From Galdieria partita (Eukaryota; Rhodophyta; Bangiophyceae; Galdieriales; Galdieriaceae), in NCBI GenBank assembly GCA_025991245.1, contig BQMJ01000070.1, positions 1 through 64,000 of the forward strand: a stretch of DNA of 64,000 bases, written 5' to 3'. Below, piece after piece: positions 1 through 64,000 of this stretch (position 1 is the first letter of the stretch; each line of letters begins with the position of its first letter). The notes under the pieces are model-generated. The model saw only the letters and a list, made by a program, of their open reading frames with translations, was not told the DNA's origin and ran no database searches. The translations under genes and the position numbers were made by a program.

Positions 1-515
1 AACCCTAAATAAACCCTAAATAAACCCTAAATAAACCCTAATAAACCCTAAATAAACCCTAATAAACCCTAATAAACCCTAATAAACCCTAATAAACCCT
101 AATAAACCCAATAAACCCTAATAAACCCTAATAAACCCTAATAAACCCTAAATAAACCCTAATAAACCCTAATAAACCCTAATAAACCCTAATAAACCCT
201 AATAAACCCTAATAAACCCTAATAAACCCTAATAAACCCTAATAAACCCTAATAAACCCTAAATAAACCCTAATAAACCCTAAATAAACCCTAATAAACC
301 CTAATAAACCCTAATAAACCCTAATAAACCCTAATAAACCCTAATAAACCCTAATAAACCCTAAATAAACCCTAAATAAACCCTAATAAACCCTAATAAA
401 CCCTAATAAACCCTAATAAACCCTAATAAACCCTAATAAACCCTAATAAACCCTAATAAACCCTAATAAACCCTAATAAACCCTAATAAACCCTAATAAA
501 CCCTAATAAACCCTA
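1..515. repeat. Telomere repeat array (C-rich strand)
   Basis: Tandem AATAAACCCT (10 nt) units with scattered AAATAAACCCT (11 nt) units run from base 1. The G-strand form is AGGGTTTATT or AGGGTTTATTT, which looks like the plant-type TTTAGGG core with an AT extension. A C-rich strand reading 5' to 3' at the left end is the orientation expected of a left chromosome end. One unit near base 110 lacks the CT. The array is abrupt at base 1, so the true terminus is probably only sampled. Confidence 0.95.
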
Positions 516-660
516 ATAGAACCCTAATAGAACCCAATAAACCCTAATAGAACATAATAGAACCTAATAAACCCTAATAGAACCTAATAGAACATAATAG
601 AACCTAATAAACCCTAATAGAACCTAATAGAACATAATAGAACCTAATAGATCCTAGTAC
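516..660. repeat. Degenerate telomere variants with 40-bp higher-order pattern
   Basis: Variant 10-mers replace the canonical unit: AATAGAACCT, AATAGAACAT and AATAAACCCT. From about 545 to 650 they recur in a fixed order of four 10-mers (AATAAACCCT, AATAGAACCT, AATAGAACAT, AATAGAACCT), a 40-bp super-unit seen between two and three times. This is typical of proximal telomere sequence evolving by unequal exchange rather than by telomerase. Confidence 0.85.
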
Positions 661-3113
661 AACCTCAGTAAAACCTCAGTAAAGCCTGAATAAGAAAGAA
701 AAATGCATGTTCTTTTCTGTCAGGCTACGTGTATTTTAGAATTCACTGCTTTTTCTTCGTGAATGCATCAGAGAAGAAAGTCCTTCAATTCTACCAATCG
801 ATCTACGTTGGCTTCTAGTATATTTAATTAGGTCACATTTTTTATAATGTTTGTTTTAATGTCCATATGACTTCTGTTTTGTGCTTCTTTTTCTTTGTGT
901 ATTTCAGTTTCATTGCGGAAACACTGGGAAGCCTAAAGAAAGTGTTTACATTTTATCTTTAAGTAATGATCGTTCTTTTTCTAGCCATATTCCTGTTGTG
1001 TTGGGGCGATTGAAAATTTTAAGCGGTTTGCTTCAATGAAAATCTTTTTTGGTTGTTTTTAGCCTTATTTCCTTTCTCTTTTATTGTCCAAGTTGTAAAG
1101 CAAATTATTAAAGCTTTAATTTCATTTTTTTTTGTTCTTAGTTAAGGCCCTTTATAATGTGTAGAGAATTCTCGAGTTTTCATATAATAGATGAATTTTC
1201 CTTTATATATCCTGTTTATTTTTTTCTATAGTATGTGACTTTGGATTCAAACAGTACTAAACCTTAATAAAACTTAATTGAGCCTGATAAAAAGAGTTCC
1301 TATTGCCCTGTATCAGACCATCTGCATTTGAACAATTATCACTGTCTATGTCATATTTATTTGTTAAAGAAAAAAGCGATGTTTTTCTATGAAGGCCTTT
1401 ACTTTTGCTGTTAGTCTCTTAAAATTAGTCAATTTTAATTGATGCTTCTTGTTTTGCTAGTGGTAAAATGACGTGCCTTGTGAGCCAGTTTTTTGTATGT
1501 TTGTATTTGTTGTTCATTAAGGGAAGACCTGGAAATTTAAGGAAAATTTTAAGATGGGATTTTTAATTCAAAGCTCTTTTGAGTTGAAGCATTTTTCTGC
1601 TGCTTTGCAATAATTCGAATTTGTGAGGCATTTAGAAATTGTGAACATTTTTCTTAAGTAGCTCCTTTTTGTTGTCATTTGCAATATTACCGACGTTCTT
1701 GATTGACCTAGTGGAACAGTAAATTTATATGCTTTCACATTATTTTTTTTTGCTTTGTCTGATATTTGTGCCAAATCTATTTGGCGTAAGATCCTTTTGG
1801 TTTCTGATATTGGATGAATTTACCTTGAAGCACCCTGTTAATATCTTCCAATTGTATTTGAAAGTTTAGTTAAATATGCTTATTTAACTAGAAATTATAC
1901 CCTAATGAAGCCTAGAAAACCAAAATAAAGAAAAATTCTTATTGCTTCTAGCCTGGGCATACCTAATTTTTCAATCCATTGCGCTCTAGTTGTCTCAAAG
2001 TAGGAGTACGCAAAGTAAATTGGTTGTGTCTGGTTTCTTATTTATGCTTTTTGTCAAAGAATAGCTACGTATTTTTTATTTTTTATGCTCATTGTGCTAC
2101 TGACCAAGTTTGGTTTCCTGTCAGCTACATTTTGTTTAAGATTCTTTTGGATTGGAAACTAGTGTTAGTTGTTACATTCCTCGTTTAATTCAGATTTTTT
2201 GAAGTTCACAATTTTCTGCTTCTTTTGCATTGTTTTGAGATTTCAAGTCTTTCGTTTAAATGGTACTCTTCTGGCTAGTTTAGTCTAAAAAACGAGCAAT
2301 GTACGCGAAGAAGTCGTCAAAACAGTTGAGCAATCTGTCACAATTAACATTTTCCTCTCTTTATTCTTTGTTGTTTTCGTTATTGCATTCAAGGGTTGTC
2401 CCTTCTTTTTACTACTTTTCTATAATTAAAAAAACATTTTTCTTCTGTATTTCATTGTCATATAGCAAATGAACTCCCTTTCATTAAAAGCATTGTATTT
2501 TTTTTCTACGAGTCGATTGCTGTAACGTGTTAACTTCGTTTCACACGGTCGACAAATATCTACCCCACGAGAACAGGTTCAATGTATTGATGATGTAAAC
2601 AACATGTGGTATATGAAAATTCTTCAATATATCTTCTTCTTTCTATTTCTCTGATTTCTCATTCTATGGTTTGCTCGTAAAATTGGTATCTGTATTGTTT
2701 CTTTAATAAACTTTGGATACAAGTGTAGCCCTTATAATGCAAAGATTGCCTATTCCCCTTTGATACATTGCATAAATGCCTCTTCAATACCTTTTCATAG
2801 TGCCATTATGATAGAACTGAAACTAAAATGCTGAAATCTTTTTTTTTAGTGTTGCCATTAATTTTAAAAATTATTGAGTTTTTTATGCAATAATGCTACA
2901 GTAATGTTTCTCGCAAATTTGTCTTTTCATATAGGTTTCTATGGGTATTACTTGGTAACGATAATGATATTTCTTTATTGCCTTTTCTTATTAAATTCGT
3001 TGATATCTCCAGTGCACATATAATGAAAAACTTCACGATTTGGATAGTTTCGAAACTTTTGTTTCGATCGTTTTACCAAGACTTTCATAGTTGAACCTTA
3101 TGAGAATCGTCTT
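650..3113. repeat. Subtelomeric repeat unit, copy 1
   Basis: This stretch aligns over its length with 3114-5607. Shared landmarks include the AAAAATGCATG region near 697 (against ~3188), GGGCATACCTA near 1955 (against ~4441), the CACACGGTCGACAAATATCT stretch near 2542 (against ~5027) and the GTTTTACCAAGAC stretch near 3070 (against ~5560). The copies differ by many substitutions and small indels, so the duplication is not recent. Short telomere-like patches occur near 1255-1290 and 1900-1915. The short open frames here lack family resemblance and are not supported as genes. Confidence 0.8.
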
Positions 3114-5607
3114 TATTAAACCCTAATAGTAAACCAAAAGTAGACCGTATAGTAAACCCTCAGTAGAACCTCAATAAGACAAAAAAAATGCATGCTTCCT
3201 TCTGCCAGGCTGCACTTATTTTGCAAGTCACTCATTTTTTTTCATTAGTGCATTAGAGAAGCAGCTTAATCCTATCAAGCTTTTTACCCTTGCTTCTAGT
3301 AGAATCAATTATGTCGCAAATTTTTTAGGAGTATTCTAAAGATGACGATGTGACTTCTTTTATGAGCTTATTTCGGTTCTGCTTCTATTTGAGTTTTACT
3401 GCGAGAATGCTTCAAACGTAAAGAGAATGTCTACATTTTACTCGTAAATATTGGTCGCCCTTATTTGTTTAGGCATTTTTCTGTTGTTTTGTGTTGATTG
3501 AAAAGTTTAAGCGGTTTGCTCAAATGGAAACTTTTTTGTAGTAACTGTTGTTTTGACATTGTCGTCTTTCATTGACCAAGGTGTGAAGCAATTTTTAAAG
3601 CTTTGATTACATATCAGTTTTCTTTGTTCTTCGTTGAACCCTTATATGTTGTGTAAAGGATACTCGAACTTTCTTATAATGGATGAATGTGTCTTTATTT
3701 ATCCTACTAATATTTTTCTATAGTATGTGACTTTGGATAAAAATAGTAATAAACCTTAATAAAACTTAATAAACCCTGATAAGAAAGTTCCCATTGCCCT
3801 GTACCAAAACATCCGCATTTGAAATTTATTAGGTTCTCTGTCATCACAATGCATTAGAGGAAGAAAGTGAATTGGTTCCACCAAAACCTTTACTTTTGCT
3901 TTTAGTCTGGTGAAAATAATTATTCTCAAACTGTGCTGCTTGTTTTGCCAGTGATGAAATGACTTGCCTTGTGAGCTATCTTTGTGTACGTTTGTATTTT
4001 TTGTTTATTACTGGAAAACCTGGGAATTTACTGAAAATTTTAAGATGCTATTTTTTAAAGCCTTTTTAAGGAATTTCTCTGTTGCTTCGCAGTAATTCGA
4101 AATTCTGAGCTTTTAGAAATTGTGAGCATTTTTCTTCAATGGTTCCTTTTTCTTGTTGTTAGTATTATTACCGTTCGTTCTTGATTGACCGAGTGGCACA
4201 GTAAATTTATGGATTTTTTTCATTATGATATTTTTCTTTGTCTGGTATTTGTGCCGAATCTATTTGGTTTAAGATCCTTTTGGTTTATTATATTGGATGA
4301 ATTTACCTTGATTCACCCTTTTAATATCTTTTTACAGTATTTGAACGTTTTGGTAAATATACATATTCAACTTGAAATTATACTCTAATCAAGCCTAATA
4401 AATCCAAAACGAGAAAAAAATGCTTATAGTTTTTAGCCAGGGCATACCTAGTTTTTCAATTTATTGCGCTCTAGTAGTCTCAAAGTAGGAGTGGGCAGAG
4501 TAAATTGTTTATGTCTGGTTTCTTATTTTTTGCTAAAGAATAGTTACGTATTGTTTCGTTTTTTATGCTCGTTGTGCTACTGACCAAGTCTTTTTTCCTT
4601 TCAGCTACACTTTGTTCAAGCTTTTTTTGGATTGGAAACTAGACTTAGTTGTTACATTCTTTGTTTTGTTCAAATTTTTTTTGGAGTTCACAAATCTTTG
4701 CTTCTTTTGTATTGTTCCGAGAATTTAAGTGTTTCGTTTAAATGGTACCCTTCTGGTGTCATAAGTGTAAGGCGCGAGCAATGTACGTGAACAAGTCGTT
4801 GCAGCAGTAGAGCAATCTGACACTATTAACATTTTCATTTCTTTGTTTTTTGCTGCGTTCATTGTTGTCTTCAAGGATTGTCCTCCTTTTTTCTACTTTT
4901 ACTCCAATGAGAAAAAAAATATTTTTCTTCTGTATTTTAATGTCATATAGTTACTAAATTCCCTTTCATCAAAACTATTGTATTTTTTCTCTCTGAGCAG
5001 TTTGCTGTAACTTTTTTACTTTGTTTCACACGGTCGACAAATATCTGCAGGACGAGAACAGGTACTGATGATGTGAGAAACATGTAGTATATGGAAATTC
5101 TTCAATGTATTCTCAAGTTTCTATTTCTCAAAATTCTTATTATACTATGGCTTTCTTATAGAATTGGTATTTGCATTGTTTTTTTTGATAAACTTTAGAA
5201 ACAAGTGTAGCCCTTACAATGCAAAGATTGCCTATTCCCCTTTGATGTATTGCATAAACTTCTCTTCAATACCTTTCCATGATGCCAATGTAATAGAACT
5301 GAAACTGAACTGCTGTAATCTTTTTCTTCTTTCTTTTAATATTGTCATAAATTTTATAAATTCTTGAACTTTTTTATGCATTAATGGCACAGTAATGTTT
5401 CTCATAAATTTCTCTTTTCATATAGGTTTGTATGGGTACTACTTAGTAACGATATTGATATTTCTTTATTGATGCTTCTTATTAAGATCGTTGCTATCTT
5501 CAGTGCATACATAATAATAAGAGTTTAATTTAGATAGTTTCGAAACTTCTGTTTCGATCGTTTTACCAAGACATTTATGGTTGAACCTTACCCTATGAAA
5601 ATCGTCT
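3114..5607. repeat. Subtelomeric repeat unit, copy 2
   Basis: Second tandem copy of the ~2.47 kb unit. It opens with a telomere-like patch (ATTAAACCCTAATAG and variants, about 3114-3170) and has further telomere-like patches near 3745-3780 and 4383-4405, at the same relative positions as in copy 1. It ends at ~5607, after which similarity to copy 1 stops. No gene is supportable inside it. Confidence 0.8.
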
Positions 5608-8600
5608 TGAAAAATCTGTCTTAGATAGCAAAAATTTAAGTCGCGTAATTTGGTCACTTTGTTGTATTCTACGTTGCAGTGTTATTGAAAATGTAAACAT
5701 TTGGTAGGTAGTTTTTACTTTCTGACGGCCTAAAGGTACTGCTTGTTTCATTCTGTGAGTACCCTTAACTTGAAATATAGTGTCGCTATACATATTTAGC
5801 AAAAAGTATACAATGCTTATGGTATTCTTGGATTTTCAAAAGCAAAACATTGTGTTTTGGTAAACTTTTCGATCCGCCTTTTATCTATTCTCAACAATGC
5901 CAAACTGAGAATCAATTTGTTGGTTTTTCAGTGTGATTATTACTATGCCCTAGATTCTTGCTCAATTGTCGTTTTCTAAGAATGATTGAATTAGGAGATT
6001 CAATCGTCGTATAGACACTTAGTTCACAATTTAAAAAATTCAGCTTTTTGCTCCATTTTCTTCTAGTACTACTGTCTGTTTTCCTTTTGTGTCTTATGTC
6101 TTATAACCCTAATAATGTGTAATGAAGCTTTTCTAGGTTCTATTTCACCTATGTACTAAAATGTTCGAGGTGAGAATACGTTGATTTTTTGTATATGCAG
6201 ATTTGTTCTACTATTTTTTTAACTAAATTTTGCATTATGACCTACTGTTTACCTCTGAGAACAACTAGAAATATTGATGCCCATAAAGGACAAATAATGT
6301 ATTGAAATTCTTCAATTTTTTCACTTGGGCCGACCTCCTTAAATTCTTTCTTTTTCTATAGACTCTATTTGACACGATATTTTTATCGCTCTTCTAATGA
6401 ACCCTAGATAATTTTAGAAAAACAGTTCAACTTTTTTTTATTTGAAAAGACACGATTTTTCATTCCTTTTTCTAAAAGGCATGTGTCTTTCTCAATTCAT
6501 TAGGTCGTCATAAAAGAATCTAATAGAGTATAAAAGTGAGCGGTTTATTTTAGGTTACATACTTGTCAAATTGTGTCAACTTTTTTGAGGATTTTTGTGA
6601 TTTTGCTAATTTATCTCGAGTGACAAAGTAATTCTTCCTTCGAAATTTTTTGGAATTACCCCACAGTTGTATATGCATTGCATGAAAACGATATCCAATG
6701 ATTCCATTTCTTTCATTTTTATTGAAATTTTTAATTTTTCTTTAGGAGCTGAGCAATTTGGTTGTGAATTTGATATACTGCGAAATGTAAATCTGGTAAT
6801 CTTTACAGCTACCGCTTTGCATGAATTTATTTTACCGAAGTCGTTTTCGATATCGAAAAGTGACAATTTTTTTGAGGAGTATAACCTTGTAACTGTTGGT
6901 TGTTACTATGTGGCATCTTTTATCAGACACCTTTTTTTGTAAAAACTATTTTTGCTTTCTTATGGTAACTGGATACACCTGTTCCATTTTATGTTCTCGC
7001 ATTATGTTATACTCGAATGGCAGTGTTGATACATATAAGGAAGATAAAGCAAGCTACATTTTTGCCATAAAAAAGTCTCAAATGAATGAAATAGTTAGCA
7101 ATCTAGCCACAAAGATTCAATGTTGTTCTATAGCAACTTGGATTATGTCAGTTTGACTATGCTTCGAATGACAGCTTGTAGAGAAACATATCTCTCAAGA
7201 GCACTTTTCCTCCATGAGTTTGTTGTATTTTTATTCTTGTTCTTTGAAATCATCCTGTTGTTTTTGTTTCTCTCCTTAAACATATAAAATGTCTTTTAAG
7301 TATTTCAATTTGAAAAAAGTACTGGATTGTTTCCGACTGAGAATATAGCAGGTTTTTCGTTGAACATGCATTTTGGACACTTCTTCTTACTATCTTTTGC
7401 ATTGTCGACTAATGTCCGTTGAAGAAAACAATTAGAGATATACTTATTCAATAAAGACAAGTAGTATATGAGAATTCTTCGACTTTCTAGAGATTCTATC
7501 TCTCTCGCAGTCTCTCTTTTCTCTATGGGTTATTTTAAAAATCCCTATCTGTATCGTTCATTTGTTAGTCTATAAGTGTACGAAAGAAAGAAAAGTTACA
7601 AAGGTCTATAAAAAAAAAAAGAATTGTCTAGTGTCCTCTGACATCCGTCATGCGCTTTCCTTCAATGAATTATGTTCTTGTGAAACCAATGTTATGAAGC
7701 AAAGAATTATTTAATGATACACATATTTTGACTTACCTTGTTGCTTTCATATTCAGTAGTTTCGAAGTTTTTTTTTTTGTTTGTTGATCCATTCGTGTCA
7801 ATTCAATTTCGCCTATGAATCTTCATCCCCTAACATACTCGTGCACTTGTACCGCTTTTGACTGAGGAAACGTTTTCATTTGTTTAGAGCTAACATAACT
7901 CATTATTTACTTGAAATGTTGCTAAACTAAATCGGCTCCGTTTTCTGAAACATCTTTGCTCGGAATCTACCAAATCACAGTCATTCTCAATTCATTGACA
8001 GTAGTTTTAAGAGTACAACCTTTTATCGCCTTGTGTTTCTTTGTGGTGTCTTATTTATCATTTAGCCATCCGATAATGCAGTTTTTTACGTTTTCTGATA
8101 CATTTATATTCCTTATTTCATTCTGTGAGTATCTTCGTACACTAATCTGCTACTTTGGTGATGGTATACATATTGAACCAAAAGTAAGCAATACCATACA
8201 TATGCCATAAGAAAGCCTCCAACTGGAAGAAACAGTTAACAGTAACAACATAAATGTTCCATCATGTCTACTGTTCTTCATCTTTCTTCTTGCTTTATGT
8301 CTAGCTGGTCAATACTTTGCGCGATAACTATTAGAAGATTATATCACTGCGTGGCATTTTTCCTTATTGGTCATATTGTACTTTCTCTCTTTTTCTCTAC
8401 AATCAATTTGTTCTTCTTTGTTTTCTTAGATTTAAATACTTTTTTAGTCTTTTAGTATGCATTGCATAATATTTTGGTTTCTTCCTAGCTCTTTTCTCTA
8501 GAATTTTCTATTTGAAACTCTTTGTTTGGGAAGTCCTCCAAAATAAATTCTATTTCTTCCATTATTACCATAAGAAATTTCAATTGCGCTTTTGCTTTTC

Positions 8601-11200
8601 ATACTTTTCTTGTGTTTAAATCGGTACTTGGAGAATAGAAATTAAATGAATGCCTTCTTCTGGGGTACATATTCATTTTTACGATTTAATAGGAAGCAAG
8701 AGCAAGATTGAGACTAGATGTCTGTTTTAGTGACACAACTTGAAATACTGTGACACTTGCGAAGTTGCAGGAAAAGCTCTACTTGTAATTATTCTGGTGT
8801 ATTTGCAAAGTGGCTCAAGAATTTTCTCCTGTATCAAGTTTGGTAGAATGCACCATAGAGATTTTGAATCAATCGTTGGTCTTTCCTCAACTTTTCCAGA
8901 GGACAATGGAATATGAAAGAAGAGCTTGGTAAGTTCGATTCTTTTACTCATCTATTTATGTTGACTTCGACCACTACTTATTTTTATATTTACAAATAAA
9001 TAGCACTCTAGCCATCTTTTAGAGAGTTGGAGCTTACTCTTGGCTAATCGTGAAAAAGTTCATATGAAACAAGAAAACACAAATTAGCATATACAAACCA
9101 TTTTCTACAACTTTTTTCCACAAATATCTGCTTTAAAAAAATTTCGAAAAATTTTTGAATTTTGTCGAGAATTGGCTACGTAGAACAAAACACAGCCCAT
9201 GTCATGACAGCCAAAGGGCAATAGAGGAAAGTGAGGGGAAATGAATCAATGAACCCTCATGTGAACTCAAATAGCTTCTTACTGGATTTCCCAACGACCC
9301 AGCTTGGATTCTAATTCAGCCTAGTAAAATCTACAATGCAACAAGTTTTTCATTTGCAACACAATCTACTAAGGTTCTATATATTATTTGCTAACATAGT
9401 TTTCACAGATATCACTTTCTAATTCAGTCTCTTGTAAAGAATAGAGGTTTCTTTGTAAAATTGCATTTCTTCTTGTTGAGTGTGTATGGTTTTTGAATGT
9501 GTAGTTTTTTCCAGGTAGTACTTTAGGTGTTTTTTATGTTAATCTTTTTCCTCTTTCACATCACAGTGTAATTGGAAATGATTTCAGCTTGTGCATTATA
9601 AACAACTTTATTGTTTTAATGTATTTTATTCTGAATTTTTTGTATGGTCCGCCTTTATATGTTTTACTAATTGTTTTAATTCGCCACTGGGCTATATAAA
9701 ATTCGTAAACTTTTTCTTCTCCTAGACTTCCTGTAACTTAGAAATTTGATTGTGTCTGTCCTTGTTTTGGCTGGGTAGTTTGTTTTGAGCTAATATTGTT
9801 GTTGCCAGAAATTTTTGGTTTTCTTTTTCTCTTTTCAATTGAATATTCTATGTGGAACTCTCACAAGTACATGGTGTCTTCAATAAGTTTCGGTGATAAA
9901 TAAAGCTTCTCATGTCAATTGTCTTGCATCTCTATTTATTGTTTTGATTGATATTGGGTTGTTCTAAAGTTTTCTTTTAAACTCTGGTCTTAGAAGCATT
10001 TTTGTATAGTTGTTCTTCATAATAAAGTTTTTGTTATAAAGCGATGCGAGAACTTTCTTTTTTTGGCGTTGGGTGATAGCTCTACTGCATTGGCCCCAGC
10101 TCTGTCCAATTATGAATAATTCTGATGGGCTGATTGGTAAAACTTGAATGGTCGATTGTAGTCTTTGCCTTTTTTTAAGAATTTGCGTTGATTCTTTGAA
10201 GTCTCTCTGTTTACAGCTTTGTGACTCAAAGTGTCTAAACGTTGAGTTTCTCGTCTCTCCTGAATTGGGTTAAAGCATATCCAAATTGCCAAGATTCGAT
10301 TTCTTAGATATTATCAATTGTATTTTTCTTCTATAATGGTCTTTTTGGTACTGTGTATTGCAATTGGTGTTTGTCTTTCTTTCTTCGCTAAAAGTATTTC
10401 TCGTTTGTATATAAATGATAAGGTAGTTTGTCTATAAAGAAATTACGTGTCGTGTACATTTTTTATTATCAATTGAATAGAAAAAATTCCTTGCCTTTCA
10501 GACATTTTTATCATTATGACAATCCAAATGTTGGCTAGAGTTCTTCTTGTATAATTAACTAGTCACGAAATTAAGCGTATATTCATTCACGAACGCTAGA
10601 CTTCTATGAAAATAGAATTTTGGCAACCGTACCCACCAGTATGAAGATCGATCGTTCAAGTAAACAGGGCATCAAGAATAAAATATTCATGTCTTGCTCA
10701 ATTTTGCTTTGTAACATAGGAAGATCCTGGAATATCTTGCGCATATCTAGGAATGTTGCTCAGTAGAGTAATTTAATATGCTGAAAGAATCGCTGTGTCT
10801 AAAATGAGCAATATATTTATAAATTCGTGGACAGTTGTCAGTTTGTATACTTTGTGCTTGTCAGCCTTCTTATAGAATTATACGTTGTATAGTTGTTTGT
10901 GATTTCCCAATAGAAAGACAGGGCTATTTAAATGCCTACAGTAATACTATTCAAACAATATCCTTTCCAAAACTGTGTCGCACAAACTTTCAACTGCTAA
11001 GTATTTATAGACTTGAGCACAAAAGACTACGGTAGCTATTCCAAACATACACTATGCCGACGAGTTGCGAAGCCTCTCTTTTGTGAAAATTTTTCCCATC
11101 AGATGCTCCTTTTCTTACAAGTTTTGTTTCGAATTTGCATCCTTCAAGTGACCTCGTCAAGTAAGATTAGCAAACAACGACGTAAAGATGCTTCAAAGTG
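5608..11200. other. AT-rich subtelomeric DNA, no supportable gene
   Basis: T-rich on the plus strand, with only short open frames and no recognisable protein. Some pieces are old relatives of the flanking repeats: 7440-7570 resembles 2590-2730 (the AGTATATGA/GAATTCTTC and ATCTGTAT regions), and about 5870-6110 resembles about 14390-14640 (a region around GAATGATTGAATT and ACTACTGTCT). It looks like a graveyard of diverged subtelomeric repeats. I see no RNA gene or mobile-element structure. Confidence 0.6.
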
Positions 11201-11219
11201 GGTGTACAAACTCTGTTCA

Positions 11220-11680
11220 CGTCCGTTTTCGAAACAGCAACTCACAGTTGAACTGCGCAGTTCAGTGGCCACGAGCCAACCTCCCCTCTCCACTTGGACA
11301 ATAGATTCTCAATAGACAAAAACTGACAATGACAGAAATCGGTTTTGTGAAGAACCGAAGAGAATCAACCCAGAATATATTCCGAATGTTACAAAAGATC
11401 TTGGTGATTGTTCCACGAGGGAGAGTCTTCAACAACTGTTTACAGGACAACAGTTAGCTGTACAATTCAGTTCAAAGACCAAGTTCCATTGAAAGACTAT
11501 ATTGGGACAAAGATTCAGACTCAAAGACTATTTGGAGCCTTTGTGCCCACTGGTGCCTCAGCACTCCGAAGGAACAAAGTCTTCAAACAGACCAGAAACT
11601 AAAGATCAACAATTCTCTCGAACAGAACCTACGTTGCATTCGACAAGAACTTAAGCGACTTTGAGGTTCAAGCCAAGTCG
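11220..11680 (+). repeat. Diverged copy 1 of the NTPase-associated upstream module
   Basis: Shares ordered landmarks with 13300-13760, 15790-16120 and 20560-20900: a CTCTCC(A)CTTGGA-like stretch, AAACTGAC, a tract ending in GGAGCCT followed by a TTT/CATTACC-type stretch, then a GATCAACA(A/G)TTCTC stretch. Divergence is high. No NTPase reading frame follows it before the next copy. Open frames of 60-100 codons here read across the repeat and are not credible as genes. Confidence 0.6.
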
Positions 11681-13299
11681 TTGGCAGGAAACGACCAAAA
11701 CAAACTGGGCCTTGGTTGGTATTTCAAAAAGTGCGAAATCATAAAACTTCAAAGTTTTTTTCGTACTAAAAAGTTCTCCTCTCAATTCAACTAGTTATAT
11801 TTTCATAAAAAGGAACAATTTTATCCACTTCAAAACAGGTGGTAACAAAGCAACTACAGCCACAGTTGAGCAAAACAATCACAAAAGGAAGATTGGGCAA
11901 AGGGACGTTGAAGAGCTCTTCGAGTACCGTCAAAAGTGCACACGCCATATAGTTTCATATGTACCTAGTGAAAACTTTCCAAGGGAACCTTCCACTCAAA
12001 GGTTTACCTAGAATACTATTGATTCTCTAACGTTGCATTATTTAAAGAGAACCGTTGTGTTAGAATGATCGTTGACATACCGCTGAGAGTAAAGCCCGCC
12101 ATTGTATAGTGAGATAAACTCACCTTTGTTATTTACCTTGAAGATTTACTGGCTTCAAGTTGATTTGGAGAACATTGAGCTCTAGTCGATAGGAATCATT
12201 TCAAGAAAGTATAATCTGCCACTTTCAACAAGAAGAGCGTGTTTCCCACGACTTGGAACGAGTGGGTGTGCAGTCGCCAAGTTGTCATAGAGAAATTTCG
12301 TCAAGTAGAGTGAACACTTGTGCTGATCAATGTCTAGCTGAACTGTTTGCAACTTGGAGGACTGTGAGTGTTGTGTTACTAGTATCAGGGACTTTTTAGA
12401 CTTTTGCAGATTTGAGTTTATACACTCTGGTCGAGTGTTTCAGTTAACAACAAAACGTTTAAGTACACGTTGGAAGTGACACATGTATATAATTTGTATT
12501 TTGCCTACAAGTATGTTGATAAAGAATCCAGTCGAGTTTCTCAATTTGCTTGAATACATAGACCAAGTGTCGCATATTCTATTTTGTATAGTTCAATTGC
12601 GAAAATAAAGAATCGATTGTTGACTCTTTCTATTTTGTATAAAAGCTATATATGAAAACTGTCCATAATGGCATAGCGTCACGACTCACATAGTAAGTGT
12701 CGTTGCAAGATCCTTGCCTTGTTTGTCCCTTGACAACAAAAGTCACCAACACAGATCCTCGGCACACTTCCTCCAATATATCTAAAACAGCGCAAAGTTT
12801 CAGACAGTCTATGTTTCACAAAACTCAACAATCTACCACGGAAAATTCTAGAAACACTAGAGCAGTCCAAACTTGAAAAACATAACCAAGTTGTCAAGGG
12901 TGGCTTCCCAAGACAACAATTTGTCTGTGCTAGTAAAGCCATAAAACAAAGAGCAAAAAGGAAAGAAAGCAGCAACTCCTAAATTTTTCAACCATACCCA
13001 GAGTACTTGAACACGCTATGAAGCTAGTACCGGAACTCACTCTCTAGTTCCCTCAGAGTTTCTTGGATAAACAACACAGACGCATCTACAAAAGTTCTAT
13101 TAAAACTCTGCTCTCATAAAAAAAATTTCAAAGTTAGCTAGTTCCTACATATATTCTAAAAAGCAGTGACAAATCTCAAAGTTGGATAGGTTGTACAATT
13201 TTGAAACATATCAACTGGTCAAGCACTCAAACAGTCATAAAGCTTTATCTAATTCCCAGTCAACTAGCTCATATATTACAACTTTCGTGATTTCTTCAA
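11681..13299. other. Intergenic subtelomeric DNA, no supportable gene
   Basis: This stretch is somewhat less T-rich than the region to its left. Parts near 12030-12110 weakly resemble the 16320-16400 part of the upstream module (a GTTGTGTT...GATCGTTGACA neighbourhood), suggesting it is an older extension of module copy 1. A 98-codon minus-strand frame at 12679-12975 has a signal-peptide-like hydrophobic start but no ATG at its beginning and no recognisable family, so it is not called. Confidence 0.45.
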
Positions 13300-13760
13300 G
13301 TCGGTCAACGGAAGGTTGAAAGCTGCCATCATCACCTCGTCTATTCCAACCAAAGCAATTCGCTCCTCTCTCCTCTCCAGTTAGTTGGGTGAGACTCGAA
13401 ATGGTCATAAACCGACAAATAAAGGAACTGGTTGTTTGAAAAACACAAGAATCAACACAGAATATACTTCGAGTGCTACAAAAGACCTTGATGAGTGTGA
13501 CACAAAAGAGGATTCATAGCAGTAATTCACAAGACTTTACTTTGTAGTATACTTGGACTTGAAAAACCAAGTTACAATACAAGACTATATAGGGAACAGG
13601 GGTTCAAACTTGAAAATAATTGGGAGCTTTTTACGCCGACTTTTCTTTTTATAGCACTCTACATAGTAAAAAACGCCTTTAAGCTTACCAGAAAATATAG
13701 AGCAACAGTTTTCAACAAAGATCCAAGTTGAGGTACGTTCAACATGAACTTGGACTCAAG
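13300..13760 (+). repeat. Diverged copy 2 of the NTPase-associated upstream module
   Basis: Carries the same ordered landmarks as the other copies: CTCCTCTCTCCTCTCC, AAACCGACAAATAAAG (compare AAACCGACGAATTAAG in the 20.6 kb copy), AACACAGAATA, a GGGAGCTTTTTACGCCGA stretch matching the GGAGCCTCTTTACCTAGG region, and a GAGCAACAGTTTTC stretch. No recognisable NTPase frame follows before 15.5 kb. Confidence 0.6.
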
Positions 13761-15500
13761 ACAAGTATTTTTCAAGCTTTGTGGAACTCAAATTTCAAGT
13801 CTTTGAAAGTTTACAACCAATAATAGCAGGTCTTGGATGGCAAAGTTTGGTCTTGAAGAGTTTCACGTTGGAACCCACTGTTTGACGCTTTAGGCATCTT
13901 TGAACAAATTTATCGTTTTGCTTTGAGGCAGTATCATTCCATTGAAGCGGAATTATTGTACTTTTTCCACTGAATCTTGAATCTTTACAATGCTACTCTC
14001 CAACAAAATGAATTGAGTAAATATGTAGCTTCTTTTTTTCTTTTATCAAGTACTTGAATAGTTCTTGTGATTCTAAACTCATCTGTCTATGGTCCCAATT
14101 ATACAATACTTGTATTCATTTAGGCAATTCTTTTCAGACGAATTGGACTCGAAACCCAATTCTTCTTTATAAGGATGTTTCAAATCCATTTTACATAGAA
14201 AAACGTTTAAAATTGTCGATTGCCAGATTCATTCGAGTTGGATCATTTTTGTAAGCTCCAAGTATACCATATTATTATTTCTATTGATGATACTAAAATG
14301 GCTATGATGAAGATTATGATGGCTGTTACGCTGGTAGTCTTCTTGAATTCCCAAAAATCAGCTTTGCGTTTTGGTAGAAAGTTTTTGAGTCTCTTTTTAT
14401 CTATTCCCAACAGGGTTGAACTTAGAATCACTTTGTCGGCTTCTCAATATGTACTCTTATAACTTTCTTGTTCAATTTTTATTTTTTAAGAATAATTGAA
14501 TTGAGAGAATCATTCGTCAGATAGGCTTTTTTGTTCATATATTAGAAAGCAGTTGATTTTTTGTTCCTGTTTTTTCTATTACTACTGTCTTTCTCCCTTC
14601 TGTGTTTAGACATAAAGTTGGACTATCGTTTGAATCCAATTATTACTTAGTGGCTTCTCCTTGTATATTATGATGATCTCTATTGTGCAATCTCTTGGCC
14701 TTTTTTGTTGTTACTTTTTGCAACTTTTCACTATTCGAGGAATAAAAATGAATGTATTCTCTTTCTGTTCCATATTCTCTTACACACTGATAAAGTTTCA
14801 AAGTTTTGCTAAAAAAAAGTTTCAAGACGAGAAGAGTTTCAATGACACGTGAAATAGAATGAAAAATAACAGTTAAATGTTTACCTTTTGAGTATACAAA
14901 GTCCTAAAAACCAACAACTTTCTTTAGAATTCTTGATCTTCCGAGCAAAATTCATCAATCAATAGAATAATTCAGGAAATTCTCTTTGAGTAGTAGCTGA
15001 TTGAAAGAGTTATATTCCCCTTTCCTTCACCATGCATATTTCTTTGCAAACAATCTATAGATATCGTGAATACGGTAAAAGAACTGAAATGAAAAGATAG
15101 AGCATGTATGATTCACCGAACTCAATGTGTTGGCAAATTTGGATTCAAACTATTTCCCTAAGCAGCTTTAGAATGTGGAATATTCATCAAATATGATATA
15201 TCTTTGAAGCAATCTTTTTTATTTCATCTCATTCACTCAATCCTTTACTAGACAAATTGTTTCGAATACAATATTTTTCAAGATCTCTGCACTTTGTCAA
15301 TTTATCGTAGTGTTCAAGGTTTATTCTCGTAGCGAATATTTCTTCCTTTGCTTTAGTTTTCAAAATACTTTGGATATTTATCAAACGATCTATTTAGTTT
15401 GCTTTTATGTTTTCGCCAATATAGATAAAATAAATCTTTCCATAAGTAAGTATTTACAACTATCTCAGGTCAAAAGGAGTCGACAATGTTACTATTCCAG
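13761..15500. other. AT-rich subtelomeric DNA, no supportable gene
   Basis: Contains a segment (about 14390-14640) related to about 5870-6110. Several short frames of 60-95 codons exist on both strands, but none shows a domain or exon-intron structure that I can defend. Confidence 0.45.
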
Positions 15501-15523
15501 AAATATCCTCTTTAACACTATTC

Positions 15524-15748
15524 TTATCTGTAGAACAAAGAATGTTCAAAGCTACGGTAATTCTTTCCAAAAAGCTCCCACTTTCCATTCGTAGCAAAGC
15601 TTCTCCAGACATTCGTTTCTTCTTTCCAATTCTGGGCTTTGAATTGACCAAAGATGAACTCTTGGTCGTTTGCACTCCAAGTGCTATCCTCAGGTAAAGG
15701 CAATGAGGAAACAAGCAAAAATGGCACAAAGACTTTTTCTACGATCAA
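15524..15748 (-). other. Possible Myb/trihelix-like gene fragment inside the duplicated module
   Basis: A 74-codon minus-strand frame contains a spaced-tryptophan pattern (TWSANDQEF, then NWKEE, then VWRSFA) followed by FGKNYRSFEH. The pattern is reminiscent of SANT/Myb or trihelix DNA-binding domains. No ATG begins the frame, since its first codon is a non-ATG codon. The related copy at 20200-20511 keeps the first part (VEKVF, PFLLVSSL, LPEDST) and then loses the pattern. It could be a decaying gene transcribed away from the NTPase, or chance. Confidence is low. Confidence 0.2.
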
Positions 15749-16683
15749 ATTGAGTCTAATTGTGCTTTTTGCAGAGCAGGAGTAGCTTTTGAAGTTCGCA
15801 GCCCAGTTTTCAAGGGCGGTCTCTTCTCTCCATTTGGAAAATCAGACCTTTACTAGACATAAACTGACTAACAAGAAACCGGCAGGGTGTTCGATCAACA
15901 CAGAATCAATTTTCAATGTAGATAAGGACCTCGATGACTGAAGTAAAAACGAGGATTCTTAACAACATCACAAGACATCTACAAGTGACAAGTATTCAAA
16001 CTCAAAGACAACTAGGAGCCTCATTACCTAGGCGATTTTTCACGATATTACGCATATTAAATACCTTCATAGAGGCCAAAACATAAGGATCAACAGTTCT
16101 CAAAGTGGTTCTGAGCTGCAAAGTACATAAGTTGGGACCGAAAAGGTACCTTTGTATGCCACATAAAACTCAAGGTTAAAGCCCATTCATTGAAGGCTAA
16201 GACCAAACGAATAAACGGTTTCGACAATACTCAAAAAGAGTCAAAAACTTCTATATGCAATTTTCAAAAGATTTCTTGTTAAAATTCGAACAAGGAAAAG
16301 TCTATAAGGAAACGTTACTTTAAATAGGGTATCAGTAAAGCTACTTAGCCATGAGTTCCACAACCACAACAATGAAACCGTTGCTATAAGCCAATACAGG
16401 TGTGCGTTGGTTATCTTTTGGAAGTTACAAACCATATAGTTTCTTAGCGAAAGGCTAGCCAAGTTTTTTAGAAAGCTTAATTGACAAAGAGCTTAAGCGA
16501 AATAGTGCTAAAAAAACTGAAAAGTGAAAACTAAATATATTTCATAAAATAAAACATATACGTGGTAGTTTATGATTCTTCCAATACCAAAGCAAGTTTA
16601 TTTTTAGTGCTATTTATCTTTTTATAATCGAGAAATTCTTTGAGCAACGCTCTCGTATATTACCGATTTTCCTTTTGGCGACG
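15540..16683 (+). promoter_or_regulatory. Duplicated upstream module of the NTPase gene (copy 3, includes its promoter)
   Basis: About 1.1 kb directly upstream of the 888-residue NTPase aligns closely with 20340-21430, which sits directly upstream of the second NTPase copy. Long shared stretches include GAGGAAACAAGCAAAAATGG, ACTAAGACCAAACGAATAAA (around 16200; the other copy reads GACTAAGACCAAACG near 20960), GGGTATCAGTAAAGCTACTT and ATAAAACATA. The similarity runs to within a few dozen bases of the start codon, so it includes the 5' UTR and promoter. Conservation of a noncoding leader with its gene argues that leader and gene were duplicated as one unit. Confidence 0.75.
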
Positions 16684-19350
16684 ATGACGAGTTTGGGTGG
16701 AAGGAATCGTGTTCGCTATTCAGGGATAGAATATCCTCTTATCAACCGAGAATCAGCGATATTACAAGTTTTGGAAGCTTTTGAATCTTCCTTTGTTTTC
16801 GATGAAAGAGGTATACCTCAAACTCCTCGACCTCACATAAGCTACGCTCCGCAAATGTATGGGAGCGGCAAAAGCGCCTTCGGGGAGAACTTCCGAAGGT
16901 TCCTTTCCATCAACAAAGAACGTATTTTGCGTTATGTAGATACTAGGAAGAAGTTTCCTGGCTTTGCAATGGGGGAGAATGTAGGAGAACGAGCTCTAGA
17001 CGCACTGTTAAACGAGACTTTATATGTTGTTTTGAATCTTCTTAAAGTGCCGAAGGGAACACTTTTTCGAGATACGCTTTTGGAGTGGATAAGCAAGAAA
17101 GCTCTTTCCCAGTTTCCAAACAGTGCAGATTTACTTTCTCAAGTTCTTTCTTATATTGGAAGTCCAGAAGAATGGTTTGAGAAACTCTTGCAAGTCACCA
17201 AGAAACGTTATTTATATCTGTTTATTGATGAAATTGGAGCTTTAGAAGCAGACGAGTTCAAAATGTTTCAGGATTTGATGGTTTCACAAGGAGCAAATCG
17301 AGTGCACAACGTGTATCGTGCCTTCTTTAGAGTTTTATCAAAGGTTGTAAGTGAACCTTTTGTCATTTGTATTGTTGCGGGGAGATCGGATTGTATAATT
17401 AGTAGAGAAGAGGATGCAATGCCTTCCCGAATAGCGTTAAATTTTCTTTGGTTGGATCCTTTTTCAGAAGCAACTGTCAAGTACTTTATACAGAATGTTA
17501 CTTGTCATAATGTACCTATTCTAAAAGTATTGTTTCCGAGTCATCCTGAGGGACATGATTGGTTCTTCAAACAAGTATATGATTATACAGGTGGTGTTCC
17601 TTACTATGTTGTTCATGTTTTAAATGAATTGGGAAAGGCATGTGAACGTTGGAATAGTTTATGTGATCTTTCAGAGGATGAAATGAAAGAGGAAATGGAA
17701 AGAATTGCTCCGACTACTTCTCTCGTAGTAACTCTTTCTCGTATGACACCCGAATCAATGATTGTTTTTTCTTCTATGCTTCTTGCGAGTATTTTAGAAT
17801 TTCGTATTCCAAAGAGAGAGACTCTATTTGGTGGTTTAGGAACAGGAAGCCATTCTGAATATGTTTTGGATATTGCCAATCATTTTGGTTTTTATTATGT
17901 GAGTTGCTCGAGAGATGAACAAGACGAAGCAAGCAGGATACCTGTTGAAGACAGCGATGAAACATATTTCAAGTTGGTTTTTCCAAAGATTGTACTAAAG
18001 CATATTCAATCGCGATATCGGAATATTCCTCCTATTCGTTTTGTTTGTAGTTTATTTTCATCGATCAGTCGATTTGATTCACCTTCGAGCCGTGGTTTCA
18101 AATTTGAAATTATATTTACTCTTATTCTTTATGTTCGATGGTGTTTCTGTTCCGAACTAGGAGAATTGAGTATATTTCGACATAGTTTTGTCGACCATAT
18201 ATCAATACAATCTGCTGAAGCCATTGGCAGCTTAAAAGTGGATCCTATTCCCAATTATGTTCCAGCATTTAGTTCGACAGTGAGTGGAATCCATAGTGCT
18301 AGAGAAGCAACTTACCATGTCACTGCTTGGAAACCATTTTTTGAAAAGTATTTATCAAAAGATGGAATATTTGTTCCTATTCGACAAAATTCCAATGGAC
18401 CTGATGTTCTTATTCGAGTCACAGATATGAAAGACAATTCTTTCCTTGCTATTCAAGGTGAATCTTCTTCAGAGCAAACACCTATGGAGACTGAAACCAC
18501 GAAGAAGAGAGTATATTTGATAGGTGCTGCATTGAAATGTTTTCAGTTGTCAAGTTCTGGTGTTGGACGTTCAATGATTAAGTCAGAAGTTGCTAAATTT
18601 TTACATCCAGTGGCGTCACAGCTTGAATTGGAACAGAATAATTTAACAGCCATTCAGTTGATTGTAAGCAACAAGTATACTGAAGAAGTTTCCAAACAAT
18701 TTAGGAATAATCAGAATTGGATATTGAATAGTGGAGTTTATTATGAAGACGACAATAATAATATTGTTTACAGTTCTATCAACTCTGAGATACAACCACA
18801 GAATATACGAAAAGAATGGTTGAGGATACCTCCTCATTGTCAAGTTGTAGTATGTTCAACTACATCTTTGCGAAACTTTTTAGGTTGCAAGGCTAGTGAA
18901 GATCTTGAAAGAGTATTTGGAGACAATGCTGGATGGTTGGAACAACTGAAACCACTTTATGATTTGTTGAGCAATTCGTTTGTAGACTTATTAAGACGTA
19001 TTCCATTTGAAGAATCTGAAAGGAATAGTGGAAGGATGGAAAGAACAAATACTCGTCCAAGTATGGATATGGATGTGATGCAAGTGGAAGAAACGAGAGG
19101 AGAATCAACTATTTCTGCTCCGAGCTCAGTGCAAGTTTCTTTTGACTGGATGAACTTTTTGAAAGTATATTGTCATTTAACTGAGGAAGAAGCAACTCAA
19201 TGTTACGAATGTCTATGCAAGTTTTCGGAGCGAGACATGGGAGTCATAGACTCAACCATATTAGAGCAAATGGGTATTGATGATTCCTTGTTGCAATTCA
19301 AAGTTGTTGCTGGTATGAGAACTTATATAAAAGATAGGCAAAGTACCTGA
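16684..19350 (+). CDS. Subtelomeric archaeal-type P-loop NTPase with possible nuclease-like core and C-terminal SAM-like domain
   Basis: 888 residues without introns; the first in-frame ATG is at 16684. Seen: Walker A MYGSGKSAF (GSGKS at residues 60-64); Walker B YLFIDEIG (~178-185), followed by an acidic residue; a sensor-like VAGRS (~231-235) after a hydrophobic strand; and a TGGVP motif (~302-306), as found C-terminal to the NTPase core in archaeal ATPase/STAND proteins. Around residue 572 GPDVLIRV is followed by FLAIQGES (~588-594), which resembles the layout of a PD-(D/E)XK fold, but the last position is not a clear Lys. Residues ~821-885 look like a SAM domain (DWMNFL, LEQMGI). Role unknown. 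Galdieria is known to carry an expanded archaeal-type ATPase family attributed to gene transfer, and the lack of introns fits that. Crinkler/RHS-type NTPase-nuclease proteins are the alternative comparison. A paralogue follows at 21.5 kb. Confidence 0.8.
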   Translation: MTSLGGRNRVRYSGIEYPLINRESAILQVLEAFESSFVFDERGIPQTPRPHISYAPQMYGSGKSAFGENFRRFLSINKERILRYVDTRKKFPGFAMGENVGERALDALLNETLYVVLNLLKVPKGTLFRDTLLEWISKKALSQFPNSADLLSQVLSYIGSPEEWFEKLLQVTKKRYLYLFIDEIGALEADEFKMFQDLMVSQGANRVHNVYRAFFRVLSKVVSEPFVICIVAGRSDCIISREEDAMPSRIALNFLWLDPFSEATVKYFIQNVTCHNVPILKVLFPSHPEGHDWFFKQVYDYTGGVPYYVVHVLNELGKACERWNSLCDLSEDEMKEEMERIAPTTSLVVTLSRMTPESMIVFSSMLLASILEFRIPKRETLFGGLGTGSHSEYVLDIANHFGFYYVSCSRDEQDEASRIPVEDSDETYFKLVFPKIVLKHIQSRYRNIPPIRFVCSLFSSISRFDSPSSRGFKFEIIFTLILYVRWCFCSELGELSIFRHSFVDHISIQSAEAIGSLKVDPIPNYVPAFSSTVSGIHSAREATYHVTAWKPFFEKYLSKDGIFVPIRQNSNGPDVLIRVTDMKDNSFLAIQGESSSEQTPMETETTKKRVYLIGAALKCFQLSSSGVGRSMIKSEVAKFLHPVASQLELEQNNLTAIQLIVSNKYTEEVSKQFRNNQNWILNSGVYYEDDNNNIVYSSINSEIQPQNIRKEWLRIPPHCQVVVCSTTSLRNFLGCKASEDLERVFGDNAGWLEQLKPLYDLLSNSFVDLLRRIPFEESERNSGRMERTNTRPSMDMDVMQVEETRGESTISAPSSVQVSFDWMNFLKVYCHLTEEEATQCYECLCKFSERDMGVIDSTILEQMGIDDSLLQFKVVAGMRTYIKDRQST

Positions 19351-20339
19351 GTTTTTTATATCCAAGTTTCGCTTCCTTTTGATTTTCTCTATCACGCTTT
19401 ATGATCTTTATAGAGTTGAATAAATGTGGAGGATATGACAAAGCTGTCAGTTGTTCACTTCTTATATAATACTCAACATCTTGTAGTGTATCATACAGGA
19501 GAATGACTTGGAAGACACAAGTTCATTTGTTTAAACATTTATATCTCTTTCTCTGAAAATATTTCACATATGGTGCTCGCTATTTGAAATATGCAATATT
19601 CAATATTCTTTTTTTTGACTGAAATGGTTCTCGTGACGATATCTCTCAAGCCCTTTGGTCTCTGTTCTGCTGCCATTTATGGAAAAGAACGTTACTTTGA
19701 TCAACCGAAATTGACAAAAACAGCATAAAACAAGTTTCTATTGTGTATAACGGTTGTAAAAAAGTGACAAAGAGATCAAGCTGCAGTAGAAACTATTCCG
19801 ATTGGGACCTTTATTCAAGGTTTCCTCGAGTGGGCTTGAATAACATCTCTTTATCAATATAGTTCAAGATACTTGTACAAGATTATTTGTGAAAACTTAA
19901 AGCGCTATAAACGTGGTCGTTGATTCCAAGAGAGAGAGACACACACAGGAGTCAAAGAAGTAAAGTACAACTGCAGAGAAAAGTACCGCTTTGCAAGTAC
20001 CAGACACAGATGTTTCCAAATACTATGCTCGAAGGTGATATATCTACCTCTTTTGATTTCGCATATCTACTATGAACACAAGAGTCGTTCTCGATAGAGA
20101 TATATCTCTTTCTTAAAGCCCTAATAACTGTTGAATACAACAGCTGCAAATGTATTTGGACGAACGAAGACACAACACAAGTTTCTGCTCAACATATATT
20201 CAAAGACACTCCTTTTTTGAATTCAACAAGAGAAAGTACAACACCCGACGCACAAGTATGTAACTAAGTGTCCTTCCGATTCCCTCTTTGGCACTGGAAA
20301 GACCAACGTCGGTGACTTGTAAGCAATTGAACAAGACGC
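19351..20339. other. Intergenic, between NTPase gene and next module
   Basis: 989 bp of AT-rich sequence. The first few hundred bases presumably hold the 3' UTR of the NTPase gene. A short GA/CA-rich run (GAGAGAGAGACACACACAGG, about 19929-19948) is the only low-complexity tract. No gene is supportable. Confidence 0.5.
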
Positions 20340-21430
20340 ATCCTCTGCCCTGACAAAGCTTCTCCAGATAAATCGTTTCTTTTATCCAATTCAGGCTTTG
20401 AATTAACCAAAAGTTAACTCGTGGTCTTTCCTGTGCACTACAAGTGCTATCCTCCGGTAAACGCAATGAGGAAACAAGCAAAAATGGTGCAAAGACTTTT
20501 TCTACGGTCAATTCGGGTCCAATTGTGCTTTTTCAGAGCAGGATTAGTTTTTAAATTCCGCAGCTCAGTTGTCAAGGATGGTCTCTTCTCTCCATTTGGA
20601 AAAAGAGACCTTTAATAGACACAAACCGACGAATTAAGAGACTTGCAATGTGTTAGATGAACACGAGTTAACTTCGACGACTGCAAAAGACCTTGACAAC
20701 TGGAGTAGAAACGAGGATTCTCAACAACATTAAGAGGCATCTACCAGGGACAAGTATTCAAACTAAACGACAAGTAGGAGCCTCTTTACCTAGGCTGTTT
20801 TTCTCGATATTACACATATGAAATACCTTCATACAGACCAAGACATAAGGATCAACAGTTCTCAGAAAGGTTCTAAGCTGTAGAGTACATAGATTGGGAC
20901 TGAAAATGTACTATTTTAAGCCACATAAAACTCAAGGTTAAAGCCCAGTCATTAAAGACTAAGACCAAACGAATAAACGGTCTCGAGAATATTCAAACGG
21001 AATCGAAAACCTCTATATGCAATTTTCAAAAATTTTCTTGTTGAAACTCAAACAAGAAAAATTCTATAGAGAAACTTTATTTTTACTTTAAAAAGGGTAT
21101 CAGTAAAGCTACTTAGCCATTGGTTCTGCAACCAGAACAATGAAACGATTGTGAGAAGCCAATACAGATGTGCTTGGGTGTCCTTGGAAGTTACAAACCA
21201 AATAGTTTCTTAGCAAAAAGTTAACCAAGTTTTCAGAGAGCTTTATTGACAAATAGCCTAAGCCAAAATAGTGTTAAATAAAGCTGAAAAGTGAAAAATT
21301 AAATGGATTTCATAAATAAAACATACACGAGGTAGTTTATGACTCTTACAATACTCAAACAAGTTTATTTTTGGGGCTACTTATTAATATAATAAAGAAA
21401 TTCTTTAGAGCCTAGTGAAGGTTTCATTTT
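20340..21430 (+). promoter_or_regulatory. Duplicated upstream module of the second NTPase copy (copy 4)
   Basis: Close relative of 15540-16683, co-linear to just before the NTPase-like reading frame at 21.46 kb. Shared blocks include GAGGAAACAAGCAAAAATGG (20468-20487), TCTTCTCTCCATTTGGAAAA, CAACAGTTCTCA, CTCAAGGTTAAAGCCCA, GGGTATCAGTAAAGCTACTT and the AAGAAATTCTTT stretch near the start. The two copies are more alike to each other than either is to the 11.2 and 13.3 kb copies. Confidence 0.75.
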
Positions 21431-21458
21431 TTCAGATGACGATGAGTTTAGATGATAA

Positions 21459-22484
21459 GTGGGAAGCTATGAGTTTGGTTCTGTGGTAGACCGCGAGGAA
21501 GTCGTTTATCTTGTTACAACGAACTTTACGAACTTCATAACAATCGAAAGCAACTTAAGTCAAACAAGCAGCCTCAGTTACCGTTTGACAATTCCATTCG
21601 CGCCTCATATGTTTGGATCCGGTAAAACTACTTTTTGTATTAACTATTTGGAGTTAATAGGGAGATTTAGTGAAACTGCTCTTGCATCTTTTGCTTCGGA
21701 CTCTTCCATGGAAGAGTTCTCGAACAAGTTGAATGATGCAGCTCTCCTTTACGTGAATTCGAGAGATCTTAAACCCACTTATCCCCTTGAGGAAAAGGAA
21801 AGCCTGAAGTGAGCTCTTTAATATGTATTATACCAATGTACTAGGATTGGTTTGTCACTTACGAGCTTTCCAGACGAATATGAAAAATTCTCTACTCTTC
21901 CACAATTTTTACTTCCCGAGCTGCGGAAGATCTTGGGTATTTCTTCTGAACAGTTTCTTCTTGTAGCGTTTGATGAAGTTGGTGCTCTAGACGAAAGTTA
22001 CGACGAATTTTTTTTCGAAAGGACCCCATATAGTAAAGTTTTTCCATACAACGACTTCTTTAATATTGTTCTTGAGTTGTGTAACGAAGACAATCTATTC
22101 GTTATTGTTGTTGGGAAAAGCAAGGGTTTAAGAGTTAAGAATTCTGTAGCTTTGGGACCAAAGGTGTTACTACATTTTATTTCGTTATCACCTTTGGACA
22201 CTTCCAACATCGTTGAAAGTAATCTCAATGGACAGGTTCAGCGTCGTATTTGTGATATTCTATGCAGTTCTTCGTTTTCAGTAAATGAATTGGCAGAGGC
22301 ACTGTTGGAATGTACCGGTGGAGTTCCTGGTTTGCTTACTTGTGCAGTGAATATACTTTTGACTTGTGCACAAACAAGAGGACAGCCTTTGATACTGAAA
22401 GAAGAATGCTCATCGTGTATGAATGAGGATGACTTGCAAAGAATTTGTGACGCTACTATCTCGGCAGACTCTTCACTCTAACCC
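21459..22484 (+). pseudogene. Shorter, degenerate paralogue of the NTPase
   Basis: Two same-strand coding blocks correspond in order to the N-terminal third of the 16.7 kb NTPase. They show Walker A FGSGKTTF, a Walker B-like LLVAFDEVG, a VVGKS sensor-like stretch and CTGGVPG, matching the TGGVP motif. The region matching residues beyond ~335 of the longer protein is absent: there is no nuclease-like core and no SAM domain. The block boundary near 21.81-21.85 kb has splice-like ends, so a short intron is possible. The 5' end does not start on a clear ATG. This could be a decaying copy or a short NTPase-only protein; decay is more likely. Confidence 0.65.
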
Positions 22485-24679
22485 TTGAAAGTTATTCTGG
22501 AAACAACGCAGTACCAAATATAACTGTTTTGGTATAAAAGCTGTACAGCTGTCAACAACGTTGCACATTTGATGATATCCAAACGAGTCAAAATTATCAA
22601 CGTGACATATCAACGTTGGAATAAACTATTGGATAACTTTGACACAAAAACAAATCCCACCTAGACTTGAACTATATGTTTTCAAACTGCACTTGTGTCG
22701 ACAGAGAATAATACACTGTTTTCTCGTTTCCGTTCCACGTGGTTTCCTAGCGTTGTTGTATACTATTGGATGAGAGTAATACAATGAATGCTAAATGCAA
22801 ACTACTCTCTAATTGCTTGTGTGGAGACTGAACGATGGATGATAATGTTGATACAAGTTGAGTATACTGTTGGAATATTACAGTGCTGCTGTATACTTTT
22901 GAGAAATGCTTCTTACAGACTATTCTCGGATATCTCCTTTAGTTTGGAGATTTCGCAAGAACAGTCTCCAATCAATCCCTTGAGTATTTGCCAAAAAGAA
23001 ATGCAGCATGACAAGGAGACCTTTAAGGACTTTTGTTTACAATCAATCATATTACACACCTAGTTGTGGTGAGTCGATCGTTTCCTTTAGACATATAACT
23101 TGTAAGGCTTCTCAATATGCCGACAGATATAGAATTCAAAATTTATCCTGTTCAGACTCCTTCCCAAACTCGAATATCTACTGCTTAGGTATTTCCCAAG
23201 GCACAATCTGTGGCCCATTATTTGGAAGTGTTGTATAAACTTTACGGTTTATGTTTAATGTTCTCGAAGTGCTGACGACTTTGCTTATTTAGTAATTGAA
23301 ACATCGCTGCTAGATCTAGACTTCAGTAGTCTTAAATGGAATTTTCAGTTGATAAGATCCCCCTGAAACACTTCAGATTTTAAACTTGTTAGACAATTAT
23401 GTTTTACTCACATATTATTATTCGACGAGATATTTTCAAAGCTCACAAGAGTTAAAGTTTGGTTCAAAGGCAAGTTCCTTCAATATTTTGTATTCAATTC
23501 GCGTGTTTCGCTCCTTGTAAGAGCAGTTTTTGAAAATTACAACTTCAGACACAGCTCAAACTACAGTAGCATGATTTTTCTCTATTGTCTCTTTTAGTAA
23601 TATGAGAGCAAACATATATCTGGCAAATGACTGCAATGACATAATGGAATTGCGTCTATTTCTGAATCCTTATCCAAGAATTCCACTCCTTATTTTGGGC
23701 TTTCAATGTGGTTCTTGCTTTGTCTTGTTTAGAGGCAACATGCTTGTATCTTTCTAAATAAAGCGGTTGCCATAAAAATTTATGTGATGTGAAAATGTTA
23801 TAGTCACTTGATTAGCAAAGTGTTGGCGCTTAGAAATGTTTATCTGGTAACGACTTTATTATCAAAAGTCAAATGATCTAAATAGTCTCAAGGAATCTTA
23901 GAAAGATTTGTATTTTCCGTGGCGCTATCGCTACTCAGACGGTATAGAATAACTCAGGATTGTTGTATATGTATTTTTATTGCAGCTGTTGAATGTTTCA
24001 AAAAGCAAAACAACATATATTACTCCGTTCTAATGAATGTCATATAATATACAAACAATAATAATTGTTAAATGTAACAATCATTATTGTCGTAGACCAG
24101 GGCCTTGCCTATAATGCACCGGTGTTCATTCTAACACCTTGTCCTTTCTAGCTATCAGTTTTAATCGACGAAGAAGCAACAAGGTTCATTGGATATTTAT
24201 ATTCAAATACGAGACAATTGATTCTCTAAGAGCTCCAACATTTCAAAAGACGTTATCTCCTTTCGCTCATTTTTGAAATGATGATATTTCCTATCTTTTC
24301 TTGTATAATGTTACCTCAACGAAACATCAACAAAGCTTTGCTAGTTCAACACTTAAACAAAGCAGCTTCCAATATGATTTTCGATACTTCAAAGTACTTC
24401 GAATTGACAACTTTGCTGTTCTTTGAAGTTATCGACAAGCTTCCTATGTAAAATTCACAAGATTGTTGGTTACCTACCAACAATATGTTGATAAACAAGA
24501 ATTCAAAAAACAAAGGAAAACCCCCGGGGAGTTAAAGTCAAGCCAACTTCTTTAGAGAAGTTAGCTAGGTTTTCTATATAAAACATCGTCATACTTTCTA
24601 GAGTGAGTATCTCGTGCTTGGCAATCGATGGAAGAATCAACGCTTGTTGCACTTGAATGTTTTGTTGGAGCGATCGGTG
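22485..24679. other. Subtelomere-to-core transition, no supportable gene
   Basis: 2.2 kb without a recognisable coding region. The first part could hold decayed remains of the NTPase 3' half, but I could not align it. A strong hairpin lies at 24056-24089 (separate entry). The last ~200 bp are the presumed promoter and 5' UTR of the WD40 gene. Confidence 0.5.
24056..24089. other. 15-bp inverted repeat with 4-nt loop
   Basis: Left arm CAATAATAATTGTTA (24056-24070), loop AATG, right arm TAACAATCATTATTG (24075-24089). The arms pair at 14 of 15 positions. It is AT-rich and lies in intergenic DNA ~590 bp before the WD40 gene. It could be a cruciform-prone site or the remnant of a small palindromic element. 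Confidence 0.7.
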
Positions 24680-27436
24680 ATGGAACAGATTTATGACAGT
24701 CTTACCGTTTCTGACGACAAAAACAGAGCAAAACATAGAATTATAAAAAGCAGACTTCGTAAAGTAGACGTTCAAATTGACACAAGTGAGAATTTACGTC
24801 ACAATGCAGGAATAGTTGTCGATCTTTCTTCCCTTTCACCTCCGTTAACAGATGACGACTGTGACACACTCGCCGTAGCAATTGTCAACACTGAGAAACC
24901 CAGGCTTTCTTATATAGAAACTTGGTCGTTCTGCCACAATCGCATCTCTTCTCGAGGAGCAACGAAACTTTTGGTGACTATTCGAAGCCTAGGCTTGGGC
25001 CCCTCAGTAGACTTCCGAGATAATCCTTTTATTGAGTATTTAGGTTGTCGTGATAAGGTTTCTGCAAGTTTAGGTCTAGCACCTTGTGAAGGAAGTGAAT
25101 GTCCTGTGAAAATTGTCCAAAACCAGATAGTTGCATGTAGAGGCAGTTCACAAGAGAAAGCTCCAATGAAAGCCTTGATATTAGATACTTGTCCCATATT
25201 TTCAGTAAGCAGTTGTATAGTCGAGATTATTGGAAAAATCGAAGCCCTGTCTTTGAGAAACACTCGGTTTTCTAGTTTGTGGTGTCTTTTGGAATTCTTA
25301 CGTCGAGTGCAACCTTATTTACTCTTTCTGCAACGTTTGCCTTGTAGGAAGAAGCAGTTTTTACGGTATGAAGCAGATAATTGTTGTTCAGCAGATGCGT
25401 CGGAAACAAGCCTATGTGTTGGTCGTGTAGCTTTAATGAGGGACAGTTTGGTTGACGAGCCACATAGTCTTTCTGAAAAGTCTTTGTCAGAAGAAAATTT
25501 CATAAACGCTGTACCAGGAAACCACATATGTCCTCAGTATCCACAGTTTTTTAGCTCTAGAAGGTTTGTGGATAGTTCTGGTTTACACCGAGTCATGAGG
25601 CGTTTTTCTTCGAATGACAGTGACTCTGACAGTTTTGCTAGCTCACAAGAAGGAATGGCAAATATTTCTGCTATGATGGATGTATCAACTCATAGGAGTG
25701 AGTTTCAAACCATATCTTCAGAGCAATCAGTTGAAAACCTTGCACAATTGCCAACTAGCGTTCCTAGTAGTCAGAATTTTCCTTTAGTGACGAGTCGTCA
25801 TTCCTCCCAGCGTCTTACATGTAACACAGCGGAAGATACTGAAGAAAGAAATGACTGCTCTTCGACCGAATTGTCTTCTGTCAAGTTTAGACATTCTGGG
25901 GATTCCGTTTCATCTAATTATACTCGGTGGAGAAGATATTTTACGCTGATGCAGAATACAGAAGAAGAAGAAGAAGAAGATTCCTTGCTTCGGCAAACAC
26001 CAGTTTGTGATCATTCTACTTATTGCGAATTCTTTATTGCTCTTTGTCCTTTTTTGCAGGTAATTAATGAAATGGAGATAGATGAGGAGGATCGAAGATA
26101 CGCTCAAAAAGTAGTTGTGAAACACTTCCAAATTCTTGCTTACAAGGACGTTTGCAACCTGAATATTTTAGATAATCTTTCAAAGCGACAATTAGGCATC
26201 AAAAAAGGACAAGTATCGGGGGATCATCATCGACCTGCTGGTATTGATGAAAAGGAGCAGTTGCCTTGGTTTCCAAATGAAAAGAAGCAACTTTACAATG
26301 GACATTCATCGCATTTTGAAAAGTGCTGCTTATCAGCCTTGACCAATTCACGGACGACAATTCACTGCAGTCGTATCTGCCATGTGCCTTATAGAGCGAG
26401 GCAATTCGAATATCATCCCTTCATTCCAGAACTAATGGCCGTTGGGACAGTGGATGGAGAAGTTCTTCTTTTAGATCATGAAAGACAACATTTGTTAGGA
26501 TGCACAAGGGTTAATAGTCGAGAAAACGAAACTATCTTAGCCCTTTGTTGGTTGCCGAGTTACCCTGAGAAACTTTTAGTCGGAAGTGATCATGGTACTA
26601 TTCAACTGCTTGATATTTCTAGTCGTGATTCCCAAGATGTAGATTTTCAGTGTGTTCGCGCTTTTGAAAATTTCGAGTTACAGACATCATTGCATGCAAA
26701 CTGCACAAGCCAGTTCTTTCTTACCAGCGGTTATTCTACGGATATAGGAGTTTATGATATTCGAACTGGCATAAAAGTTCAAACACTGAAAGAGTGTCAC
26801 TCAGAACATATCAATGTTACAAGATTTTCGAATCTGTCACCATTTTTGTTCGCAACATCATCTTTTGATCGAAGTATTAAGCTATTCGATATTCGAGAAC
26901 CGCCAGTAAATGGAAGACAAATGCCGATATTTGTACGTTCTAGTCGTATGGGTACTGTAATGGTTTGTTTTTCTCCTGATGATAGTTATTTGTTGAGTTC
27001 TGCTATTGACAATGAAGTTTATCAGTATACGGTGTCGGATGGACGACTTCATACTCATTTTCCTATACCTCAAACGCGTTCGAGTTATAATTATACTCGT
27101 TCATATTATATGAATGGAAAGGATTATATGATAACCGGCTCATGTGAAGAGAAAGTTGTTCGTATCTATTCTACGATGAGTGGCAAATTGTTTCGTGAAG
27201 TTGAGATGAACACTTCATCATCGTCGGGGCAGAGCAATCAAGTACATACTATTCTTTCAAAGGAATCTCCATACATTCAAAGTTTACGTGGTGATCCATT
27301 TCAACCCTTTAGTTTTTCTGTATTATTATCTCATTGTAGACTTTCTATCCCCGGCGAAATCATTAAAGTAGAAATGCTGAAGAGTTTTGATGAGAAATGG
27401 TTTGATAGAGGTTTGAGTTGTAGAGGAGGCGCATGA
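24680..27436 (+). CDS. Large WD40-repeat protein with leucine-rich N-terminal region
   Basis: 918 residues, uninterrupted by introns; the first in-frame ATG is at 24680. The N-terminal ~130 residues contain LRR-like stretches (VVDLSSLSPPLTDDD, then FCHNRISSRGATKLL). The middle (~300-480) is Ser/Thr-rich with an acidic TEEEEEED run. The C-terminal ~350 residues carry WD-type blades: LMAVGTVDGEVLLLD, LLVGSDHGTIQLLD, FATSSFDRSIKLFDIR and YLLSSAIDNEVYQY. This is probably a scaffold, possibly a substrate receptor of a DCX-type ubiquitin ligase or another nuclear complex; the fold is clear but the partner is not. It marks the inner edge of the subtelomere. Confidence 0.8.
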   Translation: MEQIYDSLTVSDDKNRAKHRIIKSRLRKVDVQIDTSENLRHNAGIVVDLSSLSPPLTDDDCDTLAVAIVNTEKPRLSYIETWSFCHNRISSRGATKLLVTIRSLGLGPSVDFRDNPFIEYLGCRDKVSASLGLAPCEGSECPVKIVQNQIVACRGSSQEKAPMKALILDTCPIFSVSSCIVEIIGKIEALSLRNTRFSSLWCLLEFLRRVQPYLLFLQRLPCRKKQFLRYEADNCCSADASETSLCVGRVALMRDSLVDEPHSLSEKSLSEENFINAVPGNHICPQYPQFFSSRRFVDSSGLHRVMRRFSSNDSDSDSFASSQEGMANISAMMDVSTHRSEFQTISSEQSVENLAQLPTSVPSSQNFPLVTSRHSSQRLTCNTAEDTEERNDCSSTELSSVKFRHSGDSVSSNYTRWRRYFTLMQNTEEEEEEDSLLRQTPVCDHSTYCEFFIALCPFLQVINEMEIDEEDRRYAQKVVVKHFQILAYKDVCNLNILDNLSKRQLGIKKGQVSGDHHRPAGIDEKEQLPWFPNEKKQLYNGHSSHFEKCCLSALTNSRTTIHCSRICHVPYRARQFEYHPFIPELMAVGTVDGEVLLLDHERQHLLGCTRVNSRENETILALCWLPSYPEKLLVGSDHGTIQLLDISSRDSQDVDFQCVRAFENFELQTSLHANCTSQFFLTSGYSTDIGVYDIRTGIKVQTLKECHSEHINVTRFSNLSPFLFATSSFDRSIKLFDIREPPVNGRQMPIFVRSSRMGTVMVCFSPDDSYLLSSAIDNEVYQYTVSDGRLHTHFPIPQTRSSYNYTRSYYMNGKDYMITGSCEEKVVRIYSTMSGKLFREVEMNTSSSSGQSNQVHTILSKESPYIQSLRGDPFQPFSFSVLLSHCRLSIPGEIIKVEMLKSFDEKWFDRGLSCRGGA

Positions 27437-30400
27437 TCATTTATTGGATTGTGAAGAAAGTTTCTAGAGTGAACTAAAACTATTTTTATGAGAAATGAAT
27501 AGAGAAGCTAACTTGATTGGAAACATTTTTGGAGAGCACAAAGAATATTGTTACTAATCTGTCAGCGTTTGCAAATGGTTTCTGTATTGAAACTTGCTTA
27601 TGCACCTAAGAAGTATCGTAAGTGTAGATAATTTAGAGAGAACTTATGATGGCTATATTTTCCTTATTATGAAATTACTTTGCTGCAGGGTTTTGAAAGT
27701 CTCGCATTTGCTGTCATTTTTGGTTGACCAAAGTACTATATTTGCTGTGGTAAAGTCAGACCTTCTAGAAATGTCTTTAAGCAATTTTAAGGACACAAAC
27801 ACATTTGAGACACCTTAGAGGATCACCTTTTACAACTCAGTTATTATGTATCGTTAACTGCTTTGAGAAGAGACGATTGCCAGTTCATTTCAGTTCAATA
27901 TTGAGATATTCTAGTCGTGAAATCATTCATAAGAAATACTAGCTCGCCAAAAGTAGACTCTGAAGAAAAACTAAAGGTATCATGTAGTTATTACAACAAG
28001 TAACTACTGGATTCAAAATTAAGTGTCGAAAGAGCCACATGCATTGAGCAGAGTAAAACCATATTTGCCGCTAACTGTCACAACTCAATGTATTTGAATT
28101 TAAACAGTTACAAATCATTTCAACTTTATATACAAACAGAAATTGTGGCAGTTTTAAATCGTATTCCGATTAGAATACAACAACAGGACTTGATTTTTTT
28201 TCCTGACTTTTTAAAGCAAAAAGTCTTGCTCAATATAAGCTAGATTACTTGTCTTGTTCTCGACTTGGCCAAATTGATTCGGAAAACTCAAATACATTTT
28301 TTCATTTTTCAAATGGTGCTACGAATGAAAGAAACTTTTCATTCTATTGAAAGCAAAACAAACATAACAGGTCCAATTGAGGAAGACGTTGAAAGAGTAG
28401 GTTGAATTTAAAAGACGCGCAAGCACAATATAGTTGTACATTGTCCCGATAAGAACATCAAACCAATTGAGTATCAAAATGTTGTCAATCTCTTTCAGAA
28501 TGTCCTTATTTACATATTGAAAGTGTCCACTGTTATAAGATTGGAGACGGCACCTTGTCTAGACTTCCTGTCACTTGAGTTCTTGTACCTTCAAAGAATA
28601 CCTTCTATCTTGATATATTTGAAAACAGCATCAATTGCAAAGAGTGTTGCATCTCTCTTGTAAGGTAATCCTACTAGTTCACAATCCATCTCCCATTCCC
28701 ATCTTTGTCGAACTTTTCCGTTCGGGTAACAGGAAGTGCTCAAAAGTATCAGAGATTGGCAAAAGATTGGTTGAAATCTCTCCACTTTTATTGTAAAAAA
28801 AACCTCTCTTCTACAGTATCTGCAAATCCATTGAGTCATTCACTTTAACTGCAACTCCAAGGAACAAGACATCAACTAAGGCTTCTCCTTGAGAAACGGC
28901 GGAATCCATTTTAGATTGAAAGAACACTCAGTTTCAGCAAGTCCTCTCTTGGAAAGAGACGTCCCTACTTTAGAGTTTGCCTCATCTTTAGTAAGTGGTC
29001 ATTTTTTTATTCTCGAGGAGAAAAAATGAAACTTGAATGTTTGAAAGTGAATTGAAAGATCTACTGCTTGGTTTCGAGTACCATTCTGTTGCATTACTGA
29101 AAATCTTGAAATACAGAGCGTAAGGATATATGACCAAAAATATTTTTCAAATGTCTTTTTTAAATTTATCTTTAATACGCATTGAATTATCTCGAGTAAA
29201 ACACGCATTGTACAAATCAAATATTGAGTCTCTGAATGAATCACATAGTTTTTAAATAGTTGCCTCTAAAATGTTTTTTATTCTTAAAACTTCCTATATA
29301 AAAGCCCCTGATGACCATTTTGTATCGGTAACTATAAAAGCAATGATCAAAATAGTTTCGAGGACATTGTTTTGTTCTAAAGTAGAGCCTTAGTTTTTCC
29401 AATAACGATTTGATTCATTATAATGACAACAGACTTTTTATAAGATTCCAAACACTTCAAGGATTGAAGTGTGATAGAAGAAAGGCAATGGTCGCCTCAG
29501 ATATAACTGAGGTTTGGTAAACTCTCCTATTTTTTATCGATACCAAATGAAGCAGCCGAAATCTCCAAGTTAATGCTCTTCTTCCTCTAATACGAACAAT
29601 GCTTAAATTTCATTATTCATAGAACGTTATTTTAGATTTACCAGGATTTCGTAAATACAACAGTGTTCCAACTGATGATACAATTTGGTCTTTTTGTGCA
29701 TTCAGGTTTAAAACATTTTCTATAACAGAAGAAATTGCAATAAAAATAGGAGTTATAACTGTATGAGACCTGTCATACCTAAGACATCTCCGTTTAGAAG
29801 ACTGCTCATTATATTCAACCTTCTTTGATAATGATTTATATGCAGATAACAGGCGAAGGATCAATAGAAAAACCATTATAAAAAAGAACAAATAAGCTGA
29901 TCAAGTTCAATAAGTGCTCCTATCAGCGTTCAATCTAGCTAACTCTGTATTAGTTTTCTCTATTGTCCACTCGCATTTGCTGGAGCTGATGTCAAATCTA
30001 TTTTGTGTCATTCTTGACATATCTTTCCTGGGAATTTACGCTTTATTCAGAAAGGCAAGTTTCCACTCGTCTTTTTCTTCAACTACAAGTTCTCTTCTCC
30101 TCCAGTTTCTAACTTATTAGATAAAATAGGGGAACATTAACGAGAATGGAAAGTCAGGAAACGAATCCCTAATAGGTTGAAGTGGAAAACGTTCATCAGT
30201 TTATAGCTTTAATATCTGTCCCTTTCCACTATCTTTGCGTCATAGTGTCTCAAAGCTTCGACAATTAGATTTATCTCACATAAACAAGTTGTCTTCTTTT
30301 ATGTTCTTGATCCTTTCAAGTCTTATTTTCCTCCCTTTTTATAAGTTTCTATGTTTTACAGATAAGATCCATATTCAAAAAACTAAGAATAATTATTAGA

Positions 30401-31580
30401 GAGGTTGTTGTGAGGACTTTCTGCTCACAGTGTCGGATTTGAGGTTTTTTCAATTTTAAGGAATTAAAAAATACCTAAGGGCTTGCAACGTAACCTCGTG
30501 TCTTTATGAAACGAATAAATCCATCCCTAAAAGTAAGTGTTTATGAATGGCTTTATGGATTAAGCTATGGTTTTGAAGTGTCTGCTGAAACTTATTATTT
30601 ATCAATGCCAACCAATACAAGATATTGTAAAGAAAAAAAGTCAAGATTCCTCGATGTCAACTTGTTGCAGAAGTTATTTGTGGATTGCCTCTAAATTTCA
30701 ATAAGGAAGGCAAATATATCCCGTTGCTCTGGTGGACTATATGAAAAGTGCATATGCAATCAAAAAAAATACTTCCTATGGAAAAAATATCCACAGGTAG
30801 GAGTTTAACAATGTATTGTTTTACAGTTTTTAGGATTGGATGAATCCTCTCTGGTTAGAAAGACGAACGTATTCGTAAATTTTCCATTTCGTTAGATATA
30901 ATTGATTCGTTATTTGGAGCATAATGTGATATCAACAATGGCTTACTATGTCCTGGAATCCTTTATCTTAATTTTGCTTACTTCCTACAATAAAGAAGAA
31001 ACGAAAGAAGTCAGGAGACGGAACTAATTCCAAGATCACCTTTCGAAACAGAGAGAAGACTGTTGATCTTTCCTTTTCCCTATGAACTATTTAAGTATTG
31101 ATTTACTTATCTCTACTCGTTGAGAAAGGAGGAATGAGTTGTGTATTTAATCTTTTTATATGAATGATACATTCTATTAAAAGTTTTATGTACTTGAACA
31201 GGTTTCGTCCCATATAGTTATTCACGATTGAGTCTGTCAATGATATCAGAAGGAATATGGTTTAATTGAATAAAGCTATTGTTCTATTTTGTACACAAAA
31301 TACATTCATAAATAGAAGAAAAATAATATCAAAGGTTTCCAAGTTTCGTTTTCCATGAAATCGAAAAATGAGTCGATGCACTTTTCTCTTTTTTTAACAA
31401 CTGCTGTCTCCATTTTCTATGGAAAGATATTTTTAAAGTTGAAGAATCACTCATTTCAATGATTAAGATAGAACAAGTTAAAGATATTTTAGGAATGCAG
31501 CAAAGTCTGAAAACTTCCATCTAACTAAATTGAAGCGGGAGGTTTCTACAAGTTACCAAGCAATTCCTTCCATTCACAAT
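27437..31580. other. 4.1 kb gap with weak coding hints only
   Basis: The longest gene-poor stretch outside the subtelomere. Short frames with some protein-like composition exist on the minus strand (28594-28909 and 29613-29891), and an ATG-started 62-codon frame lies at 30506-30694 on the plus strand. None has a recognisable domain. The rest is AT-rich without repeats or RNA genes that I can identify. Confidence 0.5.
28594..28909 (-). CDS. Possible small gene, unrecognised
   Basis: An ATG at 28909 opens a frame (MDSAVSQGEALVDVLFLG) running to a stop at 28811. A second minus-strand frame covers ~28594-28780 with protein-like composition (RWEWEMDCELVGLPYKR, then FAIDAVFKYIKI). The two are in different frames and could be exons around a short intron (a GTAGAAGAG-type donor, T-rich middle), but I could not fix the junction. 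No family recognised. It may be a decayed gene. Confidence 0.25.
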
Positions 31581-32800
31581 ATGCCATTCACAAAGAGTGC
31601 TTTGGGAATTGTTTTGTTACTACTTGTAGCAGTCTTGTGGGTTTCGTCGAGTTTTCTGATTCAGTACATTTTCGGAGAAGTGAACTACGATAAACCATTG
31701 TTTCTTACATATATTTCTACATCGTTCTTCTCCCTTTATTTGCTTCCAGTTTGTTGTAGGTGGGTTTACAACAAGCACAAGAAACTCGGCTCCACTGCAG
31801 ATATAAATAGATTAACTGAGGAAGAAACTGCAGTGAATATACAAAAGGAAGAATTCTCCCATACTGCAGATTCGTCTCCTTATCAAGTTGGAGTGCTAAC
31901 AACGTCGCCGACAGAGTTAGCAATTTCAAGTCATTCCACGTTGAGAAACTATGTCTTGAATATTCTACAGTTTGGTTTGCTCTGGCTAACAGCCAACTAT
32001 GTTTTCAATTTGGCTTTAGATCGGACATCTGTTGCTTCCAATAGTATACTGTCAACTCTCTCTAGTGTTTTCACATTGTTTCTTGCCTCATATTTTCAAA
32101 TAGAAAGGTTATCTTGGCTCAAATTTGGATACGTCCTTCTCAAGTAAGTCATTGATAAGTTATATAGTACAATAATAACTGGAAGTCAGTTTTGTTGGAG
32201 TTGTCTTTGTAACTTGGTCAGATAGTGCTTTACGAGGAAGTCGTACCCTTATCGGTGATTGTTTTAGTATACTTTCAGCACTTTTATATTCTTTCTATGT
32301 CTTATTTCTGCAAGTAAGATTACTTCATTCTAGTCCTTTAGACATTTCGGAATTATTCGGTAGGTTTTTGGGTGAGTCTCGTGAGATTGGTTGTTTATAG
32401 AGAAGATTTAGGCTGGATGGGACTGTTGATGATGATATGCTTAGTTCCTGTTATGTTTCTATGGAATATTTTAGGTTTTGAGAAATTTGTTCTTCCTTCT
32501 TTCAGATCGTCCTTATTCTTGATAATGAATGCATTGATAGGAACTGTACTATCAGACTATTTGTGGGCGTTGGCAGTTGTTTTTACTAGTCCTGTATTGG
32601 CGACTATGGCATTATCATTAACTATTCCGTTGTCAACTGTAGTAGATAATCTGCAGGGTAAAGCCTTCTTTTCTTCGACATACGTATTGGGGGCATTTTG
32701 TGTCTTCTCAGGGTTCGTTGGTCTTGCGTGGGAGAATCGCAAAGAGGAACTGTCGCGAGATGAAACTCCTAACCAAGTGGAGGAATCTTCGATTGAGTGA
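31581..32800 (+). CDS. SLC35F-type drug/metabolite transporter
   Basis: Three exons (31581-32143, 32190-32359, 32406-32800) joined by two 46-nt GT-AG introns give 375 residues. The start is the first ATG (MPFTKSALG). Ten hydrophobic segments are likely. The last exon has the family stretch NALIGTVLSDYLWALAV followed by TSPVLATMALSLTIPLS, typical of the SLC35F3/F5 (DUF914) branch of the DMT superfamily. Members include thiamine and vacuolar/Golgi metabolite carriers; the substrate here cannot be read from sequence. A hydrophilic loop lies between TM2 and TM3 (~residues 65-120). The second intron's acceptor was chosen to keep frame; the AG 4 nt upstream is the alternative. Confidence 0.85.
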
Positions 32801-33414
32801 TCCTTTTAGATGAAGTAGTTCCAATTGAAGCATGGAAGAGAATGAATTTCCTTGAACAAGCACTCAAGTTGTAGAGTAAATGAAACAAGCACGTAAGATA
32901 AATTGGTTGAGATGGTATTAGCAAAGACCTGTAGATAAAAACTAGACTATTCGTGCTATTTAAATGAAAATAAGTTGTCTTTGTCTGAAAACTACGTTGA
33001 AATGGTTACTTTTCATATATACAGAACAATACCATGATACGGATGTACTTCTGAACATACGCACGATCTCAGGATCCGTTATAACTTCTAACTCACTTGC
33101 TAGCATGGAATTCAAGGCTCCATTTCATTTCCACATAGACATATACAAATAGAGGTGCTATACTCGTCAATACTTGGCTATCTTTTTCAATATATCCGTA
33201 AGACAGCCGACACTTCCATCGAACCACTCAAATGAAACAAATCCGAACTGCGTAAAGTTGAGACAGTTTCTCCACAACATTATCTGAATTTCTTTTTCTA
33301 CATTAGATACTGTTAAAAGAGCTTTCTATCACACAATACGAACAGTCGTTGTATATAATATCAGATAAACTGGAATTAAAAAGTTGCTCATTCTAAAATG
33401 AAAAAAATATACCA
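32801..33414. other. Intergenic, convergent gene ends
   Basis: 614 bp between the 3' ends of the SLC35F-type gene (+) and a dioxygenase gene (-). It presumably contains both 3' UTRs. I see no gene, repeat or structured element here. Confidence 0.5.
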
Positions 33415-34496
33415 TCAACTTGCAATGCGAGTAAGCCTAATACTTTCGAGTTCTTCTTCTACTTGCTCTCCGGCATAAATAGGTGGGTACCAATCCGCTT
33501 GAATACCACGAGAAAAATCGCCAACAGGTTGAAGAACTCGATCGGGCTCCACATGAACATACATAGTAGGGTGAACAGCCCACAAAGACTCATTTCTTTC
33601 TTTTCTAATTTTGACAGCTGTACAAGTATTCTCCGAAACAACAATCTCATAGTATCCTTTTTTAATATATCCTCCAGTAAGATAGTCCAATTGAGCACCA
33701 GCTTGAACAAGTAAACAACCTTTAGGTATCTTACAGGGTATACGTTCGCCTTCAGAAGTCCATAAATAAAGTCCAGGAAAACGTGAACGACCATGAATAG
33801 TTAGAAAACTAATATCATAGTGAAAACCTGCGAGAACTGTTCCAGGCTTAGTTCCATACAAATTAAGGTCAGAACCAGTAGGTGATAACAAGTGTGTACC
33901 AAACCGAATAAGATTGGGTAGAGTTGAAGACTGCAAACCTAAACCAATACTCAACATCTCTGAAACTGTAAAAACAGAGTCCAACAGCTTTTGACCCCAA
34001 CTATCCATAACTTGTCTCCACTGTGGAAAGTTTTCTGGAATAACAGGTTCTGCTAATAACTCTGGAAACTTGGTATATTCTCTTCTAGCTCCAATTCTCC
34101 AATGGAACCGCCACTTCTTATCAGGGCCATCGAAAGGAGTAGGCATGTTGTCCGCAGTAAGTAAAGTTAACTCCTCGGACACATCTCTTGGAAATTCTGT
34201 TAGCTCTGGAGTAATCCCCACCTAAAACCACTGTCATAATGCATCAAAATAGCTCCTTTTTCTACTACCTGGTAGTGCAGTTCAACTCTGGAGTCGTTCA
34301 TTTTCAATTCTCTAGGCTGTTCAAAATATCGTTCCATCAGGTCCAAATATTTCTCGTTTTCCCTCTCATCAAGTCTCCCGTCTCTTATTACAACTGCTCC
34401 ATATGTATGAAAAGCGTCGGCTAATGAAGAGCAATCGTCGAAACGGTTTCCAGAGTTTTCTAAAAACTTGTCCAAAGAAAACACAGGCAGCTTCAT
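33415..34496 (-). CDS. 2-oxoglutarate/Fe(II) dioxygenase paralogue lacking the distal histidine (possible pseudoenzyme)
   Basis: Exon 1 34269-34496, intron 34222-34268 (47 nt), exon 2 33415-34221; 344 residues. It belongs to the isopenicillin N synthase-like family: an N-terminal YGAVVIRD stretch and the strongly conserved KWRFHWRIGARRE, GFHYDISFLTIHGRSRFPGL and GCLLVQAGAQLDYLTGG blocks. The HxD pair (HYD) is present. The expected distal ligand, which is His in the paralogue's GYHEV, is Tyr here (GYYEI). The later RxS motif (RVS in the paralogue) reads AVH. Both the iron site and the 2-oxoglutarate-binding pair are therefore altered. The central 491 bp are almost identical to the paralogue at 37.3-37.8 kb, which points to gene conversion. 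Confidence 0.85.
33653..34143. repeat. Near-identical inverted repeat arm A (dioxygenase core)
   Basis: Reverse complement of 37305-37795. I compared the segments line by line and found 491 positions with two mismatches, three bases apart (plus-copy positions 37343 and 37346). The 449 bp of 33653-34101 match perfectly. Outside the tract the coding sequences diverge sharply, including exon 1. Confidence 0.9.
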
Positions 34497-35036
34497 GAAA
34501 ACCCAATTCTCCCCAAATCTTCAAAGTAGAAATGATAGGAGACTTGTCAGGCTATAATAGATGTCTGTTAAGAGTAGAGGAAAAAATTCTCAAGAAAGCA
34601 ATATATCTTATCTTCAAAAGATATTTCATCCCTAAAACTATGGTCACTTTGCACAGAGATGAAATACAAGGGAGATGCTTTCCAAGTCGGTTGGGCCAAC
34701 TTTTGAAACAAGCAACTGTGTAGATGCTTTGAAATCATATTTCTAATTGGGACACATCTGAACCAGACATGGTTGCAATCATAGCGAAATGATTTTCGTC
34801 AGATCAAAGTTGCTTCATCGAACAAGAGGCACTGCAAAGCAAATCGAGTATTTAAAGTGGATATCTAACATTCGGAAAAACAAATTGGCAAAACTTGCCG
34901 ACCACGTTTCATAAGGTCAGGATGGTTGTAACAAACAAACACTTCGTTTATAAGATAATAATATGAAATATTTTGAAACAAAAGCAAACAAATGGAAATA
35001 GTGAAAGGATCAAGAGAAATGTATATTTTAACTGAA
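34497..35036. other. Intergenic between dioxygenase and MFS genes
   Basis: 540 bp upstream of the minus-strand dioxygenase and downstream of the MFS gene, both transcribed leftward. No gene or repeat is evident. It should contain the dioxygenase promoter and the MFS 3' UTR. Confidence 0.5.
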
Positions 35037-36709
35037 TCACCAACCCAGAGCCTTACCAAACCTGAAATGTAGTAAATCAATCATAGCAATTCTAGAGCTC
35101 TCAATATTCTTGGCAACGAGTTTCTTTGTAGGCATTTCAAATACTTCATCCAATTGCTCTAAAGTCCTATCTTTTGTTTCAGGCATCAATAACAGACAAT
35201 AAAGAAGACCCAAGAAAGTAATGCCTCCAAAGAAACCAGCAAAGACTCCAGTTTCTGTCATTGCCGTTGCCATGTTGCTGAACCAGTAAGTGGTTATAAA
35301 ATTGCCTACAAATGTCACAAAGTCTCCAACCGCCATTCCGTGATTTCTTAGATATGCTGGAAAGACTTCTCCTAGAATAACCCAAGGAACTGGACCAAGA
35401 CCTTGACTCCAGAACAATTCGTATATGCAAACACCAAGCATGTATAATCCAGTTCTACCAGAAGTATTGGTCTTGGGTATTAGGAAAGAAAATCCACAAA
35501 GAGCTAGACTAATGATGACCACTGACATTGGAGCCAATATCATCATTCTTCTACCCAAACGATCCATAAGAAGAACTGGAGGTAGCGTACCTAAAATTCC
35601 ACAGAATCCAGGAAGCATACTCCAATAAACAGAATCCAAAGAAGAGAATCCACTTCGATGTAATAAAGTTCCCATGTAGTAACTGATTGCATTGATGCCA
35701 GAGAATTCTTGAATTACCATTAGCATAACACCCAAAAATACAGCTCGAAAATTGCGCCTGACTCTGAATAGGTCCAACCAAACCATTCGCTTTTTAGATT
35801 CTTCATGTTCTCTAAGAACTTTCCGCTTCATTTCAAAGAATTCCTTTCTTTCATCCAACTGTGACAAATCCTTTGTTTTCGTCCACATGGCATACGCAGT
35901 ATTCACTCTGTCTGTTAAAACCAACCAACGTGGACTCTCAGGAAGAACAACTGTTCCAAGTCCCAAAAGTGTCGAGAAGAACAATGAGGAACCAAGCATG
36001 AACCTCCAGTTTCCAGCAACATTGACAAACATGGCATCAACTACATATCCAAGTAAGATACCTACTTGTAACATAAATTGATAAATGGAAATAAGTGAGC
36101 CTCTTTTCTTCTTGCTGGCACATTCTGCGATATACATTGGGACAGTTCCACCTTCTAGCCCAAGGGCTACACCAATAACCATTCTTCCTGCCAGCATAGT
36201 ACCAAACCCATGAGAGTCTGCTTCAAGGATTGCACCAACAGTATATAAGACAGTAGTTATGATAAGACTTCCCTTTCTGCCTGTAGCAAGATTGCAAACA
36301 GGAACACTGAAAAGAACTGAGTAATTATAATAACGCAGAGAAGACAATCTTACATAGCTGAACCCAAAAGTGCTCCCAGTGCAGGAAATCCAACCACCAT
36401 GCTAACTTGAGAAGAGGTTAAATGCAAATCTTGAGGCATATAGAGTAAAACTGCGCTTATTAAACTTTGGTCAACGCCAAATAACACACCCCCGATACTA
36501 GCAAAGATAGTCAAGATCCACTGGAAAACTACTGGTTGCGGTTTAAAATATCCCAAGAACCAACTGGAACGATAAACATGGCCTAACTGTTCTTTCAACT
36601 GACACTCTTCCTTCTCGTCACTGTCACTAAGGAAAGTTTCATCTAAGGAGGCTGCAGTTTTAGCTTCATTATTCTTCTCTTCAACATTCATAGAATCTAA
36701 AATCTCCAT
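35037..36709 (-). CDS. MFS sugar porter (SP family)
   Basis: Exon 1 36354-36709, intron 36307-36353 (47 nt), exon 2 35037-36306; 541 residues from the first in-frame ATG. Twelve membrane spans are expected. SP-family signatures: GVDQSLIS in TM1, GRKGS after TM2, an Arg-containing LAGRMVIGVALGLEGG, PESPRWL after TM6, QEFSGINA in TM7, DRLGRR in the 8-9 loop, and PETKDRTLEQLDEVF at the C-terminal end. It is probably a proton-coupled hexose or polyol importer; the substrate is not determinable. It lies between two inverted dioxygenase paralogues and is head-to-head with the right-hand one (239 bp apart). Confidence 0.92.
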
Positions 36710-36948
36710 TACTTTCAAAGGTATCACTCAAATAAAATCATTGACAGACTATTCAACGCAAGGCCTTTTAAAGAAAAGCTTCTGATCTTCTGAAAGAGGA
36801 TTCTTACTTGGAATTAAATCGACGTCACTTGGACAATTCGACAAGTCTTGAATTTGCAGCATTTGGTCTAGCATTAAATGTATCGCTAGCATTAAATCTA
36901 ATGTGTTTATTAAACCACTACAAGACCTATTGTCGTAGTTGATTTGCA
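36710..36948. promoter_or_regulatory. Divergent promoter region, MFS porter / dioxygenase
   Basis: 239 bp between divergent start codons (36709 minus, 36949 plus). It contains a short direct repeat, CTAGCATTAAATGTA and CTAGCATTAAATCTA, about 20 bp apart near 36867-36903, which could bind one regulator twice. Function inferred from position only. Confidence 0.4.
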
Positions 36949-38018
36949 ATGGAGCTTCCCACTGTTGATTTACAACCATTCATATCCAGTAATAGGAGTG
37001 AAAAGCAAGAGTGCTATAAATTGCAGGAAAGCCTGCATAGATACGGTGCAGTAGCCATCAGAGATCCTCGAGTACAAGAGGAAGACAGTGAAAAGTTTAT
37101 TGAACTTTTGGAACAGTATTTTGAGCAGCCAACCCTAGTAAAATTGAAGGATTGTAGACCAGATATCTCATATCAGGTAATTGCTGCTTGCTTTTATCAG
37201 ATATATATCTGTGAGTGAATTTGCAGGTTGGAGTTACTCCTGAGTTAACTGAGTGGCCTAGAGATAATTCAAAGTACGCAGAAAAACTTAGTGAACAGAA
37301 CAAACCTACTCCTTTCGATGGCCCTGATAAGAAGTGGCGGTTTCAATGGAGAATTGGAGCTAGAAGAGAATATACCAAGTTTCCAGAGTTATTAGCAGAA
37401 CCTGTTATTCCAGAAAACTTTCCACAGTGGAGACAAGTTATGGATAGTTGGGGTCAAAAGCTGTTGGACTCTGTTTTTACAGTTTCAGAGATGTTGAGTA
37501 TTGGTTTAGGTTTGCAGTCTTCAACTCTACCCAATCTTATTCGGTTTGGTACACACTTGTTATCACCTACTGGTTCTGACCTTAATTTGTATGGAACTAA
37601 GCCTGGAACAGTTCTCGCAGGTTTTCACTATGATATTAGTTTTCTAACTATTCATGGTCGTTCACGTTTTCCTGGACTTTATTTATGGACTTCTGAAGGC
37701 GAACGTATACCCTGTAAGATACCTAAAGGTTGTTTACTTGTTCAAGCTGGTGCTCAATTGGACTATCTTACTGGAGGATATATTAAAAAAGGATATCACG
37801 AAGTCATTGTATCGAAAGAGACTTGTAGAGTTGTGGAAGAGAAAAAAAGTAGACATGAAAGCCTATGGAGAGTTTCTTCTACCATGTTCACTCATGTGGA
37901 GCCGGATAAGATGTTATATCCACTTCTAGAGACGTCAGAGACTTCTTCTTATCCTCCAGTTTTTGCTGGTGTCCAAGTTGAAGACGAGCTGAAAGCTATC
38001 AAGTTGGCAGTTGTTTGA
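36949..38018 (+). CDS. 2-oxoglutarate/Fe(II) dioxygenase, isopenicillin N synthase-like
   Basis: Exon 1 36949-37176, intron 37177-37226 (50 nt), exon 2 37227-38018; 339 residues. Iron ligands are visible: HYD (His at 37626, Asp at 37632) and a distal His in GYHEV (37797). The 2-oxoglutarate-binding RxS is present as RVS (Arg at 37869). The DGPDKKWRF, HGRSRFPGL and QAGAQLDYLTGG blocks place it in a subfamily found in plants, fungi and algae, whose substrates are mostly unknown. The intron sits at the same place (after YQ, before VG) as in the left-hand paralogue. Exon 1 and the C-terminus have diverged from that copy, while the core is almost identical. Confidence 0.9.
37305..37795. repeat. 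Near-identical inverted repeat arm B (dioxygenase core)
   Basis: Partner of 33653-34143 in inverted orientation, about 3.2 kb apart. The two mismatches give one silent change (TTT/TTC) and one Gln/His change near the 5' edge of the tract. The 3' edge lies two bases before the codon of the distal iron-ligand His. Confidence 0.9.
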
Positions 38019-38196
38019 TAGTTCAGCTAAATAAATATATTTTCGTTTCAATGACTAAATTCTTATTCGCAAATAATCTTTTGTGATGCTGTAAGAATTA
38101 CCAACGCCTCTGATTCCGAACAACTACAAGTGTCTCTCTAAGAAAGAAGACTTTATTGATTATACTGACAGACAATACATGGTGTGAAGAACCAAA

Positions 38197-39403
38197 TCAC
38201 AAATAACTGTTTTGATCAGCTTTCTTAAGAGCTTGAAGCATAATTTCCCAAAACCATTCGACGTCCACCTTCATGGCAACATCCACATTCTTTCTACAGC
38301 CTGGCCTTTTCCAATGAAAGTATCCAATAGTTTGCCCAGTACACAATCCAGGACTGATTTCAACATCAACGCTGTCAAATGATTCCATTGAATTCAATAA
38401 AAATGCTAATTAACAGTCCTTTGCTTACCGAATATGAGTAGTTTCAAATTTGCTTGGATCTACAAGATAAGCAACCGCACAAGGATCGTGAAGAGGAGGA
38501 TACGAAATACCGAAGACGTCTGTCAAGATAACATTTAGAAATATTTCAAGGATAATATAAACGAACCTCTATAAGTGGATTGGAAAAAGTTCAGTAAGCC
38601 CAACATAGTTTGAGAGAATGTCGATGATAATGAAGATATCTTTCTGGATACTTCTTCTGTAACCAGTACTTGATGAGTCAGATCTAAAGGCAACATTGTT
38701 ATTGGTATATTGCTATGAAAAACAATATGTGCCGCAATAGGATCATAGTTAATATTGAATTCGGATGTAGGTTGAACATTTCCTTGACAGAAGCTTCCAC
38801 CCATCAAAACTATCCTTATGAACTTGTGCAATTTTGGATACCTTCAATGTTTTTAGTCTTAAGACAATAAATTATTTCTGCTTACAGTTTGATGAACAGG
38901 CTAATGTTCGTAAGAGGCCCCACACAAACAATATGGACTGGGCGTTCTCTGGTTGCATGTCTTTCAATCAATTCGGCCATTACAAATACCGCATGCTTTT
39001 CACAAAGAGAAACATTGATATCGTCAGGAAATTCTGCCCCATCCATTCCACTCTCTCCATGAACTTCTGTTGGATGATCGTTCAAGTCACCCTTACTCGA
39101 CGTCGTATTCAACTGAAAGTTGCGAGGATACTTAACCAAAGGACCATCACATCCCTTAGCTAATGGAAGAGACCTTGTAACTCCGCAAGCATATAAAATT
39201 CTACTTGCATTTAAAGTGGTTTTTTCTAAAGTTTGGTTCCCGGACACAGTTGTGACACCCAAAAGGTCTATCTTTTCATTAAAGATGGCAAGTATCAAAG
39301 CAAAGGCATCATCATGTCCAGGGTCGCAATCAAGAATTATTGGAATTTTGTTATTTTTACTCGAAATATCTTCATTGTTATCCTCTCTAAGGTGCTGAAG
39401 CAT
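38197..39403 (-). CDS. Inosine-uridine-preferring nucleoside hydrolase
   Basis: Four exons (38886-39403, 38567-38841, 38429-38519, 38197-38371) with introns of 44, 47 and 57 nt give 352 residues. The N-terminal calcium-binding motif DCDPGHDDAF (DxDxGxDD) is intact. Further IUNH blocks: LLGVTTVSGNQ, HIVCVGPLTN, IRIVLMGGSF, EFNINYDP and LHDPCAVAYL. It hydrolyses ribonucleosides to base and ribose. No targeting peptide is obvious, so a cytosolic location is likely. It is divergently paired with cytidine deaminase across 96 bp, pointing to coordinated pyrimidine salvage. The start is the first ATG, close to the intergenic region. Confidence 0.93.
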
Positions 39404-39499
39404 TTCAAGAAATTAGAAACTCACAGTGGAGCTACAGGTCTTTATCTTGCTTCTAAATCCCCACTTTAATGCTAATTGTTTAATTCTAACAATTGCGAT
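39404..39499. promoter_or_regulatory. 96-bp divergent promoter of the nucleoside-salvage pair
   Basis: Start codons of the nucleoside hydrolase (minus) and cytidine deaminase (plus) are 96 bp apart, so both promoters and both 5' UTRs must fit here or overlap the coding regions. Position-based inference; no specific motif identified. Confidence 0.6.
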
Positions 39500-40137
39500 A
39501 TGGCACTTGTGCGAACTCCTAAGCAAAATCCAAAGATGAATTTTATGCGCATATCGGATACTTTGGAGGACTCTGTTGTTGTTTGTCTAGTTCAAGAGGC
39601 AAAAGCTGCAAGACTAAATGCGCAAGTAAAAGTCTTGAAACTTTGTTTTCAAATCTGACATATAACTCTATGGAATTAGGTATGCGCCTTATTCTAAGTT
39701 CCGCGTTGGAGCAAGTTTGATTTCTTCTTCTAAGAAATTATATTCTGGCTGTAACGTGGAAAATTCTTCCTTTGGCCTTACGATATGTGCCGAAAGAACT
39801 GCAGTAGTAAAAGTATATGGAACGCAAACAATGCATGTCTTGGACTAAAGCAACATTGAATTCCTAGGCAGTTTGTGAGGGAGAATTGGCATTCGGTGCC
39901 ATAGCCGTTGCAACGGACCAAGAAAGTTTCATTTGGCCATGTGGTATGTTTGCTTCAACTCCACAAGAGTATTTGGTATATTAATTAGAATCTTTGTTTT
40001 TAGGTGCTTGTCGGCAATTCCTCTCAGAGTTTGGCAATATTCCAGTTATATCCGTGAAAAACGATGGTTCATTACAGATACAGATGCTTTCTCATTTACT
40101 TCCTTTTAAATTTTCCAACAACGATATTGTCCCATAA
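39500..40137 (+). CDS. CDD: Cytidine deaminase
   Basis: Four exons (39500-39621, 39680-39812, 39868-39943, 40004-40137) give 154 residues. Motifs: YAPYSKFRVGA, SGCNVENSSFG, CAERTA (zinc-binding Cys and catalytic Glu) and the split PCGACRQFLSEF with the two other zinc Cys. It deaminates cytidine and deoxycytidine to (deoxy)uridine, whose uridine product can feed the neighbouring nucleoside hydrolase. The first intron is best read as GC-AG (GCAAGT donor at 39622), since no GT donor keeps the AYAPYS motif in frame. Length and motif order match homotetrameric cytidine deaminases. Confidence 0.92.
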
Positions 40138-40402
40138 AAAGTTTTGCAACCAGTCATGCAGAGAAATTCAAGCGTTTTGAATATCACCATGGGTTTGGTT
40201 CTAAAAGAAGAATAAGTGATATCAAGTAAAACTGTTTGTTCTCCCACAATCGAAGAAATAAACTTCCTATTCATAATAGCATCACTGAACAAAATTGTCA
40301 TCTCATTTCCTTTTATAGACTAGAACACCTAGGTAAAATGTAACAGCATTCATCAGTTCCGTGTTCCAATATGGAAATCCTGTTTCATTTTTATATCACG
40401 CT

Positions 40403-41326
40403 CTAGTTCCGAGATATCAACACTTGAGCTCGACGACGCAGGTTTGTCTTCAAATAAGTCTTGCACTGAGCTCTTTCCGGGCAAACGCCCTCGCAATGGG
40501 TGCAAATAAACCCTTTTGATCCATCTTTTCTATCATCTACAGAAATCCTATAGTCACCAATACAAAAGAGACAAAGAGCTTTTCTACATAAACCCTTTTC
40601 GGAGTTAGCACAATAGTACAATGGAACACGACGCATATTGCGGTTACAAATATGACAAAATTTTGAATATTTCAGCTCTCTATACTTCCGTGGTTTCCTT
40701 CGCTTGTAGTTGTTTAAGACAAAAGGAGTTTCTGAGAAATCATCTATCCATTTCTGATATTTCGGTGGTCTACCTCTTGGTCTTTTTCCAATATACTCCT
40801 TAGATGTGTTGTCTCCATTGAACAACGGTACGATCTTGGGGATATTTGAGTCTGCACACGAACTTTCATCAATAGAACAATCCTGACATGCAAGTTGCGA
40901 AGAAGAGTTTGTCTTCGTTTCATCCAGACTCCTTAGCACCGAAACAATATCTTCTTGAAGAAAACGCCGATTTTCGATCCCAACTATTGCATCGTTGGAA
41001 CCCGACTTGTGGTCACCTAACAAGTCCTGCAAAACTTCTGCTTCGTCAGAGTCTCTTGAAAAACCAGGATCACCAGAGCTTTGAGGGGTAAATTCACTAG
41101 ATATATATTCAAGTAAAAGTCTTTCCCTTTCATCTTCCGAAGAAGAATCAGGGCGTAAGCAGGGGAAGAAATATTCCTTCAGGTCCCCCATACTAACAGA
41201 ATTAGACATAGGAAGGAGCTCAGTGTTCCACAATGTCTCAACCTGCTGTGTTCCAGGGATAAAACTATGGAAGAAAGACATGTTCCTGGTTTCTCTGGAA
41301 AATGACCAATTCATAGTCGATTCCAT
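40403..41326 (-). CDS. AT-hook protein with C-terminal Cys-rich zinc-finger (zf-4CXXC_R1/CDCA7-like)
   Basis: 307 residues from the first in-frame ATG (41326); upstream codons stay open without an ATG. The N-terminal ~180 residues are acidic and Ser-rich. An AT-hook (KRPRGRPPKYQ) precedes a basic stretch and then the C-terminal cysteine cluster: CHIC, YYCANSEKGLC, ALCLFC, FICTHCEGVC and a final Cys. The spacing resembles the zf-4CXXC_R1 domain of CDCA7 proteins, which act in chromatin with the HELLS remodeller and recruit it to nucleosomes. The match is by cysteine pattern, so a different Cys-rich DNA-binding family is possible. Nuclear, DNA-binding. Confidence 0.65.
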   Translation of the reverse strand: MESTMNWSFSRETRNMSFFHSFIPGTQQVETLWNTELLPMSNSVSMGDLKEYFFPCLRPDSSSEDERERLLLEYISSEFTPQSSGDPGFSRDSDEAEVLQDLLGDHKSGSNDAIVGIENRRFLQEDIVSVLRSLDETKTNSSSQLACQDCSIDESSCADSNIPKIVPLFNGDNTSKEYIGKRPRGRPPKYQKWIDDFSETPFVLNNYKRRKPRKYRELKYSKFCHICNRNMRRVPLYYCANSEKGLCRKALCLFCIGDYRISVDDRKDGSKGFICTHCEGVCPERAQCKTYLKTNLRRRAQVLISRN

Positions 41327-41987
41327 TGGTTTCAGAATGGGATCGATCAGGAGATATAAACAATTTCGACGTTTGTCAATGGGCAATGGTTGCGAAAGAA
41401 GGGTATCTATCTATTTAGAAGTTTGTAAAGTGCAAAAGCACAACCTTATTCATTGTAATTCTTTGCTCTTGTAGATGCTGCGAAACGACAGAAAAAGTTC
41501 TCAGACCTCGTGAATCGTCCGAGTTTCCAGAATGCATTATATTGGATTGTCCAGAGATACAATACCAATGATGACATTCAATATAATGACAAAGAAGATG
41601 AATTTTTCTGTGGAACTTGAGGAGACGTTTTAAACTAAAAATATGGGGAAAATTCCAACCACTGTTAATGTTGATGAAATGAAATATATCCAACTGACAT
41701 TCAAGAACGATCAGAAATTAAAGGAAAAATGCAGATTCTCCTAGAAAGTGTTCAGTTTCAAATATCCTCGAAGTAACAGTAAAACGAACTCTCCATGATG
41801 TAATCTTTAACGATACCAACCAATTTTTCTCAAAATGCTGTTCACAGCAAGATTATCTACTAAACCATACAAAGTTGTTGGACTAGGGGGGCCGAGCAAA
41901 TTTTCACTCACTGTCAACAATTTTGGCGCCTAAACATATAAACATTTTTTTCTCCAGACTCTGTATGGGAACGTTGATTTCTTTTTC
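41327..41987. promoter_or_regulatory. Divergent intergenic region, zinc-finger / CMGC kinase
   Basis: 661 bp between divergent genes. Several overlapping plus-strand frames near 41476-41770 look weakly protein-like (NRPSFQNALYWIVQRYN in one frame, a different sequence in another), but they conflict with one another and no start or splice choice is convincing. Treated here as a promoter and 5' UTR region. Confidence 0.4.
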
Positions 41988-43475
41988 ATGCGCGGCAACA
42001 AGTACAAGATACTAAAAAGGCTAGGAAAAGGTTCCCATGGTACAGTCATGTTGGCAGAGGATCAAGAAACACTTGAAAAGGTTTGTTACACATACGAGAA
42101 ATAAACTAGACCTTTCTGACAAAGCCGCTAGGTTGCAATAAAAAGAATTCGTCAGCAATTTTGTTCATATGAGGAAAGCATGTCTTCAAGAGAACTCCAG
42201 GTAGGTAATTGTATGCAAATTACAAATAAAGGGCCCAAGACCATCATTTCCGTACAGGAACTTTCACACAGAGTTCTAACCTGCTCTATTTGGATAACAT
42301 AGATTCTCAAAAGGCTTCATCATCCAAATATAATAGAACTACTGGATGCGTTTTATGAAGACGGCAGATTGTATCTTGTGCTCGAATATCTTGAATGTAA
42401 CTTGTGTGATTTACTACAACAACAACATCGCAGTTTACTTTCACACTGTACTTCTTATGGAACACAAGGCATGAGGGAAGATGAGGTACGACTTATTCTA
42501 TCGGCATTGTTACAAGGAATATCCTATATCCACCAAAAAGGATTTGTCCACAGAGACCTGAAACCTGAAAATATATTATGTTCTAAAACTGGTGCATACG
42601 GACCCCTCAAAATTGCAGATTTCAGTCTAGCCACAAAATATTATACTGAAGGAGCATATTCCCCTATTAGAGCTATGACGGGATACGTAGCTACCCGTTG
42701 GTATCGTGCACCAGAGCTTTTACTGCTTAATTCTCCAATAACTGCTGCGGTACCAGGTGGAAGGCTTGACGCAAAAGGACTCCAAGAAATGAATAAATTT
42801 GCACCATCGGCAGATATGTGGTCATTGGGTGTCATCTTTGCCGAGCTGCTCTTGGGATATCCCATCTTTCCAGGCAAAAGTGAGGAACAACAGCTTCGTC
42901 TGATTGCACAACTACTCGGGACACCACCTGTTCCTGAGGAAGCTCTGCATGAGTCCAACAAAAGAATAATCAAGAGTTTCAGCAAACAGTTATCCAGAAG
43001 CTCATTAAAACCCCCACCTAGAGTTTCGTTCCGATATCGGGTCCAGAGTTTGATGAAAGTACTTCTACCTCCTATGGCACCACAACCACTCCAACAACTT
43101 TTTACTCAAGCGAGCCCCGAGGCAATCCAAATTCTATCAGATTTGCTGGTATATGATCCTGCCATGAGACCCAATGCTTCTGAGATACAGCAATACGAAT
43201 TTTTTGTCAAACTGAGAACAGAGCGCCATTTCATGGAAAATGAGGAACTACTATATAACATACCAAATAACAACATGAGATTTCCACTGGGTTTTGTTAG
43301 ACCATCATTACGATTAGACGAGGACCAATGCCCAAATTCACAAGATATGTATAAACTGCGCCAGGACGAGTACAACTCAACTGCAATGCATCAAGATTCA
43401 AAGATGACATTTGAGTCGAACAAATCAGTCGGACAACTCCCCAATATTTCCTTCAGGTTTTCACTACGATCCTGA
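41988..43475 (+). CDS. CMGC-family Ser/Thr protein kinase with DFS instead of DFG
   Basis: Exons 41988-42080, 42132-42200 and 42303-43475 with introns of 51 and 102 nt; 444 residues. Gly-rich loop GKGSHGTV, VAIK lysine, HRDLKPEN catalytic loop and an MTGYVATRWYRAPELL activation segment with a TGY dual-phosphorylation motif as in p38-type MAPKs. The metal-binding DFG reads DFS (IADFSLA). An insert of ~25 residues separates APELLLL from SADMWS. The overall pattern suggests an ERK7/RCK/CDK-like CMGC kinase. The C-terminal ~90 residues are unlike known domains. Lys, Asp and Asn catalytic residues are present, so activity is plausible despite DFS. Confidence 0.88.
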
Positions 43476-43727
43476 CGCATTCCAAAAGTTCTCTTCCGCA
43501 AGTTACAAAAACTATATACTTTCGTGTTTGCAGTATCAAAAATAAAGGAATCTCAGCATTTGATTTCGTTACAACATCTATTCTTACAAGAGAGATGCTT
43601 TTATAAACACTATAATTGAACGTAGAGGACAGAAATGCAATATACGTACAACGAAAACAGAAGGATTGCTTTGATTCGAGAATCGTGTTAATATAAATAG
43701 TCTATCTCATAGTTAGATAACAAAACA

Positions 43728-45447
43728 TCAAATTCGTGGTTTCTTGAGTTTCCCACTGTTGGTCGGGATCTTCTTTAAAGCGTGCTCTTGTCTTTCAATA
43801 CAAAAATTAACATGCTTCTCTAACAAACAAGAATTGGAAGAACGAAAGTTTAGACAAACGGGACAAACACCAGTGGAAGATATCTCGGGCTCTTTTTCAT
43901 TCTGCTGTCTGTTCTCTCTAAACAGCGACCATGCCGTAGGGGCCAAACTGCCGAAATCCTTTACTTTCTCGTACATTAGGTCGGCATTATTCTCTTTGTA
44001 CTTCAGAGTGTTGGATACAAAGTTTTCCAAACTGTTCTTCCGCTGGGTGAGAACTTCCGACCTGGGAACCAAACCATTCACGCGAACTCCAAGCAGACGA
44101 ATTTCGACAGGCAGTTCTTTCAACAGCAGTTTCCAGGCATTCTCTAAAATTTGTTCATATCTATAAATGAAGAAACACTTCGTTACACCTCTGGTCCGTA
44201 TAGAAAAATCGGAACATTTGATTTTAAGAGTTACTGTTTTCGCGCATAAATCTTCTGCCTCCAAGTCACTCGACAGTAGCTCAGATACCGATTCGCAAAT
44301 CTTTCGAAGCTCTTCCAATGAGGACGTAGGCTTGAATGTTCTTTCTCTGCTCATTCCTTTACGACTTTCTGAATCACTAATAAAGGCAGGGGCAATTCCT
44401 AAGGCTGACTGAAGAAGAAATTTAAAGGTTTTCCTTTTCATACAGTGAAACAGAATACTTCGATTGGATATTAAGTCCTGGATAGAAATGATATTCAAAG
44501 AAGACAGTAACTTTTCTGTGACTCGGCCAACTCCAGGAATCTTCCGAACGGAGAGAGGGTTCAAAAAGTTTCGAATACTAATCGTGTCTGGTTGGACAAA
44601 CGTCTGCCCATTAGGCTTATTTAAATCGGTTGCAATCTTGGCTAGCATTGTGTTACAAGCAACTCCAGCACTACAGGTTATACCTGTGTTTTCAAATACC
44701 TTTTGACGTATTTTCGACACAACATCATCAATCGTTCCACTTTGTGTCTTCAGATATTCTGTAATATCCATATACGCTTCGTCCATGCTCATATGCACAT
44801 GGCTATCGAACTCACGGAGGAGCGAAGCAATTTGATTAGAAATTGCGCAATATCTATGAAAACGTGGTGGTACAATAACAAGCTGTGGACAAAGTTTCAA
44901 CGCAATAAAACCAGGCATAGCACTCCGTACTCCATACTTTCTAGCCTAATTCAAAGATGAGTGCATCTAAAGTGTACCAAACAAAAGTGTTACCAACCTC
45001 ATAATTGGCTGTAGACAGCATAGACGTGCTTCCAACTGCCATTGGGAGGCTTTTGAGACTTGGTTGATCAATTTCTTCCACGGAAGCTTAGAATTTCAGG
45101 TCTCAGCGGTGCTAACAAAAGGGCAAAGAAGAAAGCTCACCAAAGAAAGCATCCATATCAAGGTGGACAATAACTCGAGAAAAATCTCTTTCCTGTTCCC
45201 AAGAAACTATAAATTGTTCATCAACAAGTTTCTCGATTCTCTCTTTGTCCTGTTCAGTCAAGGTGCCTGCCAGCTCAGTCACTTCAGTAATTCGTTTCTC
45301 CAACAGCTTCTCCTTTCGCTCCTCATTTTTGTAGAATTCTGTTCCTTTTGAAGTGTCTACTATGACACGTGTTGCTTCTTCTTCGTTTACCGATCCTAAG
45401 CCAGCCTTGTGAGGATTAAATCGAAGGCCAGTGGCAACAAATTCCAT
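43728..45447 (-). CDS. POLK: Y-family translesion DNA polymerase, kappa (DinB) type
   Basis: Exons 45141-45447, 44998-45086 and 43728-44945 with introns of 54 and 52 nt; 537 residues from the ATG at 45447. The N-terminal KAGLGSVNEEEATRVI region is typical of eukaryotic polymerase kappa. Catalytic blocks: HLDMDAFF (metal-binding Asp), STANYEARKYGVRSAMPGF, MSMDEAYMDIT (DE acidic pair), CSAGVACNTMLAKIATDLNKP and the helix-hairpin-helix IPGVGRVTEKLL, then a little-finger domain. A C-terminal UBZ-like zinc finger (CPVCLNF, then HVNFC) may bind ubiquitinated PCNA. It bypasses minor-groove guanine adducts in the nucleus. Divergent from the TKL-like kinase gene, 361 bp away. Confidence 0.95.
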
Positions 45448-45808
45448 TGCCCTCAAATTCAAAATGGCATTCGATCTAAATTCGTTCTCTCCAAGCTCTG
45501 AGGAGTATAGTATGGTTGAAGAAACCGGAGAACAGTTTCGTGTTTTGAGTTATTTATAATTGTACATATGATTGAAATAAATGGTTGGCTGTTCTACAGA
45601 AAATTCATTTCGTTCACTCTTTTTTCACCTCTTTACGAGTATGTCATACTATTTCTTTGAAAGATTGGAAGTGTTGCCTTGTATCAGATGAATCTTACTA
45701 CAGATAACTGACTGAGAGTAGAAATCTTTCAGTCAAAATTCTTATGTGTGCAGATTGTTGAATTGAACACGGCATCCTAATTCAAATAATATTTCCAATT
45801 CCCAATGA
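45448..45808. promoter_or_regulatory. Divergent promoter region, polymerase kappa / TKL-like kinase
   Basis: 361 bp between divergent start codons. AT-rich; no motif stands out. Function inferred from position. Confidence 0.4.
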
Positions 45809-47082
45809 ATGGCAAAGGTTTCCATCCTATTGCTCAAAGGCGTCAAAAATGATTGTCCGATCTGGACAGTAATTGTGTTCTCCCCAGAAATGTTTCTTTG
45901 GAGGTTAGTAAATATGTAATTAAGAAGTAATGTCGGTTTACTAAAGCTGACACAAGTTCCAAAAAGTGGAGTTTCATTCCTTGGAGTGAACTACAGTTAG
46001 GAAATAATCGAAACTTTCAATCTGAAGTATCTCTTGTGCCAGCTCTCTGGCAAGGTACTCCTGTGATGATAAAGTTCGTTGAAAAAAATGTTGATACTGA
46101 GTCGGAAAGAATGCTAAGAAACGAGATAAAGATGGTGAAAACTTTATCTCACCCAAGTATTCCTGAATATTATGGTTGGGGAGAAACTGAGAAAGAGTTG
46201 TATCTTGTGATGGAATTGCTAAAGGGTGCTTCTCTTGAGAAGGTTTTTATCCATATAATATGCTATAGACACTGATCAAACCACTGATTTAGATGCGAAG
46301 TACTTTAAAAGGGCAATATGCGAAAGTTTCGGAACTATTTTATCGTTGTGTGGAAGCGGTAGAGTGTGCAGTTCAATCAGAGCGCTGTTCGATGTTCTGA
46401 AGTTACTTTAGATATCTGCATTCTAGAAATATTATCCATAGGGATTTGAAGCCGAGCAATTTTTTTGTTGTAAAAGGTGGGTCTAGTATAAAAGTACTGG
46501 ATTTTGGAGTGGCGAAAAGTTTTCGAGCAAACACAACACTTACTGGTGATACGGGCAGTTATTGGTAAGTACTACATAACATATCGATTCAGGAATGAAG
46601 TAATGTCTCCTTGCTGACAAGGTACATGGCTCCAGAGGTTATTTCTGATGGCTATGTTGAAAACGAAAAGCAATACGATATGAAAGCTGATATATATTCG
46701 ATGGGTATTATTTTGAATGAACTTCTAACAGGAGTGATGCCCTATGCAGAGTATCTAGAAGAAACTCCTTGGCAAGTAAGCAAAAAGCATGAATGCTCGA
46801 CAAGATTTTCAAGTTTTCAGATCGCAAATACCGTTTTAAGGCACAATTTACGGCCTCAATTGGTTTCCGATTGTCCTTGCTTGACGGTGAGTTACCATGA
46901 AGGCTTTGTTGTTCTAATTATTGTTGTGAAAGGAATTTCAGTCCCTAATTCAAGCTTGTTGGGCTACAGATCCTGAAAGTCGTCCGAATATCTCACAAGT
47001 TAGGAACGAAATGCTTCAAATTTTGAAGAAAATGGATATTGATGTGAAAGATCACAATAAAGGCAGTTGCAGTCTGCAATAG
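45809..47082 (+). CDS. TKL-like protein kinase, intron-rich
   Basis: Seven exons (45809-45903, 45957-46242, 46293-46363, 46412-46564, 46622-46775, 46821-46886, 46933-47082) with introns of 45-57 nt; 324 residues. Motifs: VMIKFVE (ATP-binding Lys), a Glu in [32 protein letters not shown], the activation end TGSYWYMAPEV, and [25 protein letters not shown] and the compact domain suggest a tyrosine-kinase-like Ser/Thr kinase. The Gly-rich loop is not obvious in the N-terminal exon, and the start (ATG GCA at 45809) is the least certain part. Nothing outside the kinase domain hints at a pathway. Confidence 0.8.
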
Positions 47083-47823
47083 TCAACGTGGGAGAACGCT
47101 AAATGGGTTATTTTGAGAATACGTCGTATATATATGTATATATAAAAAGAATGTATTCAATGAAGTGGGCATTGGTTCCCTGTGTTGAATTTTATCAAGT
47201 CTTCTACAAAGAACCTTTATGTGGTTCCTTGTTCTTCTATTCATGAAGATGATCGTTTGTTTTCTGAAAAGAACCGTTTTCAAGTACATTTGGGCCGTTC
47301 TGTCATCGTTTGTTGTAACAATAGACAAATTGCTTTGACGAGCGACGGCAGATCACTTAGTACAAAGCACTGCTATTGTTGTGAATGACCTTTATAAATC
47401 TAGAGTTTTTTGACTGTTACAGAAATAGAACAGGTTGTTTTTGACATAGAGTGGGAGTTTGAAACGACTGTTGCACAAATTAAGTGACTTGAGTTGCAAA
47501 TAAAGCTATTTTTCGCTACAGGATCGACTTTTCTTATGGCTTCCAACCTTTTGTCGGTTCTTTTGAAAAAGTGAAGAACCTAACTTGTCGGAAGCCATAA
47601 ATAAATATTCGACCACGATTGGGTGCGACGTAGGGCAAACTATGTCTTTCGTCGCAAACGTGTCGAAACAAACCTATTATTCTTTTGCACTTTTGTGGTG
47701 TTTTGACTCGCAAATATCTTTGATACATGATAATAAGATCGGTCATTTTGTCAACTCAATACATCAGTGCCACAAAGGTTTATAAAACAAACACGAAACA
47801 AACTACACTATCTCTGCTTACTA
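47083..47823. other. Intergenic between kinase and MFS genes, with hairpin
   Basis: 741 bp between convergent gene ends. A plus-strand frame at 47182-47385 has protein-like composition (FQVHLGRSVIVCCNN) but no convincing start or partner exons. A ~65-nt imperfect inverted repeat lies at 47535-47599 (separate entry). Confidence 0.4.
47535..47599. other. Imperfect inverted repeat, possible RNA hairpin
   Basis: Outer arms TATGGCTTCC (47535-47544) and GGAAGCCATA (47590-47599) pair perfectly. Inner arms GGTTCTT (47556-47562) and AAGAACC (47574-47580) also pair, around an 11-nt loop. The two stems are separated by internal loops of 11 and 9 nt, and each internal loop overlaps a TTGTCGG heptamer (47551-47557 and 47585-47591). 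Because it lies between convergent genes, it could be an RNA structure in a 3' UTR or a small palindromic repeat. Confidence 0.65.
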
Positions 47824-49557
47824 TCATTCTTCAACCCCATGCATCTTAAGATTGAGCTTCTTATTATAAGGTGAGGCTAATGGCTCACTACTTGTTGGAA
47901 GTCCAAACAATTTACGTATATTTCGAATGCCGCATTTCCAATGATAACGTGCAATTTCTCCGAGACTGTGTTCGAATACCATTCCCATTTGCTCCAAGGT
48001 ATAACCTTTTGTCTCTGGCATAAAGAAGAATAAAAGGACCCAACCAACTGCAATAGCGGCCGCATAAAAGCCATATCCTCCTTGAGCTTTTAATTTCTGA
48101 AGCATATCAGGCCATGAATAGGAAACCACAAAGTTGAAAAGGTAATTGAAGAACGTAGTAATTGCCATTCCTTGCGCACGTACATAAAGTGGAAAGATCT
48201 CTGGGCAATAAACCCACGGAACAGGACCATTAGCAGGAGAATACGCCGCAATAAATATAAATACAGCAACCATAAACAGACCAAAGTTTACCCATTTAGT
48301 TCCATAATAAGAAAATAATGCCAATACTTGCATAGCACACATAATGGGAAAAGTCCATAACTGAAGAGAACGTCGTCCATATTTGTCAATAATCCAGTAA
48401 ACAGGAAGCGTGAATACTGCATTCGTGAATCCCGCAATCAAACTAGCCAACACAGCCTTCTTGTCGGATATTCCAATCAAATCTGTAAACATGTAATCAA
48501 CATAATACATAAAGACATTCATTCCACAGAACTGTTGGAATAGCATTAATAGTATTCCAACAAAAAGTTCTCTTCTTAGTGCAGGTACGGTAAGTAACTC
48601 CGCGTAGAGATTCTTGTTTTCTGTCATTTTCTTCTCTTCCTCCACGGCCTTTCTGATGAGTACTAAATCTCTCAAAGCATGCTCTGATGAAAGCCTAATA
48701 GAAAGTAAAACCTTTTCTGCTTGTTCTATTCTTCCTTTCTTAATAAGCCATCGAGGACTTTCTACTTGAAATGGAACCGCAATGGACTCAATCAAGGCAG
48801 GTACCATAGTAGCGCCTAACATCAGTCTCCAGCCAATCTCATCAATATTTACAAATATCACATCGACAATGTAACCTATAAAGATTCCTGTTGCTACCAT
48901 TTGTTGATATAAGCTTGCAATGGCTCCTCTAATTGCAGTTGGAACAGCTTCAGACAATAAAACAGGCACTGTGCTAGAAATGATACCCATAGAAACTCCC
49001 AACATTAGTCTTCCAGCAAGTAACATTTTCCAAGAAGGAGCAAGAGCTTCCCATATAGACGCTCCAATAGACCAAACAGAAGCGATAAATAAACTACCTC
49101 GTCGACCGATCCAATCATTCAAAAGAATGGAAAACATCGAACCAACTAGAGCCCCTAAAGTCGTTCCTGCAGCCAAAAGGCCAGTGATATTGGTATTGGT
49201 GACATTGAAGTGTTTCAAGTATTCAATTTGGGCTCCGCTAACTAAGGAAATGTCGATTCCTACAATCAATGCTCCCATGGCAGCAACAGCTACTAGGTAA
49301 TACAATTTAAGAGGCTGTCTCCAGGGATGCTGTTTCTCCTCTTCTGTGAGAAACTCGTCTTGTAAAGGGTTGGCATCCTTTAATAGCTCTTCAAAATCCT
49401 CCAATGTTTTCTCCTTGGGCCCCTGAAAGTAAGAGTCGGAATATGTTTTCTTCTTTGGCGTTGTACCTTCGGAAAAGCTCAGCACCTCAATCCGATCTTG
49501 CGAGTGATGGAGTCTTTCAGCTTTCCTTGTTGGAGACTTGATGATGTCCGTAGACAT
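47824..49557 (-). CDS. MFS sugar porter (SP family), intronless
   Basis: 577 residues from the ATG at 49557, one exon. SP-family signatures: GIDISLVSGAQ in TM1, DWIGRRGS, LAGRMLMGVSMG, VESPRWLIKKGR (a variant of PESPRWL), FQQFCGMNVFMYY in TM7, DKYGRRS, GPVPWVYCPEIFP, and PETKGYTLEQMGMVFEH at the end. The ~90-residue N-terminal tail is hydrophilic. Related to the porter at 35-36.7 kb but clearly diverged and lacking its intron. It is likely a plasma-membrane proton/sugar symporter. Large SP families fit the osmotrophic growth known for Galdieria; the individual substrate is unknown. Confidence 0.92.
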   Translation of the reverse strand: MSTDIIKSPTRKAERLHHSQDRIEVLSFSEGTTPKKKTYSDSYFQGPKEKTLEDFEELLKDANPLQDEFLTEEEKQHPWRQPLKLYYLVAVAAMGALIVGIDISLVSGAQIEYLKHFNVTNTNITGLLAAGTTLGALVGSMFSILLNDWIGRRGSLFIASVWSIGASIWEALAPSWKMLLAGRLMLGVSMGIISSTVPVLLSEAVPTAIRGAIASLYQQMVATGIFIGYIVDVIFVNIDEIGWRLMLGATMVPALIESIAVPFQVESPRWLIKKGRIEQAEKVLLSIRLSSEHALRDLVLIRKAVEEEKKMTENKNLYAELLTVPALRRELFVGILLMLFQQFCGMNVFMYYVDYMFTDLIGISDKKAVLASLIAGFTNAVFTLPVYWIIDKYGRRSLQLWTFPIMCAMQVLALFSYYGTKWVNFGLFMVAVFIFIAAYSPANGPVPWVYCPEIFPLYVRAQGMAITTFFNYLFNFVVSYSWPDMLQKLKAQGGYGFYAAAIAVGWVLLFFFMPETKGYTLEQMGMVFEHSLGEIARYHWKCGIRNIRKLFGLPTSSEPLASPYNKKLNLKMHGVEE

Positions 49558-50510
49558 TCCAACAAAATGCAGAATGAAAATTGCAGAGAGATATGGAATG
49601 ATAATCCTGCAATGAATTTCTCGAGATTGCCAGATTCTAGAAGGAGATTTTGGTTGGAAGCTGAGATTGGATTCAGTTGCAATTGTTGCACTTTGAAGAA
49701 TATTTAAGAACTGTAGCTAAGAGTTTTTATCAATATTGAGCAAATACTGCTTGTTTTCCATATAAATTTATGGATAAAATAGACTAGAGTAACAAGATAA
49801 ATGCAAAAAGGAACATATTTATAGTTCGAGTTCGAAGTATTTACAAAAGAGTGTTTCTTCTGTTGGACTACCTGTTGCACTTTTGATCAGATCAAGTTTG
49901 TTTACTTGGACCATGGTTCACGCAGGAACGTCATATATGACAGTTATTTAAGTATAATAATATTTGTGGCCTTGCAGGAAATCTACAGGATACAGTATAG
50001 CTTTAAGTTACTGGTTCTCAATAACAATTTTCATCAAAGGCTTTATGATTACATACTTGCTTTGCTTCTCCATTTTTGCATTTGGCTTTGAACAGCAAGT
50101 TGTTAATAACTGAACTGGAGGACATAGTAAAGGATGAAATACACCAAGGACCTTTGCAGCTCAATATCTATTTCTCATCATATTCGAGGCCTAAATGTGT
50201 CTTCCGTATACTTTTTTAAAGTAACGTCGGCCTAAGTATTTATGGATTGTTTTGACTCGTTCTGTGGATAAAGAGAATTTGAATACCGCTTCGCCTATCA
50301 GGTTAACAGAATGAATTGGTCTTTTGACTGTAAACTAGAATACATGAGAAACTGAAACGATTCATTTGTTTTGATTGGTTGCAGTTTTCAAGTATGAATT
50401 TCATTTGACTTGTAACATATTGAAATCTTTTCTCGTTAGTCTTAACACAGAAGAAATCTGTCTCCATTCCTAACATTTGCCCATTTCCGAATTTCGAGGC
50501 GTTCTGTTGG
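49558..50510. promoter_or_regulatory. Divergent intergenic region, MFS porter / TTC1
   Basis: 953 bp between divergent starts, the longest spacer in the right-hand core cluster. Short antisense frames near 49500-49700 only mirror the MFS N-terminus. No other gene visible. It should contain the promoter of the sugar porter, which may be sugar-regulated, but no motif identified. Confidence 0.4.
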
Positions 50511-51510
50511 ATGACCACAACGCAACAGGCTTCTTTCGAACAAGGTAGGAAATAATATTAGAAAGAAAGAAATATCAACTAAGAAAGAATAGCGCAACAA
50601 GAGAAAAATAGAGGGAATGAATATTTTCGTAGGATTTCTGTTTTTTCCCCGTCAATTGTTTAGTTGAAGTTCACTGAATAGGCAACAAGCAGTACGAGGA
50701 AGCTTGTGAATGTTATACATTGGCACTTGGGTAAGGTATTTTAGACAATTTTTCAAAAATGTCTAGCTTATCAAAAAGGGACAGTGCATCACTAAGTGAT
50801 ACAGACCGGGCAGCTTGTTTTGCTAATAGAGCTGCAGCAAAACTGAAGTTGGAGGATTATGAAGGTTGTCTTTTGTTAGGAAGAGAAATGCAAATATTCA
50901 ACTGTGAATAGGAGCTTTAGAGGATTGTTCAGAAGCCTTGAGTTTGGACGGAAATTACTGGAAAGCATTGTATCGAAGAGAACAAGTAAGGATTGCTTGT
51001 CCATAGCCGAAGTGGAACCTGAACTGTGTTGTTCAAGTGCTATCTGAAATTGGGTCGTTATGAAGAAGCCTTGAAGGATGCCAAAGTACTGGTATGACTT
51101 GGGCATTTTGCAATTTTTTTGATTATAACGTTAGTCTTTTTGTGTGTAGAGTGAAGCACGACAGATATCAACTGAAGAAGTGCATCGGATAGAACGATTA
51201 AAGGTATGTGTACTACTGTGAAGTCTTGGTGACTTTTTGTTGGTAACAAACACTTTAGGAACGTGAAGACGAACGTCGCAAAGAAGAAGCTATGACCAAG
51301 TTGAAGGTAGTTTACTTGACGTGACTGCCACCAGATTGTAACATCTTGTATAGGAAGTTGGGAACAGTGTACTGGGCTACTTTGGCCTTAGTGTTGACAA
51401 CTTCAAGTTAGATAAGGTAGTTATCAAAGAGTTGAACTGTCTAAGCTGCTATTAAGACTTGTATAAAGGATCCTGAAACCGGCTCTTACAACATACGACT
51501 GCAAAAGTAA
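50511..51510 (+). CDS. TTC1: TTC1-like tetratricopeptide protein
   Basis: A highly split gene: about ten small exons with introns of roughly 35-58 nt, each with clean GT-AG ends, give ~183 residues. Three TPRs are visible (KNRGNEYFRNKQYEEA, then ACFANRAAAKLKLEDYEGAL, then KALYRREQCYLKLGRYEEAL), followed by a charged helix (IERLKEREDERRK) and the diagnostic C-terminus VLGYFGLSVDNFKLDKDPETG. TTC1 proteins bind Hsp70/Hsp90 tails and are TPR co-chaperone-like. No single exon gives an open frame long enough to stand out. The ATG at 50511 begins MTTTQQASFEQ. Convergent with ISCA1, with 67 bp between stop codons. Confidence 0.88.
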
Positions 51511-51577
51511 AACTTTTTTACAGGATATATTATAAATATACAAAAATGTGCATCACGTTATTATTTCCTCTCCTCGG

Positions 51578-52184
51578 TCATACATTGAAGCTTTCTCCGC
51601 AGCCACAAGTATTCTACCAAACGTCGTTCGTACTGAGACAAAACCACTCGTCAAGAACAAAACATACCTTCGCATTTGGATTGTAAAATACAAATTCGGA
51701 AGCAAGCTCGGAGTCGACATAGTCCATAGTTGTACCTACCACCTGCATTAAAGCTCTGGGGTCTACAAACAACTTTACACCTTTGTCCAGTACAATTTCG
51801 TCGTGTTTATTCCTGAAACAACATCAATAGTGGTCAAACGAATTGAACTTAAATGCTTACTCCTTTCCTTTTTCTACATAGTTCATTACAAACGACTTTC
51901 CGTTACAACCCCTGTTTCTAAGGCTTATTCTAACTCCTGCAAACATAGGTCACACAACTATTTAGAGAAACCAAGGAAAAAAAGTTTACAATACCTTCGA
52001 CTGATTCACCCTTGGCTTGTAAGAGTTCGCGCACTCTTCTTGCCGCCTCTTCAGTCTAAAGAATAATTATCAGTGTCATTTGAACAAAACTGTTTTGCTT
52101 CACACTTACCAACTCCAGTGCAGCCTTTTTATTTCTTCGAAGAAACGCACCACCAGCTGCAACAACTCGACCTGAAGGTGCCAT
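51578..52184 (-). CDS. ISCA1: A-type iron-sulfur cluster assembly protein
   Basis: Five exons with four short introns; ~130 residues from the ATG at 52184. Conserved blocks: LTEEAARRVRELL, GVRISLRNRGCNGKSF (first Cys), MDYVDSELASEFVFYNPNAK and the C-terminal CGCGESFNV with the other two Cys. This is the ISCA1/IscA signature. It acts in mitochondrial [4Fe-4S] cluster assembly with ISCA2 and IBA57. The N-terminus (SGRVVAAGGAFLRRNKK) is basic and could serve as a short presequence. The usual Gly before TCGCG is Asn here, across the last splice junction, which may reflect a small error in my acceptor choice. Confidence 0.92.
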
Positions 52185-52555
52185 TGTCGAAGCCAAAAAA
52201 TCCAAAAGAACAAATCTTCACTTTCGATACAAGTTTTGCCAAACCTCTCGCGGCACTGCAAAGTGAAATTCTTTCAATTTTGAAACGAGTATCTTTCTGT
52301 TTCTTTGTATGTACAACTAGTTCACAAAGGTTTTTTCAAAGAAATGTTTTCCTGAGTACTTGATTTTGGCAGATGAGGTTTACACTACCTTCTCATGCAG
52401 TACTGCAATGAGTTGGTTGACTCTATAATGGAGTTGTTAGATAGTCGGAAGATTCACATTTTCGACTACGGAAAGTAGTGATATCCCTTGAGCTGCACAG
52501 CTTTCTTATGTCCTCTTAGATAGTGGAGACGTGTAGATATGAGATTGAGAACCAG
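52178..52555 (+). CDS. Possible small multi-exon gene between ISCA1 and the GTPase
   Basis: Several plus-strand pieces have protein-like composition and splice-like edges: 52178-52288 (IFTFDTSFAKPLAALQSEIL, donor GTATCT at 52289), a piece from 52330 (VFSKKCFPEYLILADEVY), 52401-52478 (YCNELVDSIMELLDSRKI) and 52520-52555 (VETCRYEIENQ, donor GTAAAA). They do not all join in one frame with my choices, and no ATG is evident before the first piece, which overlaps the ISCA1 start. It may be a real gene of ~100-130 residues, or chance. No family recognised. Confidence 0.3.
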
Positions 52556-52674
52556 GTAAAATCATTATTTGACAAGAACACGTATAAGCTATATCTAAAC
52601 CGATATTTTATATTCTACGTGTACTACTCTTTATGTAATGAACAAGATGAACGAGTCTTTTTCGCTACTTACAG

Positions 52675-54253
52675 TTACCTTCCTGAACGAACGTGTGGAA
52701 GTAAAGGATCACGAAGTTCTGACCTTATACCATGAGGAACAATACAATCTACTTGTATCTTTCCACATCCAACAAAACTTATCCAACCCAAGCCTGCAAT
52801 AGCTATATCTCCAGCACTTTCCTTCCAACCTTTACCTTGTATGGAAAACCTGCTTGTCTCCCAAGGAATGGCTACTTCATGTATCCAATTCCTATCTAAT
52901 GGAGGTTTCAATAACTGCGAGACATGTGATGATAAAAATTGTTCAGAATCTCTGCAAGAACTAACATGAACGGTAACTTCGGAACTTGTATAAACAACAA
53001 CTAAGAAAGGCTTTCCTTCAACAAAGTGAATTCGTGCCAAGCCACCTAAAAATAAATATTGCCCTTGTTGAAAACGAAAAGAAGCAGGTCTGATGGCCTT
53101 CTGAGGTAACATCAACTTGAGCTCTTCCATACTCAACAAATGGCTCAAATGGTTGTTTAGAAATAAGCCAGGAGTATCATATATCTTGTATCCTTTGCCA
53201 ATCTTTACTGGAAAGACTTCCAACGTTGTTCCTGGAACCACACTTGTAGTAATGGACACTTCTTCTGCACTCTTTTCAATATTCTTCAGCTGACTTTCAG
53301 TTAATGTTTTGGGCGCCTTTTTCATTTTATGATTCAACTCTCTTCGACTCAAATATTTTACTTCTTCTTGGAATGAAAGCTTTAGTTGATTTAATATACT
53401 ACTCTTCCCAACATTAGCAACTCCAACCACAAATACTCTCTTTCCACGAGGAATACGAAATAACTCTCTTCGAAGTGACTGAATTCCTCTTCCAGTCTTG
53501 CATGAAACGAAACGAATGCTTTGAATATTCTCTAAACCCTTGCGCTGCAATGTCTCCTTCAGATACGGAACAAGTGACTGACAATCTACTTCAGGTAATA
53601 AGTCTATCTTGTTCACACAGATAATAAGGTCGGCATTGGCAAGACACTTTTGAATTCCCGAAAATAAACTGCCACACAAATCAAATATGTCCAGTACAAG
53701 TAGGATGAGAAATTTTTCTTTCGATAAAGATGAAAATAGAGTTTTAAGCTTTTGAACAATTTCCACCGGACCAGTTTCCGTTTCCACTACTTCTTCCAAC
53801 GTGACAGCAGGTATTCTCAACTTTTCGTCCACTTTACCATAATGCCTGATTTGAAAACATCGTTTACAAAGGATATCTTGTGTAGTATACTCTACCCATT
53901 CTGGAACATAACCAAAGGAGTCCTTGTCTGTTGTCTGTAGTAAACAGCCACAACCAGGACAACGAGAACCACGAGGTACTTTTTTCTTTGAAGATAAAGC
54001 ATTCCTTTGAGTTTCACTTGCGCCATCCTCCATCTCAACTACTTCTAACGCCTTTTCCAATCGATCAACTTGTTCTCTCATAAAATATGGACAAACAAGG
54101 TTGCGTGGTTTCTATTCCACTTGATAAGAAAGTACGCAAAAACAAAAGAATATTTACCATTCTTTGACACGTATACAACGGTATTTGTCGACGATTGTGG
54201 TTCCTTATTCCAGATAATATCCAACTTTTAAGCAACTCCACTTGAACAAACAT
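52675..54253 (-). CDS. Circularly permuted GTPase, YqeH/NOA1/RIF1 type
   Basis: Exon 1 54158-54253, intron 54112-54157 (46 nt), exon 2 52675-54111; 510 residues. An N-terminal zinc finger (CPGCGCLL, then LCKRCFQIRHYGK) is followed by GTPase motifs in permuted order: G4 NKID, G5-like SCKTG, G1 GVANVGKSS, then G3 DTPG. This order plus the zinc finger defines the YqeH/NOA1 group, which helps assemble the small ribosomal subunit of bacteria and organelles. The first exon has few acidic residues and could be an organelle-targeting peptide; plastid or mitochondrion cannot be decided. Its start lies only 31 bp from the divergent SWEET gene. Confidence 0.92.
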
Positions 54254-54284
54254 ATTTGATCTTCAACGATTTTGCTATTCTTGA
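54254..54284. promoter_or_regulatory. 31-bp spacer between divergent start codons
   Basis: The GTPase (minus) and SWEET (plus) ATGs are separated by 31 bp. Unless one start is misplaced, each gene's promoter must lie at least partly within the other's transcribed region. Confidence 0.55.
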
Positions 54285-55076
54285 ATGTCAAGTCATTGGA
54301 CGATACTATTTCTCAAAACGATTGCTCCGTTATGTGGAGTTATCATATCCAACTTGTTATTTTTAGCACCTATGAAAAGTGTATTAGAAGTTAGAAACAT
54401 GGAGGATATCGGCCCTTTAAACCCGATTCCTTATTGCTTTATTTTCGGAAGCACCAGTGGCTGGTTACTATATGGAGCCTCTGTGAAGAACTTTTATATC
54501 TGGTGGGCCAACTGTCCTGGTCTAGTTTTGGCCATCTTTTATATTTTAAGTTGTCATGCAGTTTTGGAAAAGGGTAAAAGACGTTTTTTATATGAAACAT
54601 TGACTCTTTCGGTGCTTGGACTCACAGTGACGTGTGCCTTCTTAGCCGCTTTTATACTACCAAGAAACATCGCAAACATAACATTAGGTGTTTTGGCAAA
54701 TACTATGTTGATATGTTTCTACGCATCTCCTTTGTCAACTTTTATTGCAGTTGTACGAATGAAGGACGCTTCTTCTTTGGATCCTTGGTTGTGTGCTATG
54801 AACACTGTCAATGGAACTATGTGGACTATTTATGGTTTTGCTCTTGGAGATCCAATCGTTTGGTCGTTGAATCTGTTAGGTGCCATATTTGGTGTGTTAC
54901 AGTTATGTCTCATATGTATTTATGGACGAAGAAATGCAAATATTTCATCTACTTTGACAACTCCACAAGATGTCGAAGAAAAGGTAATTGAAGGAACTTC
55001 TTATTCACAAAAACCAGAAACAACAAACTACGGAACAAGTAACACCGACACACAACTTTCTGGTGAGGCACTTTAA
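54285..55076 (+). CDS. SWEET sugar transporter (MtN3/saliva family)
   Basis: 263 residues, single exon, ATG at 54285. Two triple-helix-bundle repeats are visible, with TM1 containing APLCGVIISNLLFLAPM (the conserved Pro and NxxFLAPM pattern), a PIPYCFIFGSTSGWLLYG segment, and the second repeat LANTMLICFYASPLSTF with NTVNGTMWTIYG and LNLLGAIFGVLQL. Seven membrane spans are expected. SWEETs are uniporters moving hexoses or sucrose across plasma or vacuolar membranes. The C-terminal ~45 residues are hydrophilic and Ser/Thr-rich, likely cytosolic. It adds a facilitator to the two proton-coupled type porters in this window. Confidence 0.93.
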   Translation: MSSHWTILFLKTIAPLCGVIISNLLFLAPMKSVLEVRNMEDIGPLNPIPYCFIFGSTSGWLLYGASVKNFYIWWANCPGLVLAIFYILSCHAVLEKGKRRFLYETLTLSVLGLTVTCAFLAAFILPRNIANITLGVLANTMLICFYASPLSTFIAVVRMKDASSLDPWLCAMNTVNGTMWTIYGFALGDPIVWSLNLLGAIFGVLQLCLICIYGRRNANISSTLTTPQDVEEKVIEGTSYSQKPETTNYGTSNTDTQLSGEAL

Positions 55077-55128
55077 CAACTTAGAATCACTCTTGATGTA
55101 CAAGTTACTAATGGGGCCAAACTTTGTT

Positions 55129-55593
55129 TTAAACTTCTTTTCGTATTTTTGTGACCTTTTGTAAAACAGCTGCTACCAATTCACTTTCTGATTGTATCCT
55201 CTGTAAACTATTTTTGTTTCCCACAAAGGAACTGTCAACTTTCTCCCAAAAAAGTAAAGAAACATGATTTACTTACGAATCTTCCATATTTTCTACGGCT
55301 TCTTTGGATTTCTTCAAAGCCTTCAATCGTTTAGTTTCCAACAAGACCAAACAACTGGATATCTCTTACCCTTGACAGCTCAGTAGCGCTATATTCTAAA
55401 TGACGAGATGCTGCGTACAACTTTTCTTCATCCTAACCAGGACTTCCAGTGTCATAAAAAAGTGTAAAAGTAGTCTTACTTCCTCAGTTATAAACGACTC
55501 CAACATTCTTCCCAAAGAACGTAACCACTCTTTAGAGCCTTGGTTCAATAATATATTGGAATGAAAAACCTGAGAGCCTTGTTCCACCTCCAT
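55129..55593 (-). CDS. Small helical/coiled-coil protein, unrecognised
   Basis: Four exons (55480-55593, 55370-55432, 55277-55320, 55129-55231) with introns of 47, 49 and 45 nt give 107 residues. The ATG is at 55593 and the stop at 55129-55131. All junctions are GT-AG and keep frame, which supports a real gene. Composition is helical and charged: SKEWLRSLGRMLESFI, KALKKSKEAVENMEDS and ESELVAAVLQKVTKIRKEV. Size and character recall subunits of BLOC/BORC or Mediator-like complexes, but I recognise no family. It lies between the SWEET gene and the phosphatase-like gene. Confidence 0.65.
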
Positions 55594-55653
55594 CTTTCAA
55601 AAATAGATGCAACAATCCATTTTCCCATCCATGAGAATCAACTTGTGCAACTT

Positions 55654-56859
55654 TTACAAAGTAGACTTGGGTTTGGTATAATTATCCAGCGCCAAAGCTT
55701 CAAGAATATAAGAATGCCTTCTTCTTGAACTCGTGTTGTTTCTTATTTCTCTACTATTTGCTAGAAATGGTTTGGAATATCTTAAATGAATATCATCCAA
55801 CGAATTGCTTCTGACGACTTTGGAATGCGTCTTAAGTTCTGATACGGACTTGTTGGAATAACGATATGAAGAAATAAGATTCGGTAAGGAATATTCATCT
55901 TCTCTATCTTTTTCTACATGAACGGCTTCTCTACTTTGTTCTAAACAAGAAGATAAACAATCTGATGCTGCATGTTCCAATTCTCTTAAATCCTCCTCTT
56001 CTTTCTCAATATCATTCAGTTTCGACTCTAGAATTCTCAACAATTCTCCTTCTTCTCCTTTTTCTTTCATCGTATGGAGTTTCTTATCTTTTTCTAAAAC
56101 ACTTAAGAGCTTCAGTGGCTCTTCAACTTCTTGAATGCGCTTCAAATCATTATCGCTATTATCATTTGTAAGAATACTTTCCCTGGAAACAATCTTTCCT
56201 ATTTCTCTTCTATTATGAAAGGTTCCTTCTTCCACCGTTGCCTTGACTCCCATATTATTATTCAACTGACTCTCTGTCCTTTTAGTAATGGAAGGAGTAT
56301 CTGACTGTATCTTTGTTCCACCACGAACAGCACTATTTCTATCTAGTTGCAATCGATAACTTAAAAAACTTGCAGGCGTAGGTGGCAATTCGATATCTTC
56401 ACTAAAGCTTTCCAAAAACTGAGATTCTTCTCTACTTATTTCTCCCGTTTTTACATAGCGACAGAACTCTGTGAATATCACCGACATGTTCCAGCCTTGT
56501 AATAATCTCAAAGTCATAACTACAAGTCCAGTATTGTGTCCACCGTCGAGACAGTGAATAAACAGTGGCAAATTACGCCTGTCTCCCAAGATAGTGACTA
56601 TTTTTGCCACTAGTTGGGGAGTAAAGGTAACGTTTTCCTCAAACTTTTCCACGTGAATAAATATCAGTCGAATGTTTTCATGCAGACAGAATTCTTTCAA
56701 GTCCTCAGAAGGCGCACAAGGCAAAAGAGAGACGATGGTTCGCAAGTGAAGTCGCTTTAGGAAGCGAAAGTTCTTCAACGAAGGATAAGCTCCTCGGAAT
56801 AGTCCATTTTCCACTCTTGCAAACCGAAAAGGTGGGATAAGTGCAGGTGGTTGAAACAT
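55654..56859 (-). CDS. SIW14/OCA-like atypical phosphatase with Asn in place of the catalytic Arg
   Basis: 401 residues, single exon, ATG at 56859. Residues 1-160 match the Y_phosphatase2 (SIW14/OCA) fold: PPFRFARVENGLFRGAYPSLKNF, TIVSLLP, and the P-loop HCLDGGHNTGLVV. The canonical Cx5R loop needs Arg six residues after Cys; here the residue is Asn. Some OCA paralogues also have variant loops, so this may be a non-catalytic or inositol-pyrophosphate-binding member. The C-terminal ~240 residues are charged, with a Glu-rich likely coiled coil (ESKLNDIEKEEEDLRELEH) and low-complexity tails. Partners unknown. Confidence 0.8.
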   Translation of the reverse strand: MFQPPALIPPFRFARVENGLFRGAYPSLKNFRFLKRLHLRTIVSLLPCAPSEDLKEFCLHENIRLIFIHVEKFEENVTFTPQLVAKIVTILGDRRNLPLFIHCLDGGHNTGLVVMTLRLLQGWNMSVIFTEFCRYVKTGEISREESQFLESFSEDIELPPTPASFLSYRLQLDRNSAVRGGTKIQSDTPSITKRTESQLNNNMGVKATVEEGTFHNRREIGKIVSRESILTNDNSDNDLKRIQEVEEPLKLLSVLEKDKKLHTMKEKGEEGELLRILESKLNDIEKEEEDLRELEHAASDCLSSCLEQSREAVHVEKDREDEYSLPNLISSYRYSNKSVSELKTHSKVVRSNSLDDIHLRYSKPFLANSREIRNNTSSRRRHSYILEALALDNYTKPKSTL

Positions 56860-56889
56860 ACTTTCGAATGGAACAAGTTTGCACAGTTC

Positions 56890-58850
56890 TCAGCGAGAAG
56901 GTACGATTCCCAATTGCTTTAACAATCGTTGACATTTCTGAAGATATTTTCTGGTTTTCTCATCACTAGGCTCTAAGTCTAAGGCAGCTTCAAAGTGATC
57001 TACTGCTCTATGCAGATATTCTGCAGCTAATTCTCCTGTTAAGAGAGTACCCTAATAGAGACAAATAGGTTATGACATAAAAGACAATCCATTCATCCAT
57101 ACCAGTGAATATAAACATAACCCATAATTATATCGTGTTACAAAAGAAAGTCCGTCCAGTTGAGTTGCTTTTTCATACTTTTCACAAGCTGCTTCGAATA
57201 ATTGGCACGCTTCTTCTCCTTTCAGAATGGAACCTCTCAGACATAATGAAAGACCCCAATTGAACCAAACTCGAGGATCACTTGTATTCATTTGACTAGA
57301 TTTCATCAATCTAGCTGAAATATGTGACTGCAAAACAATAGTTGAAATGTTACTTACTTTCGTCCAGCTTCAATCAAGTCTTGTTGTTCCTGTTCTTCAG
57401 ATGTTGAGTATCTAGCACGATTCAACAAAGTGAGACCCCACTGAAGAAATACTTCATAGTCATCTGTCCATAGATAGCTCAGACGTTCCCATCTTCGAAG
57501 CTATTGAAGAAATATTTTCATTCAGTTCTATAAAAGATGATGAAAACTTACTGCAGCATGGAGAATAGGTTGTAATCGTGACTTGTTTGTAACTCCAATT
57601 TGTTCCATAAGCAATAAAGTCTCCTTTTTATAACTTTCTTCATCTTGTCGATTGAAAAGGGGTCTTTCTTCTTCTTCTTTACTTAATAAATGTTGCAAAT
57701 CCGCTTCAAGCTCCTCATTCTCGTCCGAAGATACTTGCTGTGGCAGACGCGATAAAGTTTTAGAAGACTCCAATAATAACAATGGTGAGATATTATCGTC
57801 GAGATCTCTTTCTTTCCAATAAGCATCGATCCATTCTTCATCCAATTGTTTTAACATTTCTTCTCTTTCAAATTCATCTCTAGAGAAACTATAAAGATGA
57901 CTGTATCTTTCCTTTTTCGAATCATTCCAAGGAACTATACCAGCAGATACATGGTTACTTCCATTAGCAATAGAAGAAGACAAAGTTCCCTTGTCTTCCA
58001 CTGAAGATGGGCTTCCAGAGGATACCAAAGTCACTTTTTCTAATAAGCCGTTGATTTGTTCGGACAATTTCGACCAATTACTTTTCTCATTCCATTGATT
58101 AGAAGCCAATTCTTGTAAAGTAGACTGAAAATATTTCCATCTTTCTTCCCACTTGTCGAGTTGATATAGTCGAGTATTCACGGCAACTCTACTTTCATTC
58201 CATTCTTCTCCAAGTCTTTTCCATTCCCATAGAAACTGTTTCCATTCTTCCTTTCGTTCTTCTTGCTTTCGTTCCATCCACTCACAAGTCTTTGCGAGGG
58301 ACTCTAATTGAGACATCAAAGTTGCTAGTTGACTCTTTCCACTTTCTATCTCATCTTCCAGTTTCCATATATCCTTTTCCACATCTTGTTGCCATAAAAA
58401 TTGTTTCAAAAACAATCTGCGAGTTTGTAATCGTTGAGTAACCATCGAAATACTCCAAAGCAAACCGCAAACCACAAGTAACAACGATAAACGCCTGTTT
58501 CTTGTGACCATATAAAACGTTATCGTTGCAGAAATGGCAATCAATCCAAATAAAAATAAACCAATCCACTCGATTACCCATAAAATAGCACTTTGTTCGG
58601 TCACTTGTTTCGTATGGTTACCGAGTCTCTGTACTTGACTTGACCTTTCTTCTTTCAAAGACGACGAAAGATATAAATGCGAAAAAAATGCTTTCTTCCT
58701 ACTCAAGGAGATTCTCTTTCTAGCAATCTTGGGACGATGTGAACCACAACAAAAGGTTCGAGTACAATAAGAAACTCGAGGAGTAACGAAACAAGTAATT
58801 GTAGTGTTACTAGAGAAGAACAAATACCTTTTTCTATCGTCGCTATCCAT
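56890..58850 (-). CDS. Membrane-anchored coiled-coil/TPR protein, possibly plastid or mitochondrial
   Basis: Four exons; a long first exon (ATG at 58850, to ~57553) and three smaller ones carrying TPR units, with introns of about 45-52 nt. The N-terminal ~90 residues are Ser/Arg-rich and could be a transit peptide. Two adjacent membrane segments follow (VIEWIGLFLFGLIAISATI, then LLLVVCGLLWSISMV), then a Trp/Glu-rich coiled coil (~170-260), an acidic region, and C-terminal TPR-like helices (RVWFNWGLSLCLRG, TRYNYGLCLYSL). Probably an organelle-membrane scaffold. No family name can be given. The start is 58 bp from the divergent PCCB gene. Confidence 0.7.
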
Positions 58851-58908
58851 ACAACTGTTGTTTTCAGTTTGCTTCAAGTATTCATCAGCTTGAATATTGC
58901 TCGATCAT
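58851..58908. promoter_or_regulatory. 58-bp spacer between divergent start codons
   Basis: Separates the TPR protein (minus) from propionyl-CoA carboxylase beta (plus). Position implies a shared, overlapping promoter region. Confidence 0.5.
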
Positions 58909-60716
58909 ATGTTCAAGCAAAGAGAATTCTATTGGACGGGTTTCGAAGCAATGTCTCGGAACGCTTTTCACAATACTTTTGTTTGTTTATTGAGTTGTAG
59001 TCGTCCTGTTCGTTCTTTTTTACGTCCTTGTGGCTTTTCTACCTCCTCATCCTTTTTCAATCAGGAACCTAAGATCACCAACGCAGCACAAGCAGAGAAG
59101 GAGTATGGCGTAAAGCTTCGAAACAAGTTTTTGGAAAAGTATCAAGACGTTGTTGAAAGAGCCGGAGTGACAGATCCAAAAGCTGCTGCTCGTCAACACG
59201 AAAGAGGAAAGCTCACAGCGAGAGAAAGACTACAAGTGTTACTCGATCCAGGCACGTTTCGGGAGTATGATAGTTTGGTTACTCATCGTTGTGAACAGTT
59301 TGGCATGCAAGATAACAGAATATCTGGAGACGGTGTTGTTACTGGACATGGGAAAATCAATGGCAGACACGTTTGTGTATTTGCTCAAGACTTTCTTGTA
59401 GTTGGTGGTACTTTATCGCAAACTCATGCCCAAAAGATATGCAAGGTATTAGATAGAGCAGTCGATGCCGGAGTTCCTGTTATCGGACTCAATGATTCCG
59501 GTGGAGCGAGAATTCAAGAAGGCGTAGATGCTTTGGCTGGTTATGCAGAAGTTTTTAAACGTAATGTTCTCACTTCCGGTGTTGTACCTCAGATATCTGT
59601 TATTATGGGTCCTTGTGCAGGAGGTGCAGTTTATTCTCCAGCATTGACAGATTTCGTTTTTATGGTGAATGAAACTTCGCACATGTTTTTAACAGGCCCT
59701 GATGTGGTGCGTTCAGTTACTCAAGAACAAGTGACTCAAGAAGAACTCGGTGGTGCATCGATACATACAAGTCGTTCTGGAGTTGCTCATGTCTTATCTA
59801 ATAACGATATCGAAGCATTGTCGCAAGTCCGCACACTGATATCTTATCTTCCTTCTTCATGGAGAGATATAGCTCCTACCTTTCGTCCAGTTGAGACAGA
59901 CTCTCCCACAAGAGAAGATCCGTTTCTAGACCGTATCGTTCCAGCAGATCCCAACTCTCCATATGATATGCACCAAGTTATTTATAGAATTGTAGACTCG
60001 GGAGAATTTTTCGAAATCCACAAACATTTCGCGCCTAATATTCTCGTTGGATTTTCAAGAATGAATGGTCAAACTGTAGGCATTGTTGGAAACAATCCCG
60101 CCAGTCTTGCTGGAGTTTTGGATATCAACGCTTCCGTGAAAGCTGCCCGATTTGTTCGATTCTGTGACGCATTTAGCATTCCTATCATCACATTTGTTGA
60201 TGTTCCTGGTTTCTTACCAGGCACTGCACAAGAATATGGTGGTATTATTCGACATGGTGCCAAGTTGTTGTACGCCTATGCTGAAGCAACGGTGCCTAAA
60301 ATTACGGTTATTACTCGTAAAGTAAGTATTCTTCATGATGTTTGAGGACAGCTTGGCAACTGATCCATGATAAGGCTTATGGTGGTGCTTATTGTGTCAT
60401 GTCTTCCAAACAGCTTCGAGGAGATACTAATTATGCGTGGCCATCGGCTGAAGTTGCTGTGATGGGAGCTAAAGGCGCTGTGGGAATCATTTTCAGAGGA
60501 TTGACAGAAGAACAATTACAAAAACAAGTAGAAGACTACGAAAGAGAGTTTCTGTCTCCCATGGTTTCTGCTCGCAGAGGTTATATCGATGAAATTATTA
60601 GACCAAGTACAACAAGAAAAAGAATCTGTGAAGACTTGGTACTTTTGGCAAACAAAGATGAGTCAACCGTTCGGGAAGCAACGCCACAAAAGAAACATGG
60701 AAATATTCCTTTGTGA
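58909..60716 (+). CDS. PCCB: Propionyl-CoA carboxylase beta chain
   Basis: Exon 1 58909-60321, intron 60322-60374 (53 nt), exon 2 60375-60716; 584 residues. The N-terminal ~50 residues are rich in Arg, Ser and Phe without acidic clusters, as in mitochondrial presequences; an internal Met (MSRN) is an alternative start. Carboxyltransferase hallmarks: [80 protein letters not shown] and [13 protein letters not shown] across the splice junction, then [18 protein letters not shown]. It transfers the carboxyl group from biotin to propionyl-CoA in the breakdown of branched amino acids and odd-chain fatty acids. The alpha chain is not in this window. Confidence 0.96.
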
Positions 60717-60778
60717 GAAAACAAAAGCAGTGACTAAAAAATAATAATACCGTCGATAAAGAACAATATTCAATTTGT

Positions 60779-62371
60779 TTATTTCAAGTCATTCGTCGAT
60801 TGATTACAAACACTCAATATGTTCAATTCTTTGCAACTACTCGTTTCATTAAAATACAACTTTCCACAACTCATTTCATGCTCTCCTTTTTCTTCTTCTG
60901 ATAAAGCTCGAGCATATGTTTCGGTACTCGTCATGGCACTAGATGAAGAGGGAACCTTCTTATGTCGACTAGTGCCTTTAGCTGTACGAGTATTTGCATA
61001 GGTAAACAGAAAACTAGCACAGAGACCAATTGCAACTCCAACCCAGGAACCAAAACTGATTTCCGTGTCGAAAATTAACCAACTAGAAGAAAAGGATTCG
61101 GTATGATTGTCGAACCAACAAACCAAGAAACTTACCCTAATATAATTACTGGCACTTTGTTCACACTACCTGTGTCATCCAAATGTAAAAACATTGCCAC
61201 ATGATAATCAAAAACGGAATGACTTACCCACAAAGCTGAACGTAGTTCCACTCGTAGAAGCAATACAGTAAAATGAAGCAGCACTGATACCAATCCCGAG
61301 AATTCCAGACATTACAAACGACAATCTAAGAGGAAACCCAGTAAATGAATTCCTTACAACACACCAAGATAATAGACAGACTCACTTGAATGCGGTCGAA
61401 CTAGAAAGAAAACTGGACCCAAAGTCAGTCCATTCTCCACAAATAAATGCTAAAATGATCATCCAAAACAAAGAGAGAATTGAGTTGTGATATACTTTTG
61501 ACCAACTTGAATACTTTTTCTCTTTTGGAGTAAATACACGAGTAGTACCAACGTATATAATGTTGCAAAAAATATTTAAAACAGCCCAAACATATCCCCA
61601 AAAGGAAAAAGTTATATCATTGTATCCAGCAATAATATTGCCAATAAGCATCATTATGAAAGACGCCAACATACATACGGAAAGCTTCTCTTGATAATAA
61701 AGGGACTCAAATACTGCAATACCCACTGGAGCCAAAGACTTCAGCACTGATAGCATTGGTATTCTTACATATCGAAGTGACCTCGAACCAGAGAATAGAA
61801 AGCCAACAAATCCGAGATTGGGAATAATGAGTCGAATGAATAGTTCCTTGTCAAATCCAGCAAAGTCAATCATACCCAGATTTCCCAAAACCAATACAAA
61901 TACAGCAGCTGTAAGCATCTGAAAACCCAAACTGCACCAAGGATAGTCGAAATTTCTGGATGAAAACAAGTGTTTGTTGCACAGAGTTAAAAGTACGGAA
62001 CTCAAGGCATACAACATACAAGACAACACAGCGTCGCTCTTTTGAGATAAACAACCAAAGTCCAGACGGCATCTTTTTAACAGCTTCAAGCTACTAGAAA
62101 GATTTTGCTCCGAAAGTGGAAGAAACCATATAAATCTGCCCAAGAAAGAAGTTTGTGTAAACTCAGTGGCTGCTTTTTCCAAATCAATTTGTTCAAAGTT
62201 CTTCCGAGTTAGCTTTACCAAGTTACCCAGAGAATCTAACCAATTTCCACGCTGTTGAGTACCAACTTGTAATGAGCTTTGGTTCTTAGTCATTTCCAGC
62301 TCGTGTCTTTTCAAGTTTTGGAAACTGAAATGATGCAACGGACTTTGTTGGCTCTCCATAAGATGCTCCAT
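60779..62371 (-). CDS. GDP-mannose-type nucleotide-sugar transporter (TPT/NST family)
   Basis: Four exons (61386-62371, 61228-61325, 61136-61169, 60779-61082) with introns of 60, 58 and 53 nt; 473 residues from the first in-frame ATG. The first ~120 residues are a soluble extension. Then ten-span DMT topology: CMLYALSSVLLTLCNKHLF, SLRYVRIPMLSVLKSLAPV, GYNDITFSFWGYVWAVLN, YVGTTRVF, a GSVNKVPV stretch corresponding to the GALNKIP substrate motif of Vrg4/GONST transporters, and GWLIFDTEIS. It likely imports GDP-sugars into the Golgi. The GALNK motif differs (GSVNK), so another NDP-sugar is possible. Convergent with PCCB, 62 bp between stops. Confidence 0.88.
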
Positions 62372-62810
62372 TAAGAGAAAAAAGCCACGTGAGAATCCCA
62401 CCTAAGCAAAATGAAACGGACCTGATGCGGCATTTTTCTCTGATTGGACAGTGCAACTTTTGGCGCAAAGATGCGCACAGCTGTCCGTCCGTCCCTTTCG
62501 ACTCTATTAGGGGGTGCGCAACGGTTGACAAATCCGTTTTCTGAAAGGTGGAAGATTTTTGTATGAAGCTCCACAAAGAAGTAAGACATGTAAGAATTGA
62601 TAATGAATTGTAGTACAGGAATAGTTGTGATACTAGCTGCTATTCAAGGCACAAGTGAAAATATAGTTGTTTCCAAAAATACTGGAAACCTATCCATCGG
62701 ATACCACATATCCTTGCAAACACATTCACTAAGACTATTCCTTGCAAGCAAGGCTTTATTTTCAAAAATACTCCAGGACTAGCCACTAGAACACACCCCA
62801 AGCAAGTTTT
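62372..62810. other. Intergenic between transporter and ClpS genes
   Basis: 439 bp. The part near 62440-62530 is GC-richer than its surroundings, with a GTCCGTCCGTCCC run near 62482-62494, and may be the transporter promoter. No gene supported. Confidence 0.4.
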
Positions 62811-63366
62811 TCAAGTATCTGGTTCGATATCTGACCCTAACCCATTGCTACGAAGACCGTCACAGTATGCTTCGGCAAGTTCAAATATCCATACACCCAC
62901 AACTGCCGAGCCAGTAGTATGTGCTGTCTCTACAATACCAACTGCCTGGTCTTGAGTCATTCCTGGTATAACTCGTAATAAAGTTTCAAGAACGTATTGC
63001 CTTTTGAAAAACCCAGTGGCTTCAGAGACTTTGACAAAAACGAAAGCCCAAACTCGCTTACTTTGTGTGAGTCTCATCGTTAAACAACAAAACTTTATAA
63101 GGTTTTCCAGGATCCCCCTGGGTCTTGGACTCCGATTTAACTCGTTTCTGTTTCTTTTTCTCAAGTAACTGTGCACCTCCTGCCCTTCTACCTGTCGCAT
63201 ACACTTGAGCACAAAAGGTTTCTCGTGGACTCTTTGAAGCACTTGAACAACTATAACAGCATTTCCTACGATATACAGAAAAATGATATAGCTTCTTATA
63301 AGTCTTCAAAAAAAGCGATGGCTTTGTACACACAGGAACGAGAAAAGCCTGCCTCTGAGTGTTCAT
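62811..63366 (-). CDS. ClpS: ClpS adaptor protein, plastid type
   Basis: Exon 1 63062-63366, intron 63001-63061 (61 nt), exon 2 62811-63000; 164 residues. The N-terminal ~80 residues are basic and Ser-rich (YRRKCCYSCSSASK), consistent with a plastid transit peptide. The mature domain has PYKVLLFNDETHTK, then QYVLETLLRVIPGMTQDQAV, ETAHTTGSAVVGVW and EAYCDGLRSNGLGSDIEPD. The NDE pair matches the N-degron-binding Asn-Asp of ClpS, and the ETAH His matches the third contact. It delivers N-degron substrates to the ClpC/ClpP protease in the plastid. Confidence 0.93.
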
Positions 63367-63436
63367 GGCTCAATTTTTTAATAATTTGAGCAACTCTGAA
63401 GCAAATCCATATGAAAAATGCAAATTGTATGCAGTA

Positions 63437-64000
63437 TTACTCTTTCATATCGTTACCTTTTGTACACTTATTTCTTGAGCTTGAAGAAAAGAAATTCTCT
63501 ATACTGGATTGACTGGTACTCCTATCCGTTTCCTCTCGAGTTCTTTTATAAGAAATCAACTCCGCTCCATCATTTCTTACACTGTTTACCCGACGAGAAG
63601 CCTGCTGTACTTTAAGATTTCCTTCAAGTGGCCTCAATAACGTCAGGGCTTCTTCCAGAGAAAACTTCTTGGTATCTAACCATACGTCCAGTTGGTTTGG
63701 CTCGAGTAGCGCAGGCATTCTATCATGTAGCCACGCCACGCAAGGACTAGCATCCACTGTTATAATTGTGAATTGACCTTCTTTACTGGATTTTTCCTTT
63801 GAAAGATCATAAACTACAGCCATATATAGAGGACCATTCTCCACTGAAATGAAATAAGGATTCTTCCTTTTTTCTTCTGCATCTTTCTTCCACTCGTAGA
63901 AACCGTTTACAATCAAAACCCCTCTTCCGCCTGCTTTCAAGGGAACTCTAAACATATTCTTTTCCAGCAGTGTTTCACTTCGCGCGTTAACGCAGGTTTT
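63437..64000 (-). CDS. HMCES: HMCES/SRAP abasic-site protein (5' end outside window)
   Basis: The frame is open to the window edge, so the N-terminus with the catalytic Cys2 is missing. Visible SRAP blocks: NARSETLLEKNMFRVP, VNGFYEWKKDA, PYFISVENGPLYMAVVYD, TIITVDASPCVAWLHDRMPALL and LDVWLD. SRAP proteins form a thiazolidine crosslink with abasic sites in single-stranded DNA at forks. The C-terminal tail carries QSSIENFF, which fits a PIP-box (QxxIxxFF) for PCNA binding, as described for human HMCES. The stop codon is at 63437-63439, 70 bp upstream of the ClpS start, with both genes transcribed leftward. Confidence 0.93.
   Translation of the reverse strand, partial: KTCVNARSETLLEKNMFRVPLKAGGRGVLIVNGFYEWKKDAEEKRKNPYFISVENGPLYMAVVYDLSKEKSSKEGQFTIITVDASPCVAWLHDRMPALLEPNQLDVWLDTKKFSLEEALTLLRPLEGNLKVQQASRRVNSVRNDGAELISYKRTREETDRSTSQSSIENFFSSSSRNKCTKGNDMKE

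Follow-up and report, generated by a model that had tools for sequence, protein, structure and literature searches.

The 64,000-nucleotide stretch of DNA analysed here (the window) is a Galdieria chromosome end, as identified by its telomere unit and its GC content. It opens with a telomere array whose repeat unit is that of Galdieria partita, a species with the telomere repeat CCCTAA(A)TAAA and an intron-rich genome of 37.6% GC (PMC13353863), and the GC content of the window (~0.37) agrees with this value. The ATG of a gene encoding an 888-aa protein with NTPase motifs lies 16.7 kb from the end of the sequence that is formed by the telomere array (Table 1), and Galdieria subtelomeres are described as spanning 20–30 kb (PMC9812998). 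The subtelomeric setting that a preliminary description had claimed for this gene is borne out by the array and by the presence of subtelomeric repeats. The window also contains a divergent NTPase paralogue, ~2.1 kb downstream of the gene, and repeated blocks of upstream sequence (5′ blocks).

The 888-aa ORF is a genuine coding gene of host-like character. The ORF is intact and as originally described. A run of 888 open codons would arise by chance at the local composition with a probability of ~7e-30, and only in this frame does codon usage score on a par with the conserved host genes nearby. The further claim that it is intronless among intron-rich neighbours proves to be a weak mark, since single-ORF genes of 401–918 aa share the 64-kb window, with products of 918 aa (WD40), 577 aa (sugar transporter), 468 aa (GTPase), and 401 aa (phosphatase). 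Intronlessness is thus not distinctive, and was rejected as a sign of horizontal origin.

Table 1. Positions in the window of the telomere array, the NTPase genes, the regions of the 888-aa protein, and the 5′ blocks
Feature	Position	Strand	Remarks
Telomere array, 10–11-nt unit AACCCTAATA / AACCCTAAATA (= CCCTAA(A)TAAA)	1..649		Repeat unit matches Galdieria partita (PMC13353863)
Divergent 5′-block copy	11136..11958	+	nhmmer E 2.7e-30; no detectable NTPase gene downstream
Divergent partial 5′-block copy	13367..13818	+	nhmmer E 2.6e-23; no detectable NTPase gene downstream
5′ block A, ~1.05 kb, no coding sequence seen	15595..16645	+	Immediately precedes the 888-aa gene; 82.6% identity with block B
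888-aa NTPase gene, single ORF	16684..19350	+	Uninterrupted from ATG at 16684 to stop at 19350
NTPase core, residues ~19–339	16738..17700	+	(N/D)RE start motif, GSGKS, FIDEIG, TGGVP; motifs kept in paralogue
Residues ~340–459, place of a winged-helix domain	17701..18060	+	Inferred by position alone; no profile match
Possible degenerate PD-(D/E)XK-like region, residues ~461–789	18064..19050	+	Loose motif only; GPDV 572, FLAIQGE 587
SAM-like five-helix bundle (predicted), residues ~820–888	19141..19347	+	AlphaFold2 single-sequence model and Foldseek
5′ block B	20354..21411	+	Directly upstream of the paralogue
Divergent NTPase paralogue, probably a pseudogene	21459..22478	+	24–25% aa identity; frameshifted after the start region, with no frame open past 22478

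Domain architecture of the 888-aa protein

The P-loop module named in the preliminary description is present, with the Walker A motif GSGKS at residues 60–64, the Walker B motif FIDEIG at residues 180–185, and TGGVP at residues 302–306, and it is kept in the divergent paralogue. The marks of STAND NTPases, namely Walker A, an acidic Walker B, and a GxP-type motif after the core, are found in both the 888-aa protein and the paralogue, and these motifs, together with their retention in the second copy, support a putative NTPase core resembling that of STAND NTPases or archaeal ATPases. STAND and archaeal ATPase profiles (e.g., PF01637 and NACHT) gave no match to the NTPase fragment at E-values up to 10, none of the Pfam archaeal ATPase, NACHT, and AAA models matches the 888-aa protein, and scans of the whole protein or its fragments with Pfam, NCBIfam, PADLOC, and PHROGs profiles returned nothing significant. 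Two weak and partial matches, to a PHROG replication-initiation profile (E 0.007) and to Pfam PHD_5 (E 0.014), were treated as chance. Searches of PDB sequences with the whole protein, a profile of the NTPase pair, the middle region, and the tail gave no relevant match, and searches of IMG/VR, GTDB genomes, and phage and plasmid sequences found no relative in bacteria, archaea, phages, plasmids, or viruses. A DNA pattern like that of the P-loop occurs in two viral contigs, which were set aside as chance matches.

At the other end of the protein, the tail (residues 809–888) is modelled by single-sequence AlphaFold2 as five helices, the last of them long, with a mean pLDDT of 69. When this model was compared with the PDB by Foldseek, the best matches were mostly SAM domains (Sla1 SHD2, Odin, SLy1, tankyrase, and CNK/HYP) with TM values of ~0.45–0.72, but every E-value was at least 1, and the Pfam SAM_1 and SAM_2 models do not match the 888-aa protein. 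The C-terminus is predicted with moderate confidence to be SAM-like at the fold level, and the earlier assignment of a SAM-like domain holds to that extent.

The nuclease proposed for the middle region fares less well. Both strings of the motif layout described earlier, GPDV at residue 572 and FLAIQGE at residue 587, are present, but they amount to one loose PD...QGE pattern in which the usual catalytic lysine is replaced by glutamate; the strict PD-(D/E)XK pattern has no match in the 888-aa protein, and no nuclease domain is detected at significance by Pfam, NCBIfam, PADLOC, PHROGs, or PDB sequence searches. The loose pattern appears in shuffled sequences at a rate of 0.5%, a figure that is no test, since the pattern was picked after the sequence had been seen. 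The single-sequence structure model of residues 461–888, from which a weak helix–strand–strand trend around GPDV/FLAIQGE can be read, has a pLDDT of 32 and is unusable. An active nuclease is unsupported, because the case comprises one loose motif without the catalytic lysine and an unusable structure prediction, and the middle domain is more likely to be a nucleic-acid-binding or degenerate REase-type fold. In the suggested combination of NTPase, nuclease, and oligomerisation domain, the NTPase is thus sustained by its motifs and by the paralogue and the SAM-like tail moderately so, whereas the nuclease is not sustained.

The paralogue and the 5′ blocks

The paralogue aligns with the 888-aa protein by tblastn at 24% identity over 319 positions (21483–22358, E 1.6e-9) and keeps the P-loop, DE, and TGGVP motifs. 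Its start-proximal codons align with those of the 888-aa gene, the NTPase homology then runs in a different frame, and the sequence farther downstream contains no C-terminal homology above that of shuffles. The paralogue is probably a pseudogene, with a sequencing error as the alternative explanation of its disruption. A candidate GT–AG intron of 36 nt is also seen in it at 21809–21844, which may alternatively represent two in-frame stops of a pseudogene; 36 nt is very short for a spliceosomal intron.

The clearest new point at this locus is that similar upstream blocks (82.6% identity) stand before NTPase genes that are barely alike. The identity between blocks A and B is ~0.8–0.9 over most of their length, and the identity between the two loci drops to ~0.4 within ~50 bp of the start codon, the aligned NTPase codons of the 888-aa gene and the paralogue being 42.9% identical at the nucleotide level. 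Since decay in a pseudogene does not outpace that of neutral DNA, the genes diverged earlier than the blocks did, and the two differ in their history. Four block copies occur in the first 21.5 kb, half of them with an NTPase gene directly behind, and no NTPase remnants were found behind the two divergent copies. The pattern suggests that the 5′ blocks may recombine independently of the genes. On its simplest reading, which is a lead from one chromosome end, the blocks would be the sites through which different ends exchange sequence by ectopic recombination or gene conversion.

The main rival to recombination, which we consider unlikely, is that the blocks go back to an old tandem duplication and have been kept alike by purifying selection on a regulatory region that they share. 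The blocks do end at the start codons, but their identity is fairly even over ~1 kb, far beyond the usual length of a promoter, and the remaining copies of the block have diverged much further. In addition, one gene of the pair appears to be dead, which should relax selection. A further idea, that gene and 5′ block together make up a mobile or selfish unit with insertion sites near telomeres and a protein that aids its own spread, is very unlikely. The recurrence of the block in front of two NTPase genes would fit such a unit, as would the targeted spreading of the family to every chromosome end that is described in PMC6629376, but a divergence that leaves 83% identity in the block and 43% in the gene is discordant, so that a recent joint spread of the two is excluded; moreover, no recombinase or polymerase is seen, and two of the blocks have no gene. 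Recombination through the blocks remains the preferred reading of their similarity.

Probable family membership and possible functions

The preliminary description had presented the gene as a candidate undescribed system, which is not right, because a family of more than 200 telomere-adjacent “archaeal STAND ATPases” has already been published for Galdieria, albeit without an explanation of its function (Schoenknecht et al. 2013; see also PMC6629376 and PMC9812998). According to PMC6629376 (Appendix 2), G. sulphuraria 074W carries 211 such ATPases, immediately beside every telomere; the count takes in several diverse orthogroups, those next to telomeres being OG0000000/1/3, and the same source reports no matches outside the species and disputes the archaeal, horizontal origin of the family. 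In PMC9812998, putative archaeal-derived ATPases are described as highly duplicated in Galdieria subtelomeres, and the family is linked, through a work cited there, to temperature adaptation. The 888-aa gene is a probable member of this family, to which it is assigned by genus, position, motifs, and the absence of outside matches. It resembles the published ATPases in its genus, its telomere-side position, its P-loop and GxP-type motif, its duplicated neighbourhood, and its lack of public relatives, the likeness being one of description; in contrast, a SAM-like tail and a possible REase-like middle region are not among the family features described in the portions of those papers drawn on here.

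Taken as a whole, the explanation that we regard as probable is that the 888-aa protein is a family member that acts as an NTP-driven switch and whose gene has spread by way of the 5′ blocks. In such a protein, the NTPase would be followed by a winged-helix-like region, the middle domain would act on or bind nucleic acid, and the SAM-like C-terminus would mediate self-association or the binding of a partner. Ectopic recombination or gene conversion at the conserved 5′ blocks would carry gene copies from one chromosome end to another, so that similarity would persist in the blocks despite wide differences between the coding regions.

Two other functions can be weighed against this switch. The protein could be of the Crinkler-RHS (CR) type, that is, an active NTPase-regulated nuclease of NTPase, HTH, and REase parts engaged in conflict with elements or intruders, the role that has been proposed for CR proteins; this is possible but doubtful. 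CR proteins are built in the order NTPase, HTH-like, and REase-like (PMC5289972), which would be the order here if the middle region has an REase fold, and the subtelomeric, multicopy, pseudogene-rich setting resembles that of the trypanosome RHS genes (PMC7563717). GPDVLIRV-x-FLAIQGE recalls a PD...(D/E/Q)xK hairpin, and the weak trend in the unusable model of the middle region falls at this place. However, the RHS and Crinkler Pfam models give no match at E-values up to 10, an N-terminal header domain (e.g., ubiquitin-like, as in secreted CR forms) is absent, with the NTPase beginning ~20 residues from the initiating methionine, and the replacement of the catalytic lysine leaves a motif with no strict match in a region whose fold is not established. 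The 888-aa protein is not filed as a CR protein because it lacks the profile match, the header, and the catalytic lysine, and it differs further in its extra SAM-like tail. A STAND-type immune or stress sensor, in which ATP binding would drive SAM-mediated oligomerisation in response to infection or heat, is a tentative possibility that falls well short of probable. The motif order (the RE start motif, P-loop, DE, and the GxP of TGGVP), combined with an assembly-type tail, is that of STAND NTPases with assembly domains, and the link to temperature adaptation cited in PMC9812998 would suit such a role. Against it, the 888-aa protein has no repeat-type sensor domain, no defence model matches it, and it differs from STAND NTPases in having its assembly domain at the C-terminus and no profile match. 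The NTP-driven switch is preferred to both.

A bolder and quite unlikely proposal is that the telomere-side ATPases of Galdieria are the algal counterpart of the trypanosome RHS and CR proteins, with an NTPase, a winged helix, an REase fold, and a SAM domain, and with coding sequences swapped among ends behind conserved 5′ blocks; if this were true, every chromosome end would keep a recombination-driven, diversifying ATPase locus. The telomere-side ATPases form a very large Galdieria gene family of disputed origin and function, and the domain reading (NTPase, SAM-like tail, and possible degenerate REase) bears on what they do, while the pattern of alike 5′ blocks and unlike genes is a checkable one for how they reach every chromosome end. 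Both questions become testable on existing genomes.

Other repeats and genes of the window

Close to the telomere, positions 690–5520 are occupied by tandem copies of a ~2.48-kb repeat that are 75–87% alike, and weaker stretches similar to it reach ~7.5 kb. A 270-base direct repeat (5822–6092 and 14337–14605, 71% identical) ties this telomere-proximal region to the stretch that precedes the 5′ block. Rfam models gave no match in the window. Farther in, an inverted duplication (33541–34223 and 37225–37907) is 89% identical over 685 bases; its copy on the + strand matches a 2OG-Fe(II) oxygenase model, and the ORF of the other copy is without a Pfam match. Past the subtelomere, the region 31530–63955 holds ordinary genes, which include those for sugar transporters, a SWEET-type transporter, a nucleoside hydrolase, a kinase, a Y-family polymerase, a YqeH-like GTPase, a carboxyltransferase, and SRAP.
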